A stretch of 61,646 nucleotides of DNA from Rhodocyclales bacterium RIFCSPLOWO2_02_FULL_63_24 (GTDB lineage: Bacteria > Pseudomonadota > Gammaproteobacteria > Burkholderiales > Rhodocyclaceae): the NCBI GenBank assembly GCA_001828935.1, contig MHZX01000049.1, positions 1-61,646 on the forward strand, written 5' to 3'. Position 1 is the stretch's first letter. The number at the start of each line of letters is the position of its first letter. Shown here piece by piece: positions 1 to 61,646 of the stretch. A model generated the notes under the pieces. That model was given only the letters and a program-made list of their open reading frames with translations, was not told the origin of the DNA and searched no databases. Made by a program: the position numbers and the translations under genes.

Positions 1-44
1 CAGAGGGGGCGCCCAGAGCTCCGAACCAGGCTCGTCCAACAAAC

Positions 45-74
45 GGATAGATCGTGGCTTCGCACGATCTATCC
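45..74. terminator. Perfect hairpin downstream of the AI-2E permease gene
   Basis: Two 12-base arms (45-56 and 63-74) pair perfectly around a 6-base loop. The hairpin lies 39 bases beyond the stop of the minus-strand permease gene. T-rich sequence flanks both sides but neither side has a long T run, so it may terminate weakly in both directions. Confidence 0.55.
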
Positions 75-85
75 TTATTCGTTAG

Positions 86-115
86 CCGTCGCTCCGAGCG
101 AGCTGTTTCACGTTA
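86..115. repeat. Copy 1 of a short dispersed repeat
   Basis: This stretch (CCGTCGCTCCGAGCGAG followed by a TTTCA...CGTTA tail) matches 39949-39981 with three mismatches and one 3-base gap. It overlaps the stop codon of the permease gene. Both copies sit at the 3' end of a gene or just after one. Confidence 0.45.
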
Positions 116-1258
116 GAGGTCGCCGCTGGCCTGTGCGCTGCGCAGGGCCTGCGCATGGCGATGGCGCGCCATCAGGCGCGGATCGGTGACGATGACGCCG
201 ATGGTTTCGCCGATCACCATCACCACCCCCAGCACCGGCAGCACCAGCATCAGGCCGGCCACGCCGGCCACGGCGCCGCCGACGAATATCATCAGCACCG
301 TCACCAGCGGATGCAGTTCGAGGCTCTTGCCGATGGTCAGCGGCATGTACACGAAATCATCGAGCAGCCGCACCAGGACAAACAGGGCGATCGCCCAATA
401 GGCCATGCCCGGCGCATCGGGGAAGTCGGTCGCCGCCACCAGCACCACCAGCAGGCCGCCGAGAATCGAGCCGACGTAGGGAATCCAGGCCAGCACCGCG
501 CAAATCAGGCCCAGTGCGAAAGGCCCGGGAATGCCGAGCAGCCACAGGCCGGCCGCCAGCGTCAGGGTATCGAGCAGCGTCAGCTTGATCAGCCCCTGGA
601 AGTAGGCACGCGAGGTGCGATCGATTTCGTAGAGCAGATACAGCGTCTTTTCGAAGAAGGCATTGGGCACCGCGCCGCCGAGAAAGCGCTGGAAGCGGCG
701 GCCGTCGCGCAGAAAGAAAAATGCCAGAAACGGCGCCAGCATCAGCGACGGCGCCCAGGCCATGATGCCAACTGCAATCGGCTCAAGATGGTCGGTGATG
801 CTTCCCGTACCCTGTACCAATCTCGCTGCCACAGTGTCGGCGAGGCGGGCGCGGGCAAGGGCTGCCGAGTGGCTCTCGAGTGCGCGCAACGAGCGGTCGA
901 GCAGATTCAGTCCGCCCTGCAGATAGCCGCTGACGATCTCCTGCCAGCCGGCGATGTGGCTGGTGACCCAGGGCGCCAGCGCGACGCCGATGACGGCCAG
1001 CAGCGCGAGAAAGGCCAGGGTGACGATGCTGGCCGCCGCATCGCGGCTCATGCCGCGATAGATCAGCGCCTGCATCGGCGCATAGAGAAAATAATAAAGA
1101 ATCAGTGCGAGCAGGAAAGGCACAACCAGCCAGAGGATTTTCTGGAAGAAGAACAGCAGCAGGCAGGTGGTGGCGATGATCGAGGCCCAGACGATGGGAC
1201 CGGCGCCATGCTGGCTTTCTTCGACCGTGTAGTTCGCGGGTTCCGTGGCGGCCATCAC
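113..1258 (-). CDS. AI-2E family transporter-like permease
   Basis: This is a 381-residue polytopic inner-membrane protein of the AI-2E transporter (PerM/YdiK/TqsA) family. Hydrophobic segments lie near residues 22-40, 42-60 and 75-97, followed by a soluble stretch at about 100-160 and then several more helices, which is the family layout. Family members export or exchange small molecules such as quorum signals or Na+/H+, and the substrate here cannot be read from sequence. Its ATG overlaps the stop of the upstream cyclic-nucleotide-binding gene by four bases (ATGA), so the two are probably translationally coupled. Confidence 0.85.
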   Translation of the reverse strand: MMAATEPANYTVEESQHGAGPIVWASIIATTCLLLFFFQKILWLVVPFLLALILYYFLYAPMQALIYRGMSRDAAASIVTLAFLALLAVIGVALAPWVTSHIAGWQEIVSGYLQGGLNLLDRSLRALESHSAALARARLADTVAARLVQGTGSITDHLEPIAVGIMAWAPSLMLAPFLAFFFLRDGRRFQRFLGGAVPNAFFEKTLYLLYEIDRTSRAYFQGLIKLTLLDTLTLAAGLWLLGIPGPFALGLICAVLAWIPYVGSILGGLLVVLVAATDFPDAPGMAYWAIALFVLVRLLDDFVYMPLTIGKSLELHPLVTVLMIFVGGAVAGVAGLMLVLPVLGVVMVIGETIGVIVTDPRLMARHRHAQALRSAQASGDL

Positions 1259-1734
1259 AGATGCTGGTAGGCGCCCATGGTCAGCGCCATGTCGCGCATG
1301 CGGGCGCCGAGATGACGCGCCAGTTCGCGGGATATCTTCGAGGCGATGCGGGCGTGGGTATCGAGCAGGCCGACAAAGTCATCCCGGAAGAAAACGATCA
1401 GCTGACAGGCGGTCGTCGCCCGCGCCTGCGCCGAACGCGGCGAGTTGTCGAGCAAGGCCAGCTCGCCGAAAAACGTGCCGGGGCCGAGTTGCGCCACCCG
1501 GCCAGCCTCGCCCTCCCCCTGGCGGCAGATCAGCACCTCGCCCGAAGCGACGATGTAGATCGCCTGCCCTTCCTCGCCCTCGTCGAAGATCACCTCGCCG
1601 GCAAGGTAGTCGCGTTCGTGCAGCAGGCCGTCGACGATCTGCAACTCGGCCGGCGTCAGGTTGACGAACAGGCTGAGGTGGCGCAGGCGCTCCAGGCGCG
1701 GCGTGGTTTTTCTGGGGCGAAACAGATTGACCAA
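1255..1734 (-). CDS. Stand-alone cyclic nucleotide-binding domain protein
   Basis: The product is 159 residues with one cNMP-binding beta-roll at roughly 20-135. A good phosphate-binding cassette is visible (FGELALLDNSPRSAQA), including the Glu and Arg that contact cyclic phosphate in the CRP/PKA family. There is no helix-turn-helix, so it is not a CRP-type transcription factor and more likely a ligand-sensing subunit or adaptor. Coupling to the downstream permease by an ATGA overlap suggests that it gates or partners that transporter, which is inference. Confidence 0.8.
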   Translation of the reverse strand: MVNLFRPRKTTPRLERLRHLSLFVNLTPAELQIVDGLLHERDYLAGEVIFDEGEEGQAIYIVASGEVLICRQGEGEAGRVAQLGPGTFFGELALLDNSPRSAQARATTACQLIVFFRDDFVGLLDTHARIASKISRELARHLGARMRDMALTMGAYQHL

Positions 1735-1766
1735 GGGCTAGGCTCCAAAAAAATAATGCCGCGATT

Positions 1767-2318
1767 CTAGCCGGGGTCGGCGGCATCGAGCGGAAAGCTT
1801 GCCAGTGTCTGGTAACTCGCGGCGGAGGGATGCAGATGGGTCTCGACCAGGGCGAATTCACCGACTCGCCAGCCAATCGGCGTTTCCAGTCGCGGCATGG
1901 ATGTGCAGCGGACGCGGCGCGCCAGCGTGACGTGCGGCGCCAGGGCGGAGCCCGAACGTTGTTCCACGGCAAAGCCCGCCGCGCGCAGTTCGCCGGCCAG
2001 CAAGCCGGCCAGACTGCGCAGCGGCGCCGGTGTCTGGCGGCAACCGGCCCACAGGATGCCGCGCTGCGGCCAGAACCCGAGGCGGTCGAGACTCAGATCG
2101 AAGGCCTCGGCGCGAACCCCGGCGGCAATCGCTTCGAGTTGGTCGACCTGGCTTGGCGTCACCGAGCCGACGAAGGCCAGGGTCAGATGCAGCGATGCCG
2201 GCCGCATCAGGCGACCGCCGCCAGTGGCCAAGTGGTGCGCCAGGGCGGACAGGTGCCCAACCGCCTCGTCGTCCGGCCACAGCGCGAAGAACACCCGGCG
2301 CGAGTGCGCCTCAGCCAC
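1767..2318 (-). CDS. thpR: RNA 2',3'-cyclic phosphodiesterase (2'-5' RNA ligase family)
   Basis: A 183-residue member of the 2H phosphoesterase superfamily. The two catalytic HxTx motifs are present: HLTLAFVG near residue 44 and PHVTLARRV in the second half. Family members open 2',3'-cyclic phosphates on RNA and can join 2'-5' linkages in vitro. It starts six bases after the ispF stop on the same strand and is likely cotranscribed with it. Length is normal for the family. Confidence 0.88.
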   Translation of the reverse strand: MAEAHSRRVFFALWPDDEAVGHLSALAHHLATGGGRLMRPASLHLTLAFVGSVTPSQVDQLEAIAAGVRAEAFDLSLDRLGFWPQRGILWAGCRQTPAPLRSLAGLLAGELRAAGFAVEQRSGSALAPHVTLARRVRCTSMPRLETPIGWRVGEFALVETHLHPSAASYQTLASFPLDAADPG

Positions 2319-2324
2319 GCCGGC

Positions 2325-2813
2325 TCACTCCTTGCGCACCAGCAAGGCCACGGCTTCGGCCGCGATGCCCTCGCCGCGCCCGGCGAAGCCGAGCCGCTCG
2401 GTGGTCTTGCCCTTGATGTTCACGGCATCGGCGGCGATTCCCAGGTCGGCCGCAATGTTGGCGCACATCGCCCCGACATGCGGTGCAATGCGCGGCGCCT
2501 GGGCAATGACGGTGGCGTCGATATTGCCGACCTGCCAACCGGCCGCATTCACCGCCGCGACGGCGCCGCGCAGCAGGCGCCGACTGTCGGCCCCCTCCCA
2601 TTGCGCATCGCTGTCGGGAAACATGCGGCCGATGTCGCCCAGCGCCGCGGCGCCGAGAATCGCATCGGTGATCGCATGCAGCAACGCGTCGGCGTCCGAA
2701 TGCCCGAGCAGGCCCTGCCGATGCGGAATCTCGACCCCACCCAGAATCAGGCGGCGGCCGGGCGCCAGTGCGTGCACGTCGTAGCCCTGACCGATGCGGT
2801 ATGGAATGCTCAT
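2325..2813 (-). CDS. ispF: 2-C-methyl-D-erythritol 2,4-cyclodiphosphate synthase
   Basis: IspF converts CDP-methylerythritol 2-phosphate to the cyclic diphosphate in the non-mevalonate isoprenoid pathway. Metal ligands are visible in GQGYDVHAL near the N-terminus and in [18 protein letters not shown] around residue 40, followed by the conserved GDIGRMFP segment. I chose the ATG giving [16 protein letters not shown] because homologues begin there; an upstream start at 2834 would add seven residues. The product is 162 residues. ispD usually lies adjacent but here is about 2.6 kb away, with signalling genes between. Confidence 0.95.
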
Positions 2814-2844
2814 TGCCGGAAAGCCCTTTCGCAAGACCAGGGCT

Positions 2845-3504
2845 TCATGCCTTGGCCGCCTTGTATTTGCTGGATTCGATGATGCCGCAGAAAACCCGCA
2901 TCAGCGCGGGATCGTGCTTCGCACCGGTCTCTTCATGCAGGATCGCCATGATTTCCACGTGCGTCCGCGCCCGATGATAGGACCTGGTCACGGCCATCGC
3001 GTCGTAGCTGTCGGCAATGGCGACAATCCGGGAGCAAATTGAAATCTGATCTCCCGCGAGACCATCGGGATAGCCCGAGCCGTCGAAGCACTCGTGATGG
3101 TGACGGATCACCTGGGCAGCCTGCTGCGCGCCTTCGAGATCCATCGCAGCCATGATTTGCGCGCCCATGTCGGAATGCTGCTTCATCACCTCCCACTCCG
3201 CCTCGTCGAATTGCGCTGGCTTGCGCAGGACCGGGTCGGGTATCCCGATCTTGCCGATATCGTGGAAGGAAGCGGAAATCTTCAGAATGCCCAACTCGTT
3301 GCTGGACAAGCCGCACTTCATCCCGAGCTCCTCGGCGAGGCCAAGCACCCGCTCCGAATGGAGTCGCGTCAGCGAGTCCCGGTAGCCGAGCGCCACCGAC
3401 AAGGCTTTGGTGTACTTGTACAGTGCGTTGTAGATCGGGTCTTCCGCTTCCATCTCGGGCTTCTCTGAAAATGTGCTGCCACGGTTCAGGGGACTGCGCC
3501 CCAT
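2845..3504 (-). CDS. HD-GYP domain phosphodiesterase (cyclic-di-GMP)
   Basis: The protein carries an HD-GYP domain: [15 protein letters not shown] supplies the HD metal pair and [15 protein letters not shown] the HH and GYP signature. Such domains hydrolyse cyclic di-GMP to GMP. The open frame extends to 3696, but the first 60 or so residues look non-coding. The ATG at 3504 (MGRSPLN) or at 3453 (MEAEDP) is more likely, and I use 3504. No receiver or membrane segment is visible, so it is probably cytoplasmic. Its stop lies 31 bases upstream of the ispF start. Confidence 0.85.
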
Positions 3505-3702
3505 TATCGCAAAACGTCCGCTGGAACAGTGCTTGGCGTGGCAGATCGCAATCGCGGCAACCAGCTTAGCACCATCATCCGTCGGGCCGGCTGGGTCGTC
3601 GTCGAGCCCCACCCGCAACAAGCGGCAGACACGCATCGAAGTCGCGGCATTGGGCTTGCCATAAGCCGGCCTCGGCCGCAGCGATGGGGCAGGCAAGTCA
3701 TT

Positions 3703-3708
3703 TATACT
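3703..3708 (+). promoter_or_regulatory. Probable -10 element for the small exported protein gene
   Basis: TATACT lies 57 bases before the ATG at 3766, in the gap between divergent genes. No good -35 hexamer is visible at 16-18 bases upstream, so the assignment is tentative. Confidence 0.35.
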
Positions 3709-3765
3709 GGGTCGCCAATTGCTCGCGCAACCGCATCGCCATTACGGACCACAGGAGGAAGGAAC

Positions 3766-4152
3766 ATGATCCCAAAATCAGCCTTGATCTTAGTCTCTGC
3801 GCTCTGCCTGCCATCCCTTGTCCTCGCGCAGGACGCCGTGCGCTGGGGAAGCTCCGGCAAGCTCCCCGCCGCGCGCCAGGCGATCGACGGCATGAAGGCG
3901 TACTACGAACCGGAAAAGGTCGAACGCAAGGGCGACGTCAATTCATTTACCCTCTATCGCTCCAGCACCCCCGGCACGGCGGACGAACTGGGCCGCTACA
4001 TGATCAACTGCGATACCCGCGAATTCGTCAGCACGATCAACGGGAAAACTACCGAGCCTTCGCGCTTGATCGCCGGCGAGGAGCTCTATCCCATCGGCAA
4101 ACTGCTCTGCGACTGGGACAAGAAAAGCTTCTTCAAGAAGATCCTTGAGTAA
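3766..4152 (+). CDS. Small exported protein, possibly surface-adhesin E-like
   Basis: A 128-residue protein with a clear signal peptide (MIPKSALILVSALCLPSLVLA, cleavage expected before QDAV). A very strong ribosome binding site (AGGAGGAAGGA at 3752-3762) fixes the start. The mature part has two Cys residues (in MINCDTRE and KLLCDWD) that could form a disulfide. The layout resembles the small surface-adhesin E-type periplasmic proteins common in betaproteobacteria, but that is a resemblance only. It is a single-gene unit on the plus strand between opposing genes. Confidence 0.75.
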   Translation: MIPKSALILVSALCLPSLVLAQDAVRWGSSGKLPAARQAIDGMKAYYEPEKVERKGDVNSFTLYRSSTPGTADELGRYMINCDTREFVSTINGKTTEPSRLIAGEELYPIGKLLCDWDKKSFFKKILE

Positions 4153-4166
4153 GGCCTTGCCCTGCG

Positions 4167-5411
4167 CTAAGTCGCCGCCCCCATGCGCTCGGCCCAGCGC
4201 ATGGCATCCCACTGGGTCTGGTTGATCTTGGCCACATCCAGGCCCAGCGCCTGGGCGAGGCTGTCCACGCGATCCGATTCGCCGGCCTCCAGCGCTTCCA
4301 CCAGCATCAGCAGCATGCCAGGCACGCCCTCTTGTTCCAGCACGGCGCGGATCACCGGCTCGGGCAGCGGCAGCCGCGCCAGCACTTCGATCAAGGGCCG
4401 GCCGAACACCACGTCGAGCAGCGACACCATGCCGATCACAAACAGGTTGTCCAGCTCGTGGCGCGGTACGATGTCGCGCCCCAGCAGTTCGAGCAGACGG
4501 CTGCGGGTGAGCACCGTTTTCATCAGCGCCGCCGACGTTTCGCCCTGCCCCGCCGTATAGAGCAGCAGGGCGATCCAGCGATACAACTGCTTGTAGCCGA
4601 GAATCTGCACCGCGTGAGCGACGCTGGTCACCTTGCGCACCATGCCCATGCCTGCCGAGTTGATGTAACCCAGCAACTTGAGCATCAAGGTCGGCGAGCG
4701 CTTGAATGCATCCTCGATTTCGCGCGGCGTGGCCTGAGCCCCGACCAGGTCGAAGATCTGCACCAGTTGCGCCAGCCCCGGTTCCGGTTCGCGGGCCTGC
4801 ACGATTTCCGGGCGGGTGAAGAAATATCCCTGGAATAATTCGATGCCGGCATCGCGGCAAAACCGGTAGTGCTTGCTTTCCATCATGCCGCGCGCAATGC
4901 AGCGCAGCGGCAGGCCCTTGAGACGGGCATAGCACTGATAGAAGGTCAGCGCATCGAGCACCGAGAGATCCAGCTTGACGAACTCGGCCCGGATCAGCAG
5001 TTCGGGACTACCCTCGACCAGTGCCCAGTCGTCCAGGCACAGTCCTATCCGGCGCCGCCGCAGCGCGTCGCAAGCCAGCAGCAGGGCCTCGTCAACCGCC
5101 GCCACATCGCCCGACAAATCCAGCACCACGCGACCATCGGGCAGCAGTTCGAGAAAATCCGCGTCGCCCAGCAGCGACAGGTCGGCCTGGATAAAAACCC
5201 GCTTGCCTTCCGGCAGCCAGTCGTCATCGAGGTCGCCCAGCAGATGGGCCAGCACCGCAGCGCTGCCGGCCAGCGGATCGACGGGCGCGGCCGCACCCGC
5301 GTAATGCTGGCGCAATTCGTAGCCGAAGGTGTCGCCGTCTCGGCCGACCACCGGCTGACGCTCAATCCAGGCGCGCTGCAGTTCGGCGGAATGGGGAAGC
5401 GGATCGTTCAT
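4167..5411 (-). CDS. EAL-HDOD signalling protein (YuxH-like)
   Basis: A 414-residue protein with an N-terminal EAL-like region (about 10-200) and a C-terminal HDOD domain (about 205-395). The start of the EAL fold reads FGYELRQ and the usual catalytic EALLR context is not evident. It is therefore probably a degenerate EAL that binds or scaffolds rather than hydrolyses cyclic di-GMP, as in YuxH/CdgJ-type proteins. It is on the minus strand downstream of ispD, 41 bases away, and may be cotranscribed with it. Confidence 0.85.
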   Translation of the reverse strand: MNDPLPHSAELQRAWIERQPVVGRDGDTFGYELRQHYAGAAAPVDPLAGSAAVLAHLLGDLDDDWLPEGKRVFIQADLSLLGDADFLELLPDGRVVLDLSGDVAAVDEALLLACDALRRRRIGLCLDDWALVEGSPELLIRAEFVKLDLSVLDALTFYQCYARLKGLPLRCIARGMMESKHYRFCRDAGIELFQGYFFTRPEIVQAREPEPGLAQLVQIFDLVGAQATPREIEDAFKRSPTLMLKLLGYINSAGMGMVRKVTSVAHAVQILGYKQLYRWIALLLYTAGQGETSAALMKTVLTRSRLLELLGRDIVPRHELDNLFVIGMVSLLDVVFGRPLIEVLARLPLPEPVIRAVLEQEGVPGMLLMLVEALEAGESDRVDSLAQALGLDVAKINQTQWDAMRWAERMGAAT

Positions 5412-5452
5412 GGTGGCGCACGTTGTAGTCCAACCTGTCCCTTTACGACCGG

Positions 5453-6181
5453 TCAGATTCGAACATTAGTCCGATTTACGCGGTTTTGCAGTATCCATTC
5501 CGCAAGCTGCAAATCCAGCGGATAGGTAACCTTGAGGTTGCTGACGTCGGCCGCCACCAGGCGCGGCGAGAGCCCCAGCGCTTCGACGGCGCCGGCTTCG
5601 TCGGTGACTTGCGGTGCGGCCGCCAGGGCATCGAGCAGCAGCCGGTGACGAAACATCTGCGGCGTCTGGGCCTGCCAGAGACCATCGCGCGGCACGGTGC
5701 GCAGGATGCGGCCGCCCGCGCCGGCCTGCTTCAGGGTATCCGCGACGGGCACCGCCAAGAGGCCGCCGGCATCGTCCTGGCCAACTTCGGCGATCAGCTT
5801 TTCGACCATCGGCACTGTCAGGCAGGGCCGTGCCGCATCGTGCACCAGCACCCAGTCGTCGGCAATGTCGCCCAATTCGACGGCCATCGCGCGCAGGCCG
5901 TTGGCGACGCTTTCCGCCCGGGTCTCGCCGCCGCAGCGAAGCACCCGCAGTTTCCCGCCGAGCGGCGCCATCGCCGCCGCCGGCCAGAGCGTATCGTCGG
6001 GCGCCAACACCACGAACACGTGCGCAATCGCCGGAGTGGCGCACAATGTGGCCAGCGCATGCCGGATCAGAGGCTGGCCGGCCAGCGGCAGGTATTGCTT
6101 GGGTGTGGGCCGGGGTCCGGTCGACTGCGCGCCCATGCGCGATCCGCTACCCGCGGCTGGAACCAGTGCGTGATATGTCAT
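5453..6181 (-). CDS. ispD: 2-C-methyl-D-erythritol 4-phosphate cytidylyltransferase
   Basis: IspD joins CTP and methylerythritol 4-phosphate in the non-mevalonate isoprenoid pathway. The nucleotide-binding N-terminus (ALVPAAGSGSRMG followed by PKQYLPLAGQPLIRHAL) and the VHDAARPCLT motif are intact. The length (242 residues) is typical. It is transcribed divergently from the DUF4010 gene, sharing a 48-base gap that contains TATACA at 6192-6197 on the plus strand. Confidence 0.95.
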   Translation of the reverse strand: MTYHALVPAAGSGSRMGAQSTGPRPTPKQYLPLAGQPLIRHALATLCATPAIAHVFVVLAPDDTLWPAAAMAPLGGKLRVLRCGGETRAESVANGLRAMAVELGDIADDWVLVHDAARPCLTVPMVEKLIAEVGQDDAGGLLAVPVADTLKQAGAGGRILRTVPRDGLWQAQTPQMFRHRLLLDALAAAPQVTDEAGAVEALGLSPRLVAADVSNLKVTYPLDLQLAEWILQNRVNRTNVRI

Positions 6182-6229
6182 GCCGCAATTCTATACAATC
6201 GCCTTACAGGAACTTGCGCGAGAAACAAC

Positions 6230-7483
6230 ATGTTCGCCGCAGAACCCGGATACGAAGCCTTGCAGGCTTTCGCCACCAGCATCGGCATCGGCCTGCTGAT
6301 CGGTCTTGAGCGGGAACGCCAGTCCGACCTCAAGGCTGGCCTGCGCACCTTCGCCCTGGTGGGCTTGCTGGGTTGCCTGTGCGCCCTGCTGGCCCAGATC
6401 ACGGACAACGGCTGGATACTCGCCGCCGGCCTGCTCGCCATCGCCGCCATGATGATCGCCGCGCATGTTTCCGACCCGCTCGACACCGGCGATCCGGGAA
6501 CCACTTCGGTGGTCGCGCTGATGGTCTGCTACGCGCTGGGAGCAATGGTCTGGTTCGGCTACACCTCGATCGCGGTCATGCTGGCCATCGCCACCACCGT
6601 GCTGCTCTACTTCAAGGCAGAGTTGCACGGCATTTCGAAGAGCATGACCCATGTCGACCTGCTCTCGATGCTGCAGTTCGGCGTGCTGGCCCTGGTGATC
6701 CTGCCGATCCTGCCCGACCGGGATTTCGGCCCCTACCTGGCCTTGAATCCGCACAACATCTGGTGGATGGTGGTGCTGATCTCGGGCGTCTCGCTGGCCG
6801 GCTACGCGGCGTTGCGCCTGACCGGAGCCCGGCATGGCGCCGCGCTGATCGGCCTGTTCGGCGGCTTTGCCTCATCCACCGCGACCACCATGATCTTCGC
6901 GCGCAATGCCCGCGCCAACGCCAGTCTCGCGCGCACCGCGATGGTGGTCATCCTGCTCGCCAACATCGTGGTCATGGTCCGCATCGGCGTGGTCTCGGTC
7001 GCGGTGGCGCCGGACATCGTCGGCCCGCTGTTCGGCATACTCGGCGGCAGCATCGCGCTGGGCGTCGCCGCCACGCTGTGGGGCTGGCGCCAGCTTGAAG
7101 GCGGCGATACGCTGCCGCTGCCGAAGGTGACCAATCCGACCGAAATCAGGACGGCGCTGACTTTCGGCGCCCTCTATGCGCTGATCCTGGTGCTCTCCGC
7201 CTGGCTGCAGGACGTGGCCGGAAACCGCGGGCTGTATCTGCTGGCACTGGCCTCGGGGCTGACCGATGTCGATGCGATCGTGCTGTCGTCGCTGCGCATG
7301 TTCAGCACCGACAAGCTCAGCGCGGCGCAAACCGTCACCGCGATCACCCTGGCAACACTCTCCAACCTCGCCTTCAAGACCGGTCTGGTGCTGGTCATCG
7401 GCGGTGCGGCGCTGGCCCGCCTCACCCTGCCGGGACTCGCCGCCATCGCCGTGGGCCTGATTGGCGGTCTTATTCTGATCTGA
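6230..7483 (+). CDS. MgtC/SapB-DUF4010 family membrane protein
   Basis: The product is 417 residues. An N-terminal MgtC-like part (ATSIGIGLLIGLERERQ, then TFALVGLLGCLCALL) is followed by a long DUF4010-type membrane domain with about ten further hydrophobic segments. I chose the ATG at 6230 because the MgtC-like motif starts just after it; the frame stays open further upstream only as antisense to ispD. The function of this family is not established. The next gene starts 12 bases after its stop, so it probably heads the cluster running to 12215. Confidence 0.85.
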   Translation: MFAAEPGYEALQAFATSIGIGLLIGLERERQSDLKAGLRTFALVGLLGCLCALLAQITDNGWILAAGLLAIAAMMIAAHVSDPLDTGDPGTTSVVALMVCYALGAMVWFGYTSIAVMLAIATTVLLYFKAELHGISKSMTHVDLLSMLQFGVLALVILPILPDRDFGPYLALNPHNIWWMVVLISGVSLAGYAALRLTGARHGAALIGLFGGFASSTATTMIFARNARANASLARTAMVVILLANIVVMVRIGVVSVAVAPDIVGPLFGILGGSIALGVAATLWGWRQLEGGDTLPLPKVTNPTEIRTALTFGALYALILVLSAWLQDVAGNRGLYLLALASGLTDVDAIVLSSLRMFSTDKLSAAQTVTAITLATLSNLAFKTGLVLVIGGAALARLTLPGLAAIAVGLIGGLILI

Positions 7484-7495
7484 TCGGGAACTCGC

Positions 7496-9739
7496 ATGTT
7501 GATACGCAAACTCGTCGTCACCACCGGAATCTACTATGTCGAGATTCCCGCGGCTGGCCTGTATCTTCTCTGCGGGTCGCCCGCCGACAGCGTCAAGCAC
7601 CTGCTGCGCCGGGGAATCATCCAGACCACCGAACTCAACGGAGTGACCTTCGAGAACGGGCCCAATGCCATCCTGCTGTCCGACTCGATGATCCAGAACG
7701 GGCACTTGTGCAACCTGGCCGAGTTTCCGGTCCTGCAGATGCTCTATCGCCAGGGCATGCTGCTGCCGAACCATCCCAACAACACCGGCCGCAAGCCGAT
7801 CCTGATCGGCACCCCGGAACAGCTTGCGGCGCAACTCCGCTACATCCATCGCGGCAACTACGGCCTGATCTCCGCCGACGAGATGAAGAAGGCGGGAACT
7901 GCCGAACGCGAGGCCGACGAGCTGATGCGCATCAAGCTCAAGTTCGCCTTCGGCCAGATTTCGCAGCCGGACTGCTTTGTCGAATGCCTGCCGCTGACCG
8001 CCGGCCCGCGCGACATCTGCGAAGGCGTCAGCATCGAACGCGTGGCGAACAACGTGTTCGAAATCAGCTACGGCGACGAATGCGTCGAGATCGACCTCAA
8101 TCTGCGCAAGCACGAAACCTATCCCTGCCCCTACCCCCTGAGCCACGTCGCCATCGACCGCCATTATTTCGCCGTGGTGCATGCCGGCGACGGCGACGGC
8201 TGGGACTACAACCGTCCGACCATGGGCAGCGTGCTGATCCACCAGGGCCGGATATATCTGATCGACGCCGGTCCGAACATCCACTACAGCCTCGACGCGC
8301 TCGGCATCGGCAAAAAGGAAGTGGTCGGGATCTTTCACACGCACTGTCACGACGACCACTTCGCCGGCCTCACCACGCTGCTCCAGTGCGACCAGCCGCT
8401 GCAGTATTTCGCCACGCCGCTGGTGCGCGCCTCGGTCACCCGGAAATTCTGCGCCCTGCTGTCGATACCGGAATCCGAGTTCGCCCGGTACTTCGACATC
8501 CACGATCTCGAAGAAGGGCAGTGGAACGACATCATGGGGCTGGAAGTGCGGCCGATCATGTCGCCGCACCCGGTGGAAACCACCGTTTTCAATTTCCGCG
8601 TGCTGTGGGAGGGCGGCTACCGCACCTATAACCATCTCGCCGATATTGCGTCGTTCGCCGTGCTCGACGCCATGACCCATGCCGACGACTCGGCGCTGGG
8701 ACTCAGCCCGGAACGCGCAAGCGCCGTCAAGGAGGCCTATCTGGACGCCGTCGATCTCAAGAAGATCGACATCGGCGGCGGCATGATTCACGGCAACGCC
8801 TGCGATTTCGCGGAGGATGCCTCGACCCGGGTGCTGCTCGCCCACACCGCACGGGAGTTGACCGACGCGGAGCGGCGCATCGGCTCGGGAGCGCCCTTCG
8901 GCACGCTCGACGTGATGATTCCGGGACAGCAGAACTTCCTGCTGCGCGACGCCAGCGAATTCCTCAAGAGCTACTTTCCCACGGTGCCGGCGGAACGCCT
9001 GCACATGCTGCTCAACAACCACATCGCCACTTTCAACCCGGAAACCATCATCACCCCGGCGGGCAGGGTTCCCCGCGAAATCTACCTGCTGCTGGCCGGC
9101 AAGGTCGAGATGCTGACGCAGGACCCGAGCAATTCCCACTTCCTGTTCAGCGGCTCGCTGCTCGCCGAATCCGCCGCGCTCCATAACCGCGAGAGCGAGG
9201 AGACCTACCGCTCGGTGGGCTTCGTCAAGGCCTTGCGCCTGCCGTCCGACCTCTACCGCAACTTCGTCGAGCGCTTCTTTTCCAGCAGCGAACTGCTCGA
9301 GGTGCGCAAGACCGAGGAGCGCCTGCGGCGCACCTTCCTGTTCAGCGACGCCGTGACCAACACCACGCTGTTTTCGCTGGCCAAGCACTGCACGATCGCC
9401 GAACTGCCTGCCGGCGAAAACTTCGTCGGCAGGCAGGACCAGCTGCACCTGGTCGGCCGTGGGCGGCTGTCGCTGGGCGACGAGGAAGGCGCGCCGGTAC
9501 TCGGCAAGGGCGAATTCTGGGGTGCCGACAGCCTTTTCAGCCCGATCCCGGGGAGCCCGACGAATCAGCCAGCCGTCGCGGAACCTGAAAAACCCACCAT
9601 CGCGCTCGACAGCTGCGAAATCTACTCGGTGCCCTTGGCGCTGGTGTCGAGGATTCCGGTGGTGCGCTGGAAGCTCTTCGAAGCCTTTCGCAACACTCAT
9701 CCTTACGCGGCCCCCCGCTACAGGGGCACCGCTCGGTAA
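7496..9739 (+). CDS. Metallo-beta-lactamase fold / cyclic nucleotide-binding fusion protein
   Basis: A 747-residue protein. The MBL fold occupies roughly 200-430, with the metal motif HTHCHDDH at 281-288 (the TH-x-H-x-DH pattern) and a further SPHP. The C-terminal third (about 490-600 and 620-735) has two beta-roll segments resembling cNMP-binding domains (ILLLAGKVEML-like and HLVGRGRLSLG). The first 170 residues match nothing I recognise. The architecture implies a metal hydrolase or oxidoreductase controlled by a nucleotide or small ligand. It sits 12 bases after the DUF4010 gene and 29 bases before the Memo-AMMECR1 gene. Confidence 0.75.
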   Translation: MLIRKLVVTTGIYYVEIPAAGLYLLCGSPADSVKHLLRRGIIQTTELNGVTFENGPNAILLSDSMIQNGHLCNLAEFPVLQMLYRQGMLLPNHPNNTGRKPILIGTPEQLAAQLRYIHRGNYGLISADEMKKAGTAEREADELMRIKLKFAFGQISQPDCFVECLPLTAGPRDICEGVSIERVANNVFEISYGDECVEIDLNLRKHETYPCPYPLSHVAIDRHYFAVVHAGDGDGWDYNRPTMGSVLIHQGRIYLIDAGPNIHYSLDALGIGKKEVVGIFHTHCHDDHFAGLTTLLQCDQPLQYFATPLVRASVTRKFCALLSIPESEFARYFDIHDLEEGQWNDIMGLEVRPIMSPHPVETTVFNFRVLWEGGYRTYNHLADIASFAVLDAMTHADDSALGLSPERASAVKEAYLDAVDLKKIDIGGGMIHGNACDFAEDASTRVLLAHTARELTDAERRIGSGAPFGTLDVMIPGQQNFLLRDASEFLKSYFPTVPAERLHMLLNNHIATFNPETIITPAGRVPREIYLLLAGKVEMLTQDPSNSHFLFSGSLLAESAALHNRESEETYRSVGFVKALRLPSDLYRNFVERFFSSSELLEVRKTEERLRRTFLFSDAVTNTTLFSLAKHCTIAELPAGENFVGRQDQLHLVGRGRLSLGDEEGAPVLGKGEFWGADSLFSPIPGSPTNQPAVAEPEKPTIALDSCEIYSVPLALVSRIPVVRWKLFEAFRNTHPYAAPRYRGTAR

Positions 9740-9768
9740 GCGATCAAACCCACTCAGGGAGACCCGCC

Positions 9769-11142
9769 ATGAACCCTGCCACCGCCACGCGTCCGCCGGC
9801 CGTCGCCGGCATGTTCTACCCCGGCGATGTCGCCAGCCTTGAGGATGAACTGGCGACCTGTCTCGCCGCAGAGCCAGCGCCGACTCGCGACACGGCGACG
9901 ACGGAAATCATCAAGGCGCTCATCGTGCCGCATGCCGGTTACATCTACTCGGGCGGCACGGCGGGCCATGCCTATGCCCTGCTCAAGCCGCTGGCCGCGC
10001 GCATCCGGCGTGTGGTGCTGCTCGGGCCCTGCCATCGGGTATCCGTGCGCGGACTGGCGGCGCCCACCGCGCGCGCTTTTGCCACGCCGCTGGGCAGCAT
10101 TCCGCTCGACCGCGCCGCGATCGACGCGCTGGCCGACCTGCCGCAAGTCGTCGCCAGCGACGCCGCACATGCCCAGGAGCATTCGCTCGAAGTGCAACTG
10201 CCCTTCCTGCAGACCGTGCTGGGCAAGTTCGAACTGGTGCCGCTGGCGGTGGGCGATGCCAGCGCCGCCGAAGTCGCCGAGGTGCTGGAGCGGCTCTGGG
10301 GCGGGCCGGAAACGCTGATCGTGATCAGTTCCGACCTCTCCCATTTCCACGGCTACCGCGAAGCGCAAGCCATCGACAAGGCCACCGCCGCGCACATCCT
10401 GGCCCTCGATCAGCTCACCAGCTTCGACCAGGCCTGCGGCGCGCTGCCGATCAACGGCCTGCTCGCCGTGGCGCGCCGACGCGGACTCGGCATCGAACGT
10501 CTGGCGCAATGCAACTCGGGCGACACCGCGGGCGACAAATCGCGCGTGGTCGGCTACGCCTCCTTCGCCCTCTATGAAGCGCAGACCGCGAGCGACGATC
10601 TCGGCCCTGCCCTGCTGGCGCGCGCGCGCAATGCCATCGCCGCCCACTTCAAGCAGCCGGCGCAGGCCGAACCCGACCATCCCGCGCTGGCCCTGCCTGG
10701 CGCCACTTTCGTCACGCTGACCCAGGACGGCGAACTGCGCGGCTGCATCGGCTCGCTCGAAGCGCACCGTCCGCTCGACGCCGACGTGCGCGCCAACGCC
10801 GTCGCCGCCGCCTTCCGCGATCCGCGTTTTCCGCCGCTGACGCAAGCCGAACTGGCCCGCACCCGCGTCGAAGTCTCGCTGCTGACGACGCCGACGCCAC
10901 TGGCATTCGACAACGAGGCCGACGCCTTGCGCCAGCTGCGGCCCCATGTCGATGGCGTCATATTCAGCGCCGGCCAGCGCAGGAGTACCTTCCTGCCGCA
11001 GGTCTGGGAACAACTGCCGGAACCACGCCTGTTCATGGCCCATCTAAAACAGAAGGCCGGCCTGCCGGCCGACTGGTGGTCGCCGGAAGTTCAACTGCAA
11101 CGTTACGAGGTGCGCAAATGGAAAGAAGCCACGACGAAATAG
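9769..11142 (+). CDS. AmmeMemoRadiSam system Memo-AMMECR1 fusion protein
   Basis: A 457-residue fusion. The N-terminal Memo-like domain (about 1-270) shows PHAGYIYSG, the HxxS-type HSLEVQLPFL stretch and a Cys in AQCNSGD, which line the metal or active pocket in Memo homologues. The C-terminal AMMECR1 domain (about 275-457) has FVTLTQDGELRGCIGSLE. These two domains plus a radical SAM enzyme form the recurrent AmmeMemoRadiSam set, whose reaction is still undefined. It overlaps the radical SAM gene by 25 bases. Confidence 0.92.
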   Translation: MNPATATRPPAVAGMFYPGDVASLEDELATCLAAEPAPTRDTATTEIIKALIVPHAGYIYSGGTAGHAYALLKPLAARIRRVVLLGPCHRVSVRGLAAPTARAFATPLGSIPLDRAAIDALADLPQVVASDAAHAQEHSLEVQLPFLQTVLGKFELVPLAVGDASAAEVAEVLERLWGGPETLIVISSDLSHFHGYREAQAIDKATAAHILALDQLTSFDQACGALPINGLLAVARRRGLGIERLAQCNSGDTAGDKSRVVGYASFALYEAQTASDDLGPALLARARNAIAAHFKQPAQAEPDHPALALPGATFVTLTQDGELRGCIGSLEAHRPLDADVRANAVAAAFRDPRFPPLTQAELARTRVEVSLLTTPTPLAFDNEADALRQLRPHVDGVIFSAGQRRSTFLPQVWEQLPEPRLFMAHLKQKAGLPADWWSPEVQLQRYEVRKWKEATTK

Positions 11143-12215
11143 CCGGCACGCCCGCCCGCTGGTGGCATCGGCTCGACGACGGACGCATCCAGTGCGATCT
11201 CTGCCCGCGCAATTGCCGCCTGCACGAGGGGCAGCGCGCGGCCTGCTTCGTCCGCGCCATGAAGGATAGCGAGATGGTGCTGACGACTTATGGCCGCAGT
11301 TCGGGCTTTTGCATCGACCCGATCGAGAAAAAGCCGCTGAACCAGTTCTATCCGGGTTCCAGCGTGCTGTCCTTCGGCACCGCCGGCTGCAACCTCGCCT
11401 GCAAGTTCTGCCAGAACTGGGACATCTCCAAATCGCGCGACATGGACCGCCTGATGGACGACGCCACGCCCGAAGCCATCGCCCGCGCGGCGCAGCGCTA
11501 CGGCGCCAAGAGCGTGGCCTTCACCTACAACGATCCGGTGATCTTCGCCGAATACGCGATGGACACGGCCGATGCCTGCCATGCGCTGGGCGTCAAAACC
11601 GTCGCCGTCACCGCCGGTTACATGCATCTGGCACCGGCGCACGAGTTCTATTCGAAGATGGACGCCGCCAACGTGGACCTCAAGGGCTTCACCGACGACT
11701 TCTACGTCAACCTCTGCGGCGGCCATCTGCAACCCGTGCTCGATATTCTCGCCATGATCCATCACGAAACCGATTGCTGGCTGGAGCTCACCACCCTGCT
11801 GATTCCCGGCAAGAACGATGCGGAAGATGAACTGAAGGCGTTGTCGGCCTGGGTGGCGAAGGAGCTGGGAGCGGACGTGCCGCTACACTTCACGGCCTTC
11901 CACCCCGACTGGAAGCTCGACACGATTCCGCCCACCCCGCTGACGACGCTGGCCAACGCCCGCCGCATCGCCCTGGATGCCGGCCTGCACTACGTCTATA
12001 CCGGCAACGTACACGACAAGGCCGGCGACAGCACCTACTGTCCCGGCTGCGGCAAGGCCGTGGTGGTGCGCGACTGGTATCGCATCCTCGACTACCGGAT
12101 CGACGCCGGCGGTCATTGCGGCCACTGCGGCGCCGCCATCGCCGGCCGCTACGGGGAATTCGGCCAGGCTTTCGGCCCGCAGCGGATTCCGGTGCGGCTG
12201 CACGCCGACGCCTGA
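11118..12215 (+). CDS. amrS: AmmeMemoRadiSam system radical SAM enzyme
   Basis: A 365-residue radical SAM protein with the 4Fe-4S motif CNLACKFC (CxxxCxxC) about 90 residues in. It is preceded by an N-terminal Cys group (CDLCPRNCRL) and followed near the C-terminus by a zinc-ribbon-like CPGCGK and CGHCGA. These features are typical of the PflA-like enzyme of the AmmeMemoRadiSam set. I chose the ATG at 11118 (MERSHDEI), which lies inside the end of the preceding gene, so the two are translationally coupled. Confidence 0.9.
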   Translation: MERSHDEIAGTPARWWHRLDDGRIQCDLCPRNCRLHEGQRAACFVRAMKDSEMVLTTYGRSSGFCIDPIEKKPLNQFYPGSSVLSFGTAGCNLACKFCQNWDISKSRDMDRLMDDATPEAIARAAQRYGAKSVAFTYNDPVIFAEYAMDTADACHALGVKTVAVTAGYMHLAPAHEFYSKMDAANVDLKGFTDDFYVNLCGGHLQPVLDILAMIHHETDCWLELTTLLIPGKNDAEDELKALSAWVAKELGADVPLHFTAFHPDWKLDTIPPTPLTTLANARRIALDAGLHYVYTGNVHDKAGDSTYCPGCGKAVVVRDWYRILDYRIDAGGHCGHCGAAIAGRYGEFGQAFGPQRIPVRLHADA

Positions 12216-12271
12216 AGAATACCGCCGTATCGCCCGCGCCGACTTCCGTCGGTCGGCCCTGCGGTTTCGGC

Positions 12272-12844
12272 TCAAATAACGCCGACCAGCCTGGAAATCA
12301 GCTCACCGGCCGAGTTGGCGCCGAGCTTCTTGATCATCCGGGCGCGATGGGCCTCGACAGTGCGCGGACTGATGTCGAGCCGTCGGGCAATCTGCTTGCT
12401 GGTTTCACCGGTCGCCAGAAACTGGACGATTTCGCGTTCGCGCGCGGTCAGGTCCGCCTGCACCGGACGCTTGGCGGAGATATCCTCGAACATCCAGACA
12501 GCGCAGGCAAAAGGATCGTTCCGGTCGAGCGAGCGCCCGGCCACATGGCACCAGAACAGGCGGCCGCTGCGATGCCGCATGATGCGCTCGTCGCTGTAGC
12601 CTCCCGTTTCCCGCATTGCCGCCCAGCCCCGCGCCCCGATATTTTCGAATTCGCGGCTGGAAGGATAAAGGCAGGCCAGCGACTGGCCGGCCAGCTCGGC
12701 GACGCCAAAGCCGAACATCGATGCCAGCGCCTCGTTGCAGCGCTGGATCACCCGCTCGCGGGAAACGCAGAGGCCGACCGGCGCCAGATCGAAAGCCAGC
12801 GCGAGATCGTCCTGCGAAAGCAGTTGGCCGGGAGATGGAGTCAT
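12272..12844 (-). CDS. PAS-LuxR family transcriptional regulator
   Basis: A 190-residue regulator with a PAS domain (about 15-120) and a C-terminal LuxR/NarL helix-turn-helix (LTAREREIVQFLATGETSK, then ISPRTVEAHRARMIKKLG). There is no receiver domain, so it likely senses a ligand or redox state through PAS. An in-frame GTG at 12859 would add five residues. It is divergent from the acyl-CoA ligase operon, and the gap holds two perfect palindromes placed as expected for its binding sites. Confidence 0.88.
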   Translation of the reverse strand: MTPSPGQLLSQDDLALAFDLAPVGLCVSRERVIQRCNEALASMFGFGVAELAGQSLACLYPSSREFENIGARGWAAMRETGGYSDERIMRHRSGRLFWCHVAGRSLDRNDPFACAVWMFEDISAKRPVQADLTAREREIVQFLATGETSKQIARRLDISPRTVEAHRARMIKKLGANSAGELISRLVGVI

Positions 12845-12873
12845 GACAGGATTATCCACCCGCGCAGGGCTTA

Positions 12874-12885
12874 CGTAGAACTACG
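12874..12885. promoter_or_regulatory. Distal operator palindrome
   Basis: CGTAG-AA-CTACG is a perfect inverted repeat with a 2-base centre. It lies 16 bases (centre to centre) from a second copy and about 60 bases before the predicted start of transcription of the ligase operon. The PAS-LuxR protein encoded alongside is the likely binder (inference). Confidence 0.65.
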
Positions 12886-12889
12886 ATGG

Positions 12890-12901
12890 CGTAGGACTAC
12901 G
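12890..12901. promoter_or_regulatory. Proximal operator palindrome
   Basis: CGTAG-GA-CTACG is the second perfect inverted repeat of the pair. Its centre falls near -43 relative to the start expected from TATAGT at 12927, which is a typical place for a LuxR-type activator overlapping the -35 region. Confidence 0.65.
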
Positions 12902-12926
12902 AATAGATACTGCCGCCCGTCTTGCC

Positions 12927-12932
12927 TATAGT
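12927..12932 (+). promoter_or_regulatory. Probable -10 element of the peptide-ligase-SDR operon
   Basis: TATAGT is placed 36 bases before the peptide ORF. The position of the -35 hexamer (about 12904-12909) has no resemblance to TTGACA, as expected for an activator-dependent promoter. Confidence 0.45.
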
Positions 12933-12968
12933 GGCCGGACCAGAACGCTAACCACAGGAGGCAGGCAA

Positions 12969-13034
12969 ATGGCGACATGCATGGTCGGTTGGGCGGTAGC
13001 CAATTACGTCAGCATCCTGGAGGCGGCCAAATGA
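12969..13034 (+). CDS. 21-residue peptide ORF coupled to acyl-CoA ligase
   Basis: An ATG preceded by a strong ribosome binding site (ACAGGAGGCAGG, about 7 bases upstream) opens a 21-codon frame: MATCMVGWAVANY followed by VSILEAAK. Its TGA overlaps the ATG of the acyl-CoA ligase gene (ATGA). It has one Cys, one Trp and a helical, mildly amphipathic look. It is not rich in any single amino acid, so classic attenuation is not suggested. It could be a functional micropeptide or a translational coupler. I do not recognise a family. Confidence 0.6.
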   Translation: MATCMVGWAVANYVSILEAAK

Positions 13035-14542
13035 ACATTGCCCAGTTGCTGCTGCGCACCGCCACCGTCTATCCGGATCGCCCGGCCATCCTGCACGGCG
13101 AGCGCGTGCTGTGCGACTACCGGACCTTTGCCCGCCGCGCCTCCTCGATCGCCGCCGGCTTGCGCGCGAAAGGCTATGCGCCCGGCGATCGCGCCGCCGT
13201 CTTCATGGGCAATTGCCCCGAATATCTTGAGGTGCTTTACGGCATATGGTGGGCCGGGCTGGTCGCGGTCCCGGTCAACGCCAAGCTGCATCCGCGCGAA
13301 CTGGCCTACGTGCTGGAGAATGCCGAAGCCTGCTGCCTGTTCGTCAGCGCCGATCTGGCGCCGGCCACCCTGCCGGTGGTCGCGACCACGCCGACGGTGA
13401 ATCAGGTCTTCATGCCCGGCGCAGGGGAGTACGAACAACTCCTGGAGTCGGCGCCGATGCCGCCCGAACATCGCGCCGCCGACGATCTGGCCTGGCTGTT
13501 CTACACCTCCGGCACCACCGGCCACCCGAAAGGCGTGATGGAGACCCATCGCAACCTGCTCGGCATGACCAGCTGCTATTTCAGCGACGTCGATCCGGTC
13601 GATCCCGACGACGCCATCGTCTATGCCGCACCGATGTCGCACGGCGCCGGGCTGTACAACTTTCCCCATGTCCTGAAGGCGGCGCGCCACGTCGTTCCGG
13701 CCTCCGGGGGTTTCGATCCGGCCGAGCTTTGTGGCTTGGCCGAGCGGCTTGGCCGCCTGTCGTTGTTTGCCGCGCCGACCATGGTCAAGCGCCTGGTCGA
13801 ACACATCGCCGCCAGCGGCGCCGACCCGCGCGGCTTCAAGACGATTGTCTATGGCGGCGGCCCGATGTATGTCGAAGACATCCGCAAGGGACTCGACCTG
13901 ATGGGCAAGCGCTTCGTCCAGATATATGGCCAGGGCGAGTGCCCGATGACCATCACGGCCTTGTCGCGCGAGCAGTTGGGCGACCGCGATCATCCGCGCT
14001 GGGCGGAACGCATCGCCTCGGTGGGCGTGGCGCAAACGCTGGTCGAGGTCAAGGTCGCGGCGGAGGACGGCAAGGCCCTGCCCGCCGGCGCCACCGGCGA
14101 AATCCTGGTGCGCGGCGACGTCGTCATGGCCGGCTACTGGCGCAATCCCGAAGCCACCGCCAAGACCTTGCGCGATGGCTGGCTATGGACCGGCGACATG
14201 GGCAGTCTCGATGCAGATGGCTTCCTGACGCTCAAGGATCGCTCCAAGGACGTCATCATTTCAGGCGGTTCGAATATCTATCCGCGCGAAGTCGAGGAAG
14301 TCCTGCTCAAGCATCCCGCCGTGCGCGAAGCCTCGGTGGTCGGCCGCGCCGATCCGGAATGGGGCGAGATCGTGGTCGCTTTCGTCGTCGCCGATGACCT
14401 TACCAGCGCCGAGCTCGATGCGCTTTGCCTCGACCACATCGCCCGCTTCAAGCGTCCCAAGGAATACCACTTCGTCGATAGCCTGCCGAAAAACAACTAC
14501 GGCAAGGTCCTCAAGACCGAATTGCGGCAACGCCTCAACTAG
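13031..14542 (+). CDS. AMP-forming acyl-CoA synthetase / ligase
   Basis: A 503-residue ANL-superfamily enzyme that activates a carboxylic acid with ATP and CoA. The P-loop-like YTSGTTGHPKGV, the YGQGECPMT motif, GWLWTGDMG and the C-terminal catalytic Lys region (PKNNYGKVLKTEL) are all present. The substrate cannot be assigned. The start chosen overlaps the peptide ORF stop. An upstream ATG at 12977 in the same frame lacks a ribosome site and would run through the peptide ORF in another frame. The SDR gene follows after 14 bases. Confidence 0.88.
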   Translation: MNIAQLLLRTATVYPDRPAILHGERVLCDYRTFARRASSIAAGLRAKGYAPGDRAAVFMGNCPEYLEVLYGIWWAGLVAVPVNAKLHPRELAYVLENAEACCLFVSADLAPATLPVVATTPTVNQVFMPGAGEYEQLLESAPMPPEHRAADDLAWLFYTSGTTGHPKGVMETHRNLLGMTSCYFSDVDPVDPDDAIVYAAPMSHGAGLYNFPHVLKAARHVVPASGGFDPAELCGLAERLGRLSLFAAPTMVKRLVEHIAASGADPRGFKTIVYGGGPMYVEDIRKGLDLMGKRFVQIYGQGECPMTITALSREQLGDRDHPRWAERIASVGVAQTLVEVKVAAEDGKALPAGATGEILVRGDVVMAGYWRNPEATAKTLRDGWLWTGDMGSLDADGFLTLKDRSKDVIISGGSNIYPREVEEVLLKHPAVREASVVGRADPEWGEIVVAFVVADDLTSAELDALCLDHIARFKRPKEYHFVDSLPKNNYGKVLKTELRQRLN

Positions 14543-14556
14543 GAAGGGAAACTCCC

Positions 14557-15363
14557 ATGCATGCCGCCCCCGCCGGCCGTCGCGCCCTCGTCACCGGGTC
14601 CTTTCAAGGGATCAGACTCGCCATCGCCGAGGCCCTGGCCGCCGAGCAGTGCCATCTCGTGCTGCACGGCATCGCCTCGCCCGAGCAGCAGCAAGCGGCA
14701 TGCGGGCGCGTGCTCGCCGCCGGCGCCTTGTCGGTGAGCTGCATGGATCACGATCTCGCCGCGGCCGACCGCATCGACGACCTGATGGCGACCGTGCTGG
14801 CCGCCGGCCCGCTCGACATCCTGGTCAATAACGCCGGCATCCAGCAGACCGCGCCGCTGGCCGAGATGCCGACCGAGGTCTGGGATCGCGTCATCGCGAT
14901 CAACCTGAGCGCCGCCTTCATGACCATGAAAGCGGCGCTGCCGGGTATGGCCGCGCGTGGTTACGGCCGGGTGGTGAATGTTGCGTCCGTGCATGGCCTG
15001 GTCGCCTCGACCCACAAGGCGCCGTATGTCGCCGCCAAGTTCGGCCTGGTCGGCCTGTCGAAGGTGGCGGCACTGGAATACGCCAGCGTCGGCAGTCGCG
15101 AGCAAGGCGGCGTCACGGTCAATTGCATCTGTCCGGGCTGGACCGAAACGGCGATTCTCGAACCGCAGATCGCGGCGCGCGCCGCGTCGTTCGGGGGTGA
15201 CCGCGAGGCCGGAATCCGCGATCTGGTCAGCGAAAAGCAACCCAGCCGGCGCATGTCCGCGCCCGCCGAAATCGGTCAATTGACCGCCTGGCTTTGCCAT
15301 CCGATCGCCCACAACATCACCGGCACGTCGATCCCGGTGGAAGGCGGCTGGACCAGCCAATAA
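14557..15363 (+). CDS. SDR family dehydrogenase, 3-hydroxybutyrate dehydrogenase-like
   Basis: A 268-residue short-chain dehydrogenase resembling D-3-hydroxybutyrate dehydrogenases (NNAGIQ, NVASVHGLVAS, YVAAKFGLVGLSK, and a C-terminus rich in Gly and Trp). The catalytic Ser and YxxxK are intact. The cofactor motif reads TGSFQGIRLA, with Arg in place of the last Gly of TGxxxGxG, which is unusual and could alter NAD(H) binding. With the ligase upstream it may oxidise a hydroxyacid before or after CoA activation (inference). Confidence 0.82.
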   Translation: MHAAPAGRRALVTGSFQGIRLAIAEALAAEQCHLVLHGIASPEQQQAACGRVLAAGALSVSCMDHDLAAADRIDDLMATVLAAGPLDILVNNAGIQQTAPLAEMPTEVWDRVIAINLSAAFMTMKAALPGMAARGYGRVVNVASVHGLVASTHKAPYVAAKFGLVGLSKVAALEYASVGSREQGGVTVNCICPGWTETAILEPQIAARAASFGGDREAGIRDLVSEKQPSRRMSAPAEIGQLTAWLCHPIAHNITGTSIPVEGGWTSQ

Positions 15364-15551
15364 GCGCCGTGTCCAGATCGGCTTGGCCGTCGGCAGCCAA
15401 GTCTTCGCCCGTCAAGAAATAATGGGAGGCATTGACAAGAGTCGGCGCTGACGGAACGGCGATTCAGACTGCCTTGAAGATCAATTCGACGCTTTTAATT
15501 AAAATCGCCCCTGGCCAGTTCTTGTCGCTACCTTGCGACCCTTCGACGCCC

Positions 15552-16430
15552 ATGGCATCCGCTTCCCCCTGGTTTGAAATGCCCAGCCCCTTCGATTTCC
15601 ACAGCGGCCGGGTGCTGATGCTGGAGCCGCCCTGGGCCAGCGCGGAGGCGTTGCGGTCACAGTTGCTGGACGCGACCTATAACAAGCCCTATGTGGTGGA
15701 CGATGGCGAGCGGCGTTATCTTCATTTCGATGGGCGCTTGATCCAAAGCGCCATGCGTCTTGCGGCGCCCAACGACCTGGACTTGCGCTACACGCAAAAA
15801 ATGATGTCCTTCCTGCTGTTCCGCACCCGGCCGCGACGTCTCTTGCTGATCGGCCTCGGCGGCGGTTCCCTGGTCAAGTTCTGCCACTACCGGCTGCCGG
15901 CTACGCACCTGACCGTGCTGGAAAACAATCCCGACGTGATCGCATTGCGGGACGCTTTTCTGATGCCGCCCGACAACCCCAATCTTGAGATCCAGGAGGC
16001 CGACGGTGCAGCGTATCTGGCGCAAACGGAGAAAGGAATCGACGTGTTGCTGGTGGATGCCTTCGATAGCACCGGTTTCGCCCCCAGTCTCGCCAACCAG
16101 GAATTCTTCGAGCAGGCCCACGCCAAGCTGACGGGGAGCGGCATGTTGGTCATGAATCTGGCAGGCGACGAGCAGACCTATGCCGGGCTGATCGCGGTGG
16201 TCATGCAGGTCTTCGACGATCAGGTGATCGTGTTCCCGGTGCGGGAGGACGACAACTATGTGCTGCTGGCCTTCAGGGATCCCATGTTCGAGCCCAACTG
16301 GCGCCAGCTGCGCGGTGTGGCCAAGGAATTGCGGTCCAAGTACGGACTGGATTTTCCCGACTTCCTGGAAAAAATCCAGCGTTCGGCCAAACTCGGTCTG
16401 GCCCGCCGCGAAGCCGCGCGCAGGTCTTGA
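15552..16430 (+). CDS. Spermidine synthase-like (SpeE-fold) protein
   Basis: A 292-residue protein of the spermidine-synthase/methyltransferase fold. The SAM-type nucleotide pocket is visible (LLLIGLGGGSLVKF, the acidic VLENNPDVI, then DVLLVDAFD). Many such proteins in proteobacteria are not proven polyamine enzymes. I used the ATG at 15552 (MASASPWFEMP). The frame continues upstream to a TTG at 15432 without a convincing ribosome site. It is 188 bases after the SDR gene and probably a separate unit. Confidence 0.75.
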   Translation: MASASPWFEMPSPFDFHSGRVLMLEPPWASAEALRSQLLDATYNKPYVVDDGERRYLHFDGRLIQSAMRLAAPNDLDLRYTQKMMSFLLFRTRPRRLLLIGLGGGSLVKFCHYRLPATHLTVLENNPDVIALRDAFLMPPDNPNLEIQEADGAAYLAQTEKGIDVLLVDAFDSTGFAPSLANQEFFEQAHAKLTGSGMLVMNLAGDEQTYAGLIAVVMQVFDDQVIVFPVREDDNYVLLAFRDPMFEPNWRQLRGVAKELRSKYGLDFPDFLEKIQRSAKLGLARREAARRS

Positions 16431-16466
16431 TTCACCCGTAAGCGCGCAAACCCGCAGCAGGCGTTT

Positions 16467-17183
16467 TCAAATGGCCCGCCCGTAATTCGCCTCCGGCGCG
16501 CCGGTCGCCCACGCCCACATTTGGTCTCCCAGGGAAAAGTGCCACCACTCGTTGGCGTGCCGGCTGAAGCCGGCCGCAGACATCACCGCGTTGAGCAGAC
16601 GCCGGTTCTCGTCATAGCTGCGCTGCTCCGGCGCAGTGGCACCCGCGTAGTAATCCGGATAGGCGCGCTGCGTCGTCTCGTCGATCGGGCAGCCCATGCC
16701 CACTTCATGACCCGACGCGTCTTGCACCGTCAAGTCGACTGCGGCGCCGGTACTGTGCGGCGGCGGCGTCTTCGGGTCATCGCTGGGAATTCCCCAGAAT
16801 TCGAATACCTTGGCCGCCAGCACGGCATACACATCGGGATCCTGTTTTTCCAGGTCGGCGGGATTGCCATAGGCCGCCAGCGAATGGCCCGCAAGCGCGG
16901 CCTGGATGCGAAATTCCCGCCACACCATGAATGCCTGCACCGGAACCGGCCGGTAGGCATCGAACAGCTTCAGCCGCCATCCCGCCCGCAACGAGTTCAA
17001 TGCATCGTGTGCCGTCAGCAAGGCATCGAGGACGCGTTGCCTCAGCATCCAAGGCGATGTGCCAGCATAAGGGGCTCCCAGGGCAACATAGGGGTGCGGC
17101 TGAGTGAAGGCAAAAGCGTGATGGGGAATGGCGACCAGCGGGTCGTGACATTCCTTGATGACAACGGACTGGTAGGTTTTCAT
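16467..17183 (-). CDS. D-alanyl-D-alanine dipeptidase (VanX/DdpX-like, M15D)
   Basis: A 238-residue zinc peptidase that cleaves D-Ala-D-Ala. The zinc motifs HSTGAAVDL (S/H-x2-G-x2-x-D) and EWWHFS, and the catalytic Arg region LFDAYRPVPVQ, are present. I start it at MKTYQSVVIKECHD, where homologues begin, rather than at 17372. No signal peptide is visible, so it is cytoplasmic and more likely a wall-recycling or nutrient dipeptidase (DdpX role) than a vancomycin-resistance factor, since no vanHA genes are near. Confidence 0.9.
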   Translation of the reverse strand: MKTYQSVVIKECHDPLVAIPHHAFAFTQPHPYVALGAPYAGTSPWMLRQRVLDALLTAHDALNSLRAGWRLKLFDAYRPVPVQAFMVWREFRIQAALAGHSLAAYGNPADLEKQDPDVYAVLAAKVFEFWGIPSDDPKTPPPHSTGAAVDLTVQDASGHEVGMGCPIDETTQRAYPDYYAGATAPEQRSYDENRRLLNAVMSAAGFSRHANEWWHFSLGDQMWAWATGAPEANYGRAI

Positions 17184-17377
17184 GACGGACTCAAAAATTT
17201 GACTGGCAATCTGGCAGAGAGGAATACCTGCTGCGCGGGCGTTGTTCCAGCCAAAGACGACACTCGGTTGACAGCGACGGAAATCGGCTACGCAGCAAAG
17301 CCCTTCCCTGACGGGGCGAGTATATCGACACGGCCAGTTCCGACCGGGCGCCGGTTCTTCTGCGAGCGGCATTCGCG

Positions 17378-17572
17378 ATGATTACCCTGGAGCCGCAGGT
17401 CATTTATCTCATCAAGCTATGCAGTGGCGAACAACGTCGCTGGCAGTATCTGCGGACGGACGGGCTCACCAGAACCGTGTGGCGGGATATGGATACCGGG
17501 CGTGAATTCAATGAGACGAGCGTCCTGTACGTCTGGGAGATCGTCGGCAAGGACAGCTCCCAGCATGGGTAG
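17378..17572 (+). CDS. Small hypothetical protein
   Basis: A 64-residue frame starting at an ATG 194 bases upstream of, and divergent from, the VanX-like gene. The sequence has several aromatics (MITLEPQVIYLIKLCSGEQR, then WQYLRTDG) and no membrane segment. I recognise no family. Codon use looks like the neighbours, but existence as a gene is uncertain. Confidence 0.45.
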   Translation: MITLEPQVIYLIKLCSGEQRRWQYLRTDGLTRTVWRDMDTGREFNETSVLYVWEIVGKDSSQHG

Positions 17573-17673
17573 CCCCGCATCGAAGTAATGGCAGACGCTT
17601 TGGCTCAGTTCAACATAGCGATGCAGGAATACTCATCTATACTGGTGCGCATCCCACCGCCGCTGTTTCGTCC

Positions 17674-18030
17674 ATGCCCACGCCGCCGCTCGGAAAAGCT
17701 GACCAATCCGCCACCGGCAAAAGCGGTGGCAAGAAGAAGGTTTTGTGGGCAATTTTGTTCCTTGCAATGTTTGCTTACCTTGGAAGTTATATCGCCGTCA
17801 TTGCCTATGTGTACTTTGGCGGTCGGGTCGTCAAGGATTTCTGCAGTCAGGAATTGATTGGCAAGTCTGTGTCGGAGGCAAAGGAACTTGCCGCCAGGAG
17901 CGGTCTGGAGATCGTTGAACGGGAGGGATTGCTTCGCGTGACCACGGACCCAACCATGTCCCGCCATACCTGCGACCTCAAGCTCGACGCCGGCAAAGTG
18001 AGATCCGCCAAGGCGTTCTTCCGATTCTGA
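17674..18030 (+). CDS. Small single-pass membrane protein, PASTA-like tail
   Basis: A 118-residue protein with a Lys-rich N-terminus (GKSGGKKK), one transmembrane helix (about 24-47) and a C-terminal domain beginning LIGKSVSEAKELAARSGLEI. This pattern (a short loop, then a helix before a beta strand) is reminiscent of PASTA or similar small extracytoplasmic modules. Two Cys residues are in the extracytoplasmic part. Function unknown. TATACT at 17638-17643 may be its -10. Confidence 0.6.
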   Translation: MPTPPLGKADQSATGKSGGKKKVLWAILFLAMFAYLGSYIAVIAYVYFGGRVVKDFCSQELIGKSVSEAKELAARSGLEIVEREGLLRVTTDPTMSRHTCDLKLDAGKVRSAKAFFRF

Positions 18031-18318
18031 CGATCCACGTGACCGCTGCGGGTCGAGAATCGCCGCTGGTAGAGGTCTCAGTTTGGCCATTATGCGGCCC
18101 ATCAGGAATTCACCCGTAACGGCCGTTCGGTGGAATTGGGCACCTTCGGAAAAATGATCAACAAATAAGTCGAAGACCGAGATGACTTCGATGTACGACA
18201 ACTTCAGGAATCGCATGCCGAGGAGTTTGACTCGTACGTCGTCGGTGGCGCTTCGCATCTAAGGGATCGAGTGTCGCTCGCGGCTTGGTGCGAGTAAAAT
18301 TACTCACAAGGAGATGAA
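18031..18318. other. Intergenic stretch with possible gene debris
   Basis: No intact gene is visible. A short plus-strand frame ending near 18168 and reading EFTRNGRSVELGTFGKMINK looks protein-like but has no plausible start. It may be a decayed end of a gene, in line with the DUF4160 relic that follows. Confidence 0.3.
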
Positions 18319-18424
18319 ATGCCAACAATCAGCATGTTCTACGGCATCCTGGTATGAGTTGTTCGCCGACTGGGAATTGGCAGTTGCCGGCGAACAGCCC
18401 TTCCGTATCGCACCGCTGCAATAA
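18319..18424 (+). pseudogene. DUF4160 gene with internal deletion
   Basis: The first 12 codons read MPTISMFYGILV, the normal DUF4160 start, and then hit TGA at 18355-18357. The family's C-terminal end follows directly in another frame (LFADWELAVAGEQPFRIAPL, stop at 18422-18424). The middle of the usual 80-90 residue protein is missing, so this is a deletion relic. Its normal partner, DUF2442, follows 12 bases later and is intact. Confidence 0.75.
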
Positions 18425-18436
18425 GAAGCTAGCGCC

Positions 18437-18679
18437 ATGGAAGTCCTGCTGGACGTTGTAAAGGTCGAAGCCAAGCCTGACTACAAGCTGTTCTTGGAGT
18501 TCGAGAACGGCGAGAAGCGGATTTTCGACATGGCACCGTATATGGATAAGAAGCCGTTTGCCCAATTGAAGGGTTCTCCCTTATTTGGCAAGGCGTCCGT
18601 CGCTTGCGGCACAGTCGTTTGGCCAGGTGACATCGACATTGCCCCAGAAACGCTTTACGACCGATCTCGGCCGGTGTAG
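18437..18679 (+). CDS. DUF2442 family protein
   Basis: An 80-residue protein with the DUF2442 pattern: VVKVEAKPDYKLFLEFENGE, then FDMAPYMDKKPFAQLKGSPL, and WPGDIDIAPETLYDRS at the end. DUF2442 genes commonly pair with DUF4160 genes and have been considered toxin-antitoxin-like modules. Here the DUF4160 partner is broken, so this gene is an orphan survivor. The conserved ending is intact. Confidence 0.85.
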   Translation: MEVLLDVVKVEAKPDYKLFLEFENGEKRIFDMAPYMDKKPFAQLKGSPLFGKASVACGTVVWPGDIDIAPETLYDRSRPV

Positions 18680-18691
18680 CTCTAACACCTC

Positions 18692-18722
18692 AACCCCCGC
18701 ACAGCTTGCTGTCGGGGGTTTT
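18692..18722 (+). terminator. Rho-independent terminator after DUF2442
   Basis: AACCCCCG pairs with CGGGGGTT, extended inward by ACAGC/GCTGT around a TT loop with a single bulged C. It is followed by TTTTC. The hairpin starts 13 bases after the DUF2442 stop. Confidence 0.8.
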
Positions 18723-19038
18723 CACATATGGAGCCCGGCGAATGTCCGTCTGCTTTCCTGGACTGGCTAGGTCCGCTGTGGGCACGTTCTCGCCGGTGGC
18801 GTGAGTTAAATCGGGGCAGCTTCGAATTTGTTTTCAATCCGGCCTGACGCGCGCGACGGTTTTCATTTCCCTCTGCAACGCCGAGCGAGGAAGCAGGTGT
18901 CCGGTCGCGTTATCCGACGCCGTCCCGCGAAGCGGAATCCAGGCGCGCAAAGCGAGCGGCGAGTTCAGCGACCGGCCCGGCAGGCCTTCCGCCGCGAGGG
19001 TAGCCCGCAGGGCCGGGGGCGGCGAGGCACGTTGGCTA
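18723..19038. other. Intergenic region between DUF2442 and hflX
   Basis: About 315 bases with no gene that I can support. It is GC-rich, with several short inverted GC tracts close to the 3' end of hflX. I see no RNA gene or promoter. Confidence 0.4.
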
Positions 19039-20391
19039 TCACGCCCGGGCGAACTGTTCCCTGAGTTTCTCGACCGTCTCGCGCTCGCCGCGCACGCGCA
19101 GCGTGGCGCCTTCTTCGTCGGCGCGCTCTTCCAGCACTTCGCAGCGGGCGAATATCTGGCCGCGCTGTTGCTGTGCCGACCAGGGCAGGAATAGTTCGGC
19201 CTCGACCTGATCCTTCTGGAAGAATTCGACGATCGCCTCGCGCAGCAAGGCCACATCGCCGGCGCGGCGCGCGCTCATGACGATGCAATCGGGGTAGGCG
19301 GCGCGCAGCGCCGCTTCGCGTTCGGCTTGCGTCCCTGCATCGCCCACGTGGTCGATCTTGTTGAAGACGCGCAGGCGCGGCACGTCCTGCGCGCCGATCT
19401 CGGCCAGCACCTGGTCGGTGACTTCGAGCTGCCGCTCGAAGCCGGGATCGCTGGCATCGATGACATGGAGCAGCAGCGAGGCATCGAGCGCCTCGTCGAG
19501 CGTCGACTTGAACGAGGCGACCAACCCGTGCGGCAGGTTCTTGATGAAGCCGACCGTGTCGCTGACCAGCACGCGCGGCCGGCTTTCGGGCTGGAGGACG
19601 CGCACGGTGGTGTCGAGCGTGGCGAACAGCTTGTTTTCGACCAGTACGTCGCTGCCGGTGAGGGCGCGCATCAGGGTGGACTTGCCGGCGTTGGTATAGC
19701 CGACCAGCGCCACGTTGGCGAGCCCCTGGCGCTCTTGCCGCCGGGTGCGCTGCGTTTTGCGCTCGATCTCCATCGCGTCGATCTCCTGCTGCAGTTCGGC
19801 GATGCGGTCGCGGATCTTGCGCTTGTCCAGCTCGGTGTGCGATTCGCCGGCACCGCGGCCGCCGGTGCCGCTGCGCTGGCGGCCTTGCGGCCCGGCGAGC
19901 TTGGCCGCCTCGCGCAGGCGCGGCGCCATGTAGCCGAGGCGCGCGATCTCGACCTGCGCCCGCGCGGCACGCGAGCTGGCGTGGCGGTGGAAGATTTCGA
20001 GGATGACCATGGTGCGGTCCATCACCTCGCAGCCGACCTCCTTTTCCAGGTTGCGCGCCTGTGAGGGCGAGATTTCATGGTCGACGAAAATCGCATCGAT
20101 CCTGCCGGCGTCGGGGTCGGCGGCAGCGTGCAGGGGCTTCTCGAAGGTGCCGGGCGCGGGTTCGCTGTCGACGAATTCGCGTATCTCCTCACGCTTGCCG
20201 GTGCCCAAGTAGGCCGTGGCGTCGAAGCTGGAGCGCTTCTGGGTGAACGTGGCGGTAATCACGTAGCCCAGCGTCTTGGCCAGATCGCGCAGTTCGGCCA
20301 GCGAGGCTTCGAACTCAATATCGCTCACGTTCGGCAGTTGCACGGCCGCCACGATGGCGTACTTGGGCTTCTCTTTGACTTCTTTTTGCAT
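19039..20391 (-). CDS. hflX: Ribosome-associated GTPase HflX
   Basis: A 450-residue HflX GTPase that binds the large ribosomal subunit and rescues or splits stalled ribosomes. The N-terminal HflX domain (about 1-180) and coiled linker (residues about 175-205) precede the G domain with G1 GYTNAGKST, the switch FATLDTTVR, G3 DTVGF and G4 NKID. I start at the ATG giving MQKEVKEKPKYAIVAAVQL, since the extra 16 residues from 20439 do not match the family. The usual upstream hfq gene is absent; upstream is a kup relic. Confidence 0.93.
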   Translation of the reverse strand: MQKEVKEKPKYAIVAAVQLPNVSDIEFEASLAELRDLAKTLGYVITATFTQKRSSFDATAYLGTGKREEIREFVDSEPAPGTFEKPLHAAADPDAGRIDAIFVDHEISPSQARNLEKEVGCEVMDRTMVILEIFHRHASSRAARAQVEIARLGYMAPRLREAAKLAGPQGRQRSGTGGRGAGESHTELDKRKIRDRIAELQQEIDAMEIERKTQRTRRQERQGLANVALVGYTNAGKSTLMRALTGSDVLVENKLFATLDTTVRVLQPESRPRVLVSDTVGFIKNLPHGLVASFKSTLDEALDASLLLHVIDASDPGFERQLEVTDQVLAEIGAQDVPRLRVFNKIDHVGDAGTQAEREAALRAAYPDCIVMSARRAGDVALLREAIVEFFQKDQVEAELFLPWSAQQQRGQIFARCEVLEERADEEGATLRVRGERETVEKLREQFARA

Positions 20392-20466
20392 GCGGGGATG
20401 GCTTTTCTTGGGTAGGCAAAGGCGGATAGTACCCGTCAAAGCACGCCGACCCGAAACCGCGCACGA

Positions 20467-20562
20467 CTACAGCGTCACCCGCGTCCCCAGCTCTACCACC
20501 TGATTCGGCGGCAGGCCGAAGAAATCAGCCGCGGTGCGGGCATTGCGGCACATCATGATCCG
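20467..20562 (-). pseudogene. Relic of the 3' end of a kup potassium-uptake gene
   Basis: In the minus frame the last 31 codons read RIMMCRNARTAADFFGLPP, then NQVVELGTRVTL and stop. This closely resembles the conserved C-terminus of Kup potassium transporters (R-N-A ... F-F-x-[IL]-P-x-N-[RQ]-V-[IV]-E-L-G-x-x-V-x-[IL]). The rest of the roughly 620-residue transporter is not present upstream. It is a short deletion remnant. Confidence 0.65.
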
Positions 20563-20802
20563 GCCCGCGGCGCATTTCGCTGCGGTTGTACGCCGATACC
20601 TGATGAATATCGCCGTGCCGTCAGCGCCGACTGTGAAGCAGGAAGGTAAAATGGCAACCCTTTCACCCCTTCCCGGCAGCATATTTCGGCGCAGTGCCGG
20701 CTGGCGGACCGGGGTAAGGTTTGATCGTTATCGATACCACCAGCAGATTGTCGGACTCGCAGTCGTCTCAGTCACTGTCAGGCGGTAAGGGGGAATAGTC
20801 TG
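20563..20802. other. Upstream region of the beta-barrel operon
   Basis: No gene is visible in the 240 bases. It ends in a purine-rich AAGGGGGAA ribosome site about 8 bases before the ATG at 20803. I could not settle a promoter. Confidence 0.4.
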
Positions 20803-22095
20803 ATGGGAAGGCTGGGGTTATGCAGAGCGCAGGGGAGCGGCAGTTTGTCACGCTGGTTCCCGATCGCGGTGGCGTGTTGCGCCCTGCTGGCCGCCGGCAA
20901 TGCCTCCGCCGCCGAAGAAGGCGGTTTGCGCCTGAGCGGCTTCGGTACCTTCGGCTACGTCCGCGACAATCGGCCGGACATTGCGCCGGCCCGCGATATC
21001 GGCCAGAACCCGAGCAATGGCTTCAGTACCGGACCGGGCTGGCAGTTGGATTCGAGGATCGGCGTCCAGCTCGAATACGCGGTCAGCCCCCTGATCGACC
21101 TGGTCGGCCAGGCGGTCTGGCGCGACCAGTTCAAGGCGGACGTCGACAGCTCCATTGACCTGGCCTACGTCGCGCTGAAGCCGGGGCGGAATCTCGATGT
21201 TCGCCTGGGTCGCATCAACTACGACGCCTTCCTCATGTCCGACCACCGCAACGTCGGCTACGCCTATCAATGGGTGCGGCCGCCGGCGGAGTTCTACGGC
21301 TGGATACCGATTTTCTCGCTCGACGGCATCGATGCCGCCTACACCCTGCGCGACGGCGAGGCCCAGTGGCGCTTCAAGGCGCAGGCGGGCAACAGCCGGT
21401 TAAGAATCCCGATCGGCAACGGCTACGACTTTCACGCCCACAACATGCTGGGCACCTCGGTCTCCCGTCAGTCCGGTTCCTGGCGGCTGAAGGCCGCCTA
21501 CTCGCAGTTCGATTCCGCCAACGAGGTGCCCGCCTTCGCCGCCCTGCATCAGGGACTCGATCAGGTCGTCGCGGCCAACCTGCCCTCGACCAGCGCGGAG
21601 GCCGCGGATCTGCGCCGGAACCTCGCCTTCAAGAACGCCAAGATCAGCTACACGACGCTGGGCGCCGCCTACGACGACGGCGTCTGGCTGGGCCAGGCGG
21701 AACTGGGTCGATCGACAGCCACCGCCGCCGTCATCCCGCATGGCACGATGGCCTATGCCAGTATCGGACGCCGTTTCGGCACATGGACGCCAAGCCTGAC
21801 GCTGAGCGCTTCGCGCCCCGGCAATCGGCTGCGCGCTGCCGCCAACAGCTGGGGGGCCTTCAACGCCACCGTGCGCGACCCGGCACTGTTCACGCTCAAC
21901 GCCACCCGCATCGAGCAAAACACCCTGTCGCTCGCCGCGCGCTGGGATTTTCGCAGCAACGCGGCGCTCAAGCTGCAATGGGAGCGGACGGTCATCAAGC
22001 CCTCCGGTTACGGCCTGTGGTGGCGGGACACCGCGATCAACATGCAGACCAGCCGGATCAACCAGGTTTCGGCGACGGTGGACTTTACGTTTTGA
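20803..22095 (+). CDS. Outer-membrane beta-barrel (porin-like) protein
   Basis: A 430-residue exported protein. The signal peptide ends AAGNASA before AEEGGLRLSGFGTFGY. The mature chain alternates aromatic and polar residues as in beta strands and ends in VDFTF with the terminal Phe expected of outer-membrane barrels. I do not recognise a substrate-specific family. It lies at the head of an operon with a periplasmic binding protein (2 bases downstream) and a diguanylate cyclase, so it may be an uptake or sensing channel. Confidence 0.75.
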   Translation: MGRLGLCRAQGSGSLSRWFPIAVACCALLAAGNASAAEEGGLRLSGFGTFGYVRDNRPDIAPARDIGQNPSNGFSTGPGWQLDSRIGVQLEYAVSPLIDLVGQAVWRDQFKADVDSSIDLAYVALKPGRNLDVRLGRINYDAFLMSDHRNVGYAYQWVRPPAEFYGWIPIFSLDGIDAAYTLRDGEAQWRFKAQAGNSRLRIPIGNGYDFHAHNMLGTSVSRQSGSWRLKAAYSQFDSANEVPAFAALHQGLDQVVAANLPSTSAEAADLRRNLAFKNAKISYTTLGAAYDDGVWLGQAELGRSTATAAVIPHGTMAYASIGRRFGTWTPSLTLSASRPGNRLRAAANSWGAFNATVRDPALFTLNATRIEQNTLSLAARWDFRSNAALKLQWERTVIKPSGYGLWWRDTAINMQTSRINQVSATVDFTF

Positions 22096-22097
22096 TC

Positions 22098-22550
22098 ATG
22101 CGCGCCCACCTGACACGCCGGACGATTGCCTTCCTGTTCTGCCTGGCCTGGCCGCTGGCGGCGTGCGCGGACCTGGTGGTGATCGTCCATCCCGACAATC
22201 CGGTACGGGCCATGACGCCACGCGAGGTCTCCGACCTTTACCTCGGCCGCAGCCGGGTCTTCGACACCGGGGATCCGGCGACGCCCCTGACGGCCTTCAT
22301 CTATGAACACCCTGCGGAAAGCCACTTGCGCGAAACTTTCTTTCGGGCGCTGAACGGCATGCCGATCAGCCGGCTCAACGCCTATTGGGCGCGCTTGCGC
22401 TTCAGCGGCGAAGTGCTGCCGCCGGTGGTTCTGGCCGATAGCCGCGCCGTGATCGACGCCGTGGGCCGTAACCGCAACGCCATTGGCTACGTTGACGCGG
22501 CGGCGGTCAGCAGCGCGCCAGTGAAAATCGTCCTGCGCCTGAAAGAATGA
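22098..22550 (+). CDS. PstS-like short periplasmic phosphate-binding-family protein
   Basis: A 150-residue protein related to the small phosphate ABC substrate-binding-like family (ADLVVIVHPDNPVRAMTPREV at the mature start, YLGRSRVF, and near the end RNAIGYVDAA). The N-terminus is a signal sequence; PLAAC could be a lipobox at Cys23, or signal peptidase I could cut after ACA. It lies between an outer-membrane barrel and a membrane diguanylate cyclase and may feed a periplasmic signal to the latter (inference). Confidence 0.78.
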   Translation: MRAHLTRRTIAFLFCLAWPLAACADLVVIVHPDNPVRAMTPREVSDLYLGRSRVFDTGDPATPLTAFIYEHPAESHLRETFFRALNGMPISRLNAYWARLRFSGEVLPPVVLADSRAVIDAVGRNRNAIGYVDAAAVSSAPVKIVLRLKE

Positions 22551-22557
22551 TGCCCCA

Positions 22558-24186
22558 ATGAAACTCCCGATCTTCGACCGCCTGGAATCGCGCCTGATCG
22601 GCACTGTCGGCCTGGGCCTGCTGGTCTTCTCGACGATCGCCGGCTTGTTTACCTACACCTATGCCTACCGGCACCAGCTTGAGTTGGCGGCCTCGTTGCA
22701 ACGCCAACTGGTACGCGCCGTACAAGTCCAGGCCGAGGTCGCCGCCTTCGCCGCCAATGCCCAGATCGCCCAAGGGGTGCTGTCGGGCCTGGTCGCCAAC
22801 CCCGTCGTCCTGGCGGCGCGGATCGAATCGACAACAGGCTTCAGCGTCGATCTGGGCTACCAGGAGAAAGCCAACCTGGGCACCGGCAGCGTCTACCCCT
22901 TGCTATCGCCGGTCGACCGCGTCGAGCCGATCGGCACACTGACGGTGATTCAGAACGATGACCGGGTGCAAGGCAACGCAGTGCAAACTGCGGTGTTCCA
23001 GACGGCACTGCTGTTGTTGCAGTTCCTGATCGCGGTGCTCATCCTGGCGGCCGTCTTGCGCGTCATGCTGATCCGTCCCATCACCCGTTTGGCAACTACC
23101 ATGGCGGCGATCGAGCCCGGCAGTTCGGTGCGGCTGGAGATCGACGACAAACACGCGACCGATGAAATCGGGCTGCTGTCGGGCAGCGCCAATTCGCTGC
23201 TTGCCGCCTCGGAAGCGGCCATCACGGCGCTGCGTCACCAGAACGGTCTGCTCTCCTCGCTGCTGAAGAACATTCCGGTGGGCGTTTTCATGGTGGAAGC
23301 GCCCTCCGGCAAGCCGCTGATGGCAAACGAGGCCGCCTTGAAGCTGTTGGGGCGGGGAATTCAGCCCGATGCGACCCAGGAAAATCTGGCCGAGGTCTAC
23401 CAGGCGCACAAGATCGGCAGCCGCTCCCCCTACCCCAGCGCGGAGCTGCCCATCGTGCTGGGCATGCACGGCGTGACCTCGCATGTGGATGACATGGTGG
23501 TCGAGCGTCCCGACGGCAGTGCGGCATTGCTCGAGGTATTCGGCTCTCCGGTAAAGGACGAGCAAGGGCAGGTCTGGGCCAGCATCGTCAGTTTCATCGA
23601 CATCACCGAGCGCAAGCGGATGGAGGAACAAGTGCGCCAACTGGCGTTCCACGACACGCTGACGCAGCTGCCCAACCGCCGGCTGTTCAGCGATCGCCTG
23701 CGGCAAACCATGGCCGCCAGCAAACGCAGCGCGCAGTATGGCGCCCTGATGTTTCTCGATCTGGACGATTTCAAGCCGCTGAACGACAGGCACGGGCACG
23801 GCGTGGGCGACATGCTGCTGATCGAGGCGGCGGATCGATTGAAGAGTTGCGTGCGGGAGATGGACACGGTGGCGCGCTTTGGCGGCGACGAGTTTGTCGT
23901 GATGATCAGCGAACTGGATGTCGACCGGGCGGAATCCGCCGCGCAAGCCGCGATCATTGCCGACAAGATCCGCCATGCCCTGTCCGAACCCTATCGGCTG
24001 ACGATCCGGCACCAGGGCGTGGCCGACACGGAAATCGAACACAGATGCACGGCAAGCATCGGCGTGGCCTTGTTCATCGATCATGAAGCCAGCCCGGACG
24101 AAATTCTCAAATGGGCCGATGCGGCGATGTACCAGGCCAAAGAGGCCGGGCGCAATTCGATCCGGTTTTACGGCTCGACGGCTTGA
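22558..24186 (+). CDS. Membrane sensor diguanylate cyclase (TM-periplasmic-HAMP-PAS-GGDEF)
   Basis: A 542-residue inner-membrane protein. TM1 is near 17-37 and a short periplasmic loop contains a CHASE8-like stretch (LVANPVVLAARIESTTGFSV). TM2 is near 140-170, followed by HAMP, a PAS region (about 240-350) and GGDEF (about 370-540), with the active motif GGDEF at 442-446. It should make cyclic di-GMP. Gene order (barrel, small periplasmic protein, cyclase) recalls YfiB/YfiR/YfiN-type control, although the partners are not homologous by eye. It is seven bases after the binding-protein gene. Confidence 0.88.
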   Translation: MKLPIFDRLESRLIGTVGLGLLVFSTIAGLFTYTYAYRHQLELAASLQRQLVRAVQVQAEVAAFAANAQIAQGVLSGLVANPVVLAARIESTTGFSVDLGYQEKANLGTGSVYPLLSPVDRVEPIGTLTVIQNDDRVQGNAVQTAVFQTALLLLQFLIAVLILAAVLRVMLIRPITRLATTMAAIEPGSSVRLEIDDKHATDEIGLLSGSANSLLAASEAAITALRHQNGLLSSLLKNIPVGVFMVEAPSGKPLMANEAALKLLGRGIQPDATQENLAEVYQAHKIGSRSPYPSAELPIVLGMHGVTSHVDDMVVERPDGSAALLEVFGSPVKDEQGQVWASIVSFIDITERKRMEEQVRQLAFHDTLTQLPNRRLFSDRLRQTMAASKRSAQYGALMFLDLDDFKPLNDRHGHGVGDMLLIEAADRLKSCVREMDTVARFGGDEFVVMISELDVDRAESAAQAAIIADKIRHALSEPYRLTIRHQGVADTEIEHRCTASIGVALFIDHEASPDEILKWADAAMYQAKEAGRNSIRFYGSTA

Positions 24187-24290
24187 ACGAGCGCGCAGGC
24201 GACTGGCGCGCGCCGGTGGATCATGCCGTCACTGACGTCTTCAGGCCGACCCGACGCCATCCGAAAAGACGTAGAGCCGCCAATACGGTG

Positions 24291-27200
24291 TCAATGCCGG
24301 CCTTCTGCACCGTGGTCGCCGTCGGTCAGGCCCCCGAAAAACCGGAAGGTGCTCCGTCCGGCGGCCTTGGCCGCATACATCGCCTGGTCGGCGGCACTCA
24401 CGAGACTTTCACTATCCGCGGCATCGGCCGGGAATAGCGCGATGCCGATGCTGACGCCGATGCTCACCGCGCCGCCGGCAATTTCATAGCCTTGTCCGAG
24501 GCTCGCCACGATTTTCGCCGCGACCTGGGCGCAATCCTCGCGGCCACCGACCGCGCCGAGGATGACGGTGAATTCGTCGCCCGCCAGCCGCGCCACGGTA
24601 TCGCTCTCGCGCACCAGGCTGCGCAGCCGATCCGCCACCTCCACCAGCAATTGGTCGCCGGCCTCGTGGCCGCGACGATCATTGACTTCCTTAAAGCGAT
24701 CCAGATCGAGGAACAGCAGCGCACACGCGTTGCCGGCGCGGTGCGCCAGGGCCAGCACCTGGCCCAAGCGGTCGAAGAACAACCGGCGGTTGGGCAGGTC
24801 GGTCAGGGCGTCATAGTTGGCCAGGTGCACCACTCGCTCCTGGGCTGCTTTCTGCACGCTGATGTCTTCGAGAATGGAAACGAAGTGGCTGATGCGTCCT
24901 TCGGGATCGCGCAACGGCGTGATCGTCTGATGCACCGTGAAGCGACTGCCGTCGCGGCGCGCCTCGACCACTTCACCCTGCCAGATATTGCCGACGAGTA
25001 TGGTTTCCCACAGGGCGGCATAGAAGGCCGGTGTCTGGATACCGGAACTGAGCAGCTTCGGATTGCGCCCGACGACTTCCGCCGGCAGGTAGCCGGTCAG
25101 GCGTCCGAACGAGCCGTTGGCCCAGAGAATGTTGCCGTCGGCATCGGTAATGAAGACGGCATTGCCGGTGGTCTCCAGCGCCGTTTCCATCAGGCTCAGG
25201 CGCTCCTGCTGCATGGCCGCCTTCATGGCCAGGCAAAGGCGGCTGGCAATGTCGTCGAAGCGTTCGAGGCAGGCGGTGTCCGGCGCCAGGGTATCGCGGA
25301 TACCCAGGGTCAAGGCCGCGTACGTGCCGCCGTCGAGCGTCAGCGGGAGGCAGACGAGGTGGCCCGCGCCGTGCTCCGCCGCCAGCGCCTGCCAGGGACG
25401 GTTTCCCGCCGCTCCGGTTTCGGCCACTTGCAGCTTTCCCTGGCGCAAGACGCTGCACACCGGATCGCTGCCCACCTCGTCCCAACGCACGCCCAGCTCT
25501 TTGAGGCGCGCGAGATAGCCGGCGGACGCCTCGGCGCCGGCCGCCACTTCGATGCCTCCGTCCGCCTGCTTGCGCCCGATCCAGACAAACGCCAGGTCGA
25601 GGGTCGTGGCCAGGCGGCGGCAAAAATGCCAGACCAGGGTATCCAGCGAGATTTCCCGTCGCAGCAGCAAGGTTCCGATCTCATGAAACATGGCCTGCAC
25701 GGCTTCCGCGCGCCGGCTCTCGGTCACGTCCTGGGCATAGACGGCGACCTGGCGCACCTCGCCGCTGGCGTCGGTGACCGGGAACAGGTCGATCTTGAAT
25801 ATGTTCTGCCCACGCTGGTCCACCATGGCGGCCGGCTGGCCGCTGGCGCAGACGCCGGCAAACACGGCGTGCCGGCGTCCGGCCACGGCCTTGGGCAACA
25901 TGTCAAAGGCATCGCGGCCGGTGATCTGCTCCGGCGTGCTGCCCAGTCGGCGCGCACCTATCGAATTAATGGTCTCGATGCGCCCGTCGCGGTCGAGCAG
26001 CAGGGCGGAATCCGGTATGGCATCGATCAGCACATGCAATCTGCGCTCACTGACCGCCACGGCTTCCTGCGCGGATTTCTCCGCGCTCATGTCGTAGAAG
26101 GCCACCACGAGGCCACCTCCTGCGCCATTGGTGGGCGTCGCCCGGATCGATACCGGGACGCCGGCGCCGTCACTACGGCGGAATGTCATCGCGCGCGAAT
26201 AGAACGGCATCCTCGACGTCGCAGCCGTGCATAGCGGGCATTCCGCAGTATCGCTCCCCTGCGCCGGCTGGAGCAATTGCGGACAATGCTTTCCAGCCAG
26301 CTGATCCTGCGTGCAGCCCAGCAGCGTCCCGGCCGCGGCATTGGCGAAGACGACAACCCCCTGGCCGTCGAGCAACAGCACCCCTTCGTCGAGAGCCTGG
26401 ATGATGTTGCGCAACAACACCTCGTTTGCCAGCATCGCCTTCTGTTCGGCTTCGTGATTGGCGACCAGACGATCATAGGCATGCTGCCGCCTCTGGTAGA
26501 AAAAAAGACCCAGCGTCGCAGCCAGGATCAGCGCACCGAACAAGCCGAACTGGGCATAGGCATCCCCGCGCCAGGTGGCAAAGACAGCGGACAGATCGCG
26601 CGACACGGCAATCACCAGAGGCTTGTCCATGGCCATTGCCTCCGGCAGGACGGTGCGCAGGGCCATCATGCGCTCCTCGCCGGTGACGTAGGCGATACCG
26701 CTGAACATGCTCGCCGCTTGCCCGCTGTCCCGGTGACGGCTGAAAAAACTGCCAGCCACACCCAGATTCTTGCCGGCCAGTGCCTCCCGTTCCGGCATCA
26801 TCAGGAACAGCTTGCCGTCGCCATGGGCCAGGTAGGTCCAGGTGTCCGTCGTGTAGCGCATCGAATCGAGCAGGATCCTGAAGTAGTCGGGGTCCACGCT
26901 GGCATTGACGACGCCGGCGAATTCGCCGGAGGGTCCAGTGATCGCGCGGCCCAGCGTCATAACTAAGACCCCGAGCACGGCCTTGATGGGCGGTCCGACG
27001 TAAAGGATGTTGCCGTCGGGGCGTTGCCGCGGCGTCTGGAAGTAATCGCGACGCGAGACATCGAGGCCGATGAGCTCTTCCCGGTCGCTGGCGATGACGA
27101 TGCCGTCGGCATTGGTGACGAGCAGGGTACGTATGCCCGGCAGCGTGTCGCTGATGACTTTCAGCCGCTGGTTGGCGCGCTTGAGGCCGCCCTTCTCCTG

Positions 27201-27449
27201 CTTCCAGGACGGCAGGTCGGCGAGGATGCCGTCCAGCGCGCGCCGGGTGGAAAAAATCTGCGGCGCCAGATTTCTTTCCACGATCTGCGCATGAGCCGCC
27301 AGCCGTTCCTGTTCCCCGACCGCAATGCGCTGCCGATCCCGGTAGAGGGAATAGGCGATCGCCACGCCGCAAGCGAACAGGACAATGCCCAGCAGCAGCC
27401 ATTGGCCGAGGTAAGAACTACGCAAAGGAATGCGGCGGGGCGGCATCAT
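24291..27449 (-). CDS. Multi-domain sensor diguanylate cyclase (dCache-PAS-PAS-GAF-PAS-GGDEF)
   Basis: A 1052-residue membrane protein. TM1 lies near 14-35, a dCache-type periplasmic sensor spans about 45-300 (TLLVTNADGIVIASD, GVVNASVDPDYF), and TM2 is near 300-320. Then follow two PAS regions, a GAF (about 600-745), a further PAS with PAC and a C-terminal GGDEF (about 880-1040). The active loop reads LAGDEF, an AGDEF variant often still active. The substrate-binding LFLDLDRFKEVND segment is intact. The gene is convergent with the previous cyclase and separated by 104 bases. Confidence 0.88.
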   Translation of the reverse strand: MMPPRRIPLRSSYLGQWLLLGIVLFACGVAIAYSLYRDRQRIAVGEQERLAAHAQIVERNLAPQIFSTRRALDGILADLPSWKQEKGGLKRANQRLKVISDTLPGIRTLLVTNADGIVIASDREELIGLDVSRRDYFQTPRQRPDGNILYVGPPIKAVLGVLVMTLGRAITGPSGEFAGVVNASVDPDYFRILLDSMRYTTDTWTYLAHGDGKLFLMMPEREALAGKNLGVAGSFFSRHRDSGQAASMFSGIAYVTGEERMMALRTVLPEAMAMDKPLVIAVSRDLSAVFATWRGDAYAQFGLFGALILAATLGLFFYQRRQHAYDRLVANHEAEQKAMLANEVLLRNIIQALDEGVLLLDGQGVVVFANAAAGTLLGCTQDQLAGKHCPQLLQPAQGSDTAECPLCTAATSRMPFYSRAMTFRRSDGAGVPVSIRATPTNGAGGGLVVAFYDMSAEKSAQEAVAVSERRLHVLIDAIPDSALLLDRDGRIETINSIGARRLGSTPEQITGRDAFDMLPKAVAGRRHAVFAGVCASGQPAAMVDQRGQNIFKIDLFPVTDASGEVRQVAVYAQDVTESRRAEAVQAMFHEIGTLLLRREISLDTLVWHFCRRLATTLDLAFVWIGRKQADGGIEVAAGAEASAGYLARLKELGVRWDEVGSDPVCSVLRQGKLQVAETGAAGNRPWQALAAEHGAGHLVCLPLTLDGGTYAALTLGIRDTLAPDTACLERFDDIASRLCLAMKAAMQQERLSLMETALETTGNAVFITDADGNILWANGSFGRLTGYLPAEVVGRNPKLLSSGIQTPAFYAALWETILVGNIWQGEVVEARRDGSRFTVHQTITPLRDPEGRISHFVSILEDISVQKAAQERVVHLANYDALTDLPNRRLFFDRLGQVLALAHRAGNACALLFLDLDRFKEVNDRRGHEAGDQLLVEVADRLRSLVRESDTVARLAGDEFTVILGAVGGREDCAQVAAKIVASLGQGYEIAGGAVSIGVSIGIALFPADAADSESLVSAADQAMYAAKAAGRSTFRFFGGLTDGDHGAEGRH

Positions 27450-28182
27450 CGCTGTCTGGGCGCTTGCGGCTTAGCCGAATCGTCCCACCCCAACGCACCA
27501 TCCTGCCGCTTGCCGCGTCACGTCAGCCGTGGCCAAGCGAACCATGATGTCGAACTTGCGCATGCCATCTCCCCTGCCCTGTCAGCGATATGCTGGAAAT
27601 CGAAGCGTTTCCTGGCAATTCCTCGGTCATTGGCGAAGAGCCGACTGGAACTTTGCGCCCCTGCCCTTGCGGGCAGGGTGGCCTTGAGCAGGGCATCGGG
27701 CGTTGGTTTCTCCCGACACGATGGAAATATAACTTAAGAAATATGCCTACGGGGAAAAAAACATATCAAAATCGATGCATACCCTTGTGCTACAAATGCC
27801 GAACGTCATCGCCTTGACCGGGATCAAGAATGGCGATAATCCGCAGCACGGATCAAGCTCGGCGCACTCGCCGTTCTGCCAACCGGTGACCGCCGACGGC
27901 AATTGCATCCGCCGGCTGCCGACGCAAAACGAGGCGCCAAACCACAAAATGCCGGCCGCAACCAATACGTCGATTCAGCGCAGGCGGGCGGGTGCGATAG
28001 AGAACCGATAGTCGGCGCTGGCGCGCTCTGCGTGCCTGGACTCCGCATGACGGGATTTCCCTTGGAGCCGTCAATTCCGCTTTGCGGGCAGACAACGCCG
28101 CTGCGTATCCCACCAGGGGATACCGTCTGCCTTCCGTTGGGCGGCAGACATATAATTCGCGCCTCTCCGCTCGCCGCCGTCC
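27450..28182. other. 733-base intergenic region upstream of mfd
   Basis: No gene is supported. It contains a perfect 8-base hairpin (CCCTGCCC at 27659-27666, TTGC loop, GGGCAGGG at 27671-27678). It also has an AT-rich patch near 27728-27785 that stands out from its high-GC surroundings, and the mfd promoter near its right end. Short frames on both strands have no recognisable similarity. Confidence 0.4.
28151..28156 (+). promoter_or_regulatory. Consensus -10 element of the mfd promoter
   Basis: A perfect TATAAT stands 26 bases before the mfd ATG. The region 17-18 bases upstream has only a weak -35 match, so the promoter is probably modest or extended in some other way. Confidence 0.5.
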
Positions 28183-31650
<3,468 letters not shown>

Positions 31651-31770
31651 AAGTCGGCGCTGATGAAGCCCCTGCGCAGCAGGGCGGTCGAGCAAAATGC
31701 GCTCTCCTCGCCGCTGCGGATGGCGGGACGGCGAAGGGGGGGGTGAAGCACTGCTTCGCGCCTCCGCCGG

Positions 31771-31796
31771 TCGGTGGGCCATGCAGGGCCCACCGA
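31771..31796. terminator. Hairpin downstream of mfd
   Basis: TCGGTGGGCC (31771-31780) and GGCCCACCGA (31787-31796) pair perfectly around a 6-base loop, 121 bases beyond the mfd stop. There is no T run, so it may be an RNA-stabilising or Rho-linked structure rather than a classical terminator. Confidence 0.4.
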
Positions 31797-31873
31797 GGAC
31801 CCCGATCAGCGGCCGAAGAACGGGCCGAAGACTAGCGGGTTCCGGCATATAGACGCCGGCCCTTGCGTCCCGC

Positions 31874-31893
31874 TATACTGCACAGAATTCTGT
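31874..31893 (+). promoter_or_regulatory. -10 element and operator palindrome of the first toxin-antitoxin pair
   Basis: TATACT (31874-31879) is followed at once by the perfect 12-base palindrome ACAGAATTCTGT (31882-31893). This sits over the expected transcription start and ahead of the ribosome site AAGGAG (31905-31910). It is the usual place for an autoregulatory antitoxin site. I could not identify a good -35. Confidence 0.55.
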
Positions 31894-31916
31894 AACCCAT
31901 CGCCAAGGAGTCAATC

Positions 31917-32255
31917 ATGAGCTTTTCTGCCTGCGACGTAGTGCCGTTCACTCAGGCGCGCGCCAAGCTCTCCGATCTGGCCGATCAGGCCAAGGCCGGC
32001 GCCGAGAAGATCATCACCAAGAACGGCGAGAGCTACGTCGCCCTGATCGATGCCGATCGGCTGGACTACTACCATCGCCTGGAGCGCGAACACATCCACC
32101 TGTTGCTGATCGACGACGCCAGACGCGGCCTGGCCGACATCGCCGCCGGCCGCAGCGTCGAGGCCGACGGTGCTATCGCCCGGATTCAGCAGCGCCGCGC
32201 GGCCGGCGCCGCCAAAATCGCCCGTACAAATAAATCCGCCAAGAAGCGTGGCTGA
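31917..32255 (+). CDS. Phd/YefM-type antitoxin
   Basis: A 112-residue antitoxin. The N-terminal Phd/YefM fold is seen in VVPFTQARAKLSDLADQAKA and KIITKNGESYVALIDADRL; the C-terminal half is helical and basic at the end (KIARTNKSAKKRG). Such antitoxins bind their toxin and repress their own promoter. The start is fixed by AAGGAG seven bases upstream. It overlaps the toxin gene by eight bases. Confidence 0.85.
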   Translation: MSFSACDVVPFTQARAKLSDLADQAKAGAEKIITKNGESYVALIDADRLDYYHRLEREHIHLLLIDDARRGLADIAAGRSVEADGAIARIQQRRAAGAAKIARTNKSAKKRG

Positions 32256-32631
32256 CACGCGCTATCGGGTCGAGCTGACCGTTAGCTTCCTGGAGCGCCT
32301 TGAAGCCATCGAGGCGCTACTGGTCGAGGCCGGCGCCGGCTTCGCCTTCGACGCGCTCCTGGCTGAGCTGCGGGCCACGGTCTTCCCCAACCTGCAGCGC
32401 TTTCCGCGTATCGGCAGGCGCTACCTGGACAATCCGCCGCAGTCCGCCGAGGCGCTGGCACAACTGGCCGCGCTGCCGGCGGGCGCACCGGAAGCGCTGC
32501 GCGAGTACCTGCATGGCGACTACCTGTTGCTCTATGCCGCGATGGAGGCCAGCGCCACCGTGTACCTGCTCTCCATCCGCCATCACCGCCAACTCTCCTT
32601 CGACTTCGCTCGCCTGTGGCCCAGCGCCTGA
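32248..32631 (+). CDS. RelE/ParE-superfamily toxin
   Basis: A 127-residue protein starting at GTG (32248) and overlapping the antitoxin end. It has the ParE/RelE look: TRYRVELTVSFLERLEAIEAL at the start, FPRIGRRYL in the middle, YLLLYAAMEASATVYLLSIRHHRQL and a final LW. This is somewhat longer than the usual 90-100 residues because of an Ala-rich insert (about 65-85). The target is unknown. Confidence 0.78.
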   Translation: MADTRYRVELTVSFLERLEAIEALLVEAGAGFAFDALLAELRATVFPNLQRFPRIGRRYLDNPPQSAEALAQLAALPAGAPEALREYLHGDYLLLYAAMEASATVYLLSIRHHRQLSFDFARLWPSA

Positions 32632-32747
32632 TGGCTACCGCGCGATGTCCCTGACCAGAACCTGAGCCTTGGACCAAGAACATGCCGACACTGCAAAACG
32701 CAGTCATCCGGATTTGCTACTTCCCGCACCAACCCCGCCCCAGCAGC

Positions 32748-32786
32748 TTGACCACCTCATGTTGGTCAAGTAAGATGACCAACATG
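32748..32786 (+). promoter_or_regulatory. vapBC-type promoter with overlapping operator
   Basis: TTGACC (32748-32753) and TAAGAT (32771-32776) are separated by exactly 17 bases. A perfect inverted repeat (CATGTTGGTCA at 32758-32768 and TGACCAACATG at 32776-32786, 7-base spacer) covers the spacer, the -10 and the ATG at 32784. The predicted start of transcription falls on or next to that ATG, so the message may be leaderless. The antitoxin is the likely binder. Confidence 0.75.
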
Positions 32787-33011
32787 AACACGTTCAACAT
32801 CGCCGACGCAAAGGCCCGCTTTTCCGAACTCGTGCGCAAGGCACTCATGGGCGAGGAGGTCGTGATCGCCCGCGACAACAAACCCCTGCTCAGGCTGGTA
32901 CCCATCCAACCCCAGGTAACGGTGCGCAAGCCAGGCTCGGCGGCGGGACAGATTCTCTACATCGCGCCGGACTTCGACGCCATTCCAGAAGGCTTCGAGG
33001 ACTATCAGTGA
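32784..33011 (+). CDS. Phd/YefM-type antitoxin of a VapBC-like pair
   Basis: A 75-residue antitoxin: MNTFNIADAKARFSELVRKA, then VIARDNKPLLRLVPI, then the toxin-binding tail ending FDAIPEGFEDYQ. I chose the ATG at 32784 because the promoter predicts transcription starting there. An ATG at 32775 would lie inside the -10. The stop overlaps the GTG start of the PIN toxin gene by four bases. Repression of its own promoter through the overlapping palindrome is likely. Confidence 0.85.
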   Translation: MNTFNIADAKARFSELVRKALMGEEVVIARDNKPLLRLVPIQPQVTVRKPGSAAGQILYIAPDFDAIPEGFEDYQ

Positions 33012-33397
33012 AGGCAGCGCTGCTCGACACCCACGCCTTCCTCTACTGGGTCGCGGGCGGCACAGAGCTATCGCCCGCGGCGCGGTCGTTCATCAGCAAG
33101 CCGGGCAACGAAATATGGGTCAGCCAGGTCACCGCCTGGGAGCTCGCCAGCAAGGCCGGCCAGGGCAAGATCAAGCTCAGTTGCTTGGTGTCCCGCTTCT
33201 TCAGCCAGCATGTCGAAGCCAATGGCTTCCGCTTGATGGGCATCGAGCTCGATGATGTCACCAGCATCGAATCTCTGCCGCTGCACCACCGCGATCCTTT
33301 CGACCGGCTGCTGATCGTGCAGGCCGCCAACCGCAAGCTGCCGGTGGTGACCTCCGACAGAACCTTCTCCACCTATTCCATCAAACGCATCTGGTAA
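33008..33397 (+). CDS. PIN-domain toxin (VapC-like ribonuclease)
   Basis: A 129-residue PIN-domain protein starting at GTG. Acidic metal-binding residues are in place: the Asp of LLDTHAFLYW, the Glu of TAWELASK, DPFDRLL and the final VTSDRTFS. Such toxins cut specific RNAs (tRNA or 23S rRNA in studied cases); the target here is unknown. It is coupled to the antitoxin by a GTGA overlap and followed 6 bases later by the DAHP synthase gene. Confidence 0.88.
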   Translation: MKAALLDTHAFLYWVAGGTELSPAARSFISKPGNEIWVSQVTAWELASKAGQGKIKLSCLVSRFFSQHVEANGFRLMGIELDDVTSIESLPLHHRDPFDRLLIVQAANRKLPVVTSDRTFSTYSIKRIW

Positions 33398-33403
33398 TTC
33401 CCC

Positions 33404-34486
33404 ATGCAACAGACTGAAAACCTAAATATCGAAGCCTTCGAACCGATGCCGACGCCGGAGGAGATTCATGGCCGCGTGCCGCTCTCGGAAGCCGCCGCGC
33501 TGTCGGTGCTGGCGGGACGGCGCGCGTTGGAACGCGTTCTCGACGGCACGGATCCGCGCGTCTTTGTGGTGGTCGGCCCCTGCTCGATCCACGATCCGGT
33601 CGCCGGCCTCGATTACGCGCGCCGGCTGAAGCGCCTGGCCGACGAAGTGGCCGACACCATGGTGCTGGTGATGCGCGTGTATTTCGAAAAGCCGCGCACC
33701 GCCACCGGCTGGAAGGGCTATATCAACGATCCGCGCATGGACGACTCCTTCCACATCGAGGAAGGCATGCAGAAGGCGCGCGAATTCCTCCTCGCGGTGA
33801 ATGAAATCGGGCTGCCGGCCGGCACCGAAGCCCTCGACCCGATCGCCCCGCAATATCTCGGCGACCTGATCGCCTGGGCGGCGATCGGCGCGCGCACCTC
33901 CGAATCGCAAACCCATCGCGAGATGTCGTCCGGCCTGTCGGCCCCGGTGGGCTTCAAGAACGGCACCGACGGCTCGCTCGACGCGGCGATCAACGCCATC
34001 ATTTCCGCCTCCAGTCCGCACAGTTTTCTCGGCATCAACATGCAGGGCCGCTCCAGCGTGGTGCGCACCGCCGGCAACCGCTACGGCCACCTGGTGCTGC
34101 GCGGCGGCGGCGGCCGGCCGAACTACGACACGGTCAGCGTCGCGCTGGCCGAAGCCGCTCTGGCCAAGGCCGGCCTGCGGCACAACATCGTGGTCGATTG
34201 CTCCCACGCCAACAGCTACAAGAAGCCGGAAATGCAACCCCTCGTCATGCACGACTGCGTGAACCAGATCTGCGCCCAGCGCAAGAGCGGCCATCGCTCG
34301 ATCGTCGGCCTGATGATCGAGAGCTTCATCGAGGCCGGCAACCAGCCGATTCCGGACGACCTGTCGCAATTGAAATACGGCTGCTCGGTGACCGATGCCT
34401 GCGTCGACTGGGCGACCACCGAAAAAATGATCCGCGACGCGGACGCTGCCTTGCGCGGCGCGCTCGCCGCCAGCCAACCCGCCTGA
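33404..34486 (+). CDS. aroG: 3-deoxy-7-phosphoheptulonate synthase (AroG class)
   Basis: DAHP synthase condenses phosphoenolpyruvate and erythrose 4-phosphate in the first step of the shikimate pathway. The 360-residue length and motifs match the E. coli AroG/F/H class: VVGPCSIHDP, RVYFEKPRTATGWKGYINDP, GARTSESQTHREM, and VDCSHANSYK. The paralogue-specific feedback ligand cannot be told by eye. It starts just after the toxin gene, which may place it partly under that promoter. Confidence 0.95.
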   Translation: MQQTENLNIEAFEPMPTPEEIHGRVPLSEAAALSVLAGRRALERVLDGTDPRVFVVVGPCSIHDPVAGLDYARRLKRLADEVADTMVLVMRVYFEKPRTATGWKGYINDPRMDDSFHIEEGMQKAREFLLAVNEIGLPAGTEALDPIAPQYLGDLIAWAAIGARTSESQTHREMSSGLSAPVGFKNGTDGSLDAAINAIISASSPHSFLGINMQGRSSVVRTAGNRYGHLVLRGGGGRPNYDTVSVALAEAALAKAGLRHNIVVDCSHANSYKKPEMQPLVMHDCVNQICAQRKSGHRSIVGLMIESFIEAGNQPIPDDLSQLKYGCSVTDACVDWATTEKMIRDADAALRGALAASQPA

Positions 34487-34496
34487 GAATCCTGCC

Positions 34497-35750
34497 ATGA
34501 GTCTGATCCGAGCCTTCCGTGGTCTGCGTCCCGCCGCCGGCCAGGCCAGCGCCATTGCCGCCCCGCCCTACGACGTGCTGTCCAGCGCCGAAGCACGTCA
34601 GTGCGCGGCAGGCAAACCCTGGTCCTTCCTGCATATCTCCAAGCCCGAGATCGACCTGCCGCCGGAGATCGATCCCTATGCCCCGGCGGTTTACGCCAAG
34701 GCAGCGGAAAATCTGGCGCGAATGCTTGCCGCCGGTCTGCTGGTCAGGGATGACGCGCCCTGCTATTACGCTTATCGGCTGACCATGCCCGGCGCGACTG
34801 GTGAAACAGGCGGCGACCATGTACAGACCGGCCTGGTGGCCGCGGCCAGCGTTGCCGATTACGACAGCAACCGCATCCGCAAGCACGAGTTCACACGGCC
34901 CGACAAGGAAGACGACCGCGTGCGCCAGATCGAGGCGCTGAACGCCCAGACCGGCCCGGTACTGCTTGCCTACCCCGCCTCGGCAAGCGCCGATGCCCTG
35001 ATCGATGCCATCGCGCAGGGCACCCCCGCGGCCGACGTCACCGCCGACGACGGCATCCGCCACCAGATCTGGGTGCTGACGGACCCGGCACGGATCGCCG
35101 CAATCACCCAAACCTTCGACGGCATGAAAGCGCTCTACATCGCCGACGGCCATCACCGCTCGGCCGCCGCCTCGCGCGTCGCCGCCGCGCGTCGTCAGGC
35201 CGGCCGGGAACGGTCCGCCGAATCCTTCCTCGCCGTGATCTTCCCCCATCACCAGATGAAGATCATGGATTACAACCGGGTCGTCAAGGACCTCAACGGC
35301 CTCCAGGAGTCGGCGCTGGTGGCACGCCTCGGTGTTGCCTTCACGGTCGAGGAAATCCCCGGGCGAGTGCATCCGGCCCGTCCCGGCGAGTTCGGCATGT
35401 ATCTGGCAGGGCGCTGGCGCAAGCTGACGATCAGGCCTGAACTGATCCCCAACGATCCCGTCGCCAGCCTCGACGTATCGCTGCTCTCGGATCACCTGCT
35501 GGGGCCGTTGCTGGGCATCGCCGACCTGCGCCGCGACAAGCGCATCGACTTTGTAGGCGGCATCCGCGGCCTGGCGGAGCTGGAAAAGCGCGTCGACTCG
35601 GGCGAGATGGCGATCGCCTTCGCCCTCCACCCGACCCGCATGGATCAGCTCATGGCAGTTGCCGACAGCAACAATGTCATGCCGCCGAAATCGACCTGGT
35701 TCGAACCCAAGCTGGCCGACGGGCTGGTTTCCCACGTGCTCGACGAATAG
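34497..35750 (+). CDS. DUF1015 family protein (SerC-associated type)
   Basis: A 417-residue DUF1015 protein (SLIRAFRGLRPA at the start, AAPPYDVLSSAEA, YIADGHHRSAAASRVAA in the middle, and LHPTRMDQLMAVADSNNVMP near the end). The HHR motif is strongly conserved in the family. The biochemical function is undefined; in other genomes it lies near serine biosynthesis genes. It follows aroG by 10 bases and may be cotranscribed. Confidence 0.9.
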   Translation: MSLIRAFRGLRPAAGQASAIAAPPYDVLSSAEARQCAAGKPWSFLHISKPEIDLPPEIDPYAPAVYAKAAENLARMLAAGLLVRDDAPCYYAYRLTMPGATGETGGDHVQTGLVAAASVADYDSNRIRKHEFTRPDKEDDRVRQIEALNAQTGPVLLAYPASASADALIDAIAQGTPAADVTADDGIRHQIWVLTDPARIAAITQTFDGMKALYIADGHHRSAAASRVAAARRQAGRERSAESFLAVIFPHHQMKIMDYNRVVKDLNGLQESALVARLGVAFTVEEIPGRVHPARPGEFGMYLAGRWRKLTIRPELIPNDPVASLDVSLLSDHLLGPLLGIADLRRDKRIDFVGGIRGLAELEKRVDSGEMAIAFALHPTRMDQLMAVADSNNVMPPKSTWFEPKLADGLVSHVLDE

Positions 35751-36173
35751 CCTGTTTCAGCAGGGATCGCGGTCGGGAGCGCCAAAACCCGGCGGTAAAT
35801 GACTTTCATCGAGCTGACGTACTCGAAGAAACCTCGCGAGAGACTTTTTGTATTATCCTTGCAGGTTAAAGAGTCAGCCGAGATTTGGCTCGTCCCGTGC
35901 CAGATATCCCGACACAAGATCGCGCTTAGCGGCGTCCGGAACACTATCCCACGGGTAAGGAATTTGATCGACGGGTTTGGGGAGGGTTGAGCATCAGTTT
36001 CCTCTGATTGCTTGGCCATGGGCATTTGATGAGTAGCGGTCGATGGAGATGCGCATGCAGTTCATGCCTTCAGCTATTAGCGGCATCAAGCAACCCATGC
36101 GCACGGGGATCCGCCTCACGCACCAATTCGCCCCCACCTGCAACTTGGCGCCCGCCGGCCGCCGCGCGACTCG
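35751..36173. other. Intergenic region between DUF1015 and the GAF kinase
   Basis: About 420 bases. A frame at 35799-35990 reads MTFIELTYSKKPRERLFVLS and continues to 63 residues, but nothing in it is recognisable and it lacks a ribosome site. I see no RNA or clear promoter. Confidence 0.35.
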
Positions 36174-37628
36174 ATGAACGACGGGAATCTGGCCGAAATG
36201 CAGGCGCAGTTGGCGGACTTGCATGAGCAAGTGCGCCGCCTGAGCGAGGAAAATGCCCACTGGCGAAGCATCGCCGAAGATACCGACAACGGCCGCATCA
36301 TGCTGCGACGGGAAGCTGAACTGGAACTGATCAAGGAGGTAGGTACCGCCATCCTGGTCGAACGCGATCTGCAAAAGGTGCTCGATCTGGTCGCCGACAT
36401 GGCACGCAAGCTGACCGGCGCGGAAATGGCGGTACTGCCGCTGATGGACGAGGACCGCAGCACCTATACCTACGCCGCGGCGGTCGGCAAGCATGCCGAG
36501 GAAGTGCTGGGCAGCCGCCACGGGCTGGACATGGGCATGTGCGGCTGGGTGTTGACCCATGAACGCCCGCTGCTGTTCGGCCAGCCGGAAGGATGGTGGA
36601 TGGACAGCAGGACGCGCTGGGAGGAAGGCATGGAATCCGCTGTGCTGGTGCCGCTCTGCGCACAACAGCGGATCATTGGCGGCATATCCGTCCTGGGCAA
36701 GACCGGCGGCGGCAGTTTCAGCCAGCATGACCTGGATATGCTGACCTTGCTGGCCAACCAGGTCAGCCACGCGATCGAAAACGCGCGTCTGGTCCAGGAA
36801 GCCAAGCAGTTGGTCGCCACCCTGGAACAACGCGTCTGCGACCGTACCTCGGAAATGACGGCGCTCAACAAGGAGTTGGAAGCCTTCGCCTATTCCGTTT
36901 CGCACGATCTGCGCGCACCGATACGCAGCATCGACGGCTTCAGCCTGGCCTTGCTCGAAGACTATGGCGAGCACCTGGACCCGGAAGCCCAGGATTACCT
37001 GAGCCGCATCCGTGGCGCGACCCTGCGCATGGGCCGGCTGATCGACGACATGCTGAAGCTGTCGAGACTGTCGCGCACCGAGATGTATCACGAGACGGTA
37101 AACCTGAGCGCCATGGCAAAACGCATCGCCGAGGATTTGCTGACACGCGAACCGGAACGCCACGTCGAGTTTTGTATCGCCGAGAATTTGACGGTCAGGG
37201 GCGACACCAGCCTGATCAACGGCTTGATGGAAAACCTGCTCGGCAATGCATGGAAATTTTGTTCGAAGCATGCCACGGCGCAGATCGAGTTTGGCATTCT
37301 CGACCAGTCGGAAGAGCACGGCGAAAATTCCGGACACATGCGCACCTTTTTTGTCCGCGACGACGGCGCCGGCTTCGACATGAGCTATGCCGCAAAACTG
37401 TTCGGGGCGTTCCAGCGCCTGCATACTGCGCAGCAGTTTCCCGGCACCGGTGTGGGTCTTGCCTTTGTCCAACGCATCATCAACCGCCATGGCGGCCGCA
37501 TTTGGGCGAAGGGCGCACCGGAGAAAGGCGCGACCTTCTATTTCACGCTGGCACAACCGCCGCACGAGGATAGCGCCAAGCCCCCCGCGATATTGCGCAT
37601 TTCCCGCGTGCCGCTGCCCGATCGCTGA
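36174..37628 (+). CDS. GAF-domain sensor histidine kinase
   Basis: A 484-residue cytoplasmic kinase with an N-terminal coiled coil (about 1-30), GAF (about 45-200), a linker coiled coil, a HisKA domain with the phospho-acceptor in SVSHDLRAPIR, and a HATPase with N-box ENLLGNAWKF, G1 RDDGAGFDM and G2 FPGTGVGLAFV. It resembles bacteriophytochrome-type kinases without the bilin-binding PHY region. An Rcp1-like response regulator follows 47 bases later, so phosphotransfer between them is likely. Confidence 0.88.
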   Translation: MNDGNLAEMQAQLADLHEQVRRLSEENAHWRSIAEDTDNGRIMLRREAELELIKEVGTAILVERDLQKVLDLVADMARKLTGAEMAVLPLMDEDRSTYTYAAAVGKHAEEVLGSRHGLDMGMCGWVLTHERPLLFGQPEGWWMDSRTRWEEGMESAVLVPLCAQQRIIGGISVLGKTGGGSFSQHDLDMLTLLANQVSHAIENARLVQEAKQLVATLEQRVCDRTSEMTALNKELEAFAYSVSHDLRAPIRSIDGFSLALLEDYGEHLDPEAQDYLSRIRGATLRMGRLIDDMLKLSRLSRTEMYHETVNLSAMAKRIAEDLLTREPERHVEFCIAENLTVRGDTSLINGLMENLLGNAWKFCSKHATAQIEFGILDQSEEHGENSGHMRTFFVRDDGAGFDMSYAAKLFGAFQRLHTAQQFPGTGVGLAFVQRIINRHGGRIWAKGAPEKGATFYFTLAQPPHEDSAKPPAILRISRVPLPDR

Positions 37629-37675
37629 ACCAAACGGCGAAGGCGCGCCGCAGAAGTGATTACCAGGAGAAAACG

Positions 37676-38134
37676 ATGGAAGAAGTTGAAGACAAATACA
37701 TACTGCTGATCGAGGACAATCCCGACGATACGGCGCTCGCCCTGCGCGCTTTCAAACGAGCGCATATCCGCAACAAGATCGTCTGCGTCGACGACGGGGT
37801 AGAGGCCGTAGACTTTCTTTTCGGCCAGGGCGCTTACGCGCAGCGCGACATCGACCTGTTGCCGCAACTGATACTGCTCGACCTGAACATGCCACGCATG
37901 AACGGCCTGGAAGTCCTCCAGAAAATCCGTTCGACGCCGCACACCCGGCGCCTGCCGGTAGTCATTCTGACCACCTCCAACGAAGAGCGGGATCTGATAC
38001 AAAGCTATGACCTGGGCGCCAACAGCTACGTCCGCAAACCGGTGGACTATGACCAGTTCGTCGCCGCCGTATCCCAGCTTGGGCTTTACTGGCTGGTACT
38101 CAACGAACTGCCGCAGGCGGTTCGCAAGCCCTGA
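37676..38134 (+). CDS. Single-domain response regulator (Rcp1-like)
   Basis: A 152-residue receiver without output domain. The acidic pocket (LIEDNPDDTAL), phospho-Asp69 (LLDLNMPRMNG), the Thr of LTTSNEERD and the Lys of VRKPVDY are all present. The extended form is typical of phytochrome-partner regulators. It probably relays phosphate from the upstream GAF kinase to another protein. Confidence 0.92.
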   Translation: MEEVEDKYILLIEDNPDDTALALRAFKRAHIRNKIVCVDDGVEAVDFLFGQGAYAQRDIDLLPQLILLDLNMPRMNGLEVLQKIRSTPHTRRLPVVILTTSNEERDLIQSYDLGANSYVRKPVDYDQFVAAVSQLGLYWLVLNELPQAVRKP

Positions 38135-38149
38135 GAGCGGCCGGCCGCC

Positions 38150-39859
38150 ATGAGCAATTCCCTGCACGTACTGCATGTCGAGGACGACGAGAATGAAGGC
38201 GTGCTGCTCAGGCGCGAGCTGCGCCAGGGGGGGTACGATCCGGTAATCCATCGGGTGGAAACCGAGGAAGCCATGCGCCAGGCGCTGATGGACAGGACCT
38301 GGGATCTGGTGATCGCGGATTTTTCCCTCCCCGCGTTCAACGGACTGGATGCCCTGCGGGTGTGCCGCGAATCCGAGCCTGACCTTCCTTTCATCATGTT
38401 TTCGGGCACCATCGGCGAACGCACCGCGGTCACCGCGATGAAGGCCGGCGCCAACGACATCATCATGAAGGACCACAAGTCGCGGCTGGTGCCGGCGCTC
38501 GAACGCGAGCTGCGCGACGCTAGGGAACGCGCGGCGCGCCGGCGCGCCGAGGCGGAACTGAGCCATCAGGCGCTGCACGACCCGCTCACCGGCCTGTACA
38601 ACCGGCGCGCCTTCGAACAACGCCTGCTGTGCAGCCTCAACGAAGCACGCCAGTTCGATACCCAGCATGTGTTGTGCATGATGGACCTGGATCAGTTCAA
38701 GGTCATCAACGACACCTGCGGCCACGTCGCAGGCGACGAGATGCTGCGCCAGATCAGCGCCATCCTCAGCGAAAATGTGCGCCACGGCGATACGCTCGCG
38801 CGACTCGGCGGCGATGAGTTCGGCATTTTGCTCAACGCCTGTCCGATAGAAGAAGCCAGCCGTGTCACCAGCGCGCTGCTGGATGCCCTCCAGGGCTTTC
38901 GCTTTGTCTGCGAGGGCAAAGTATTCGGCGTTGGCGGCAGCATCGGCATGGTAGTCATCGATGCCGACACCGAGAGTACCCAGACCCTGCTCAGCAATGC
39001 CGACAACGCCTGCTACCTGGCCAAAGAAAAGGGCCGCGGACGGGCGCAGGTATTCAAGCCGGACGACCAGGAACTCATCACGCGGCACCGGGAAATGCAA
39101 TGGGTCGCCCGCCTCGGGGAGGCTCTGGAAAAAGACCGTTTCGTGCTCTATCAGCAACCTATCGTCACCATCGGCGAGAGCGGCATGCCGATTCATCACT
39201 GGGAAATCCTGGTGCGCATGCGCGAGCAGGACGGCACACTGGTGCGCCCCGGCGTCTTCATCCCGGCCGCTGAACGCTACAACCTGATGAGGAACATCGA
39301 CCATTGCGTGGTACAGAAGGTTATCGACTGGCTGGAGCGACGCCTCCGGGAAGGACAGCCCCTACCGCACCTGATGGTCAACCTGTCCGGCGTGTCGCTG
39401 TCGGACGAGAGTTTTCTCGAACGCCTTGCAACTCGCATGCGCGCTACGCCTGTGCTCGCCCAGCAGATATGTTTCGAGATTACCGAGACCTCGGCCATTC
39501 GCCATCTCGCCGCGACGATCCGCTTCATCCATGAACTCAAGCGCCTTGGCGTGCAGTTCGCGCTTGATGACTTCGGCAGCGGCGCCGCATCCTTCACCTA
39601 TTTGCGCACCTTGCCGGTGGACTACATCAAGATCGACGGCCACTTCGTCAAGGACATCGCCACCGACTCATTCGATCATGCGATCGTCGAGGCCATCCAC
39701 CGCATCGCCCAAACCGCGAATCTGAAAACCATCGCCGAATTTGTCGAGAATGACGAAGTGCTGGCGCACGTCCGGGCCATCGGCATCGACTACGCACAGG
39801 GCTATGGCATCGCCGAACCCGCGCCGCTGGAGGACCTGGTTTTCCCCGGCGTGCAGTAA
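38150..39859 (+). CDS. Response regulator with GGDEF and EAL domains
   Basis: A 569-residue protein with a receiver (phospho-Asp57 in DLVIADFSLP), a GGDEF domain (about 140-300, GGDEF at 220-224 with RLGGDEFGIL) and an EAL domain (about 320-560). The EAL signature reads EIL (HHWEILVRM), and the second catalytic motif DDFGSG, the Glu of FEITET and the KIDG are intact. It could be bifunctional for cyclic di-GMP. It is the output of the upstream kinase-regulator pair. Confidence 0.92.
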   Translation: MSNSLHVLHVEDDENEGVLLRRELRQGGYDPVIHRVETEEAMRQALMDRTWDLVIADFSLPAFNGLDALRVCRESEPDLPFIMFSGTIGERTAVTAMKAGANDIIMKDHKSRLVPALERELRDARERAARRRAEAELSHQALHDPLTGLYNRRAFEQRLLCSLNEARQFDTQHVLCMMDLDQFKVINDTCGHVAGDEMLRQISAILSENVRHGDTLARLGGDEFGILLNACPIEEASRVTSALLDALQGFRFVCEGKVFGVGGSIGMVVIDADTESTQTLLSNADNACYLAKEKGRGRAQVFKPDDQELITRHREMQWVARLGEALEKDRFVLYQQPIVTIGESGMPIHHWEILVRMREQDGTLVRPGVFIPAAERYNLMRNIDHCVVQKVIDWLERRLREGQPLPHLMVNLSGVSLSDESFLERLATRMRATPVLAQQICFEITETSAIRHLAATIRFIHELKRLGVQFALDDFGSGAASFTYLRTLPVDYIKIDGHFVKDIATDSFDHAIVEAIHRIAQTANLKTIAEFVENDEVLAHVRAIGIDYAQGYGIAEPAPLEDLVFPGVQ

Positions 39860-39948
39860 CCGCGACCAGCGCATTGCATGCGATGCGAAACCCCGCCTCG
39901 CCCCCTCGCGGGGAGGCTTCTGATCCGCTCGCTTCGCTCGACTATCAC

Positions 39949-39981
39949 CCGTCGCTCCGAACGAGTTATTTCATTACGTTA
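39949..39981. repeat. Copy 2 of a short dispersed repeat
   Basis: The pair of this element is at 86-115. It reads CCGTCGCTCCGAACGAG, then TTATTTCATTACGTTA. It lies in the gap between the RR-GGDEF-EAL gene and the sulfotransferase operon. Confidence 0.45.
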
Positions 39982-40150
39982 ATCCAGACGGTATTGCCGG
40001 CGCCCGACGACCCTCGACAGATGAAGCCAAAATGCCCCTCCGCAAGGCATTCCTGTCGCATTATTTCGCACATTTCTATATTTCCTTAGTAATATACGGC
40101 ATTCCCAATGCTTGTAGTCTCTGAGCCTCACGTTTGCTGGAGGGCGGATT

Positions 40151-42013
40151 TTGATCGAGCATGCCAACACAGTTTCAGCGCTGCGGCTTTCGCAGCCACC
40201 ACAGCAGATGCAGCAGCAGAGTCCATTCGACGCGGCCGACCTGATTGTTTCCTATCTTGAGAGCATCGGCGTCGAGTATGTATTCGGTATTCCAGGCGGC
40301 GCCGTCGAACCCCTTTTCAATGCCCTCGCCCGCAGCCAACGGCGCGGCGGACTGCGCCCAATCGTGGCCCGGCACGAATCCGGGGCGGCCTTCATGGCCG
40401 ACGGCTACGCCCGCGAGACGGGCAAGATCGGCGTCTGCGTGTCGACCTCCGGCCCCGGCGCCACCAACATGATCACCGGGGTTGCCTGTGCATTCGACAA
40501 CGGCATTCCGCTGCTGGCCATCACCGGCCAGCCCGCCCTGCCGTCCTTTGGCCGTCGTCCGTTCCAGGAGTCGGGCTGCACCGGAATCAATGTGGTCGGC
40601 ATGTTCCGCCATTGCACCGCATACAACTCGCTGGTTTCCCACAGCGCCCAGGTAGAGACCAAGCTGGTCAATGCGTTGATGCGCGCCAACCAGCTGCAGC
40701 GCCCGGTACACCTCTCGATCCCGGTCGATGTGATGCGCAGTCCGCTCGAACATCAGCCGCATGCCACGCTGGCCTACGACTTGCCGTCGCTGCTGACCAA
40801 ACCCTCGCTGGTGGACGAACTCACGGTGCATGAGCTCTGCGACGAGATCAAGCGCTCGCGCCGAATCGTGTTCATCATCGGCGGCGGCTGCGCGGACGGA
40901 ATCGCCCCGATCATGGAACTGATCGGGCTGACCAACGCGCTGTTCGTCTGTACGCCGGATGGCAAGGGCCTGGTCAATACCCATCACAGGGCCTGCCGCG
41001 GGGTGTTCGGCTTTGCCGGCCACGCCTCGGCCAGCGAGGTGCTGCTGAGCGAGCCTGACCTCATCATAGCGATAGGCACCAGCATGGGCGAATGGAACAG
41101 CAGCGCCTGGAGCGAAGCCATACTCAACGATCGGCTGGTGCATATCGATGTTTCGGAGGAGCGCTTGATGCGCACTCCGATGGCGCGACTGCACGTCCAG
41201 GGACGCATTCAGACCGTCTGCGAACGCCTGATCACTATCCTGCGGGCAAGTACCGACGCCCGAACGGAAACAAGGAGTCATGGCGTCGCCGCAAACATCA
41301 CCGAGCCACGGCACGCCGAAACGGCCGACCATCCGCCGACGATGTGCGGCGACGACGCGGCGCCAATCAAGCCCCAGCAACTGATGCGCCAGCTATCCCG
41401 CCGCTGCCCGCCCTCCACGCGCTTCCTGGCGGATACGGGCAACAGCACGGCCTGGGCGGTGCACTGCCTGCAAAGGAAAAACCGCCGCATGGCCAACCAT
41501 CGTCTGACGCCAGCCCTCGCTGCCGGCGTCGACGGGGAACAACGCCGCCGCGATTCCATCTGGTTGCGGGTCATCATGGACTTTGCCCCGATGGGCTGGG
41601 CCATCGGGGCCGCGATCGGCGTCGCGCGCGCCGACCAAAGCGGCCCCGTGGTCTGCATTACCGGCGACGGCAGCTATCTCATGAACGGCCAGGAAATCAC
41701 CGTCGCGGCCTGCGAACAACTCTGCGTGCTGTTCATTATCCTCAACGACGGTGCGCTGGGCATGGTCAAGCATGGACAACGGCTGACCGGTGCCGAACCT
41801 ATCGCCTTCGAGCTGCCCAAGGTGGATTTCTGCATGATGGCCGCGGCGATGGGTATCCCGGGACACGTCATAAACTCGCCGGCCGATCTCGATGCGCTCG
41901 ACTTCGATGCCATCTTCAAGCGCCCTGGCCCGACCCTGCTCGACGTGCGCATCGACGGCGAGGAAGTGCCGCCGATGAACGTCCGCATCAAGAGCTTGAC
42001 CGCCGCCGCATGA
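40151..42013 (+). CDS. Thiamine-diphosphate-dependent enzyme (acetolactate synthase-like)
   Basis: A 620-residue ThDP enzyme of the acetolactate synthase/benzoylformate decarboxylase family. The catalytic Glu76 is in RHESGAAFMADGYAR and the ThDP motif begins GDGSYL at 505 and ends with N532. It ends RIDGEEVPPMNVRI as IlvB-like proteins do. A poorly conserved insert lies near 366-405. The start is TTG at 40151, supported by GGAGGG six bases before. An ATG at 40208 would also be possible but would lose a run of Gln. It heads a six-gene operon and overlaps the SDR gene by ATGA. Confidence 0.85.
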   Translation: MIEHANTVSALRLSQPPQQMQQQSPFDAADLIVSYLESIGVEYVFGIPGGAVEPLFNALARSQRRGGLRPIVARHESGAAFMADGYARETGKIGVCVSTSGPGATNMITGVACAFDNGIPLLAITGQPALPSFGRRPFQESGCTGINVVGMFRHCTAYNSLVSHSAQVETKLVNALMRANQLQRPVHLSIPVDVMRSPLEHQPHATLAYDLPSLLTKPSLVDELTVHELCDEIKRSRRIVFIIGGGCADGIAPIMELIGLTNALFVCTPDGKGLVNTHHRACRGVFGFAGHASASEVLLSEPDLIIAIGTSMGEWNSSAWSEAILNDRLVHIDVSEERLMRTPMARLHVQGRIQTVCERLITILRASTDARTETRSHGVAANITEPRHAETADHPPTMCGDDAAPIKPQQLMRQLSRRCPPSTRFLADTGNSTAWAVHCLQRKNRRMANHRLTPALAAGVDGEQRRRDSIWLRVIMDFAPMGWAIGAAIGVARADQSGPVVCITGDGSYLMNGQEITVAACEQLCVLFIILNDGALGMVKHGQRLTGAEPIAFELPKVDFCMMAAAMGIPGHVINSPADLDALDFDAIFKRPGPTLLDVRIDGEEVPPMNVRIKSLTAAA

Positions 42014-42783
42014 ACAACGCATCGATCGCAGCGACGAAAAAACTGGGCGGCAAGGCCGCACTGATCACGGGGGGCTCCAGCGGCATCGGTCTTGCCACCG
42101 CCAGGCTCTTCCTGGAAGAAGGCGCGCGTGTGGCAATAACCGGGCGCGACGCGGACAGCCTGGCGCGGGCGCAGAAAACCCTGGGCGCGGAAACCCTGGT
42201 GGTCAAGAGCGATGCGAGCAACCTGGGCCAGATCGAAGCGCTGATGGCTCAGGTGCGGGACCGTTACGAGCGAATCGACGTTTTGTTCGTGAATGCTGGG
42301 ATTGCCCGAGCTGCTGCATTCGAGGAAGTGTCCGAAGCCCAGTTCGACGAGATCGTGGCGATCAACTTCAAGGGAGCTTTCTTCACCATCCAGAAGGCAT
42401 TGCCGCTGCTCGCCGCCAATGCGGCGGTCATCGTCACGACTTCGATTGCAAACCGCAAGGGGGCCCCGGATTACAGCGTCTACGCTGCCAGCAAGGCCGC
42501 GCTGCGCTCGCTGGTGCAGTCCCTGGGGTTGGCCCTGATCGGGCGCGGAATTCGCGTCAATGCGATCAGCCCGGGCCCGGTCGCCACGCCCATGTTCGGC
42601 CGCAGCGGCCTGCCCGAGGAACTGATGCAGGCGCGCAAGCGTGCCTTGGCGGAGAAATCGCCCATCAAACGCCTTGCCACACCGGAAGAGATAGCCCGGG
42701 TGGCGCTGTTTCTCGCCAGCGATGACTCCTCCTACATGGTCGGCGCGGAAATCGTTGTCGACGGCGCGATCGGCATTCTCTGA
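42010..42783 (+). CDS. SDR family oxidoreductase
   Basis: A 257-residue short-chain dehydrogenase with a normal cofactor site (ITGGSSGIGLATA), NAGIA, catalytic Ser in TTSIANRKGAP and YAASK. The C-terminus (VGAEIVVDGAIGIL) is typical of the family. It probably reduces or oxidises the acyloin or ketone product of the ThDP enzyme (inference). It is coupled to the ThDP gene by an ATGA overlap, and the citrate-synthase-like gene starts 14 bases after its stop. Confidence 0.88.
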   Translation: MNNASIAATKKLGGKAALITGGSSGIGLATARLFLEEGARVAITGRDADSLARAQKTLGAETLVVKSDASNLGQIEALMAQVRDRYERIDVLFVNAGIARAAAFEEVSEAQFDEIVAINFKGAFFTIQKALPLLAANAAVIVTTSIANRKGAPDYSVYAASKAALRSLVQSLGLALIGRGIRVNAISPGPVATPMFGRSGLPEELMQARKRALAEKSPIKRLATPEEIARVALFLASDDSSYMVGAEIVVDGAIGIL

Positions 42784-42797
42784 AAGGAGGGGAGCAA

Positions 42798-43634
42798 ATG
42801 AGCGACACGGTGCCTGAACAAAGACTGAGCGACGTCGATCCGGCGGACGTGGTTCATACCCGGATATGGCGCGAAGACGCTGAAGCGGACAATCCCTTCG
42901 CCACACGAGCCGCCTACTGCCGGGGCTACGACGTTTTCGGCCAAATGGTCGGACGCGCGCGCTGGGTGGAAATGCTGTTCCTGCTGTTTCGCGACGACTT
43001 GCCTGGCGACAGCGCGCTCGATGCCATTGAAGCGCTGGCGGTCGCCCTGGCCAATCCCGGCCCCCGTGATCCGTCCATCCATGCGGCGATGTGCGGCGGT
43101 GTCGGCGGCTCCAGTGCGGCGGCCAGCCTGATAGCGGCACTTTCGGTCGGCGCCGGGCGCTATCGTGGTGCGCGTGACGTGTTCGATGCGATGACGGCCT
43201 GGCGTCGCTGCGGCACCGACATCGAGGCGTGGCTTGCCCATGTCCGCCGCGACACATGCAATGACGTCGAAATCTGGCCGGCACGCGAACATCCGGCCGG
43301 ATTCGATCCGCACGGTGTTTCCATGACAACGCCGGTAAAGCAGTTGCTGGGAACCCTGGCGGGTATCGCCAACACGCCCAGGCTGAACTGGCTGACACAG
43401 CACCGGCAGGAGATGGAAGCCGCCATAGGGTTTCCGCTGGATATTTCCGGTGTCGCCGCCGCCGCTCTGGCCGATTTGGAGTTCACTCCGGCCGAGGGCG
43501 AGATGCTCTACCTGCTGCTGCGGCTACCGGGCGCGGCTGCGCATGCCCTGGAACAGGAAAAGCTGGGTTACAAGCGCTTCCCCTTTTACCCCGTCGAACT
43601 GGAAGACGATCCCGCAAACAAGGAATCAACATGA
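42798..43634 (+). CDS. Citrate synthase / citryl-CoA lyase-fold protein, first of a pair
   Basis: A 278-residue protein related to citrate synthases. The N-terminal RGYDVFGQMVGRARWVEMLF and LPGDSALDAIEALAVA match the family start, and RLPGAAAHALEQE matches its end. In the LHGGA position it reads GAGRYRGARDVF, so the first catalytic His appears absent. The GFGHxVY position may be represented by GFDPHG. It is shorter than citrate synthases (about 430) and close to citryl-CoA lyases (about 270). It overlaps the next gene by ATGA. Activity cannot be predicted. Confidence 0.72.
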   Translation: MSDTVPEQRLSDVDPADVVHTRIWREDAEADNPFATRAAYCRGYDVFGQMVGRARWVEMLFLLFRDDLPGDSALDAIEALAVALANPGPRDPSIHAAMCGGVGGSSAAASLIAALSVGAGRYRGARDVFDAMTAWRRCGTDIEAWLAHVRRDTCNDVEIWPAREHPAGFDPHGVSMTTPVKQLLGTLAGIANTPRLNWLTQHRQEMEAAIGFPLDISGVAAAALADLEFTPAEGEMLYLLLRLPGAAAHALEQEKLGYKRFPFYPVELEDDPANKEST

Positions 43635-44434
43635 GCGGCCCGGAACTATTGGCATCCTGCGCAGGCGTACTGCGCACCAGGATGGGCGCGTTCTGGCCCG
43701 GCCAGCGCGCGGTATTTCGCGGTCGCGACCTGCACCAAGAATTGCGCAATTCCGACTGGCTCGCGCTCTACATGTTCGGCATTACCGGGCGGCAGTTCAC
43801 GCCACAGCAGTTGAAGCTGCTGCACGGCATCTGGGTGATCACCAGCTACCCCGACACGCGCCTGTGGAATAACCGTGTCGCCGGCCTCGCCGGGACGGCG
43901 CGCAGTTCGCCGACGCTCGGACTTTCCGCCGCGCTGGCCGTTTCCGAGGCGACCATTTACGGCGGCGGCGCCGGCATACGGGCCTTCGATTTCATCACGC
44001 GTGCCGCGAAGGCTACGGAAGCAGGCCTAGTGTTGCGCGATTTTGTCAGCGAGGAAGTGAATTCCCGTTATCTCTATGGCTACGGCCGTCCCATCCATCG
44101 CAATGACGAGCGTTTGCAATGGCTGGCCAGCCTCGCCGAGGAACAGGGCCTCGCTTCTGGCAAACATTTCAAGCTGGCGTTCGAAGTCGGCAAAACCCTG
44201 GTCGAGATCGGCAAACCCAACCTGCGCATGAACTACGCCGGGATGGTCGCGCCCCTCGGCGCCGACCTGGGGCTGTCGCGACGGGAATTCCAGTTGTTCC
44301 GCGTCCCCCTGTTCTTTGCCGGCATGCCGCCGTGCTGGCTCGAAGCGGCCGACAAACCGGAAGGCACGCTATTCCCAACCCCCTGCGACAAGATCGTGTA
44401 CGAAGGCGTCAAGCAGCGCGCCTGGCGCGCTTGA
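43631..44434 (+). CDS. Citrate synthase / citryl-CoA lyase-fold protein, second of a pair
   Basis: A 267-residue citrate-synthase-fold protein. IYGGGAGIRAFDFI occupies the LHGGANE position (His replaced by Tyr). GYGRPIHRNDERL occupies the GFGHPVYK-DPR position (His replaced by Arg). NLRMNYAGMV lies at the Asp-bearing NVDFYSG site (no Asp). All three usual catalytic residues therefore seem changed, though the fold is recognisable by spacing. It likely forms a heterodimer with the product of the preceding gene. It ends 12 bases before the sulfotransferase gene. Confidence 0.7.
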   Translation: MSGPELLASCAGVLRTRMGAFWPGQRAVFRGRDLHQELRNSDWLALYMFGITGRQFTPQQLKLLHGIWVITSYPDTRLWNNRVAGLAGTARSSPTLGLSAALAVSEATIYGGGAGIRAFDFITRAAKATEAGLVLRDFVSEEVNSRYLYGYGRPIHRNDERLQWLASLAEEQGLASGKHFKLAFEVGKTLVEIGKPNLRMNYAGMVAPLGADLGLSRREFQLFRVPLFFAGMPPCWLEAADKPEGTLFPTPCDKIVYEGVKQRAWRA

Positions 44435-44446
44435 CACACACATACC

Positions 44447-45718
44447 ATGGATATCCAGCCCAGCACGCACTACCACTCCCAGGTAGTCAATGACTTCAAC
44501 AGCAGCCGGCAAGGGCAAGTGCCGATCGACCTCTCCGAGGCGGCCTTGCTGGCCGAAGCGCGCAAGGAAACCGGGCTGGATCGCCTGGGCGACGAAAGCT
44601 TCCTGCCGGCCATGCGGGCATTGCTGACATCGCTGGAAGCCGACGCCCAACTCAATCCATTTGGCCGCTTCGTGGCGAAATCGCGCAGCCTGAACGCGCT
44701 CAGGAACCGACTCTGGGCCAACGCCTGTTTCGAGGCCCATCCAGAGATCCGGCAGCGCAAACTGCCCGCACCGATCGTCGTCATCGGACCGCACCGCTCC
44801 GGCACGACGCGCATGCACAGCATGATGGCCGCGGATGCGCGATTGCGGCATCTGCAGGCGTGGGAGGGAATCAACCCCGCGCCCCGGCTGGGGCAGCCGG
44901 ATGCGGGGAAAGCAGCGCGCTTCGACGAAGTCAAACAGATGCTGGATACCCGCGCGGGAATCTATCCGGGCGCCTACCTGGCCCACCCGATGCGGGCGGA
45001 TTGGCCCGAAGAAGAAATGCTACTGCTGAATCAATCATTTTGCGGCTTTTCTCCCTTGGGTCTCTACCACGTTCCAGGCTATTACCAATGGTTCCTCGGC
45101 GCCGACAAGACCGCCGGCTACCGCTACATGGCGGACCTGATGAAGCTGATTTCGTGGTCGCAAAACGAGGCGGAAGACAAGCGCTGGATATTGAAGAATC
45201 CCCAGCACATGCTGGACCTCGGCGTGCTTTTGGAAGTTTTCCCTGACGCAAAACTGGTATTCACACACAGAGACCCGCTGAAGACCGTCGGCTCTACCTT
45301 GTCGCTGATGTGGTACTACACGGTCCAGCATACCGATCAGCCCTGCCGCGCGCAGGTCAGGGACATCTGGCTGGACTTCTGCGAGCAGGCCGCGCGCCGC
45401 TGCATGCGCCTGCGCGAGCACATTCCCGAAGCGCAGCAGATCGATATCCATTACGAGGCCATGAACCACGATTGGCGTCATGTAATGCAGCGCATCTATG
45501 ATTTTGCCGACATGGAATTTGTACCGGAGGCCGAACGGGCAATGGCAAGCTGGCTGGACATAAGCAACAGCGAGAAGACCCATGGCGGCCATCGCTATTC
45601 CCTGGAAGATTTCGGCACCAGCCGCGACGAAGTGGATGCGCGCCTGATGTTTGCCCGGGAAAAATATGCCATCCCTTACGAAGACAGGCCAATCATCAAA
45701 ACTGGGGAACAGGCATGA
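44447..45718 (+). CDS. PAPS-dependent sulfotransferase
   Basis: A 423-residue sulfotransferase. The PAPS 5'-phosphosulfate loop reads GPHRSGTTR (114-122) and the 3'-phosphate region is VFTHRDPLKTVGSTLS (about 265-280) with conserved Arg and Ser. The C-terminal half has a Trp-rich helix and the family ending with EDFG...DEVDARL. No signal peptide is visible. It would sulfate a hydroxyl on a small molecule or lipid. The next gene, APS kinase, overlaps it by ATGA, so PAPS supply and use are coupled. Confidence 0.88.
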   Translation: MDIQPSTHYHSQVVNDFNSSRQGQVPIDLSEAALLAEARKETGLDRLGDESFLPAMRALLTSLEADAQLNPFGRFVAKSRSLNALRNRLWANACFEAHPEIRQRKLPAPIVVIGPHRSGTTRMHSMMAADARLRHLQAWEGINPAPRLGQPDAGKAARFDEVKQMLDTRAGIYPGAYLAHPMRADWPEEEMLLLNQSFCGFSPLGLYHVPGYYQWFLGADKTAGYRYMADLMKLISWSQNEAEDKRWILKNPQHMLDLGVLLEVFPDAKLVFTHRDPLKTVGSTLSLMWYYTVQHTDQPCRAQVRDIWLDFCEQAARRCMRLREHIPEAQQIDIHYEAMNHDWRHVMQRIYDFADMEFVPEAERAMASWLDISNSEKTHGGHRYSLEDFGTSRDEVDARLMFAREKYAIPYEDRPIIKTGEQA

Positions 45719-46437
45719 TCCGAAATCCTGATGCACGCTTCGACGAATCCTGTCACGACAGCACCGTCAGCCAGAATATTGCCTGGCATGGCAGCAAGGT
45801 CGCTGCCGCCGACCGGACCCGACTTTTGCGCCAGGAGCCGGCAACCGTCTGGCTGACCGGATTGTCAGGCGCCGGAAAATCGACCATCGCCTTCGAGGTC
45901 GAAAAGCGGCTGTTTGCGCTCGGACATGCGAGCTATGTGCTGGATGGCGACAACGTGCGCCACGGCCTCAACCGCGATCTGGGGTTCTCGCATGGGGATC
46001 GTACCGAGAACATCCGGCGTATCGCCGAGTTGGCCCGCCTGTTCAACGAAGCCGGATTGATCGTGATCGCCGCGTTCATCTCCCCCTATCGCCAGGATCG
46101 CGTTATGGCCCGGGAGATTATCGGCCCGGAAAGGTTCATCGAAACCCATCTGTGCGCAGAACTGGAGGTCTGTGAGCAGCGGGATCCGAAGGGGCTCTAC
46201 AAAAAGGCGCGCCAAGGCGCGATTGCCGAGTTCACGGGCGTCACGGCCCCCTATGAGGTTCCCGAAGATCCGGAACTGAAAATTGATACGGGACGCTCGA
46301 CGGTCGAGGATAGTGTTTCGGCAATCATCAAAGCGCTCGCACCGCGTCTGTTTCAGGCTGAGCCCATAGCGGCACGATCCTGCGGGACAGAACGGCCGTA
46401 TTCCCGGCAAATTGACCTCAAAACTAGTGCGGCATAG
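45715..46437 (+). CDS. cysC: Adenylyl-sulfate kinase (PAPS-forming)
   Basis: A 240-residue APS kinase. Walker A GLSGAGKST is at 49-57, then the DGDNVRHGLNRDLGFS APS site and the ISPYRQDR and GLYKKARQG lid segments. The N-terminal tail of about 45 residues and the C-terminal 30-residue extension exceed the family core. It produces PAPS from APS, so an ATP sulfurylase must be encoded elsewhere. It is translationally coupled to the sulfotransferase gene and ends the operon. Confidence 0.93.
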   Translation: MIRNPDARFDESCHDSTVSQNIAWHGSKVAAADRTRLLRQEPATVWLTGLSGAGKSTIAFEVEKRLFALGHASYVLDGDNVRHGLNRDLGFSHGDRTENIRRIAELARLFNEAGLIVIAAFISPYRQDRVMAREIIGPERFIETHLCAELEVCEQRDPKGLYKKARQGAIAEFTGVTAPYEVPEDPELKIDTGRSTVEDSVSAIIKALAPRLFQAEPIAARSCGTERPYSRQIDLKTSAA

Positions 46438-46507
46438 CGATCAATATGGCTATACTCCACCCTGTTGCGGCGTACGCGATGATTCAGTTTCCGGCCAAGG
46501 AGATACC

Positions 46508-47329
46508 ATGACAACCTCAACCATGAGCATCGATCAGCCTCGTGACTCATTGAAATTTAAGGCAATGCAGTGGCTTCCTCTGTTAATTTTGTTGGGCTGC
46601 ATGCTGTTCCCTGCCCCGTCTGTATTCAGCCAGACCGGAGCCACGGCTCCCATCCCGTTTGTCATGGGCTTCGACGAGGACCCGAAGGTATTTGGTACTG
46701 CCTGGAGCCAGCGCATTTACACCGAAGCATTCAAGCGCTTGGGAATTCCGATGCAGGCCAACTTCTACCCCCTGGCGCGCCGCGCCGCCTTGGTGGATGA
46801 GGGCGCCATCGATGGCGACGCCGCGCGCGTCCACGGCTATGGCGCGGCACATCCGAATCTGGTTAGGATCGAAGAGTCCGTAATGGACTTCAATTTTGCG
46901 CTGTTCACCGCGCACGCGACGCTACCGCTCCAGCGCCTGGAAGATCTATCTGGATCAAGCTTGCTAGCGGAATACCGACGCGGCATCCTGCTCTGCGAAA
47001 ATACCTTGAAGCCCTTGGTGCCGCCGGAAAGGCTATCGAACGTAACGAGCGAGCAGCAGGGCCTGAAGAAACTTCTGGCCAAACGTACCGATGTCTATTG
47101 CGATCTCGAAAGCGTCGTCAAACAGGGGCTCGCGTCGCCCGAACTCAAGGGCACCACGGGCATCCGCAAGATCGTCACTATCGGCCATCTCCAGACCTAT
47201 CCGTATTTCAACAAAAAGCGCGCCGATCTTGCGCCGCGCATGGCAGCCACACTGAAGCAGATGAAAGCCGAGGGTCTGATCGATGCCTTCCGGCAGCAAG
47301 CGGAACGCGAGCTCGGGTGGACACAGTGA
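46508..47329 (+). CDS. Periplasmic substrate-binding protein (ABC amino-acid type)
   Basis: A 273-residue exported protein. A ribosome site AAGGAG (46498-46503) precedes the ATG, and a long N-terminal segment (about residues 20-41, QWLPLLILLGCMLFPAPS) acts as signal or anchor. The rest resembles solute-binding proteins of the PBP-II type (YPLARRAALVDEGAIDGDAA, RGILLCENTLKPL). No ABC permease or ATPase is near; the following genes are a histidine kinase and a GGDEF-EAL protein. It is therefore probably a sensor partner rather than a transporter subunit. Confidence 0.72.
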   Translation: MTTSTMSIDQPRDSLKFKAMQWLPLLILLGCMLFPAPSVFSQTGATAPIPFVMGFDEDPKVFGTAWSQRIYTEAFKRLGIPMQANFYPLARRAALVDEGAIDGDAARVHGYGAAHPNLVRIEESVMDFNFALFTAHATLPLQRLEDLSGSSLLAEYRRGILLCENTLKPLVPPERLSNVTSEQQGLKKLLAKRTDVYCDLESVVKQGLASPELKGTTGIRKIVTIGHLQTYPYFNKKRADLAPRMAATLKQMKAEGLIDAFRQQAERELGWTQ

Positions 47330-47379
47330 ATGTCTATTTTTTCAGGAATTGCACCTACCTAGGCTCTTGATACCCACGG

Positions 47380-48843
47380 ATGGATGTCAAAACACTGATA
47401 TTCGGCAAGGAAAACCGCATCGGCCGTCGGCTGATCGTATTTGTCATTGCCTTCAGCTCGCTGATTACCCTCTGCGTATCAATTGTCCAGCTCGCGCTCG
47501 AATATCGCGGACTGCGCAGCGCGATGGACCGGCAACTCGACAACATCGGCATTTATGTGCCGACCATAGAAGGCAGCGTCTGGGACTTCGACGAGAAGCA
47601 GATCCAGCGTGCGCTGGATGCCCTGGTGCTGCTCCCCGACGTGGCCAGGGTCCGCGTTATCGCTGCCGAGCAAGGCAGCCAGTGGTCCGCGGGCAAGATT
47701 GCTTCCGCCAACACCGTGACGAGAACCTTTGCGCTGAAACACGAACACCGGGGCGAGAACAAGGAAATCGGCACGCTGGATCTGGTTGCCAGCCTCGACG
47801 GCATCTACGCGCAGGTGCTGTCGAGTGCGATCTCGATCCTCGTCAGCAACGCGCTGAAGACCTTCCTCGTCGCGGTGTTCATGGTCATCCTGATCCGGCG
47901 GCTGCTGACGACCCGTCTCGAAGGCATGGCGCGCAAGGTGCACGAGTTGATCCCCGGCATGCTGCCGGTGCGTCAACTGGTGGAAAACGAGCCGCAGCCT
48001 ATACCGACCGCGCTTGACGAACTGGATGCCGTGAACTGGGCGTTGGACAAGACCACCGAAGACCTCGGCATTGCGGTCGGAGCCTTGCAGGAAAACAACG
48101 AAAAGCTCGACCAGACGGTAAAAGACCGGACCAAGGCGCTGGAAGAAGCGATTACGGAGCTCAAGGCCTTCAGCTACGCGGTGTCCCACGACATGAAGGC
48201 ACCATTGCGCGCCATGAGCGGCTATTGCACGATGCTGCAGGAGGATTTCGCGGACCAGCTCGGCGCGGAAGGCGCGGGGGTGGCGTCACGGATTGTCGCC
48301 GCCGCCGAACGCATGGATTTGCTGATTAACGACACGCTGGGCTTGTATAGCGTCTCCGCATCGACGTTCAAGCCGGAGCGCGTCGACCTGACCCGGATGG
48401 CCAGGGAAATTGCCGACCAGTTTGCGCAGATCGACCCGAAACGCACGATCGAATGGAACATCGAGGAGGGCTTGCTGGCCGAGGGCGATCCTGGTCTGCT
48501 GCGTACCGCGCTGGAAAATCTGATCGGCAATGCGTGGAAATACAGCGGCAAGCGCGAGGTCGCGCAGATTGCCGTCGGCAAACGCCTGGAGAGCGACGGT
48601 AAAGTGGTCAATTACGTCAAGGACAATGGCGCGGGCTTCGATATGGCCTATGCAAACAAGCTGTTCATGCCCTTCAAACGACTTCACCACGAATCGGAGT
48701 TCCCCGGTACCGGAGTCGGCCTGGCGACCGTCCGCAAAATCGTCTCCCGCCACGGCGGCCGCGTCTGGGCCGAATCCGGAATCGATCAGGGCTCGACTTT
48801 CTACTTCACGCTGAACGAGACGCCGCCAGCGGCGCCGGATTGA
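47380..48843 (+). CDS. Membrane sensor histidine kinase
   Basis: A 487-residue kinase. TM1 is near 17-37, followed by a periplasmic sensor (about 40-145) with the SVWDFDEKQIQ motif and TM2 near 147-170. A HAMP-like/coiled linker, HisKA with SVSHDMKAPLRAM and HATPase (N-box ENLIGNAWKY, DNGAGFDM, FPGTGVGLAT) follow. The N-terminal 300 residues are closely similar to those of the GGDEF-EAL protein at 49093. It likely senses via the periplasmic binding protein encoded 50 bases upstream. A cognate response regulator is not adjacent. Confidence 0.85.
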   Translation: MDVKTLIFGKENRIGRRLIVFVIAFSSLITLCVSIVQLALEYRGLRSAMDRQLDNIGIYVPTIEGSVWDFDEKQIQRALDALVLLPDVARVRVIAAEQGSQWSAGKIASANTVTRTFALKHEHRGENKEIGTLDLVASLDGIYAQVLSSAISILVSNALKTFLVAVFMVILIRRLLTTRLEGMARKVHELIPGMLPVRQLVENEPQPIPTALDELDAVNWALDKTTEDLGIAVGALQENNEKLDQTVKDRTKALEEAITELKAFSYAVSHDMKAPLRAMSGYCTMLQEDFADQLGAEGAGVASRIVAAAERMDLLINDTLGLYSVSASTFKPERVDLTRMAREIADQFAQIDPKRTIEWNIEEGLLAEGDPGLLRTALENLIGNAWKYSGKREVAQIAVGKRLESDGKVVNYVKDNGAGFDMAYANKLFMPFKRLHHESEFPGTGVGLATVRKIVSRHGGRVWAESGIDQGSTFYFTLNETPPAAPD

Positions 48844-49092
48844 GCGTTGAGTTTCCATCGCATCGTGCACTGCCTTGCCTGACTGAAATCCGACAGGACA
48901 TTGTCCTACCCCGCCTCGTTGTGGTTGATCAAGGGCCGAAGTCCCTATATCCTTGGCGATATCGAAAAGAGATCAATGGCCGTGACTCTGTTGTCGACGC
49001 AAGCCGGCGGAACTAAGCGCGCTCGCACAAGTCCGCCAATCCCCGTTTTCGTTGCATGCGAATTGCACTGACACGGTAGAAAAAATAGGGTT

Positions 49093-51522
49093 ATGGCGAA
49101 CTTCAGGAACCTCGTCTTTGGCGAGAGAAACCGCATTGGCCGTCGGCTGATCGTTCTGATTATCGCCTTCAGTTCGCTGATCACTCTCTGTATCTCGGCG
49201 ATTCAACTGACGCTCGAATACCGCGAACTGCGCAGCAGCGTCGATCGCGTGCTCGACGGAATCGAAATCCACCTTCCCAGCGTAGCCGGCAGTGTCTGGG
49301 ATTTCGACGAAAAACAGATACAACTGACTTTGGGCGGCTTGGAGCAGCTGCCGCATGTCGAACGAGTCAGCATCGCCACAGCCAACGGCCGCCCACGCTG
49401 GGTCGCCGGCAAAATCATGTCATCCCAGGTGGAGAAACGCAGCTATGTGCTTCGCTACATGGATCGCGGCAAGGAAGTCGAGATCGGAACGCTGGAAGCC
49501 GTAGCAAGCCTTGACGCGATCTACCGGCAGATCGTCGCCCGGGCGATAACCATAGTGTCCAGCAACGCGCTGAAGACTTTCTTCGTCGCCCTGTTCATGA
49601 TGCTCCTGTTTCGTCGGCTGGTGACAAAACGGCTCGACCAGCTGGCAAACAAAGTGACCACCCTGGTCCCGGAAACCCTGTCCTTGCCGCAACTCGCCGA
49701 AGCGGCATCCCACGTGATACCCGATCATCTGGACGAGCTGGATACGGTGGACTGGACCCTCGACCATACCGCGGAAAAACTGGCTATTGCGGTCGAGGCG
49801 CTGAAGACGCTGAACCAGGAACTGCAGCAGCGGGTGATCGAGAAGGACGTGATCCTGCAGAACGCGCTGGTCGGCATCCTCATGCTGCGCGAAGGCGAGA
49901 TCGTGTCGTGCAACCGGCGCCTCGAAGAAATCTTCGGCTATGGCGGCGGCGAAATGACCGGTTTGTCGACGCGGGTGCTCTACCCCACAGAACACGCCTA
50001 TACGTCATTCCGGGAAAAGGCCCATGCCGTACTCGGCAACGGCTTGAGCTTCAACGACACCCTGGTCCAATTGAAGCGGGACGGCACCCCGCTGTGGGTC
50101 GAGATCACCGGGCGCGCCCTGGATCCGCAAAAACCGGATGATGGCAGCATCTGGATTTGCTCGGACGTCACCGATCGCAAGGCGGCCGAGGAGAAAATCA
50201 AGTTCATCGCCTTTCACGACGCGCTCACCGGCTTGCCCAATCGCCTGTTGGTGCAGGATCGCCTGCAGCAGGCCATGGCCAGTGCCGACCGGGCAAAGGC
50301 CAAGGTTGCGCTGCTGGTTCTGGATCTGGACAACTTCAAGACCATCAACGACTCGCTCGGACATTCGGTCGGCGATGGCGTGATCCGCGAGATTGCCAGG
50401 CGTCTGACCGACGGCGTGCGCGACACCGACACGGTTTGCCGCCAAGGCGGCGACGAGTTTGTGATTCTGCTGCCGAACCTTCCCGACGCCGAGGCCACCG
50501 CCCCGATTCTCGTCCAGTTGATGGACCGCTTCGCCGATCCCTGCCGGGTGGACGGCCACGAACTCACGACCTCGGTCTCGGTAGGCATCGCCATTTATCC
50601 CGATGACGGCAGGGACCTCGATACGCTGATGAAGAAGGCGGACCTGGCGATGTACCAGGCCAAGGATGCCGGACGCAACACCTATCGCTTCTTCGACCAG
50701 CAGATGAACATCGAGGCCATCGAACAATTGAGCATGCGCAACGGGCTGCGACGCGCGCTGGCCAACGATGAATTCATCCTGCATTACCAGCCGCAGATCG
50801 ATCTCGCCAGCAACACGGTAACCGGCGTCGAGGCACTGATCCGCTGGAACCACCCGGAGTTCGGCATGATCCCGCCCGGCCGATTTATTCCGGTCGCCGA
50901 GGACAGCGGCCTGATCGTACCGATCAGCGAATGGGTGCTGCGCGAGGCATGCCGGCAGGCGGCCCTCTGGAGCAAGTCAGAAGGGAGTTCCCTGACGGTG
51001 GCGGTCAACCTGTCCGCGGTCCAGTTCAAGCGCAGCAACGTCGAACAATCGGTCATTGCCGCCTTGGAAGAGTCGGGGATCGATCCGTCCCTGCTCGAAC
51101 TGGAACTCACCGAATCGATCCTGATCACCGACACCGAGACCGTACTCAATACGGTCAGGCGCCTCAAGCAACTGGGCGTGAAGTTGTCGATCGACGACTT
51201 CGGCACGGGCTATTCGAGTCTGTCTTACCTCAAGCGCTTCCAGGTGAATACGCTGAAAATAGACCAGTCCTTCGTGCGCGATCTGGCGACCGATCAGGAG
51301 GATGCCGCCATCGTCGGCGCCATCATCCAGATGGCGCACAGTCTCGGCCTGACCACCATCGCCGAGGGCGTCGAGACGCAGCCGATTCTGGACCAGTTGC
51401 GGGCTTTTGGTTGCGACCAGGCGCAGGGCTATTTCTACGCGCGGCCGATGCCGGCAGATGATGTACTGGCCTATCGGCACCGGATGCAAGCCGCATCCAG
51501 CAGCGCCAAGAGCGCGGCATGA
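49093..51522 (+). CDS. Membrane sensor PAS-GGDEF-EAL protein
   Basis: An 809-residue protein. The same N-terminal sensor as the kinase before it (TM1, SVWDFDEKQIQ periplasmic domain, TM2) is joined to a PAS (about 250-375), GGDEF (375-545, GGDEF at 452-456) and EAL (VEALIRWNHPE, ELTESILI, DDFGTGYSSLSYL). Both catalytic modules look intact. It likely makes or degrades cyclic di-GMP in response to the same periplasmic signal as the kinase. Confidence 0.9.
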   Translation: MANFRNLVFGERNRIGRRLIVLIIAFSSLITLCISAIQLTLEYRELRSSVDRVLDGIEIHLPSVAGSVWDFDEKQIQLTLGGLEQLPHVERVSIATANGRPRWVAGKIMSSQVEKRSYVLRYMDRGKEVEIGTLEAVASLDAIYRQIVARAITIVSSNALKTFFVALFMMLLFRRLVTKRLDQLANKVTTLVPETLSLPQLAEAASHVIPDHLDELDTVDWTLDHTAEKLAIAVEALKTLNQELQQRVIEKDVILQNALVGILMLREGEIVSCNRRLEEIFGYGGGEMTGLSTRVLYPTEHAYTSFREKAHAVLGNGLSFNDTLVQLKRDGTPLWVEITGRALDPQKPDDGSIWICSDVTDRKAAEEKIKFIAFHDALTGLPNRLLVQDRLQQAMASADRAKAKVALLVLDLDNFKTINDSLGHSVGDGVIREIARRLTDGVRDTDTVCRQGGDEFVILLPNLPDAEATAPILVQLMDRFADPCRVDGHELTTSVSVGIAIYPDDGRDLDTLMKKADLAMYQAKDAGRNTYRFFDQQMNIEAIEQLSMRNGLRRALANDEFILHYQPQIDLASNTVTGVEALIRWNHPEFGMIPPGRFIPVAEDSGLIVPISEWVLREACRQAALWSKSEGSSLTVAVNLSAVQFKRSNVEQSVIAALEESGIDPSLLELELTESILITDTETVLNTVRRLKQLGVKLSIDDFGTGYSSLSYLKRFQVNTLKIDQSFVRDLATDQEDAAIVGAIIQMAHSLGLTTIAEGVETQPILDQLRAFGCDQAQGYFYARPMPADDVLAYRHRMQAASSSAKSAA

Positions 51523-51604
51523 ATTTGCCGCGACGGTACGAATCGGCAAGCCGCCGATAGCGAGAGGGAAGGCGCTGCCCCCTCGCGGGCGCGCATAAAA
51601 CAAA

Positions 51605-51624
51605 GGGCAACCCGCGGGTTGCCC
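51605..51624 (-). terminator. Terminator of the HU-like gene
   Basis: GGGCAACC-CGCG-GGTTGCCC is a perfect hairpin. Read on the minus strand it is followed by TTTGTTTT, so it terminates the HU-like gene, which ends 22 bases upstream. Confidence 0.85.
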
Positions 51625-51646
51625 TGTTCACCGACAAGTACGCCTG

Positions 51647-52018
51647 TTACTTCTTCTTGGCGGCAGGCTTCTTGGCAGCGGGTTTGGCCGCCAGCTTCTT
51701 CGGCGCCGCGGCCTTGGCGGCGGGCTTCTTGGCCGCCGGCTTCTTGCCCGCCACAGCCGCCTTCAAGCCGGCGCCCGCGGAGAATTTCGGCACTGCCTTG
51801 GCGGCAATCTTCAGCACGGCGCCAGTCTTGGGGTTCTTTCCGGTGCGCGCGGCACGAGTGACGGATTTGAAGGTGCCGAATCCGATCAGGGCGACCGGAT
51901 TGCCTTTGGCAATCACCGTGGTGATGACTTCGGTCAGCGCATCGATGGCTTTATTGACGGCGGCCTTGGACAGCTCGGCACGTTCGGCTACTGCTTCGAT
52001 CAGTTCGCTCTTGTTCAT
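51647..52018 (-). CDS. HU-like DNA-binding protein with Lys/Ala-rich tail
   Basis: A 123-residue protein. The first 90 residues are an HU/IHF-type fold (MNKSELIEAVAERAELSKAA, GFGTFKSVTRAARTGKNPKTG). The remainder is a tail of PAAKK/AAPKK repeats that resembles histone H1-like tails of betaproteobacterial nucleoid proteins. The ribosome site AAGGGGAA fixes the start. It should bind DNA non-specifically and compact or bridge it. It is expressed alone, with its own hairpin terminator. Confidence 0.9.
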   Translation of the reverse strand: MNKSELIEAVAERAELSKAAVNKAIDALTEVITTVIAKGNPVALIGFGTFKSVTRAARTGKNPKTGAVLKIAAKAVPKFSAGAGLKAAVAGKKPAAKKPAAKAAAPKKLAAKPAAKKPAAKKK

Positions 52019-52213
52019 CGAATTCCCCTTTGGTTTAGAAAATCGCATTGTTCCACTAAATTCGATGAAGTTGCAAGCCCGGCGAAGGCCTCCACAGCGC
52101 CGGCTACGGTCGTGTTGCGTGGCGATCGACGCGGCGTGCCCAATCAAGGTTCTCCGCAGAGCAAGCGGGGCAAGCCCAGGCGAACAATATGCACGCTCAT
52201 GACAGATACCTGC

Positions 52214-52759
52214 TCACATTCCCTTCACCGCATACACTGCAGGCAGGTTGCGCCAGGCGCCCTTGACGTCCATGCCATAGCCGAAGACGTAGCGATTCGG
52301 CAGGTGCACACCGACGAAATCGGCGCTGATCGGCTTGGCGCGGCCAAGGTTTTTGTCGGCAAACACGGCACAAAGCACCTCGGCCGCCCCCTGTGCCATC
52401 AGTCGCTTGCTGACCTCGGCGAGCGTCACGCCCTCGTCGAGGATGTCATCGACGACGATAACGACACGACCCGTGACATCGGAGCGCGGTTCGACGATCC
52501 ACGCCAGCTGCCCGCCGGTGGTGACATCGCCGTAGCGCGTGACATGCAGATAATCGAAATCGAGCGGAAAGATCAGCTGCGGCAGGAGCTGGCCGGCAAA
52601 CACCACCGCGCCGCCCATCACCGCCAGCACCAGGGGATTGGCGTCGGCCACGCGCGCGGTGATCTCGGCGGCTACACGCCGTACCGCCAGAGCCGACTCT
52701 TCGGCCGAACACAGCAGATCGGCCTCCGCGAAAATCTGCCTCGCTTCCTGCGGACTCAT
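52214..52759 (-). CDS. hpt: Hypoxanthine-guanine phosphoribosyltransferase
   Basis: A 181-residue phosphoribosyltransferase for hypoxanthine/guanine salvage. The PRPP motif [14 protein letters not shown] and the N-terminal purine region are present. The start ATG overlaps the galU stop (ATGA), so the two are translationally coupled. It is the last gene of the smc-galU group. Confidence 0.85.
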
Positions 52760-53622
52760 GACATCCTCTTCAACATGGCGGCGAAGTCCTTGCCGACTTC
52801 GGGATGGCGCAGGGCGAAGGCCACCGTCGCCTCCAGATAGCCCAGTTTCGAGCCGCAATCGTAGCGCGTGCCCTGGTAGCGATAGGCCAGCACCTGCTCT
52901 TCGGCCAGCAGCGCCGCTATGCCGTCGGTAAGCTGGATCTCGCCGCCGGAACCCTTGCCGACATGCGCGAGGTGATGAAAGATGCGTGGCGTCAATACGT
53001 AGCGGCCGACCACCGCCAGCGTCGAGGGCGCGTCATCAGGCTTGGGCTTCTCGACGATGCGCAGAACCTGTTCCAAGGCATCGGTCATCGGCTTCGCGTC
53101 GACGATGCCGTAGCTCTTGGTATCCTCGCGCGGCACCTGCTGCACGCCGATCACCGAACTGCGGTAATGGTCATAGACATCCACCATCTGCTTCATGACC
53201 GGCGGATTGCCGTCGAGCAAGTCGTCGGCCAGCAGCACGGCAAAGGGCTCGTCGCCTACTGCCGGGTAGGCACAAAGCACCGCATGGCCCAGGCCCAAGG
53301 CCTCCGGCTGGCGGATGTAGATGCAGTTGATGTTCTTCGGGATCATGTTGCGCACGAACTCCAGCAGCTCGGTCTTGCCGCGCTGCTCAAGCTCGCTTTC
53401 GAGTTCATAGGCCTTGTCGAAATGATCCTCGATGGCACGCTTGGAACGACCGGTGACGAAAATCATGTCGGTGATGCCGGCCGCCACCGCCTCCTCCACC
53501 GCGTACTGGATCAGCGGCTTGTCCACGATAGGCATCATCTCCTTCGGGCTGGCCTTGGTCGCCGGCAGGAAGCGGGTGCCGAGACCGGCGACGGGAAACA
53601 CGGCTTTGGTGACTTTCTTCAT
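52756..53622 (-). CDS. galU: UTP-glucose-1-phosphate uridylyltransferase
   Basis: A 288-residue enzyme that makes UDP-glucose for polysaccharides and lipopolysaccharide. The nucleotide loop [21 protein letters not shown], the acidic LLADDLLDG and the [13 protein letters not shown]-terminal motif are intact. The ATG overlaps the stop of the ORF6N gene by four bases, and its ribosome site AAGGAAC lies in that gene's last codons. An in-frame extension upstream to 53955 is antisense-like and does not match. Confidence 0.95.
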
Positions 53623-54158
53623 TTCTTGTTCCTTGGCTTGGAATCGATATTGGCGGTGAAGCCTATGCCGCGACGTGCAGGCGCCGGGGGATTCATCAAC
53701 TGTCGAATCGCATCGATCAGGCCGGCGATGGCCTGATCGTGACTGGATAGTTTGCGTTCCATTTGATCCAGCTTGGCGGATATGTCCTTGTGTGCGGAAA
53801 GCATTTCGCGAATCTGCACGAAGGCACGGACCACCAACAGACTGACTTCGATGGCACGTGATGACTTGAGCACATTGCCCAGCATCAGCGCACCATGCTC
53901 TGTAAAGGCATACGGCAGTGACCGAGAAAATTTGAGTTTGGCGAGGTGGTCGCAATTTGCGACCACCTCAGCTTTCTCATCAGCATTCAACTGAAACATG
54001 AAGTCCCCAGGGAAGCGATCAGCATTGCGCTTTACGGCCTGATTCAATGCCCTGGTTTCAACACCGTACAAATCCGCCAGATCCGCATCCAGCATCACTC
54101 GCTGGTCGCGCAACAGCAAAATCCGGTTTGCCACCGCTTGCGGTACGAGAATGCTCAT
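53619..54158 (-). CDS. ORF6N domain-containing protein
   Basis: A 179-residue protein with an ORF6N domain (about 10-95: [20 protein letters not shown], then [32 protein letters not shown]), a coiled-coil stretch and the tail [13 protein letters not shown]6N proteins are phage- or mobile-element-derived DNA-binding proteins. Its codons for EVVANCDHL form a perfect palindrome (53943-53969). It sits inside an otherwise conserved housekeeping gene order, between ligA and galU. Confidence 0.85.
53943..53969. repeat. Palindrome inside the ORF6N gene
   Basis: The arms GAGGTGGTCGCAA and TTGCGACCACCTC pair perfectly around one base. The site codes for [10 protein letters not shown] near-identical palindrome lies just upstream of the gene (54179-54205). 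It may be a self-recognition site or a palindromic repeat. Confidence 0.6.
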
Positions 54159-54177
54159 GACGAAATCAACTCCATGA
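54149..54177. repeat. 29-base direct repeat, copy A
   Basis: This stretch spans the start of the ORF6N gene and matches 54216-54244 at 25 of 29 bases, 67 bases apart. Copy B is the 3' end of ligA. The pair suggests duplication of the ligA end when the ORF6N gene arrived. Confidence 0.55.
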
Positions 54178-54208
54178 TGAGGTGATCACAATTTGTGACC
54201 ACCTCCAT
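54155..54208 (-). other. 17-codon mini-ORF overlapping the ORF6N start
   Basis: An ATG at 54208 opens [17 protein letters not shown], whose TGA overlaps the ORF6N ATG (ATGA). The first half repeats the EVVxNCDHL motif of ORF6N and the second half repeats the ligA tail (MELISS versus RELISP). It is probably a rearrangement scar; translation is unproven. Confidence 0.4.
54179..54205. repeat. Palindrome upstream of ORF6N gene
   Basis: The arms (starting GAGGTGATCACAA and ending TTGTGACCACCTC) have one mismatch and a single-base centre, the same geometry as the site inside the gene at 53943-53969. It is well placed to act as an operator for the ORF6N promoter. Confidence 0.5.
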
Positions 54209-54215
54209 GAAACGA

Positions 54216-57417
<3,202 letters not shown>

Positions 57418-57421
<4 letters not shown>

Positions 57422-60400
57422 GCCACCTTTTGCTCATCGGCGAGGCGCAGCGCCTCTTCCATGTCCACTTCGACGATGCGCGACACGCCCTGTTCCTGCA
57501 TCGTCACGCCGATCAGTTGCTGGGCCATTTCCATGGCGATCTTGTTGTGCGAAATGAACACGAACTGGGTCTGCACCGACATGCGCTTGACCATCTCGCA
57601 GAAACGCACCGTATTCGAATCGTCGAGCGGCGCATCGACTTCGTCGAGCATGCAGAAGGGCGCCGGGTTCAGGTTGAAAATGGCGAACACCAGTGCGATC
57701 GCGGTCAGCGCCTTTTCGCCGCCGGAGAGCAGATGAATGGTGGTGTTCTTCTTGCCCGGAGGCTGCGCCATGATCTGGATGCCGGCATCGAGAATCTCGT
57801 CGCCGGTAAGGATCAGGCGCGCCTCGCCGCCGCCGAACAACTGCGGGAACAGCGTGCCGAAATGCATGTTGACCGTGTTGTAGGTCTCCTGCAATTGCTC
57901 GCGTGTCTCGCGGTCGATGCGCCGGATGGCGTCTTCCAGGGTGCCGATGGCCTCGTTCAGGTCGATCGACTGCGCATCGAGAAAACCCTTGCGCTCGGAG
58001 GCCGTGGCCAGCTCTTCCAGTGCGGCAAGATTGACCGGGCCGAGCGTCTCGATTTCGGCGTTGAGCCGGGCGATCTCGCCTTGCAGGACATTGTCCTTGA
58101 GCCGCTCGGGCCCGGCGGCGGCCAGTTCGGCCGCGAACGGCGCCTCGTCCGCCTCGGTGAGCACGTGCAGCTCGGCCAGGCGCTCGCGGAACTGTTCCTC
58201 GTTGATCTGCGCGGCCTGCGCCTTGAGCCGCAGATCGTTGATCTTGTCGCGCAACGGAACCACGCCCTGCTCCAGCTTGAGGCGCTGCTCGTCGAGGCTG
58301 CGCAGTTCGGAGGCGGCCGTTTCGAGCACATTGCGCCGTTCCGCCAGCGCCGACTCCTTGCCTTGCTTGGCGTCCAGCGCGGCATGCAACTGCTCCTGCA
58401 GCACTGCATCGCTGATGCCGGCCAGCTCGGTGCGCGCGGCGCCGGTCTCGCCCTCGACGCGCTCCAGTTGCCGGCTCGCCGTCGCTGCGGCGCGCGCATT
58501 GTCTTCCAGTTTCGACAGGCATTCGCGCTCGGAGAAGCCGGCTTCCTGCGCTTCGCGCCCGAGCTGGATTTCCAGCGCCCGCGCCTCGCGCAAGGCGGCA
58601 TCTTTCTGACGATGGATTTCCAACACCTGTTCAAGGCGTTCGCGCACCTCGCCCAGACGCTCGCGCTGGAGCTCGCCTTCGTTCTCCGCGCGCTCGCGCC
58701 GCGCCTGTTCGGTTTCGTCCTGGCGCTGCAACTCGGCCAGATCGCGATCGATCTGCGCCGAACGCTCGTCGAACCGGGCCTGCGCCTGAGCCAGCTTCAA
58801 TGCCTCGACCTGCGCCGCGTGGAAGGCCTGCTGCGCTTCCTGCATCGCGCGCCGGGCGGCGGCAAGCTGGCCCTGGCTGTCCGCCAGGTGCTGTTCCGCC
58901 GCGCGCTGCAATTCGCGCGCCGCATCCTCCGCTTCGGCACGTGCCGCCAGCAAACCGGCCAGTTCGTCGATTTCGCGCTGGCGCTCGATGACGCCATGGG
59001 TTTTCGCATCCGGCACGTACAGCGTCAGTCCGGCAGGCGTCAGCAGATGGCCGCTGCGCGAGACGCGCTGGCCCGCGGCCAGCGGCAATTCGGTCGCCAG
59101 GTCGTCGGCGACGGAAACCCCGGCCAGCCATTCGTCGAGCACGCCCGACCAGCGCGGGTCGTCGCAGCGCACTTTGCCGCGCAGCGAATCCGCTCCGGTC
59201 GGTGCAATCGAGCGCAGCGAGCCGCCGTCACCCCCTTCCGCGGAAAGGGGGCCGGGGGGTTGGTCGTTCCCCTGGCGATCTGCGAGCGCCAGCGAGATGA
59301 TCGCCGGCGGCGGCGCGGCCAGTGCCGCGCGCAGCGTGTCGGCATCGGCCGTCAGGGCCGAAAAGCGCTCTCGCAGCACCGCTTCGACCGCGGTTTCCCA
59401 GCCGGCCTCGACCTGGATCGCCTGCCACAGGGGTTTGGCATCGGCCAGATGGCGGGCTTTGAGCCAGTCGCCGATCTCGCCGCTTTGCGCCACTTTGGCC
59501 TGCAAATGGGCCAGTGCATCATGACGGGCGCGCGTTTCGGTGAGGCTGCGATGGGCGGCCTGCAGTGCTTCGCGGGCCGAGCGCAGGCGCGCCTCGGCCT
59601 CCGGTAGCGCCGCCTGCAGCGCCGCCAAACGCTCCTGAGCGACCGCCAGCGCCTCCTCGGCACGCAACTCGGCTTCCTTTGACGTCGCCAGCAAGGCCGG
59701 ATCGGGCGCGCCCAGGGCCTGCCGATCCTGCTCCAGCCTGCTGCGACGCTGCGCCAGGTTTTCCAGCGCGCGCAGCGCGTGTCCCTTGTCGGCTTCGGCC
59801 AGACGCAAAGCCTGCTCGGCTTCGCTCAAGTTCCGGCGCGCCTCGGTAACGCCGCTGCCGGCGGCCTGCACGGCATCTTCCGCGTCTGGCATACGGGCAG
59901 CGGCCTCTTCATGGCGGGCGGCGGCCGTCGCCGCACGAGTGCGAGAATTCTCCAGCAGCAGGTTCCAGCGCGCCGCGTCCTCCGCCAACTGATTCTGCTG
60001 CGTGCGCCAATGACTTTCCTCGACGCCCAACTGCTGCAGACGCGCCTCCAGCCGCGCGCGCGAATCGCGCAAATGGCCGATTTCGGATTCGAGGCGACTG
60101 ACTTCGGTGTTGGCCGCGAACATCTCGGCCTGTGCTGCGTGCAAGGTGTCCGAGGCGGAATAATGGCTCTCGCGCGCATGCTCAACGCGCGCCTCGATTT
60201 CACGCAATTGCGCGGTTTCGGCCTCGACCCGGTTGATGGCTTCCTCGACCTGGCGCCCCAGCCGTTGGCTATCGTGCTTGGCGTCGTTGCGCTTCTTCAG
60301 CCACAGCAGGGTCTGCTTGCGCGACACCTGCTCGTGCAGGCCGCGATACTGCTGCGCCACGGCCGCCTGCGCCTGCAAGTGGCTGACCTGCGTTTCCAGC

Positions 60401-60999
60401 TCGTTACGGATGTCATCGACGCGGGCAATGTTCTCGCGCGCATCCTCCAGGCGGTGCTCGGTTTCCTTGCGGCGTTCCTTGTACTTGGTGACGCCGGCCG
60501 CCTCTTCGAGGAAGAAGCGCAACTCGTCGGGCTTGGCCTCGACGATGCGCGAGATCATGCCCTGGCCGATGATGGCATAGGCGCGCGGCCCCAGGCCGGT
60601 GCCGAGGAACAGGTCGATCACGTCGCGCCGGCGCACATGCAGGTTGTTGATGTAGTAGCTTGAATTGCCCTCGCGGTCGAGCACGCGCTTGACCGTGATT
60701 TCGGCGTACTGGCTCCATTGGCCGGCGGCGCGGCCCTCGACGTTGTCAAAAAACAGCTCGACGCTGGCGCGGCTGACTTCCTTGCGATTGCCGGACCCCT
60801 TGAAAATCACGTCCTGGATCGACTCGCCGCGCAGTTCGGAAGCCTTGGATTCGCCCAGCACCCAGCGCACGGCATCGATGATGTTCGACTTGCCGCAGCC
60901 ATTGGGACCGACCACCCCCGCCAACTGACCGGGAAACAGCACAGTGGTGGGCTCGACAAACGACTTGAAGCCCGACAATTTCAGCTTGTTTAGGCGCAC
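57418..60999 (-). CDS. smc: Chromosome segregation protein SMC
   Basis: A 1193-residue SMC ATPase that organises and segregates the chromosome with ScpA/B. Walker [10 protein letters not shown] lies about 35 residues in, long coiled coils flank a hinge near 500-660, and the C-terminal head carries the ABC signature LLSGGEKAL and Walker [14 protein letters not shown] start at the GTG at 60999 ([14 protein letters not shown]) because homologues begin MRLxKLKLxGFKSF; an ATG at 61086 would add 29 unrelated residues. A GC-rich palindromic insert codes part of the hinge (59221-59250). Confidence 0.95.
59221..59250. repeat. GC-rich hairpin repeat inside smc hinge
   Basis: The palindromic core (CCCCCTTCCGCGGAAAGGGG) reads through smc in frame, coding a Gly/Pro-rich [14 protein letters not shown] segment. 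It resembles the shorter repeats in mfd and the intergenic hairpin repeats common in some betaproteobacteria. Confidence 0.45.
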
Positions 61000-61091
61000 G
61001 AGGGATGAACCGGAAAGAGGATGGCGAAGGTGTTGCTTCGAAGCCGCGCCATTATAATCTGTCCCGACCCCGTTACCCGCATCCACACAGC

Positions 61092-61523
61092 ATGCCCAAG
61101 CCTGCCATCCCGACCCGCGCCAAGGCGCTGGAGACCTTCCCCAACCCGGCGCCGCAGCGGGATTACCAGATTCACATGGAGATCCCCGAATTCACCTGCC
61201 TGTGTCCCAAGACAGGGCAGCCGGATTTCGCCGTATTGACGCTCGATTACATCGCCGACAAGCTCTGCGTCGAGCTGAAAAGCCTCAAGCTCTACATCTG
61301 GAGCTTTCGCGACGAAGGACATTTCCACGAAGACGTGACCAATCGCGTTCTCGACGACCTGGTCAAGGCCACCCGGCCCCGCTTCATGCGTCTCACCGCA
61401 CGCTTCTACGTGCGCGGCGGCATTTTCACCAATGTGGTCGCGGAACACCGCAAGAAGGGCTGGACGCCCGCCGCGAGGATCGAACTCGCGGAATTCCCGG
61501 CACAATCGAACACGCGCGGATGA
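61092..61523 (+). CDS. queF: NADPH-dependent 7-cyano-7-deazaguanine reductase (preQ0 reductase)
   Basis: A 143-residue short-type QueF that reduces preQ0 to preQ1 in queuosine biosynthesis. The catalytic Cys and Asp lie in [14 protein letters not shown] and the substrate motif is [21 protein letters not shown] chose the ATG at 61092 (MPKPAIPTR), divergent from smc. The frame upstream (from 61005) overlaps the smc start and does not match homologues. Confidence 0.95.
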
Positions 61524-61545
61524 AGCGGCCGGCAGGCCGCTTCAT
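61520..61545. terminator. Hairpin between convergent queF and binding-protein gene
   Basis: ATGAAGCGGCC and GGCCGCTTCAT pair perfectly (11 bp, 4-base loop) and include the queF stop codon. No T run follows on either strand, so termination is uncertain. Confidence 0.5.
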
Positions 61546-61563
61546 CCACGATTCAGGCTTTCT

Positions 61564-61646
61564 CTACTTGAGCAGCTTCCAGTCGCCGTTTTCGACGGTG
61601 GCCATGACGGCAGCACGCGCATCGAAGCCGTTGTGGTCCTTGGCCG
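61564..61646 (-). CDS. 3' end of branched-chain amino-acid-type ABC substrate-binding protein gene (truncated by window)
   Basis: The minus frame entering the window reads AKDHNGFDARAAVMATVENG, then DWKLLK and TAG (61564-61566). The pattern K-D-H-x-G-x-D-A-R-A-x-V-M-x-x-V-E-N-G-x-W-x-L-x-K is typical of the C-termini of LivJ/LivK-type periplasmic proteins. The 5' part lies beyond the right edge. It is convergent with queF. Confidence 0.7.
   Translation of the reverse strand, partial: AKDHNGFDARAAVMATVENGDWKLLK

Follow-up and report, generated by a model that had tools for sequence, protein, structure and literature searches.

A conserved three-gene synthase with an optional sulfation cassette, and its possible link to a TonB-dependent receptor and c-di-GMP sensing

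The sulfotransferase operon of Rhodocyclales bacterium RIFCSPLOWO2_02_FULL_63_24 contains a conserved unit of three genes, coding for a ThDP-dependent carboligase and two citryl-CoA-lyase-fold proteins (CSa and CSb), to which an SDR oxidoreductase, a sulfotransferase and an APS kinase are added as options. We read the operon as a variant of a three-gene synthase for a small secreted product, predicted to be sulfated in this strain. A TonB-dependent receptor would capture this product, and its detection in the periplasm would alter c-di-GMP. We regard this reading as evenly balanced between right and wrong. The window, i.e. the whole stretch of DNA analysed, is 61,646 nucleotides long (contig MHZX01000049.1).

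All six genes are located on the forward strand. The ThDP-dependent carboligase is acetolactate-synthase-like (40151..42013; Pfam TPP_enzyme N, M and C) and starts with TTG, with GGAGGG upstream. It is followed by the SDR oxidoreductase (42010..42783; Pfam SDR), a tailoring gene, and by CSa (42798..43634) and CSb (43631..44434), both assigned by profile search and predicted fold; in CSb, the alignment showed all three catalytic positions to be changed. The sulfation cassette consists of a PAPS-dependent sulfotransferase (44447..45718; Sulfotransfer_3, 132 bits) and the APS kinase CysC (45715..46437; APS_kinase, 223 bits) for PAPS supply. Re-reading the coordinates bore out the gene positions of the original prediction, including the exact ATGA overlaps at 42010, 43631 and 45715 and the remaining gaps of 14 and 12 bases. 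In scans for promoters and terminators, no signal rose above that of shuffled sequences. In the plasmid collection, relatives of the sulfotransferase were all below 60% identity and CSb had no match.

The operon was compared with 67 related loci, 35 of them near and 32 class-wide; the latter were taken from 42 class-level genomes with CSb besides that of the window, the other 10 being left out. Neighbours were first clustered with a rough gene caller, which at times produced wrong-frame ORFs, and the locus counts given here stem from later per-locus searches. ThDP enzyme, CSa and CSb were observed together at 59 of the 67 loci, in 58 cases on one strand, so that the gene association is more than chance. 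Named carriers include Gallionella, Sulfuricella, Noviherbaspirillum, Pelomonas and Rhodocyclales. The SDR gene was found at 8, the sulfotransferase at 6 (the window being extra) and the APS kinase at 8 of the 35 near loci, and each at none of the 32 class-wide loci. The genes thus behave as a functional unit, as proposed originally, but the neighbourhood check for the full set of six succeeded at only two of the 67 loci; what is conserved is the trio. One of the two (L002) has all six genes in the order of the window, and the other (L008) has them in a different order with a receptor gene among them. Outside the core families, each neighbour family in the rough gene calls was limited to 6 or fewer of the 35 near loci. 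A neighbour family of about 870 amino acids at five near loci was identified as aconitase B in the one member scanned and is taken as housekeeping.

The catalytic Glu76 and the GDG and LND motifs of the ThDP enzyme are present in 31 of 31 aligned sequences. Its best solved relatives are BbmA (283 bits) and CsmA (243 bits), ahead of acetolactate synthases. Of 54 NCBIfam models matched, the best 25 all stayed below their cut-offs, the top one with 288 of 538 bits, a difference from the acetolactate synthase/AHAS family. YerE and JanthE were considered as ThDP precedents and provisionally dropped, since nothing in the passages on them in PMC12247030 tied them to this gene set.

CSa and CSb matched no Pfam family at E ≤ 0.001, with CSa reaching 12.5 bits to Citrate_synt (cut-off 27), and matches to NCBIfam citryl-CoA lyase models (55 and 41 bits, respectively) were below the model cut-offs. 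The citryl-CoA-lyase fold is backed by the profile search (6hxp) and by AlphaFold/Foldseek, with models of pLDDT 83.5 and 86.6 whose top Foldseek matches are citryl-CoA lyases. The catalytic residues of citrate synthase are His274, His320 and Asp375 (pig numbering). The alignments comprise 30 CSa and 32 CSb rows, a subset of the sequences found. All 32 CSb sequences lack His at 114 and at 153 and Asp at 203, and all carry Arg153. In CSa, Asp is found at 217 in 0 of 30 and His at 123 in 2 of 30 sequences, while the position of His320 is ambiguous, with His165 (21/30) lying near. With the catalytic triad lost completely in all 32 CSb sequences, citrate-synthase chemistry is unlikely for CSb. The fold predicted originally for these two divergent proteins is supported. 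CSa and CSb probably form a heterodimer.

The APS kinase of the operon was observed to be the only strong APS kinase in the genome. The CysH of this genome carries CC and CxxC cysteine pairs, presumably the signature of an APS reductase. The kinase is linked to the sulfotransferase and predicted to be unneeded for assimilation, as for a dedicated PAPS/sulfotransferase cassette, and the earlier claim of dedicated PAPS supply is supported. An APS kinase is present at all six compared sulfotransferase loci, once on the opposite strand, and the cassette sits between receptor and binding protein in three loci (L007, L009 and L011). Carriers available in culture that combine a linked locus with the cassette are Noviherbaspirillum sp. 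Root189 and N. aerium. Sulfotransferase orthologues (> 700 bits) were detected in 3 of 199 same-family genomes, all with CSb.

Genes for putative signalling proteins flank the operon, all on the forward strand. Downstream, a periplasmic solute-binding-like protein without Pfam match (46508..47329), so assigned from its sequence, is also found 3' of the operon in the sister genome (78% identity). It is followed by a CHASE5 sensor histidine kinase (47380..48843), also found after the operon in L002 (71%), and a CHASE5-PAS-GGDEF-EAL protein (49093..51522), whose output half shares 68% identity with the corresponding part of the sensor in the distant receptor module of the same genome. Upstream, a GAF histidine kinase (36174..37628), a response regulator-like ORF (37676..38134) and a response regulator-GGDEF-EAL protein (38150..39859) form a flank (36174..39859) that is possibly part of the same island.

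A homologous TonB-dependent receptor was found within about 10 kb at 57 of the 67 loci (30/35 near, 27/32 class-wide), giving the linkage of synthase and receptor expected of an autoinducer system. The lowest receptor score (76 bits) was obtained at a contig edge and all others were at least 232 bits; at the 10 loci where no receptor was seen, some lie at contig edges. In the profile search, the closest solved relatives were colicin I, B12, PirA and ferric enterobactin receptors. At 52 loci (30 near, 22 class-wide) there is also a periplasmic binding protein of the PF04392 type; 12 of 12 such proteins scanned matched PF04392, 11 of them over the cut-off. Sensor-like genes were found at 54 loci (29 near, 25 class-wide), matches that may include bystanders because kinase and GGDEF/EAL genes are common. 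Three of four sensors scanned have an sCache_4 input, and outputs are of the GGDEF/EAL or kinase type. Receptor, binding protein and sensor-like match occur together at 50 of the 67 loci, and the ThDP-CSa-CSb trio with receptor and binding protein at 47. In the genome of the window, receptor, binding protein and sensor lie side by side on another contig (C29), and the module is likewise unlinked to the synthase in the sister genome G132. The receptor is present in the genome, though not beside the synthase, in G000, G132, G254 and G391. No permease recurred among the neighbour families common to at least 4 of the 35 near loci (rough gene calls), and no conserved exporter was found at the loci compared. 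The earlier statement that no transporter accompanies the genes is true of the operon itself, but not of the conserved loci with their TonB receptor; with receptor, binding protein and sensor accompanying the synthase, what becomes of the product is less uncertain than it had seemed.

In the set of 199 genomes from the same family, synthase and receptor occur together in 17, the synthase alone in 3, the receptor alone in 6 and neither in 173; by genus (n = 68), the numbers are 13, 1, 3 and 51. Genomes were counted as CSb-positive at E below 1e-30 (20/199, including the fragment in G075), leaving out matches of E 1e-4 to 1e-3 in longer frames, and as receptor-positive above 900 bits, plus G129 (560 bits, a split receptor beside its own synthase); G088, G050 and G023 (532–616 bits) were left out. 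Synthase genes without a receptor orthologue were found in G013 (100% complete), G516 and G299, and the same holds for G163, G075 (a CSb fragment) and G334 (CSb with neither ThDP enzyme nor CSa close by). Distances of CSb and receptor correlate over 54 pairs (r = 0.80; 0 of 999 permutations as high), to which shared descent contributes.

Trees were calculated with LG+G4 without mixture, and L162 and L002 were treated as belonging to a single genome both here and in the distance correlation. With the same 28 taxa, a weakly supported branch (70/86) sets apart the receptors of six sulfotransferase genomes out of seven, while the ThDP enzymes of these six do not group (p-AU 2e-28). The grouping initially came to light in a quick tree, and the seventh genome (L058) is outside it. 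Sulfotransferase changes needed are two on the receptor tree, three for CSa, four each for ThDP enzyme and CSb and five for the binding protein, with receiver-only rows uncounted; with these counted, the receptor tree needs four, no fewer than ThDP enzyme or CSb. The binding-protein tree does not follow the sulfotransferase, and the idea that all parts do so was discarded on this ground.

In the proposed mechanism, a 2-oxo acid would be decarboxylated by the ThDP enzyme, which would then join the resulting acyl anion to an acceptor. A partner carrying CoA or a carboxylate would be bound or processed by CSa and CSb, through chemistry that differs from citrate synthase, and an alcohol would arise from a ketone by the action of the SDR. 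The APS kinase would supply PAPS, with which the sulfotransferase would sulfate a hydroxyl. The predicted product would leave the cell and return to the periplasm through the receptor of the C29 module. There, the PF04392 binding protein would present it to the sCache_4-HAMP-PAS-GGDEF-EAL protein. Since no permease recurred in the rough gene calls, periplasmic sensing is favoured over uptake as food.

TonB-dependent receptors often carry metal complexes, and the main rival is a metallophore: the synthase would make a chelator, the receptor would import the metal complex and the sensor would report its return. The relatedness of the receptor to siderophore/colicin and B12 receptors fits this explanation, but its recurrent partner is a sensor, and no inner-membrane permease recurred among the neighbours in the rough gene calls. 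In the window, the sequence upstream of the ThDP gene matches the Fur box at 10 of 19 positions at best, and that upstream of the genome's own receptor at 12 of 19; over 31 loci, matches are 9–13 of 19 compared to 8–12 in shuffled copies, ranges that overlap and favour neither reading. We consider a metallophore rather unlikely.

It is improbable that the sulfated compound stays inside the cell or envelope and that the receptor module lies nearby in many genomes by coincidence. The missing secretion gene, the unlinked modules of the window's genome and G132 and some complete genomes with synthase and no receptor orthologue point that way. Against coincidence, a receptor homologue accompanies the synthase at 57 of 67 loci and is found elsewhere in the genome in the four cases named above. 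A TonB receptor with binding protein and enzymes is also a catabolic layout, and with their predicted citryl-CoA lyase fold CSa and CSb could be a working lyase in a route that takes up, senses and degrades a TonB substrate. The lack of a recurrent permease in the rough gene calls, the absence of catalytic residues in CSb (0/32) and of the Asp in CSa (0/30), and a cassette that adds sulfate instead of removing it make such a route very unlikely.

Returning to the signalling interpretation, we tentatively, and with less than even confidence, suggest a new class of bacterial signal: small molecules of one family, built by a ThDP enzyme together with a repurposed citryl-CoA-lyase-fold pair. A dedicated TonB receptor would recapture these molecules, and a periplasmic binding protein and a c-di-GMP sensor would read them. 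Sulfate would be a private dialect of some lineages, its receptor clade being common to the receiver-only G017 and G025, which would listen without producing. If true, a synthase-receptor-sensor locus spread across many families of one class would offer testable new natural-product chemistry, in which non-canonical citrate-synthase-fold proteins partner a ThDP enzyme, and would tie a self-made molecule directly to c-di-GMP. The optional cassette makes ligand-receptor specificity testable between sulfotransferase-bearing and -lacking lineages.

No description of this locus or pathway was found in the literature search, in line with the original prediction, and known systems resemble it in parts. 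In LuxP-LuxQ-type sensing, a periplasmic binding protein stands beside a membrane sensor without a permease, as at these loci; here, however, a PF04392 binding protein, an sCache_4 input (3/4 sensors), GGDEF/EAL or kinase output and a TonB receptor are found. The ThDP enzyme shares domain order, the ThDP-activating catalytic Glu and the GDG...N motif with the acetolactate synthase/AHAS family, and resembles the ThDP enzymes BbmA (PDB 8x3x/8x3y/8xod) and CsmA (8x3z) as judged by sequence comparison. CSa and CSb are similar to citryl-CoA lyases and citrate synthase (6hxp) in predicted fold and length (TM 0.54–0.75 by query length, with a large rmsd of about 5–10 Å), whereas those are encoded by one gene and here two divergent genes lie side by side. 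According to PMC4216712, which also refers to NodH/NodPQ, the PAPS-making genes of RaxPQ/RaxST serve a sulfotransferase for an exported signal. The cassette of the window resembles NodPQ-NodH and RaxPQ-RaxST in this dedicated PAPS supply, but differs in its partner genes, its synthase and the absence of an ATP sulfurylase from the operon.

The six genes at 40151–46437 on the forward strand (ThDP enzyme, SDR, the two citryl-CoA-lyase-fold proteins CSa and CSb, sulfotransferase and APS kinase) and their spacing match the original prediction exactly. Neighbourhood comparison confirmed that the functional unit proposed there is real and conserved, and showed it to be larger than was recognised. 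The six-gene set itself recurs at two loci. At 35 near loci, 19 from named genomes and 16 from same-family genomes, the ThDP enzyme is present at 32 and CSa at 33. Neighbour clustering yielded three more recurrent families, namely TonB-dependent receptors, PF04392-type binding proteins and large sensor-like proteins with histidine-kinase and/or GGDEF-EAL output. CSb was found in 43 of 369 genomes of a class-wide draw, and the 32 stretches fetched from CSb genomes showed much the same layout at ~23–55% identity. Across all 67 loci, the receptor occurs at 57, the binding protein at 52 and a sensor-like match at 54, while the ThDP-CSa-CSb trio, receptor and binding protein are found together at 47. 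Five near loci lack the receptor: a contig edge lies beside CSb at L005 and L054, L066 is a CSb fragment, the genome of L002 encodes the receptor elsewhere, and the fifth is L056.

Several loci deviate in gene content. In L056 (genome G013, 7917–12382), the ThDP and SDR genes are followed by a single run of CSa and CSb genes, with two and three copies respectively; a receptor orthologue was not found in this genome at E 1e-80. The SDR, CSb and CSa genes of L152 (G440, 6578–17383) are flanked by ThDP and TonB receptor genes, two of each. At L058, CSa was seen only as a 123-residue frame (8526–8897), which may reflect a frameshift, a pseudogene or an error of assembly. A family of ~870 residues lies upstream or nearby at five near loci (L010, L013, L015, L057, L059); the L010 member is aconitase B.

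The genome of the window has one CSb. Its receptor module lies on another contig (C29) and comprises a TonB receptor, a PF04392 protein whose N-terminus is hydrophobic, and a sCache_4-HAMP-PAS-GGDEF-EAL protein of 829 residues. The module (L162) is likewise unlinked in G132, the sister genome, which carries the L002 operon. Among 199 same-family genomes, 17 have both synthase and receptor, 3 only the synthase, 6 only the receptor and 173 neither one; the Fisher test gives p 6e-17, and p 2e-10 for the counts by genus (13, 1, 3 and 51). Both p values are inflated by common descent and physical linkage. Linkage does not explain all of the co-occurrence, as G000 and G132 show. Some genomes have a receptor module (L156 in G017, L157 in G025, L158–L161) and no CSb match; they may be receivers only. 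Three of four scanned sensors (L011:16305–20792, L077:12632–15121, L008:4882–7176, L139:13637–15337) have an sCache_4-HAMP input in common, joined to different outputs (kinase-receiver-GGDEF-EAL, GGDEF-EAL or kinase alone); the other has HAMP and no sCache_4 match.

At L002, too, the operon is followed by counterparts of the window's binding-like protein at 46508–47329 (78% identity) and CHASE5 kinase at 47380 (71%). The GGDEF-EAL half of the 49093 protein and that of the C29 sensor share 68% identity. The window's operon therefore has signalling genes as neighbours, and these are related to the receptor module that lies elsewhere in the same genome. Pfam gave nothing for the binding-like protein, even at E 5. 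Six of 199 family genomes have a match to it at E 1e-20, among them its own, which has three copies.

Sulfotransferase orthologues were found at L002, L007, L008 (two), L009, L011 and L058, each time accompanied by an APS kinase, and the cassette occurs at none of the 32 class-wide loci. The sulfotransferase exceeds 700 bits in 3 of 199 genomes, all with CSb; the next best match scores 311 bits. In Noviherbaspirillum (L007, L009, L011), the genes are arranged as ThDP-CSa-CSb-receptor-sulfotransferase-APS kinase-binding protein-sensor on a single strand. Apart from the operon's own, the window's genome has no strong APS kinase (second match 20.8 bits over 50 positions), and its CysH carries the cysteine pairs typical of APS reductases; PAPS is thus likely made for sulfation.

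In a 62-receptor tree, six of seven sulfotransferase genomes fall into one 8-row set together with the putative receivers G017 and G025. With 28 shared taxa, a branch with support 70/86 separates these six receptors from all others, and keeping the ThDP enzymes of the same genomes in one group lowers the log-likelihood by 326 units (p-AU 2e-28). Leaving out receiver-only rows, the fewest label changes are 2 for the receptor, 3 for CSa, 4 each for ThDP and CSb and 5 for the binding protein, whose tree does not share the receptor-sulfation pattern; the receptor needs 4 once those rows are counted. Alternatively, receptor and cassette may have been transferred together. As for the product, a predicted role as signal is our first choice, since the receptor recurs with a binding protein and a sensor and no recurrent permease was seen; the main rival is a metallophore.

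The ThDP enzyme, SDR, sulfotransferase (Sulfotransfer_3) and APS kinase were recognised by Pfam and NCBIfam. Owing to their divergence, CSa and CSb escape Pfam; they match NCBIfam citryl-CoA lyase models below cut-off and each other with probability 96 in profile comparison. Residues at the presumed catalytic His, His and Asp were read off after aligning both proteins with citryl-CoA lyase and citrate synthase. CSb has the expected residue at none of the three positions (n = 32), one being an invariant Arg153; W79, N80, N81, R82, D159, E160 and R161 are also invariant, which argues for constraint rather than decay. CSa lacks the Asp in 30/30 and has the first His in 2/30, the second position being ambiguous in the alignment. 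In the ThDP enzyme, the activating Glu and the cofactor motif are conserved in 31/31. No description of the locus was found in the open-access literature searched. Among solved structures, profile searches found citryl-CoA lyase 6hxp for both CSa and CSb. The best matches of their AlphaFold models (pLDDT 83.5 and 86.6) are citryl-CoA lyases too, at large rmsd. The best solved relatives of the ThDP enzyme are BbmA and CsmA.
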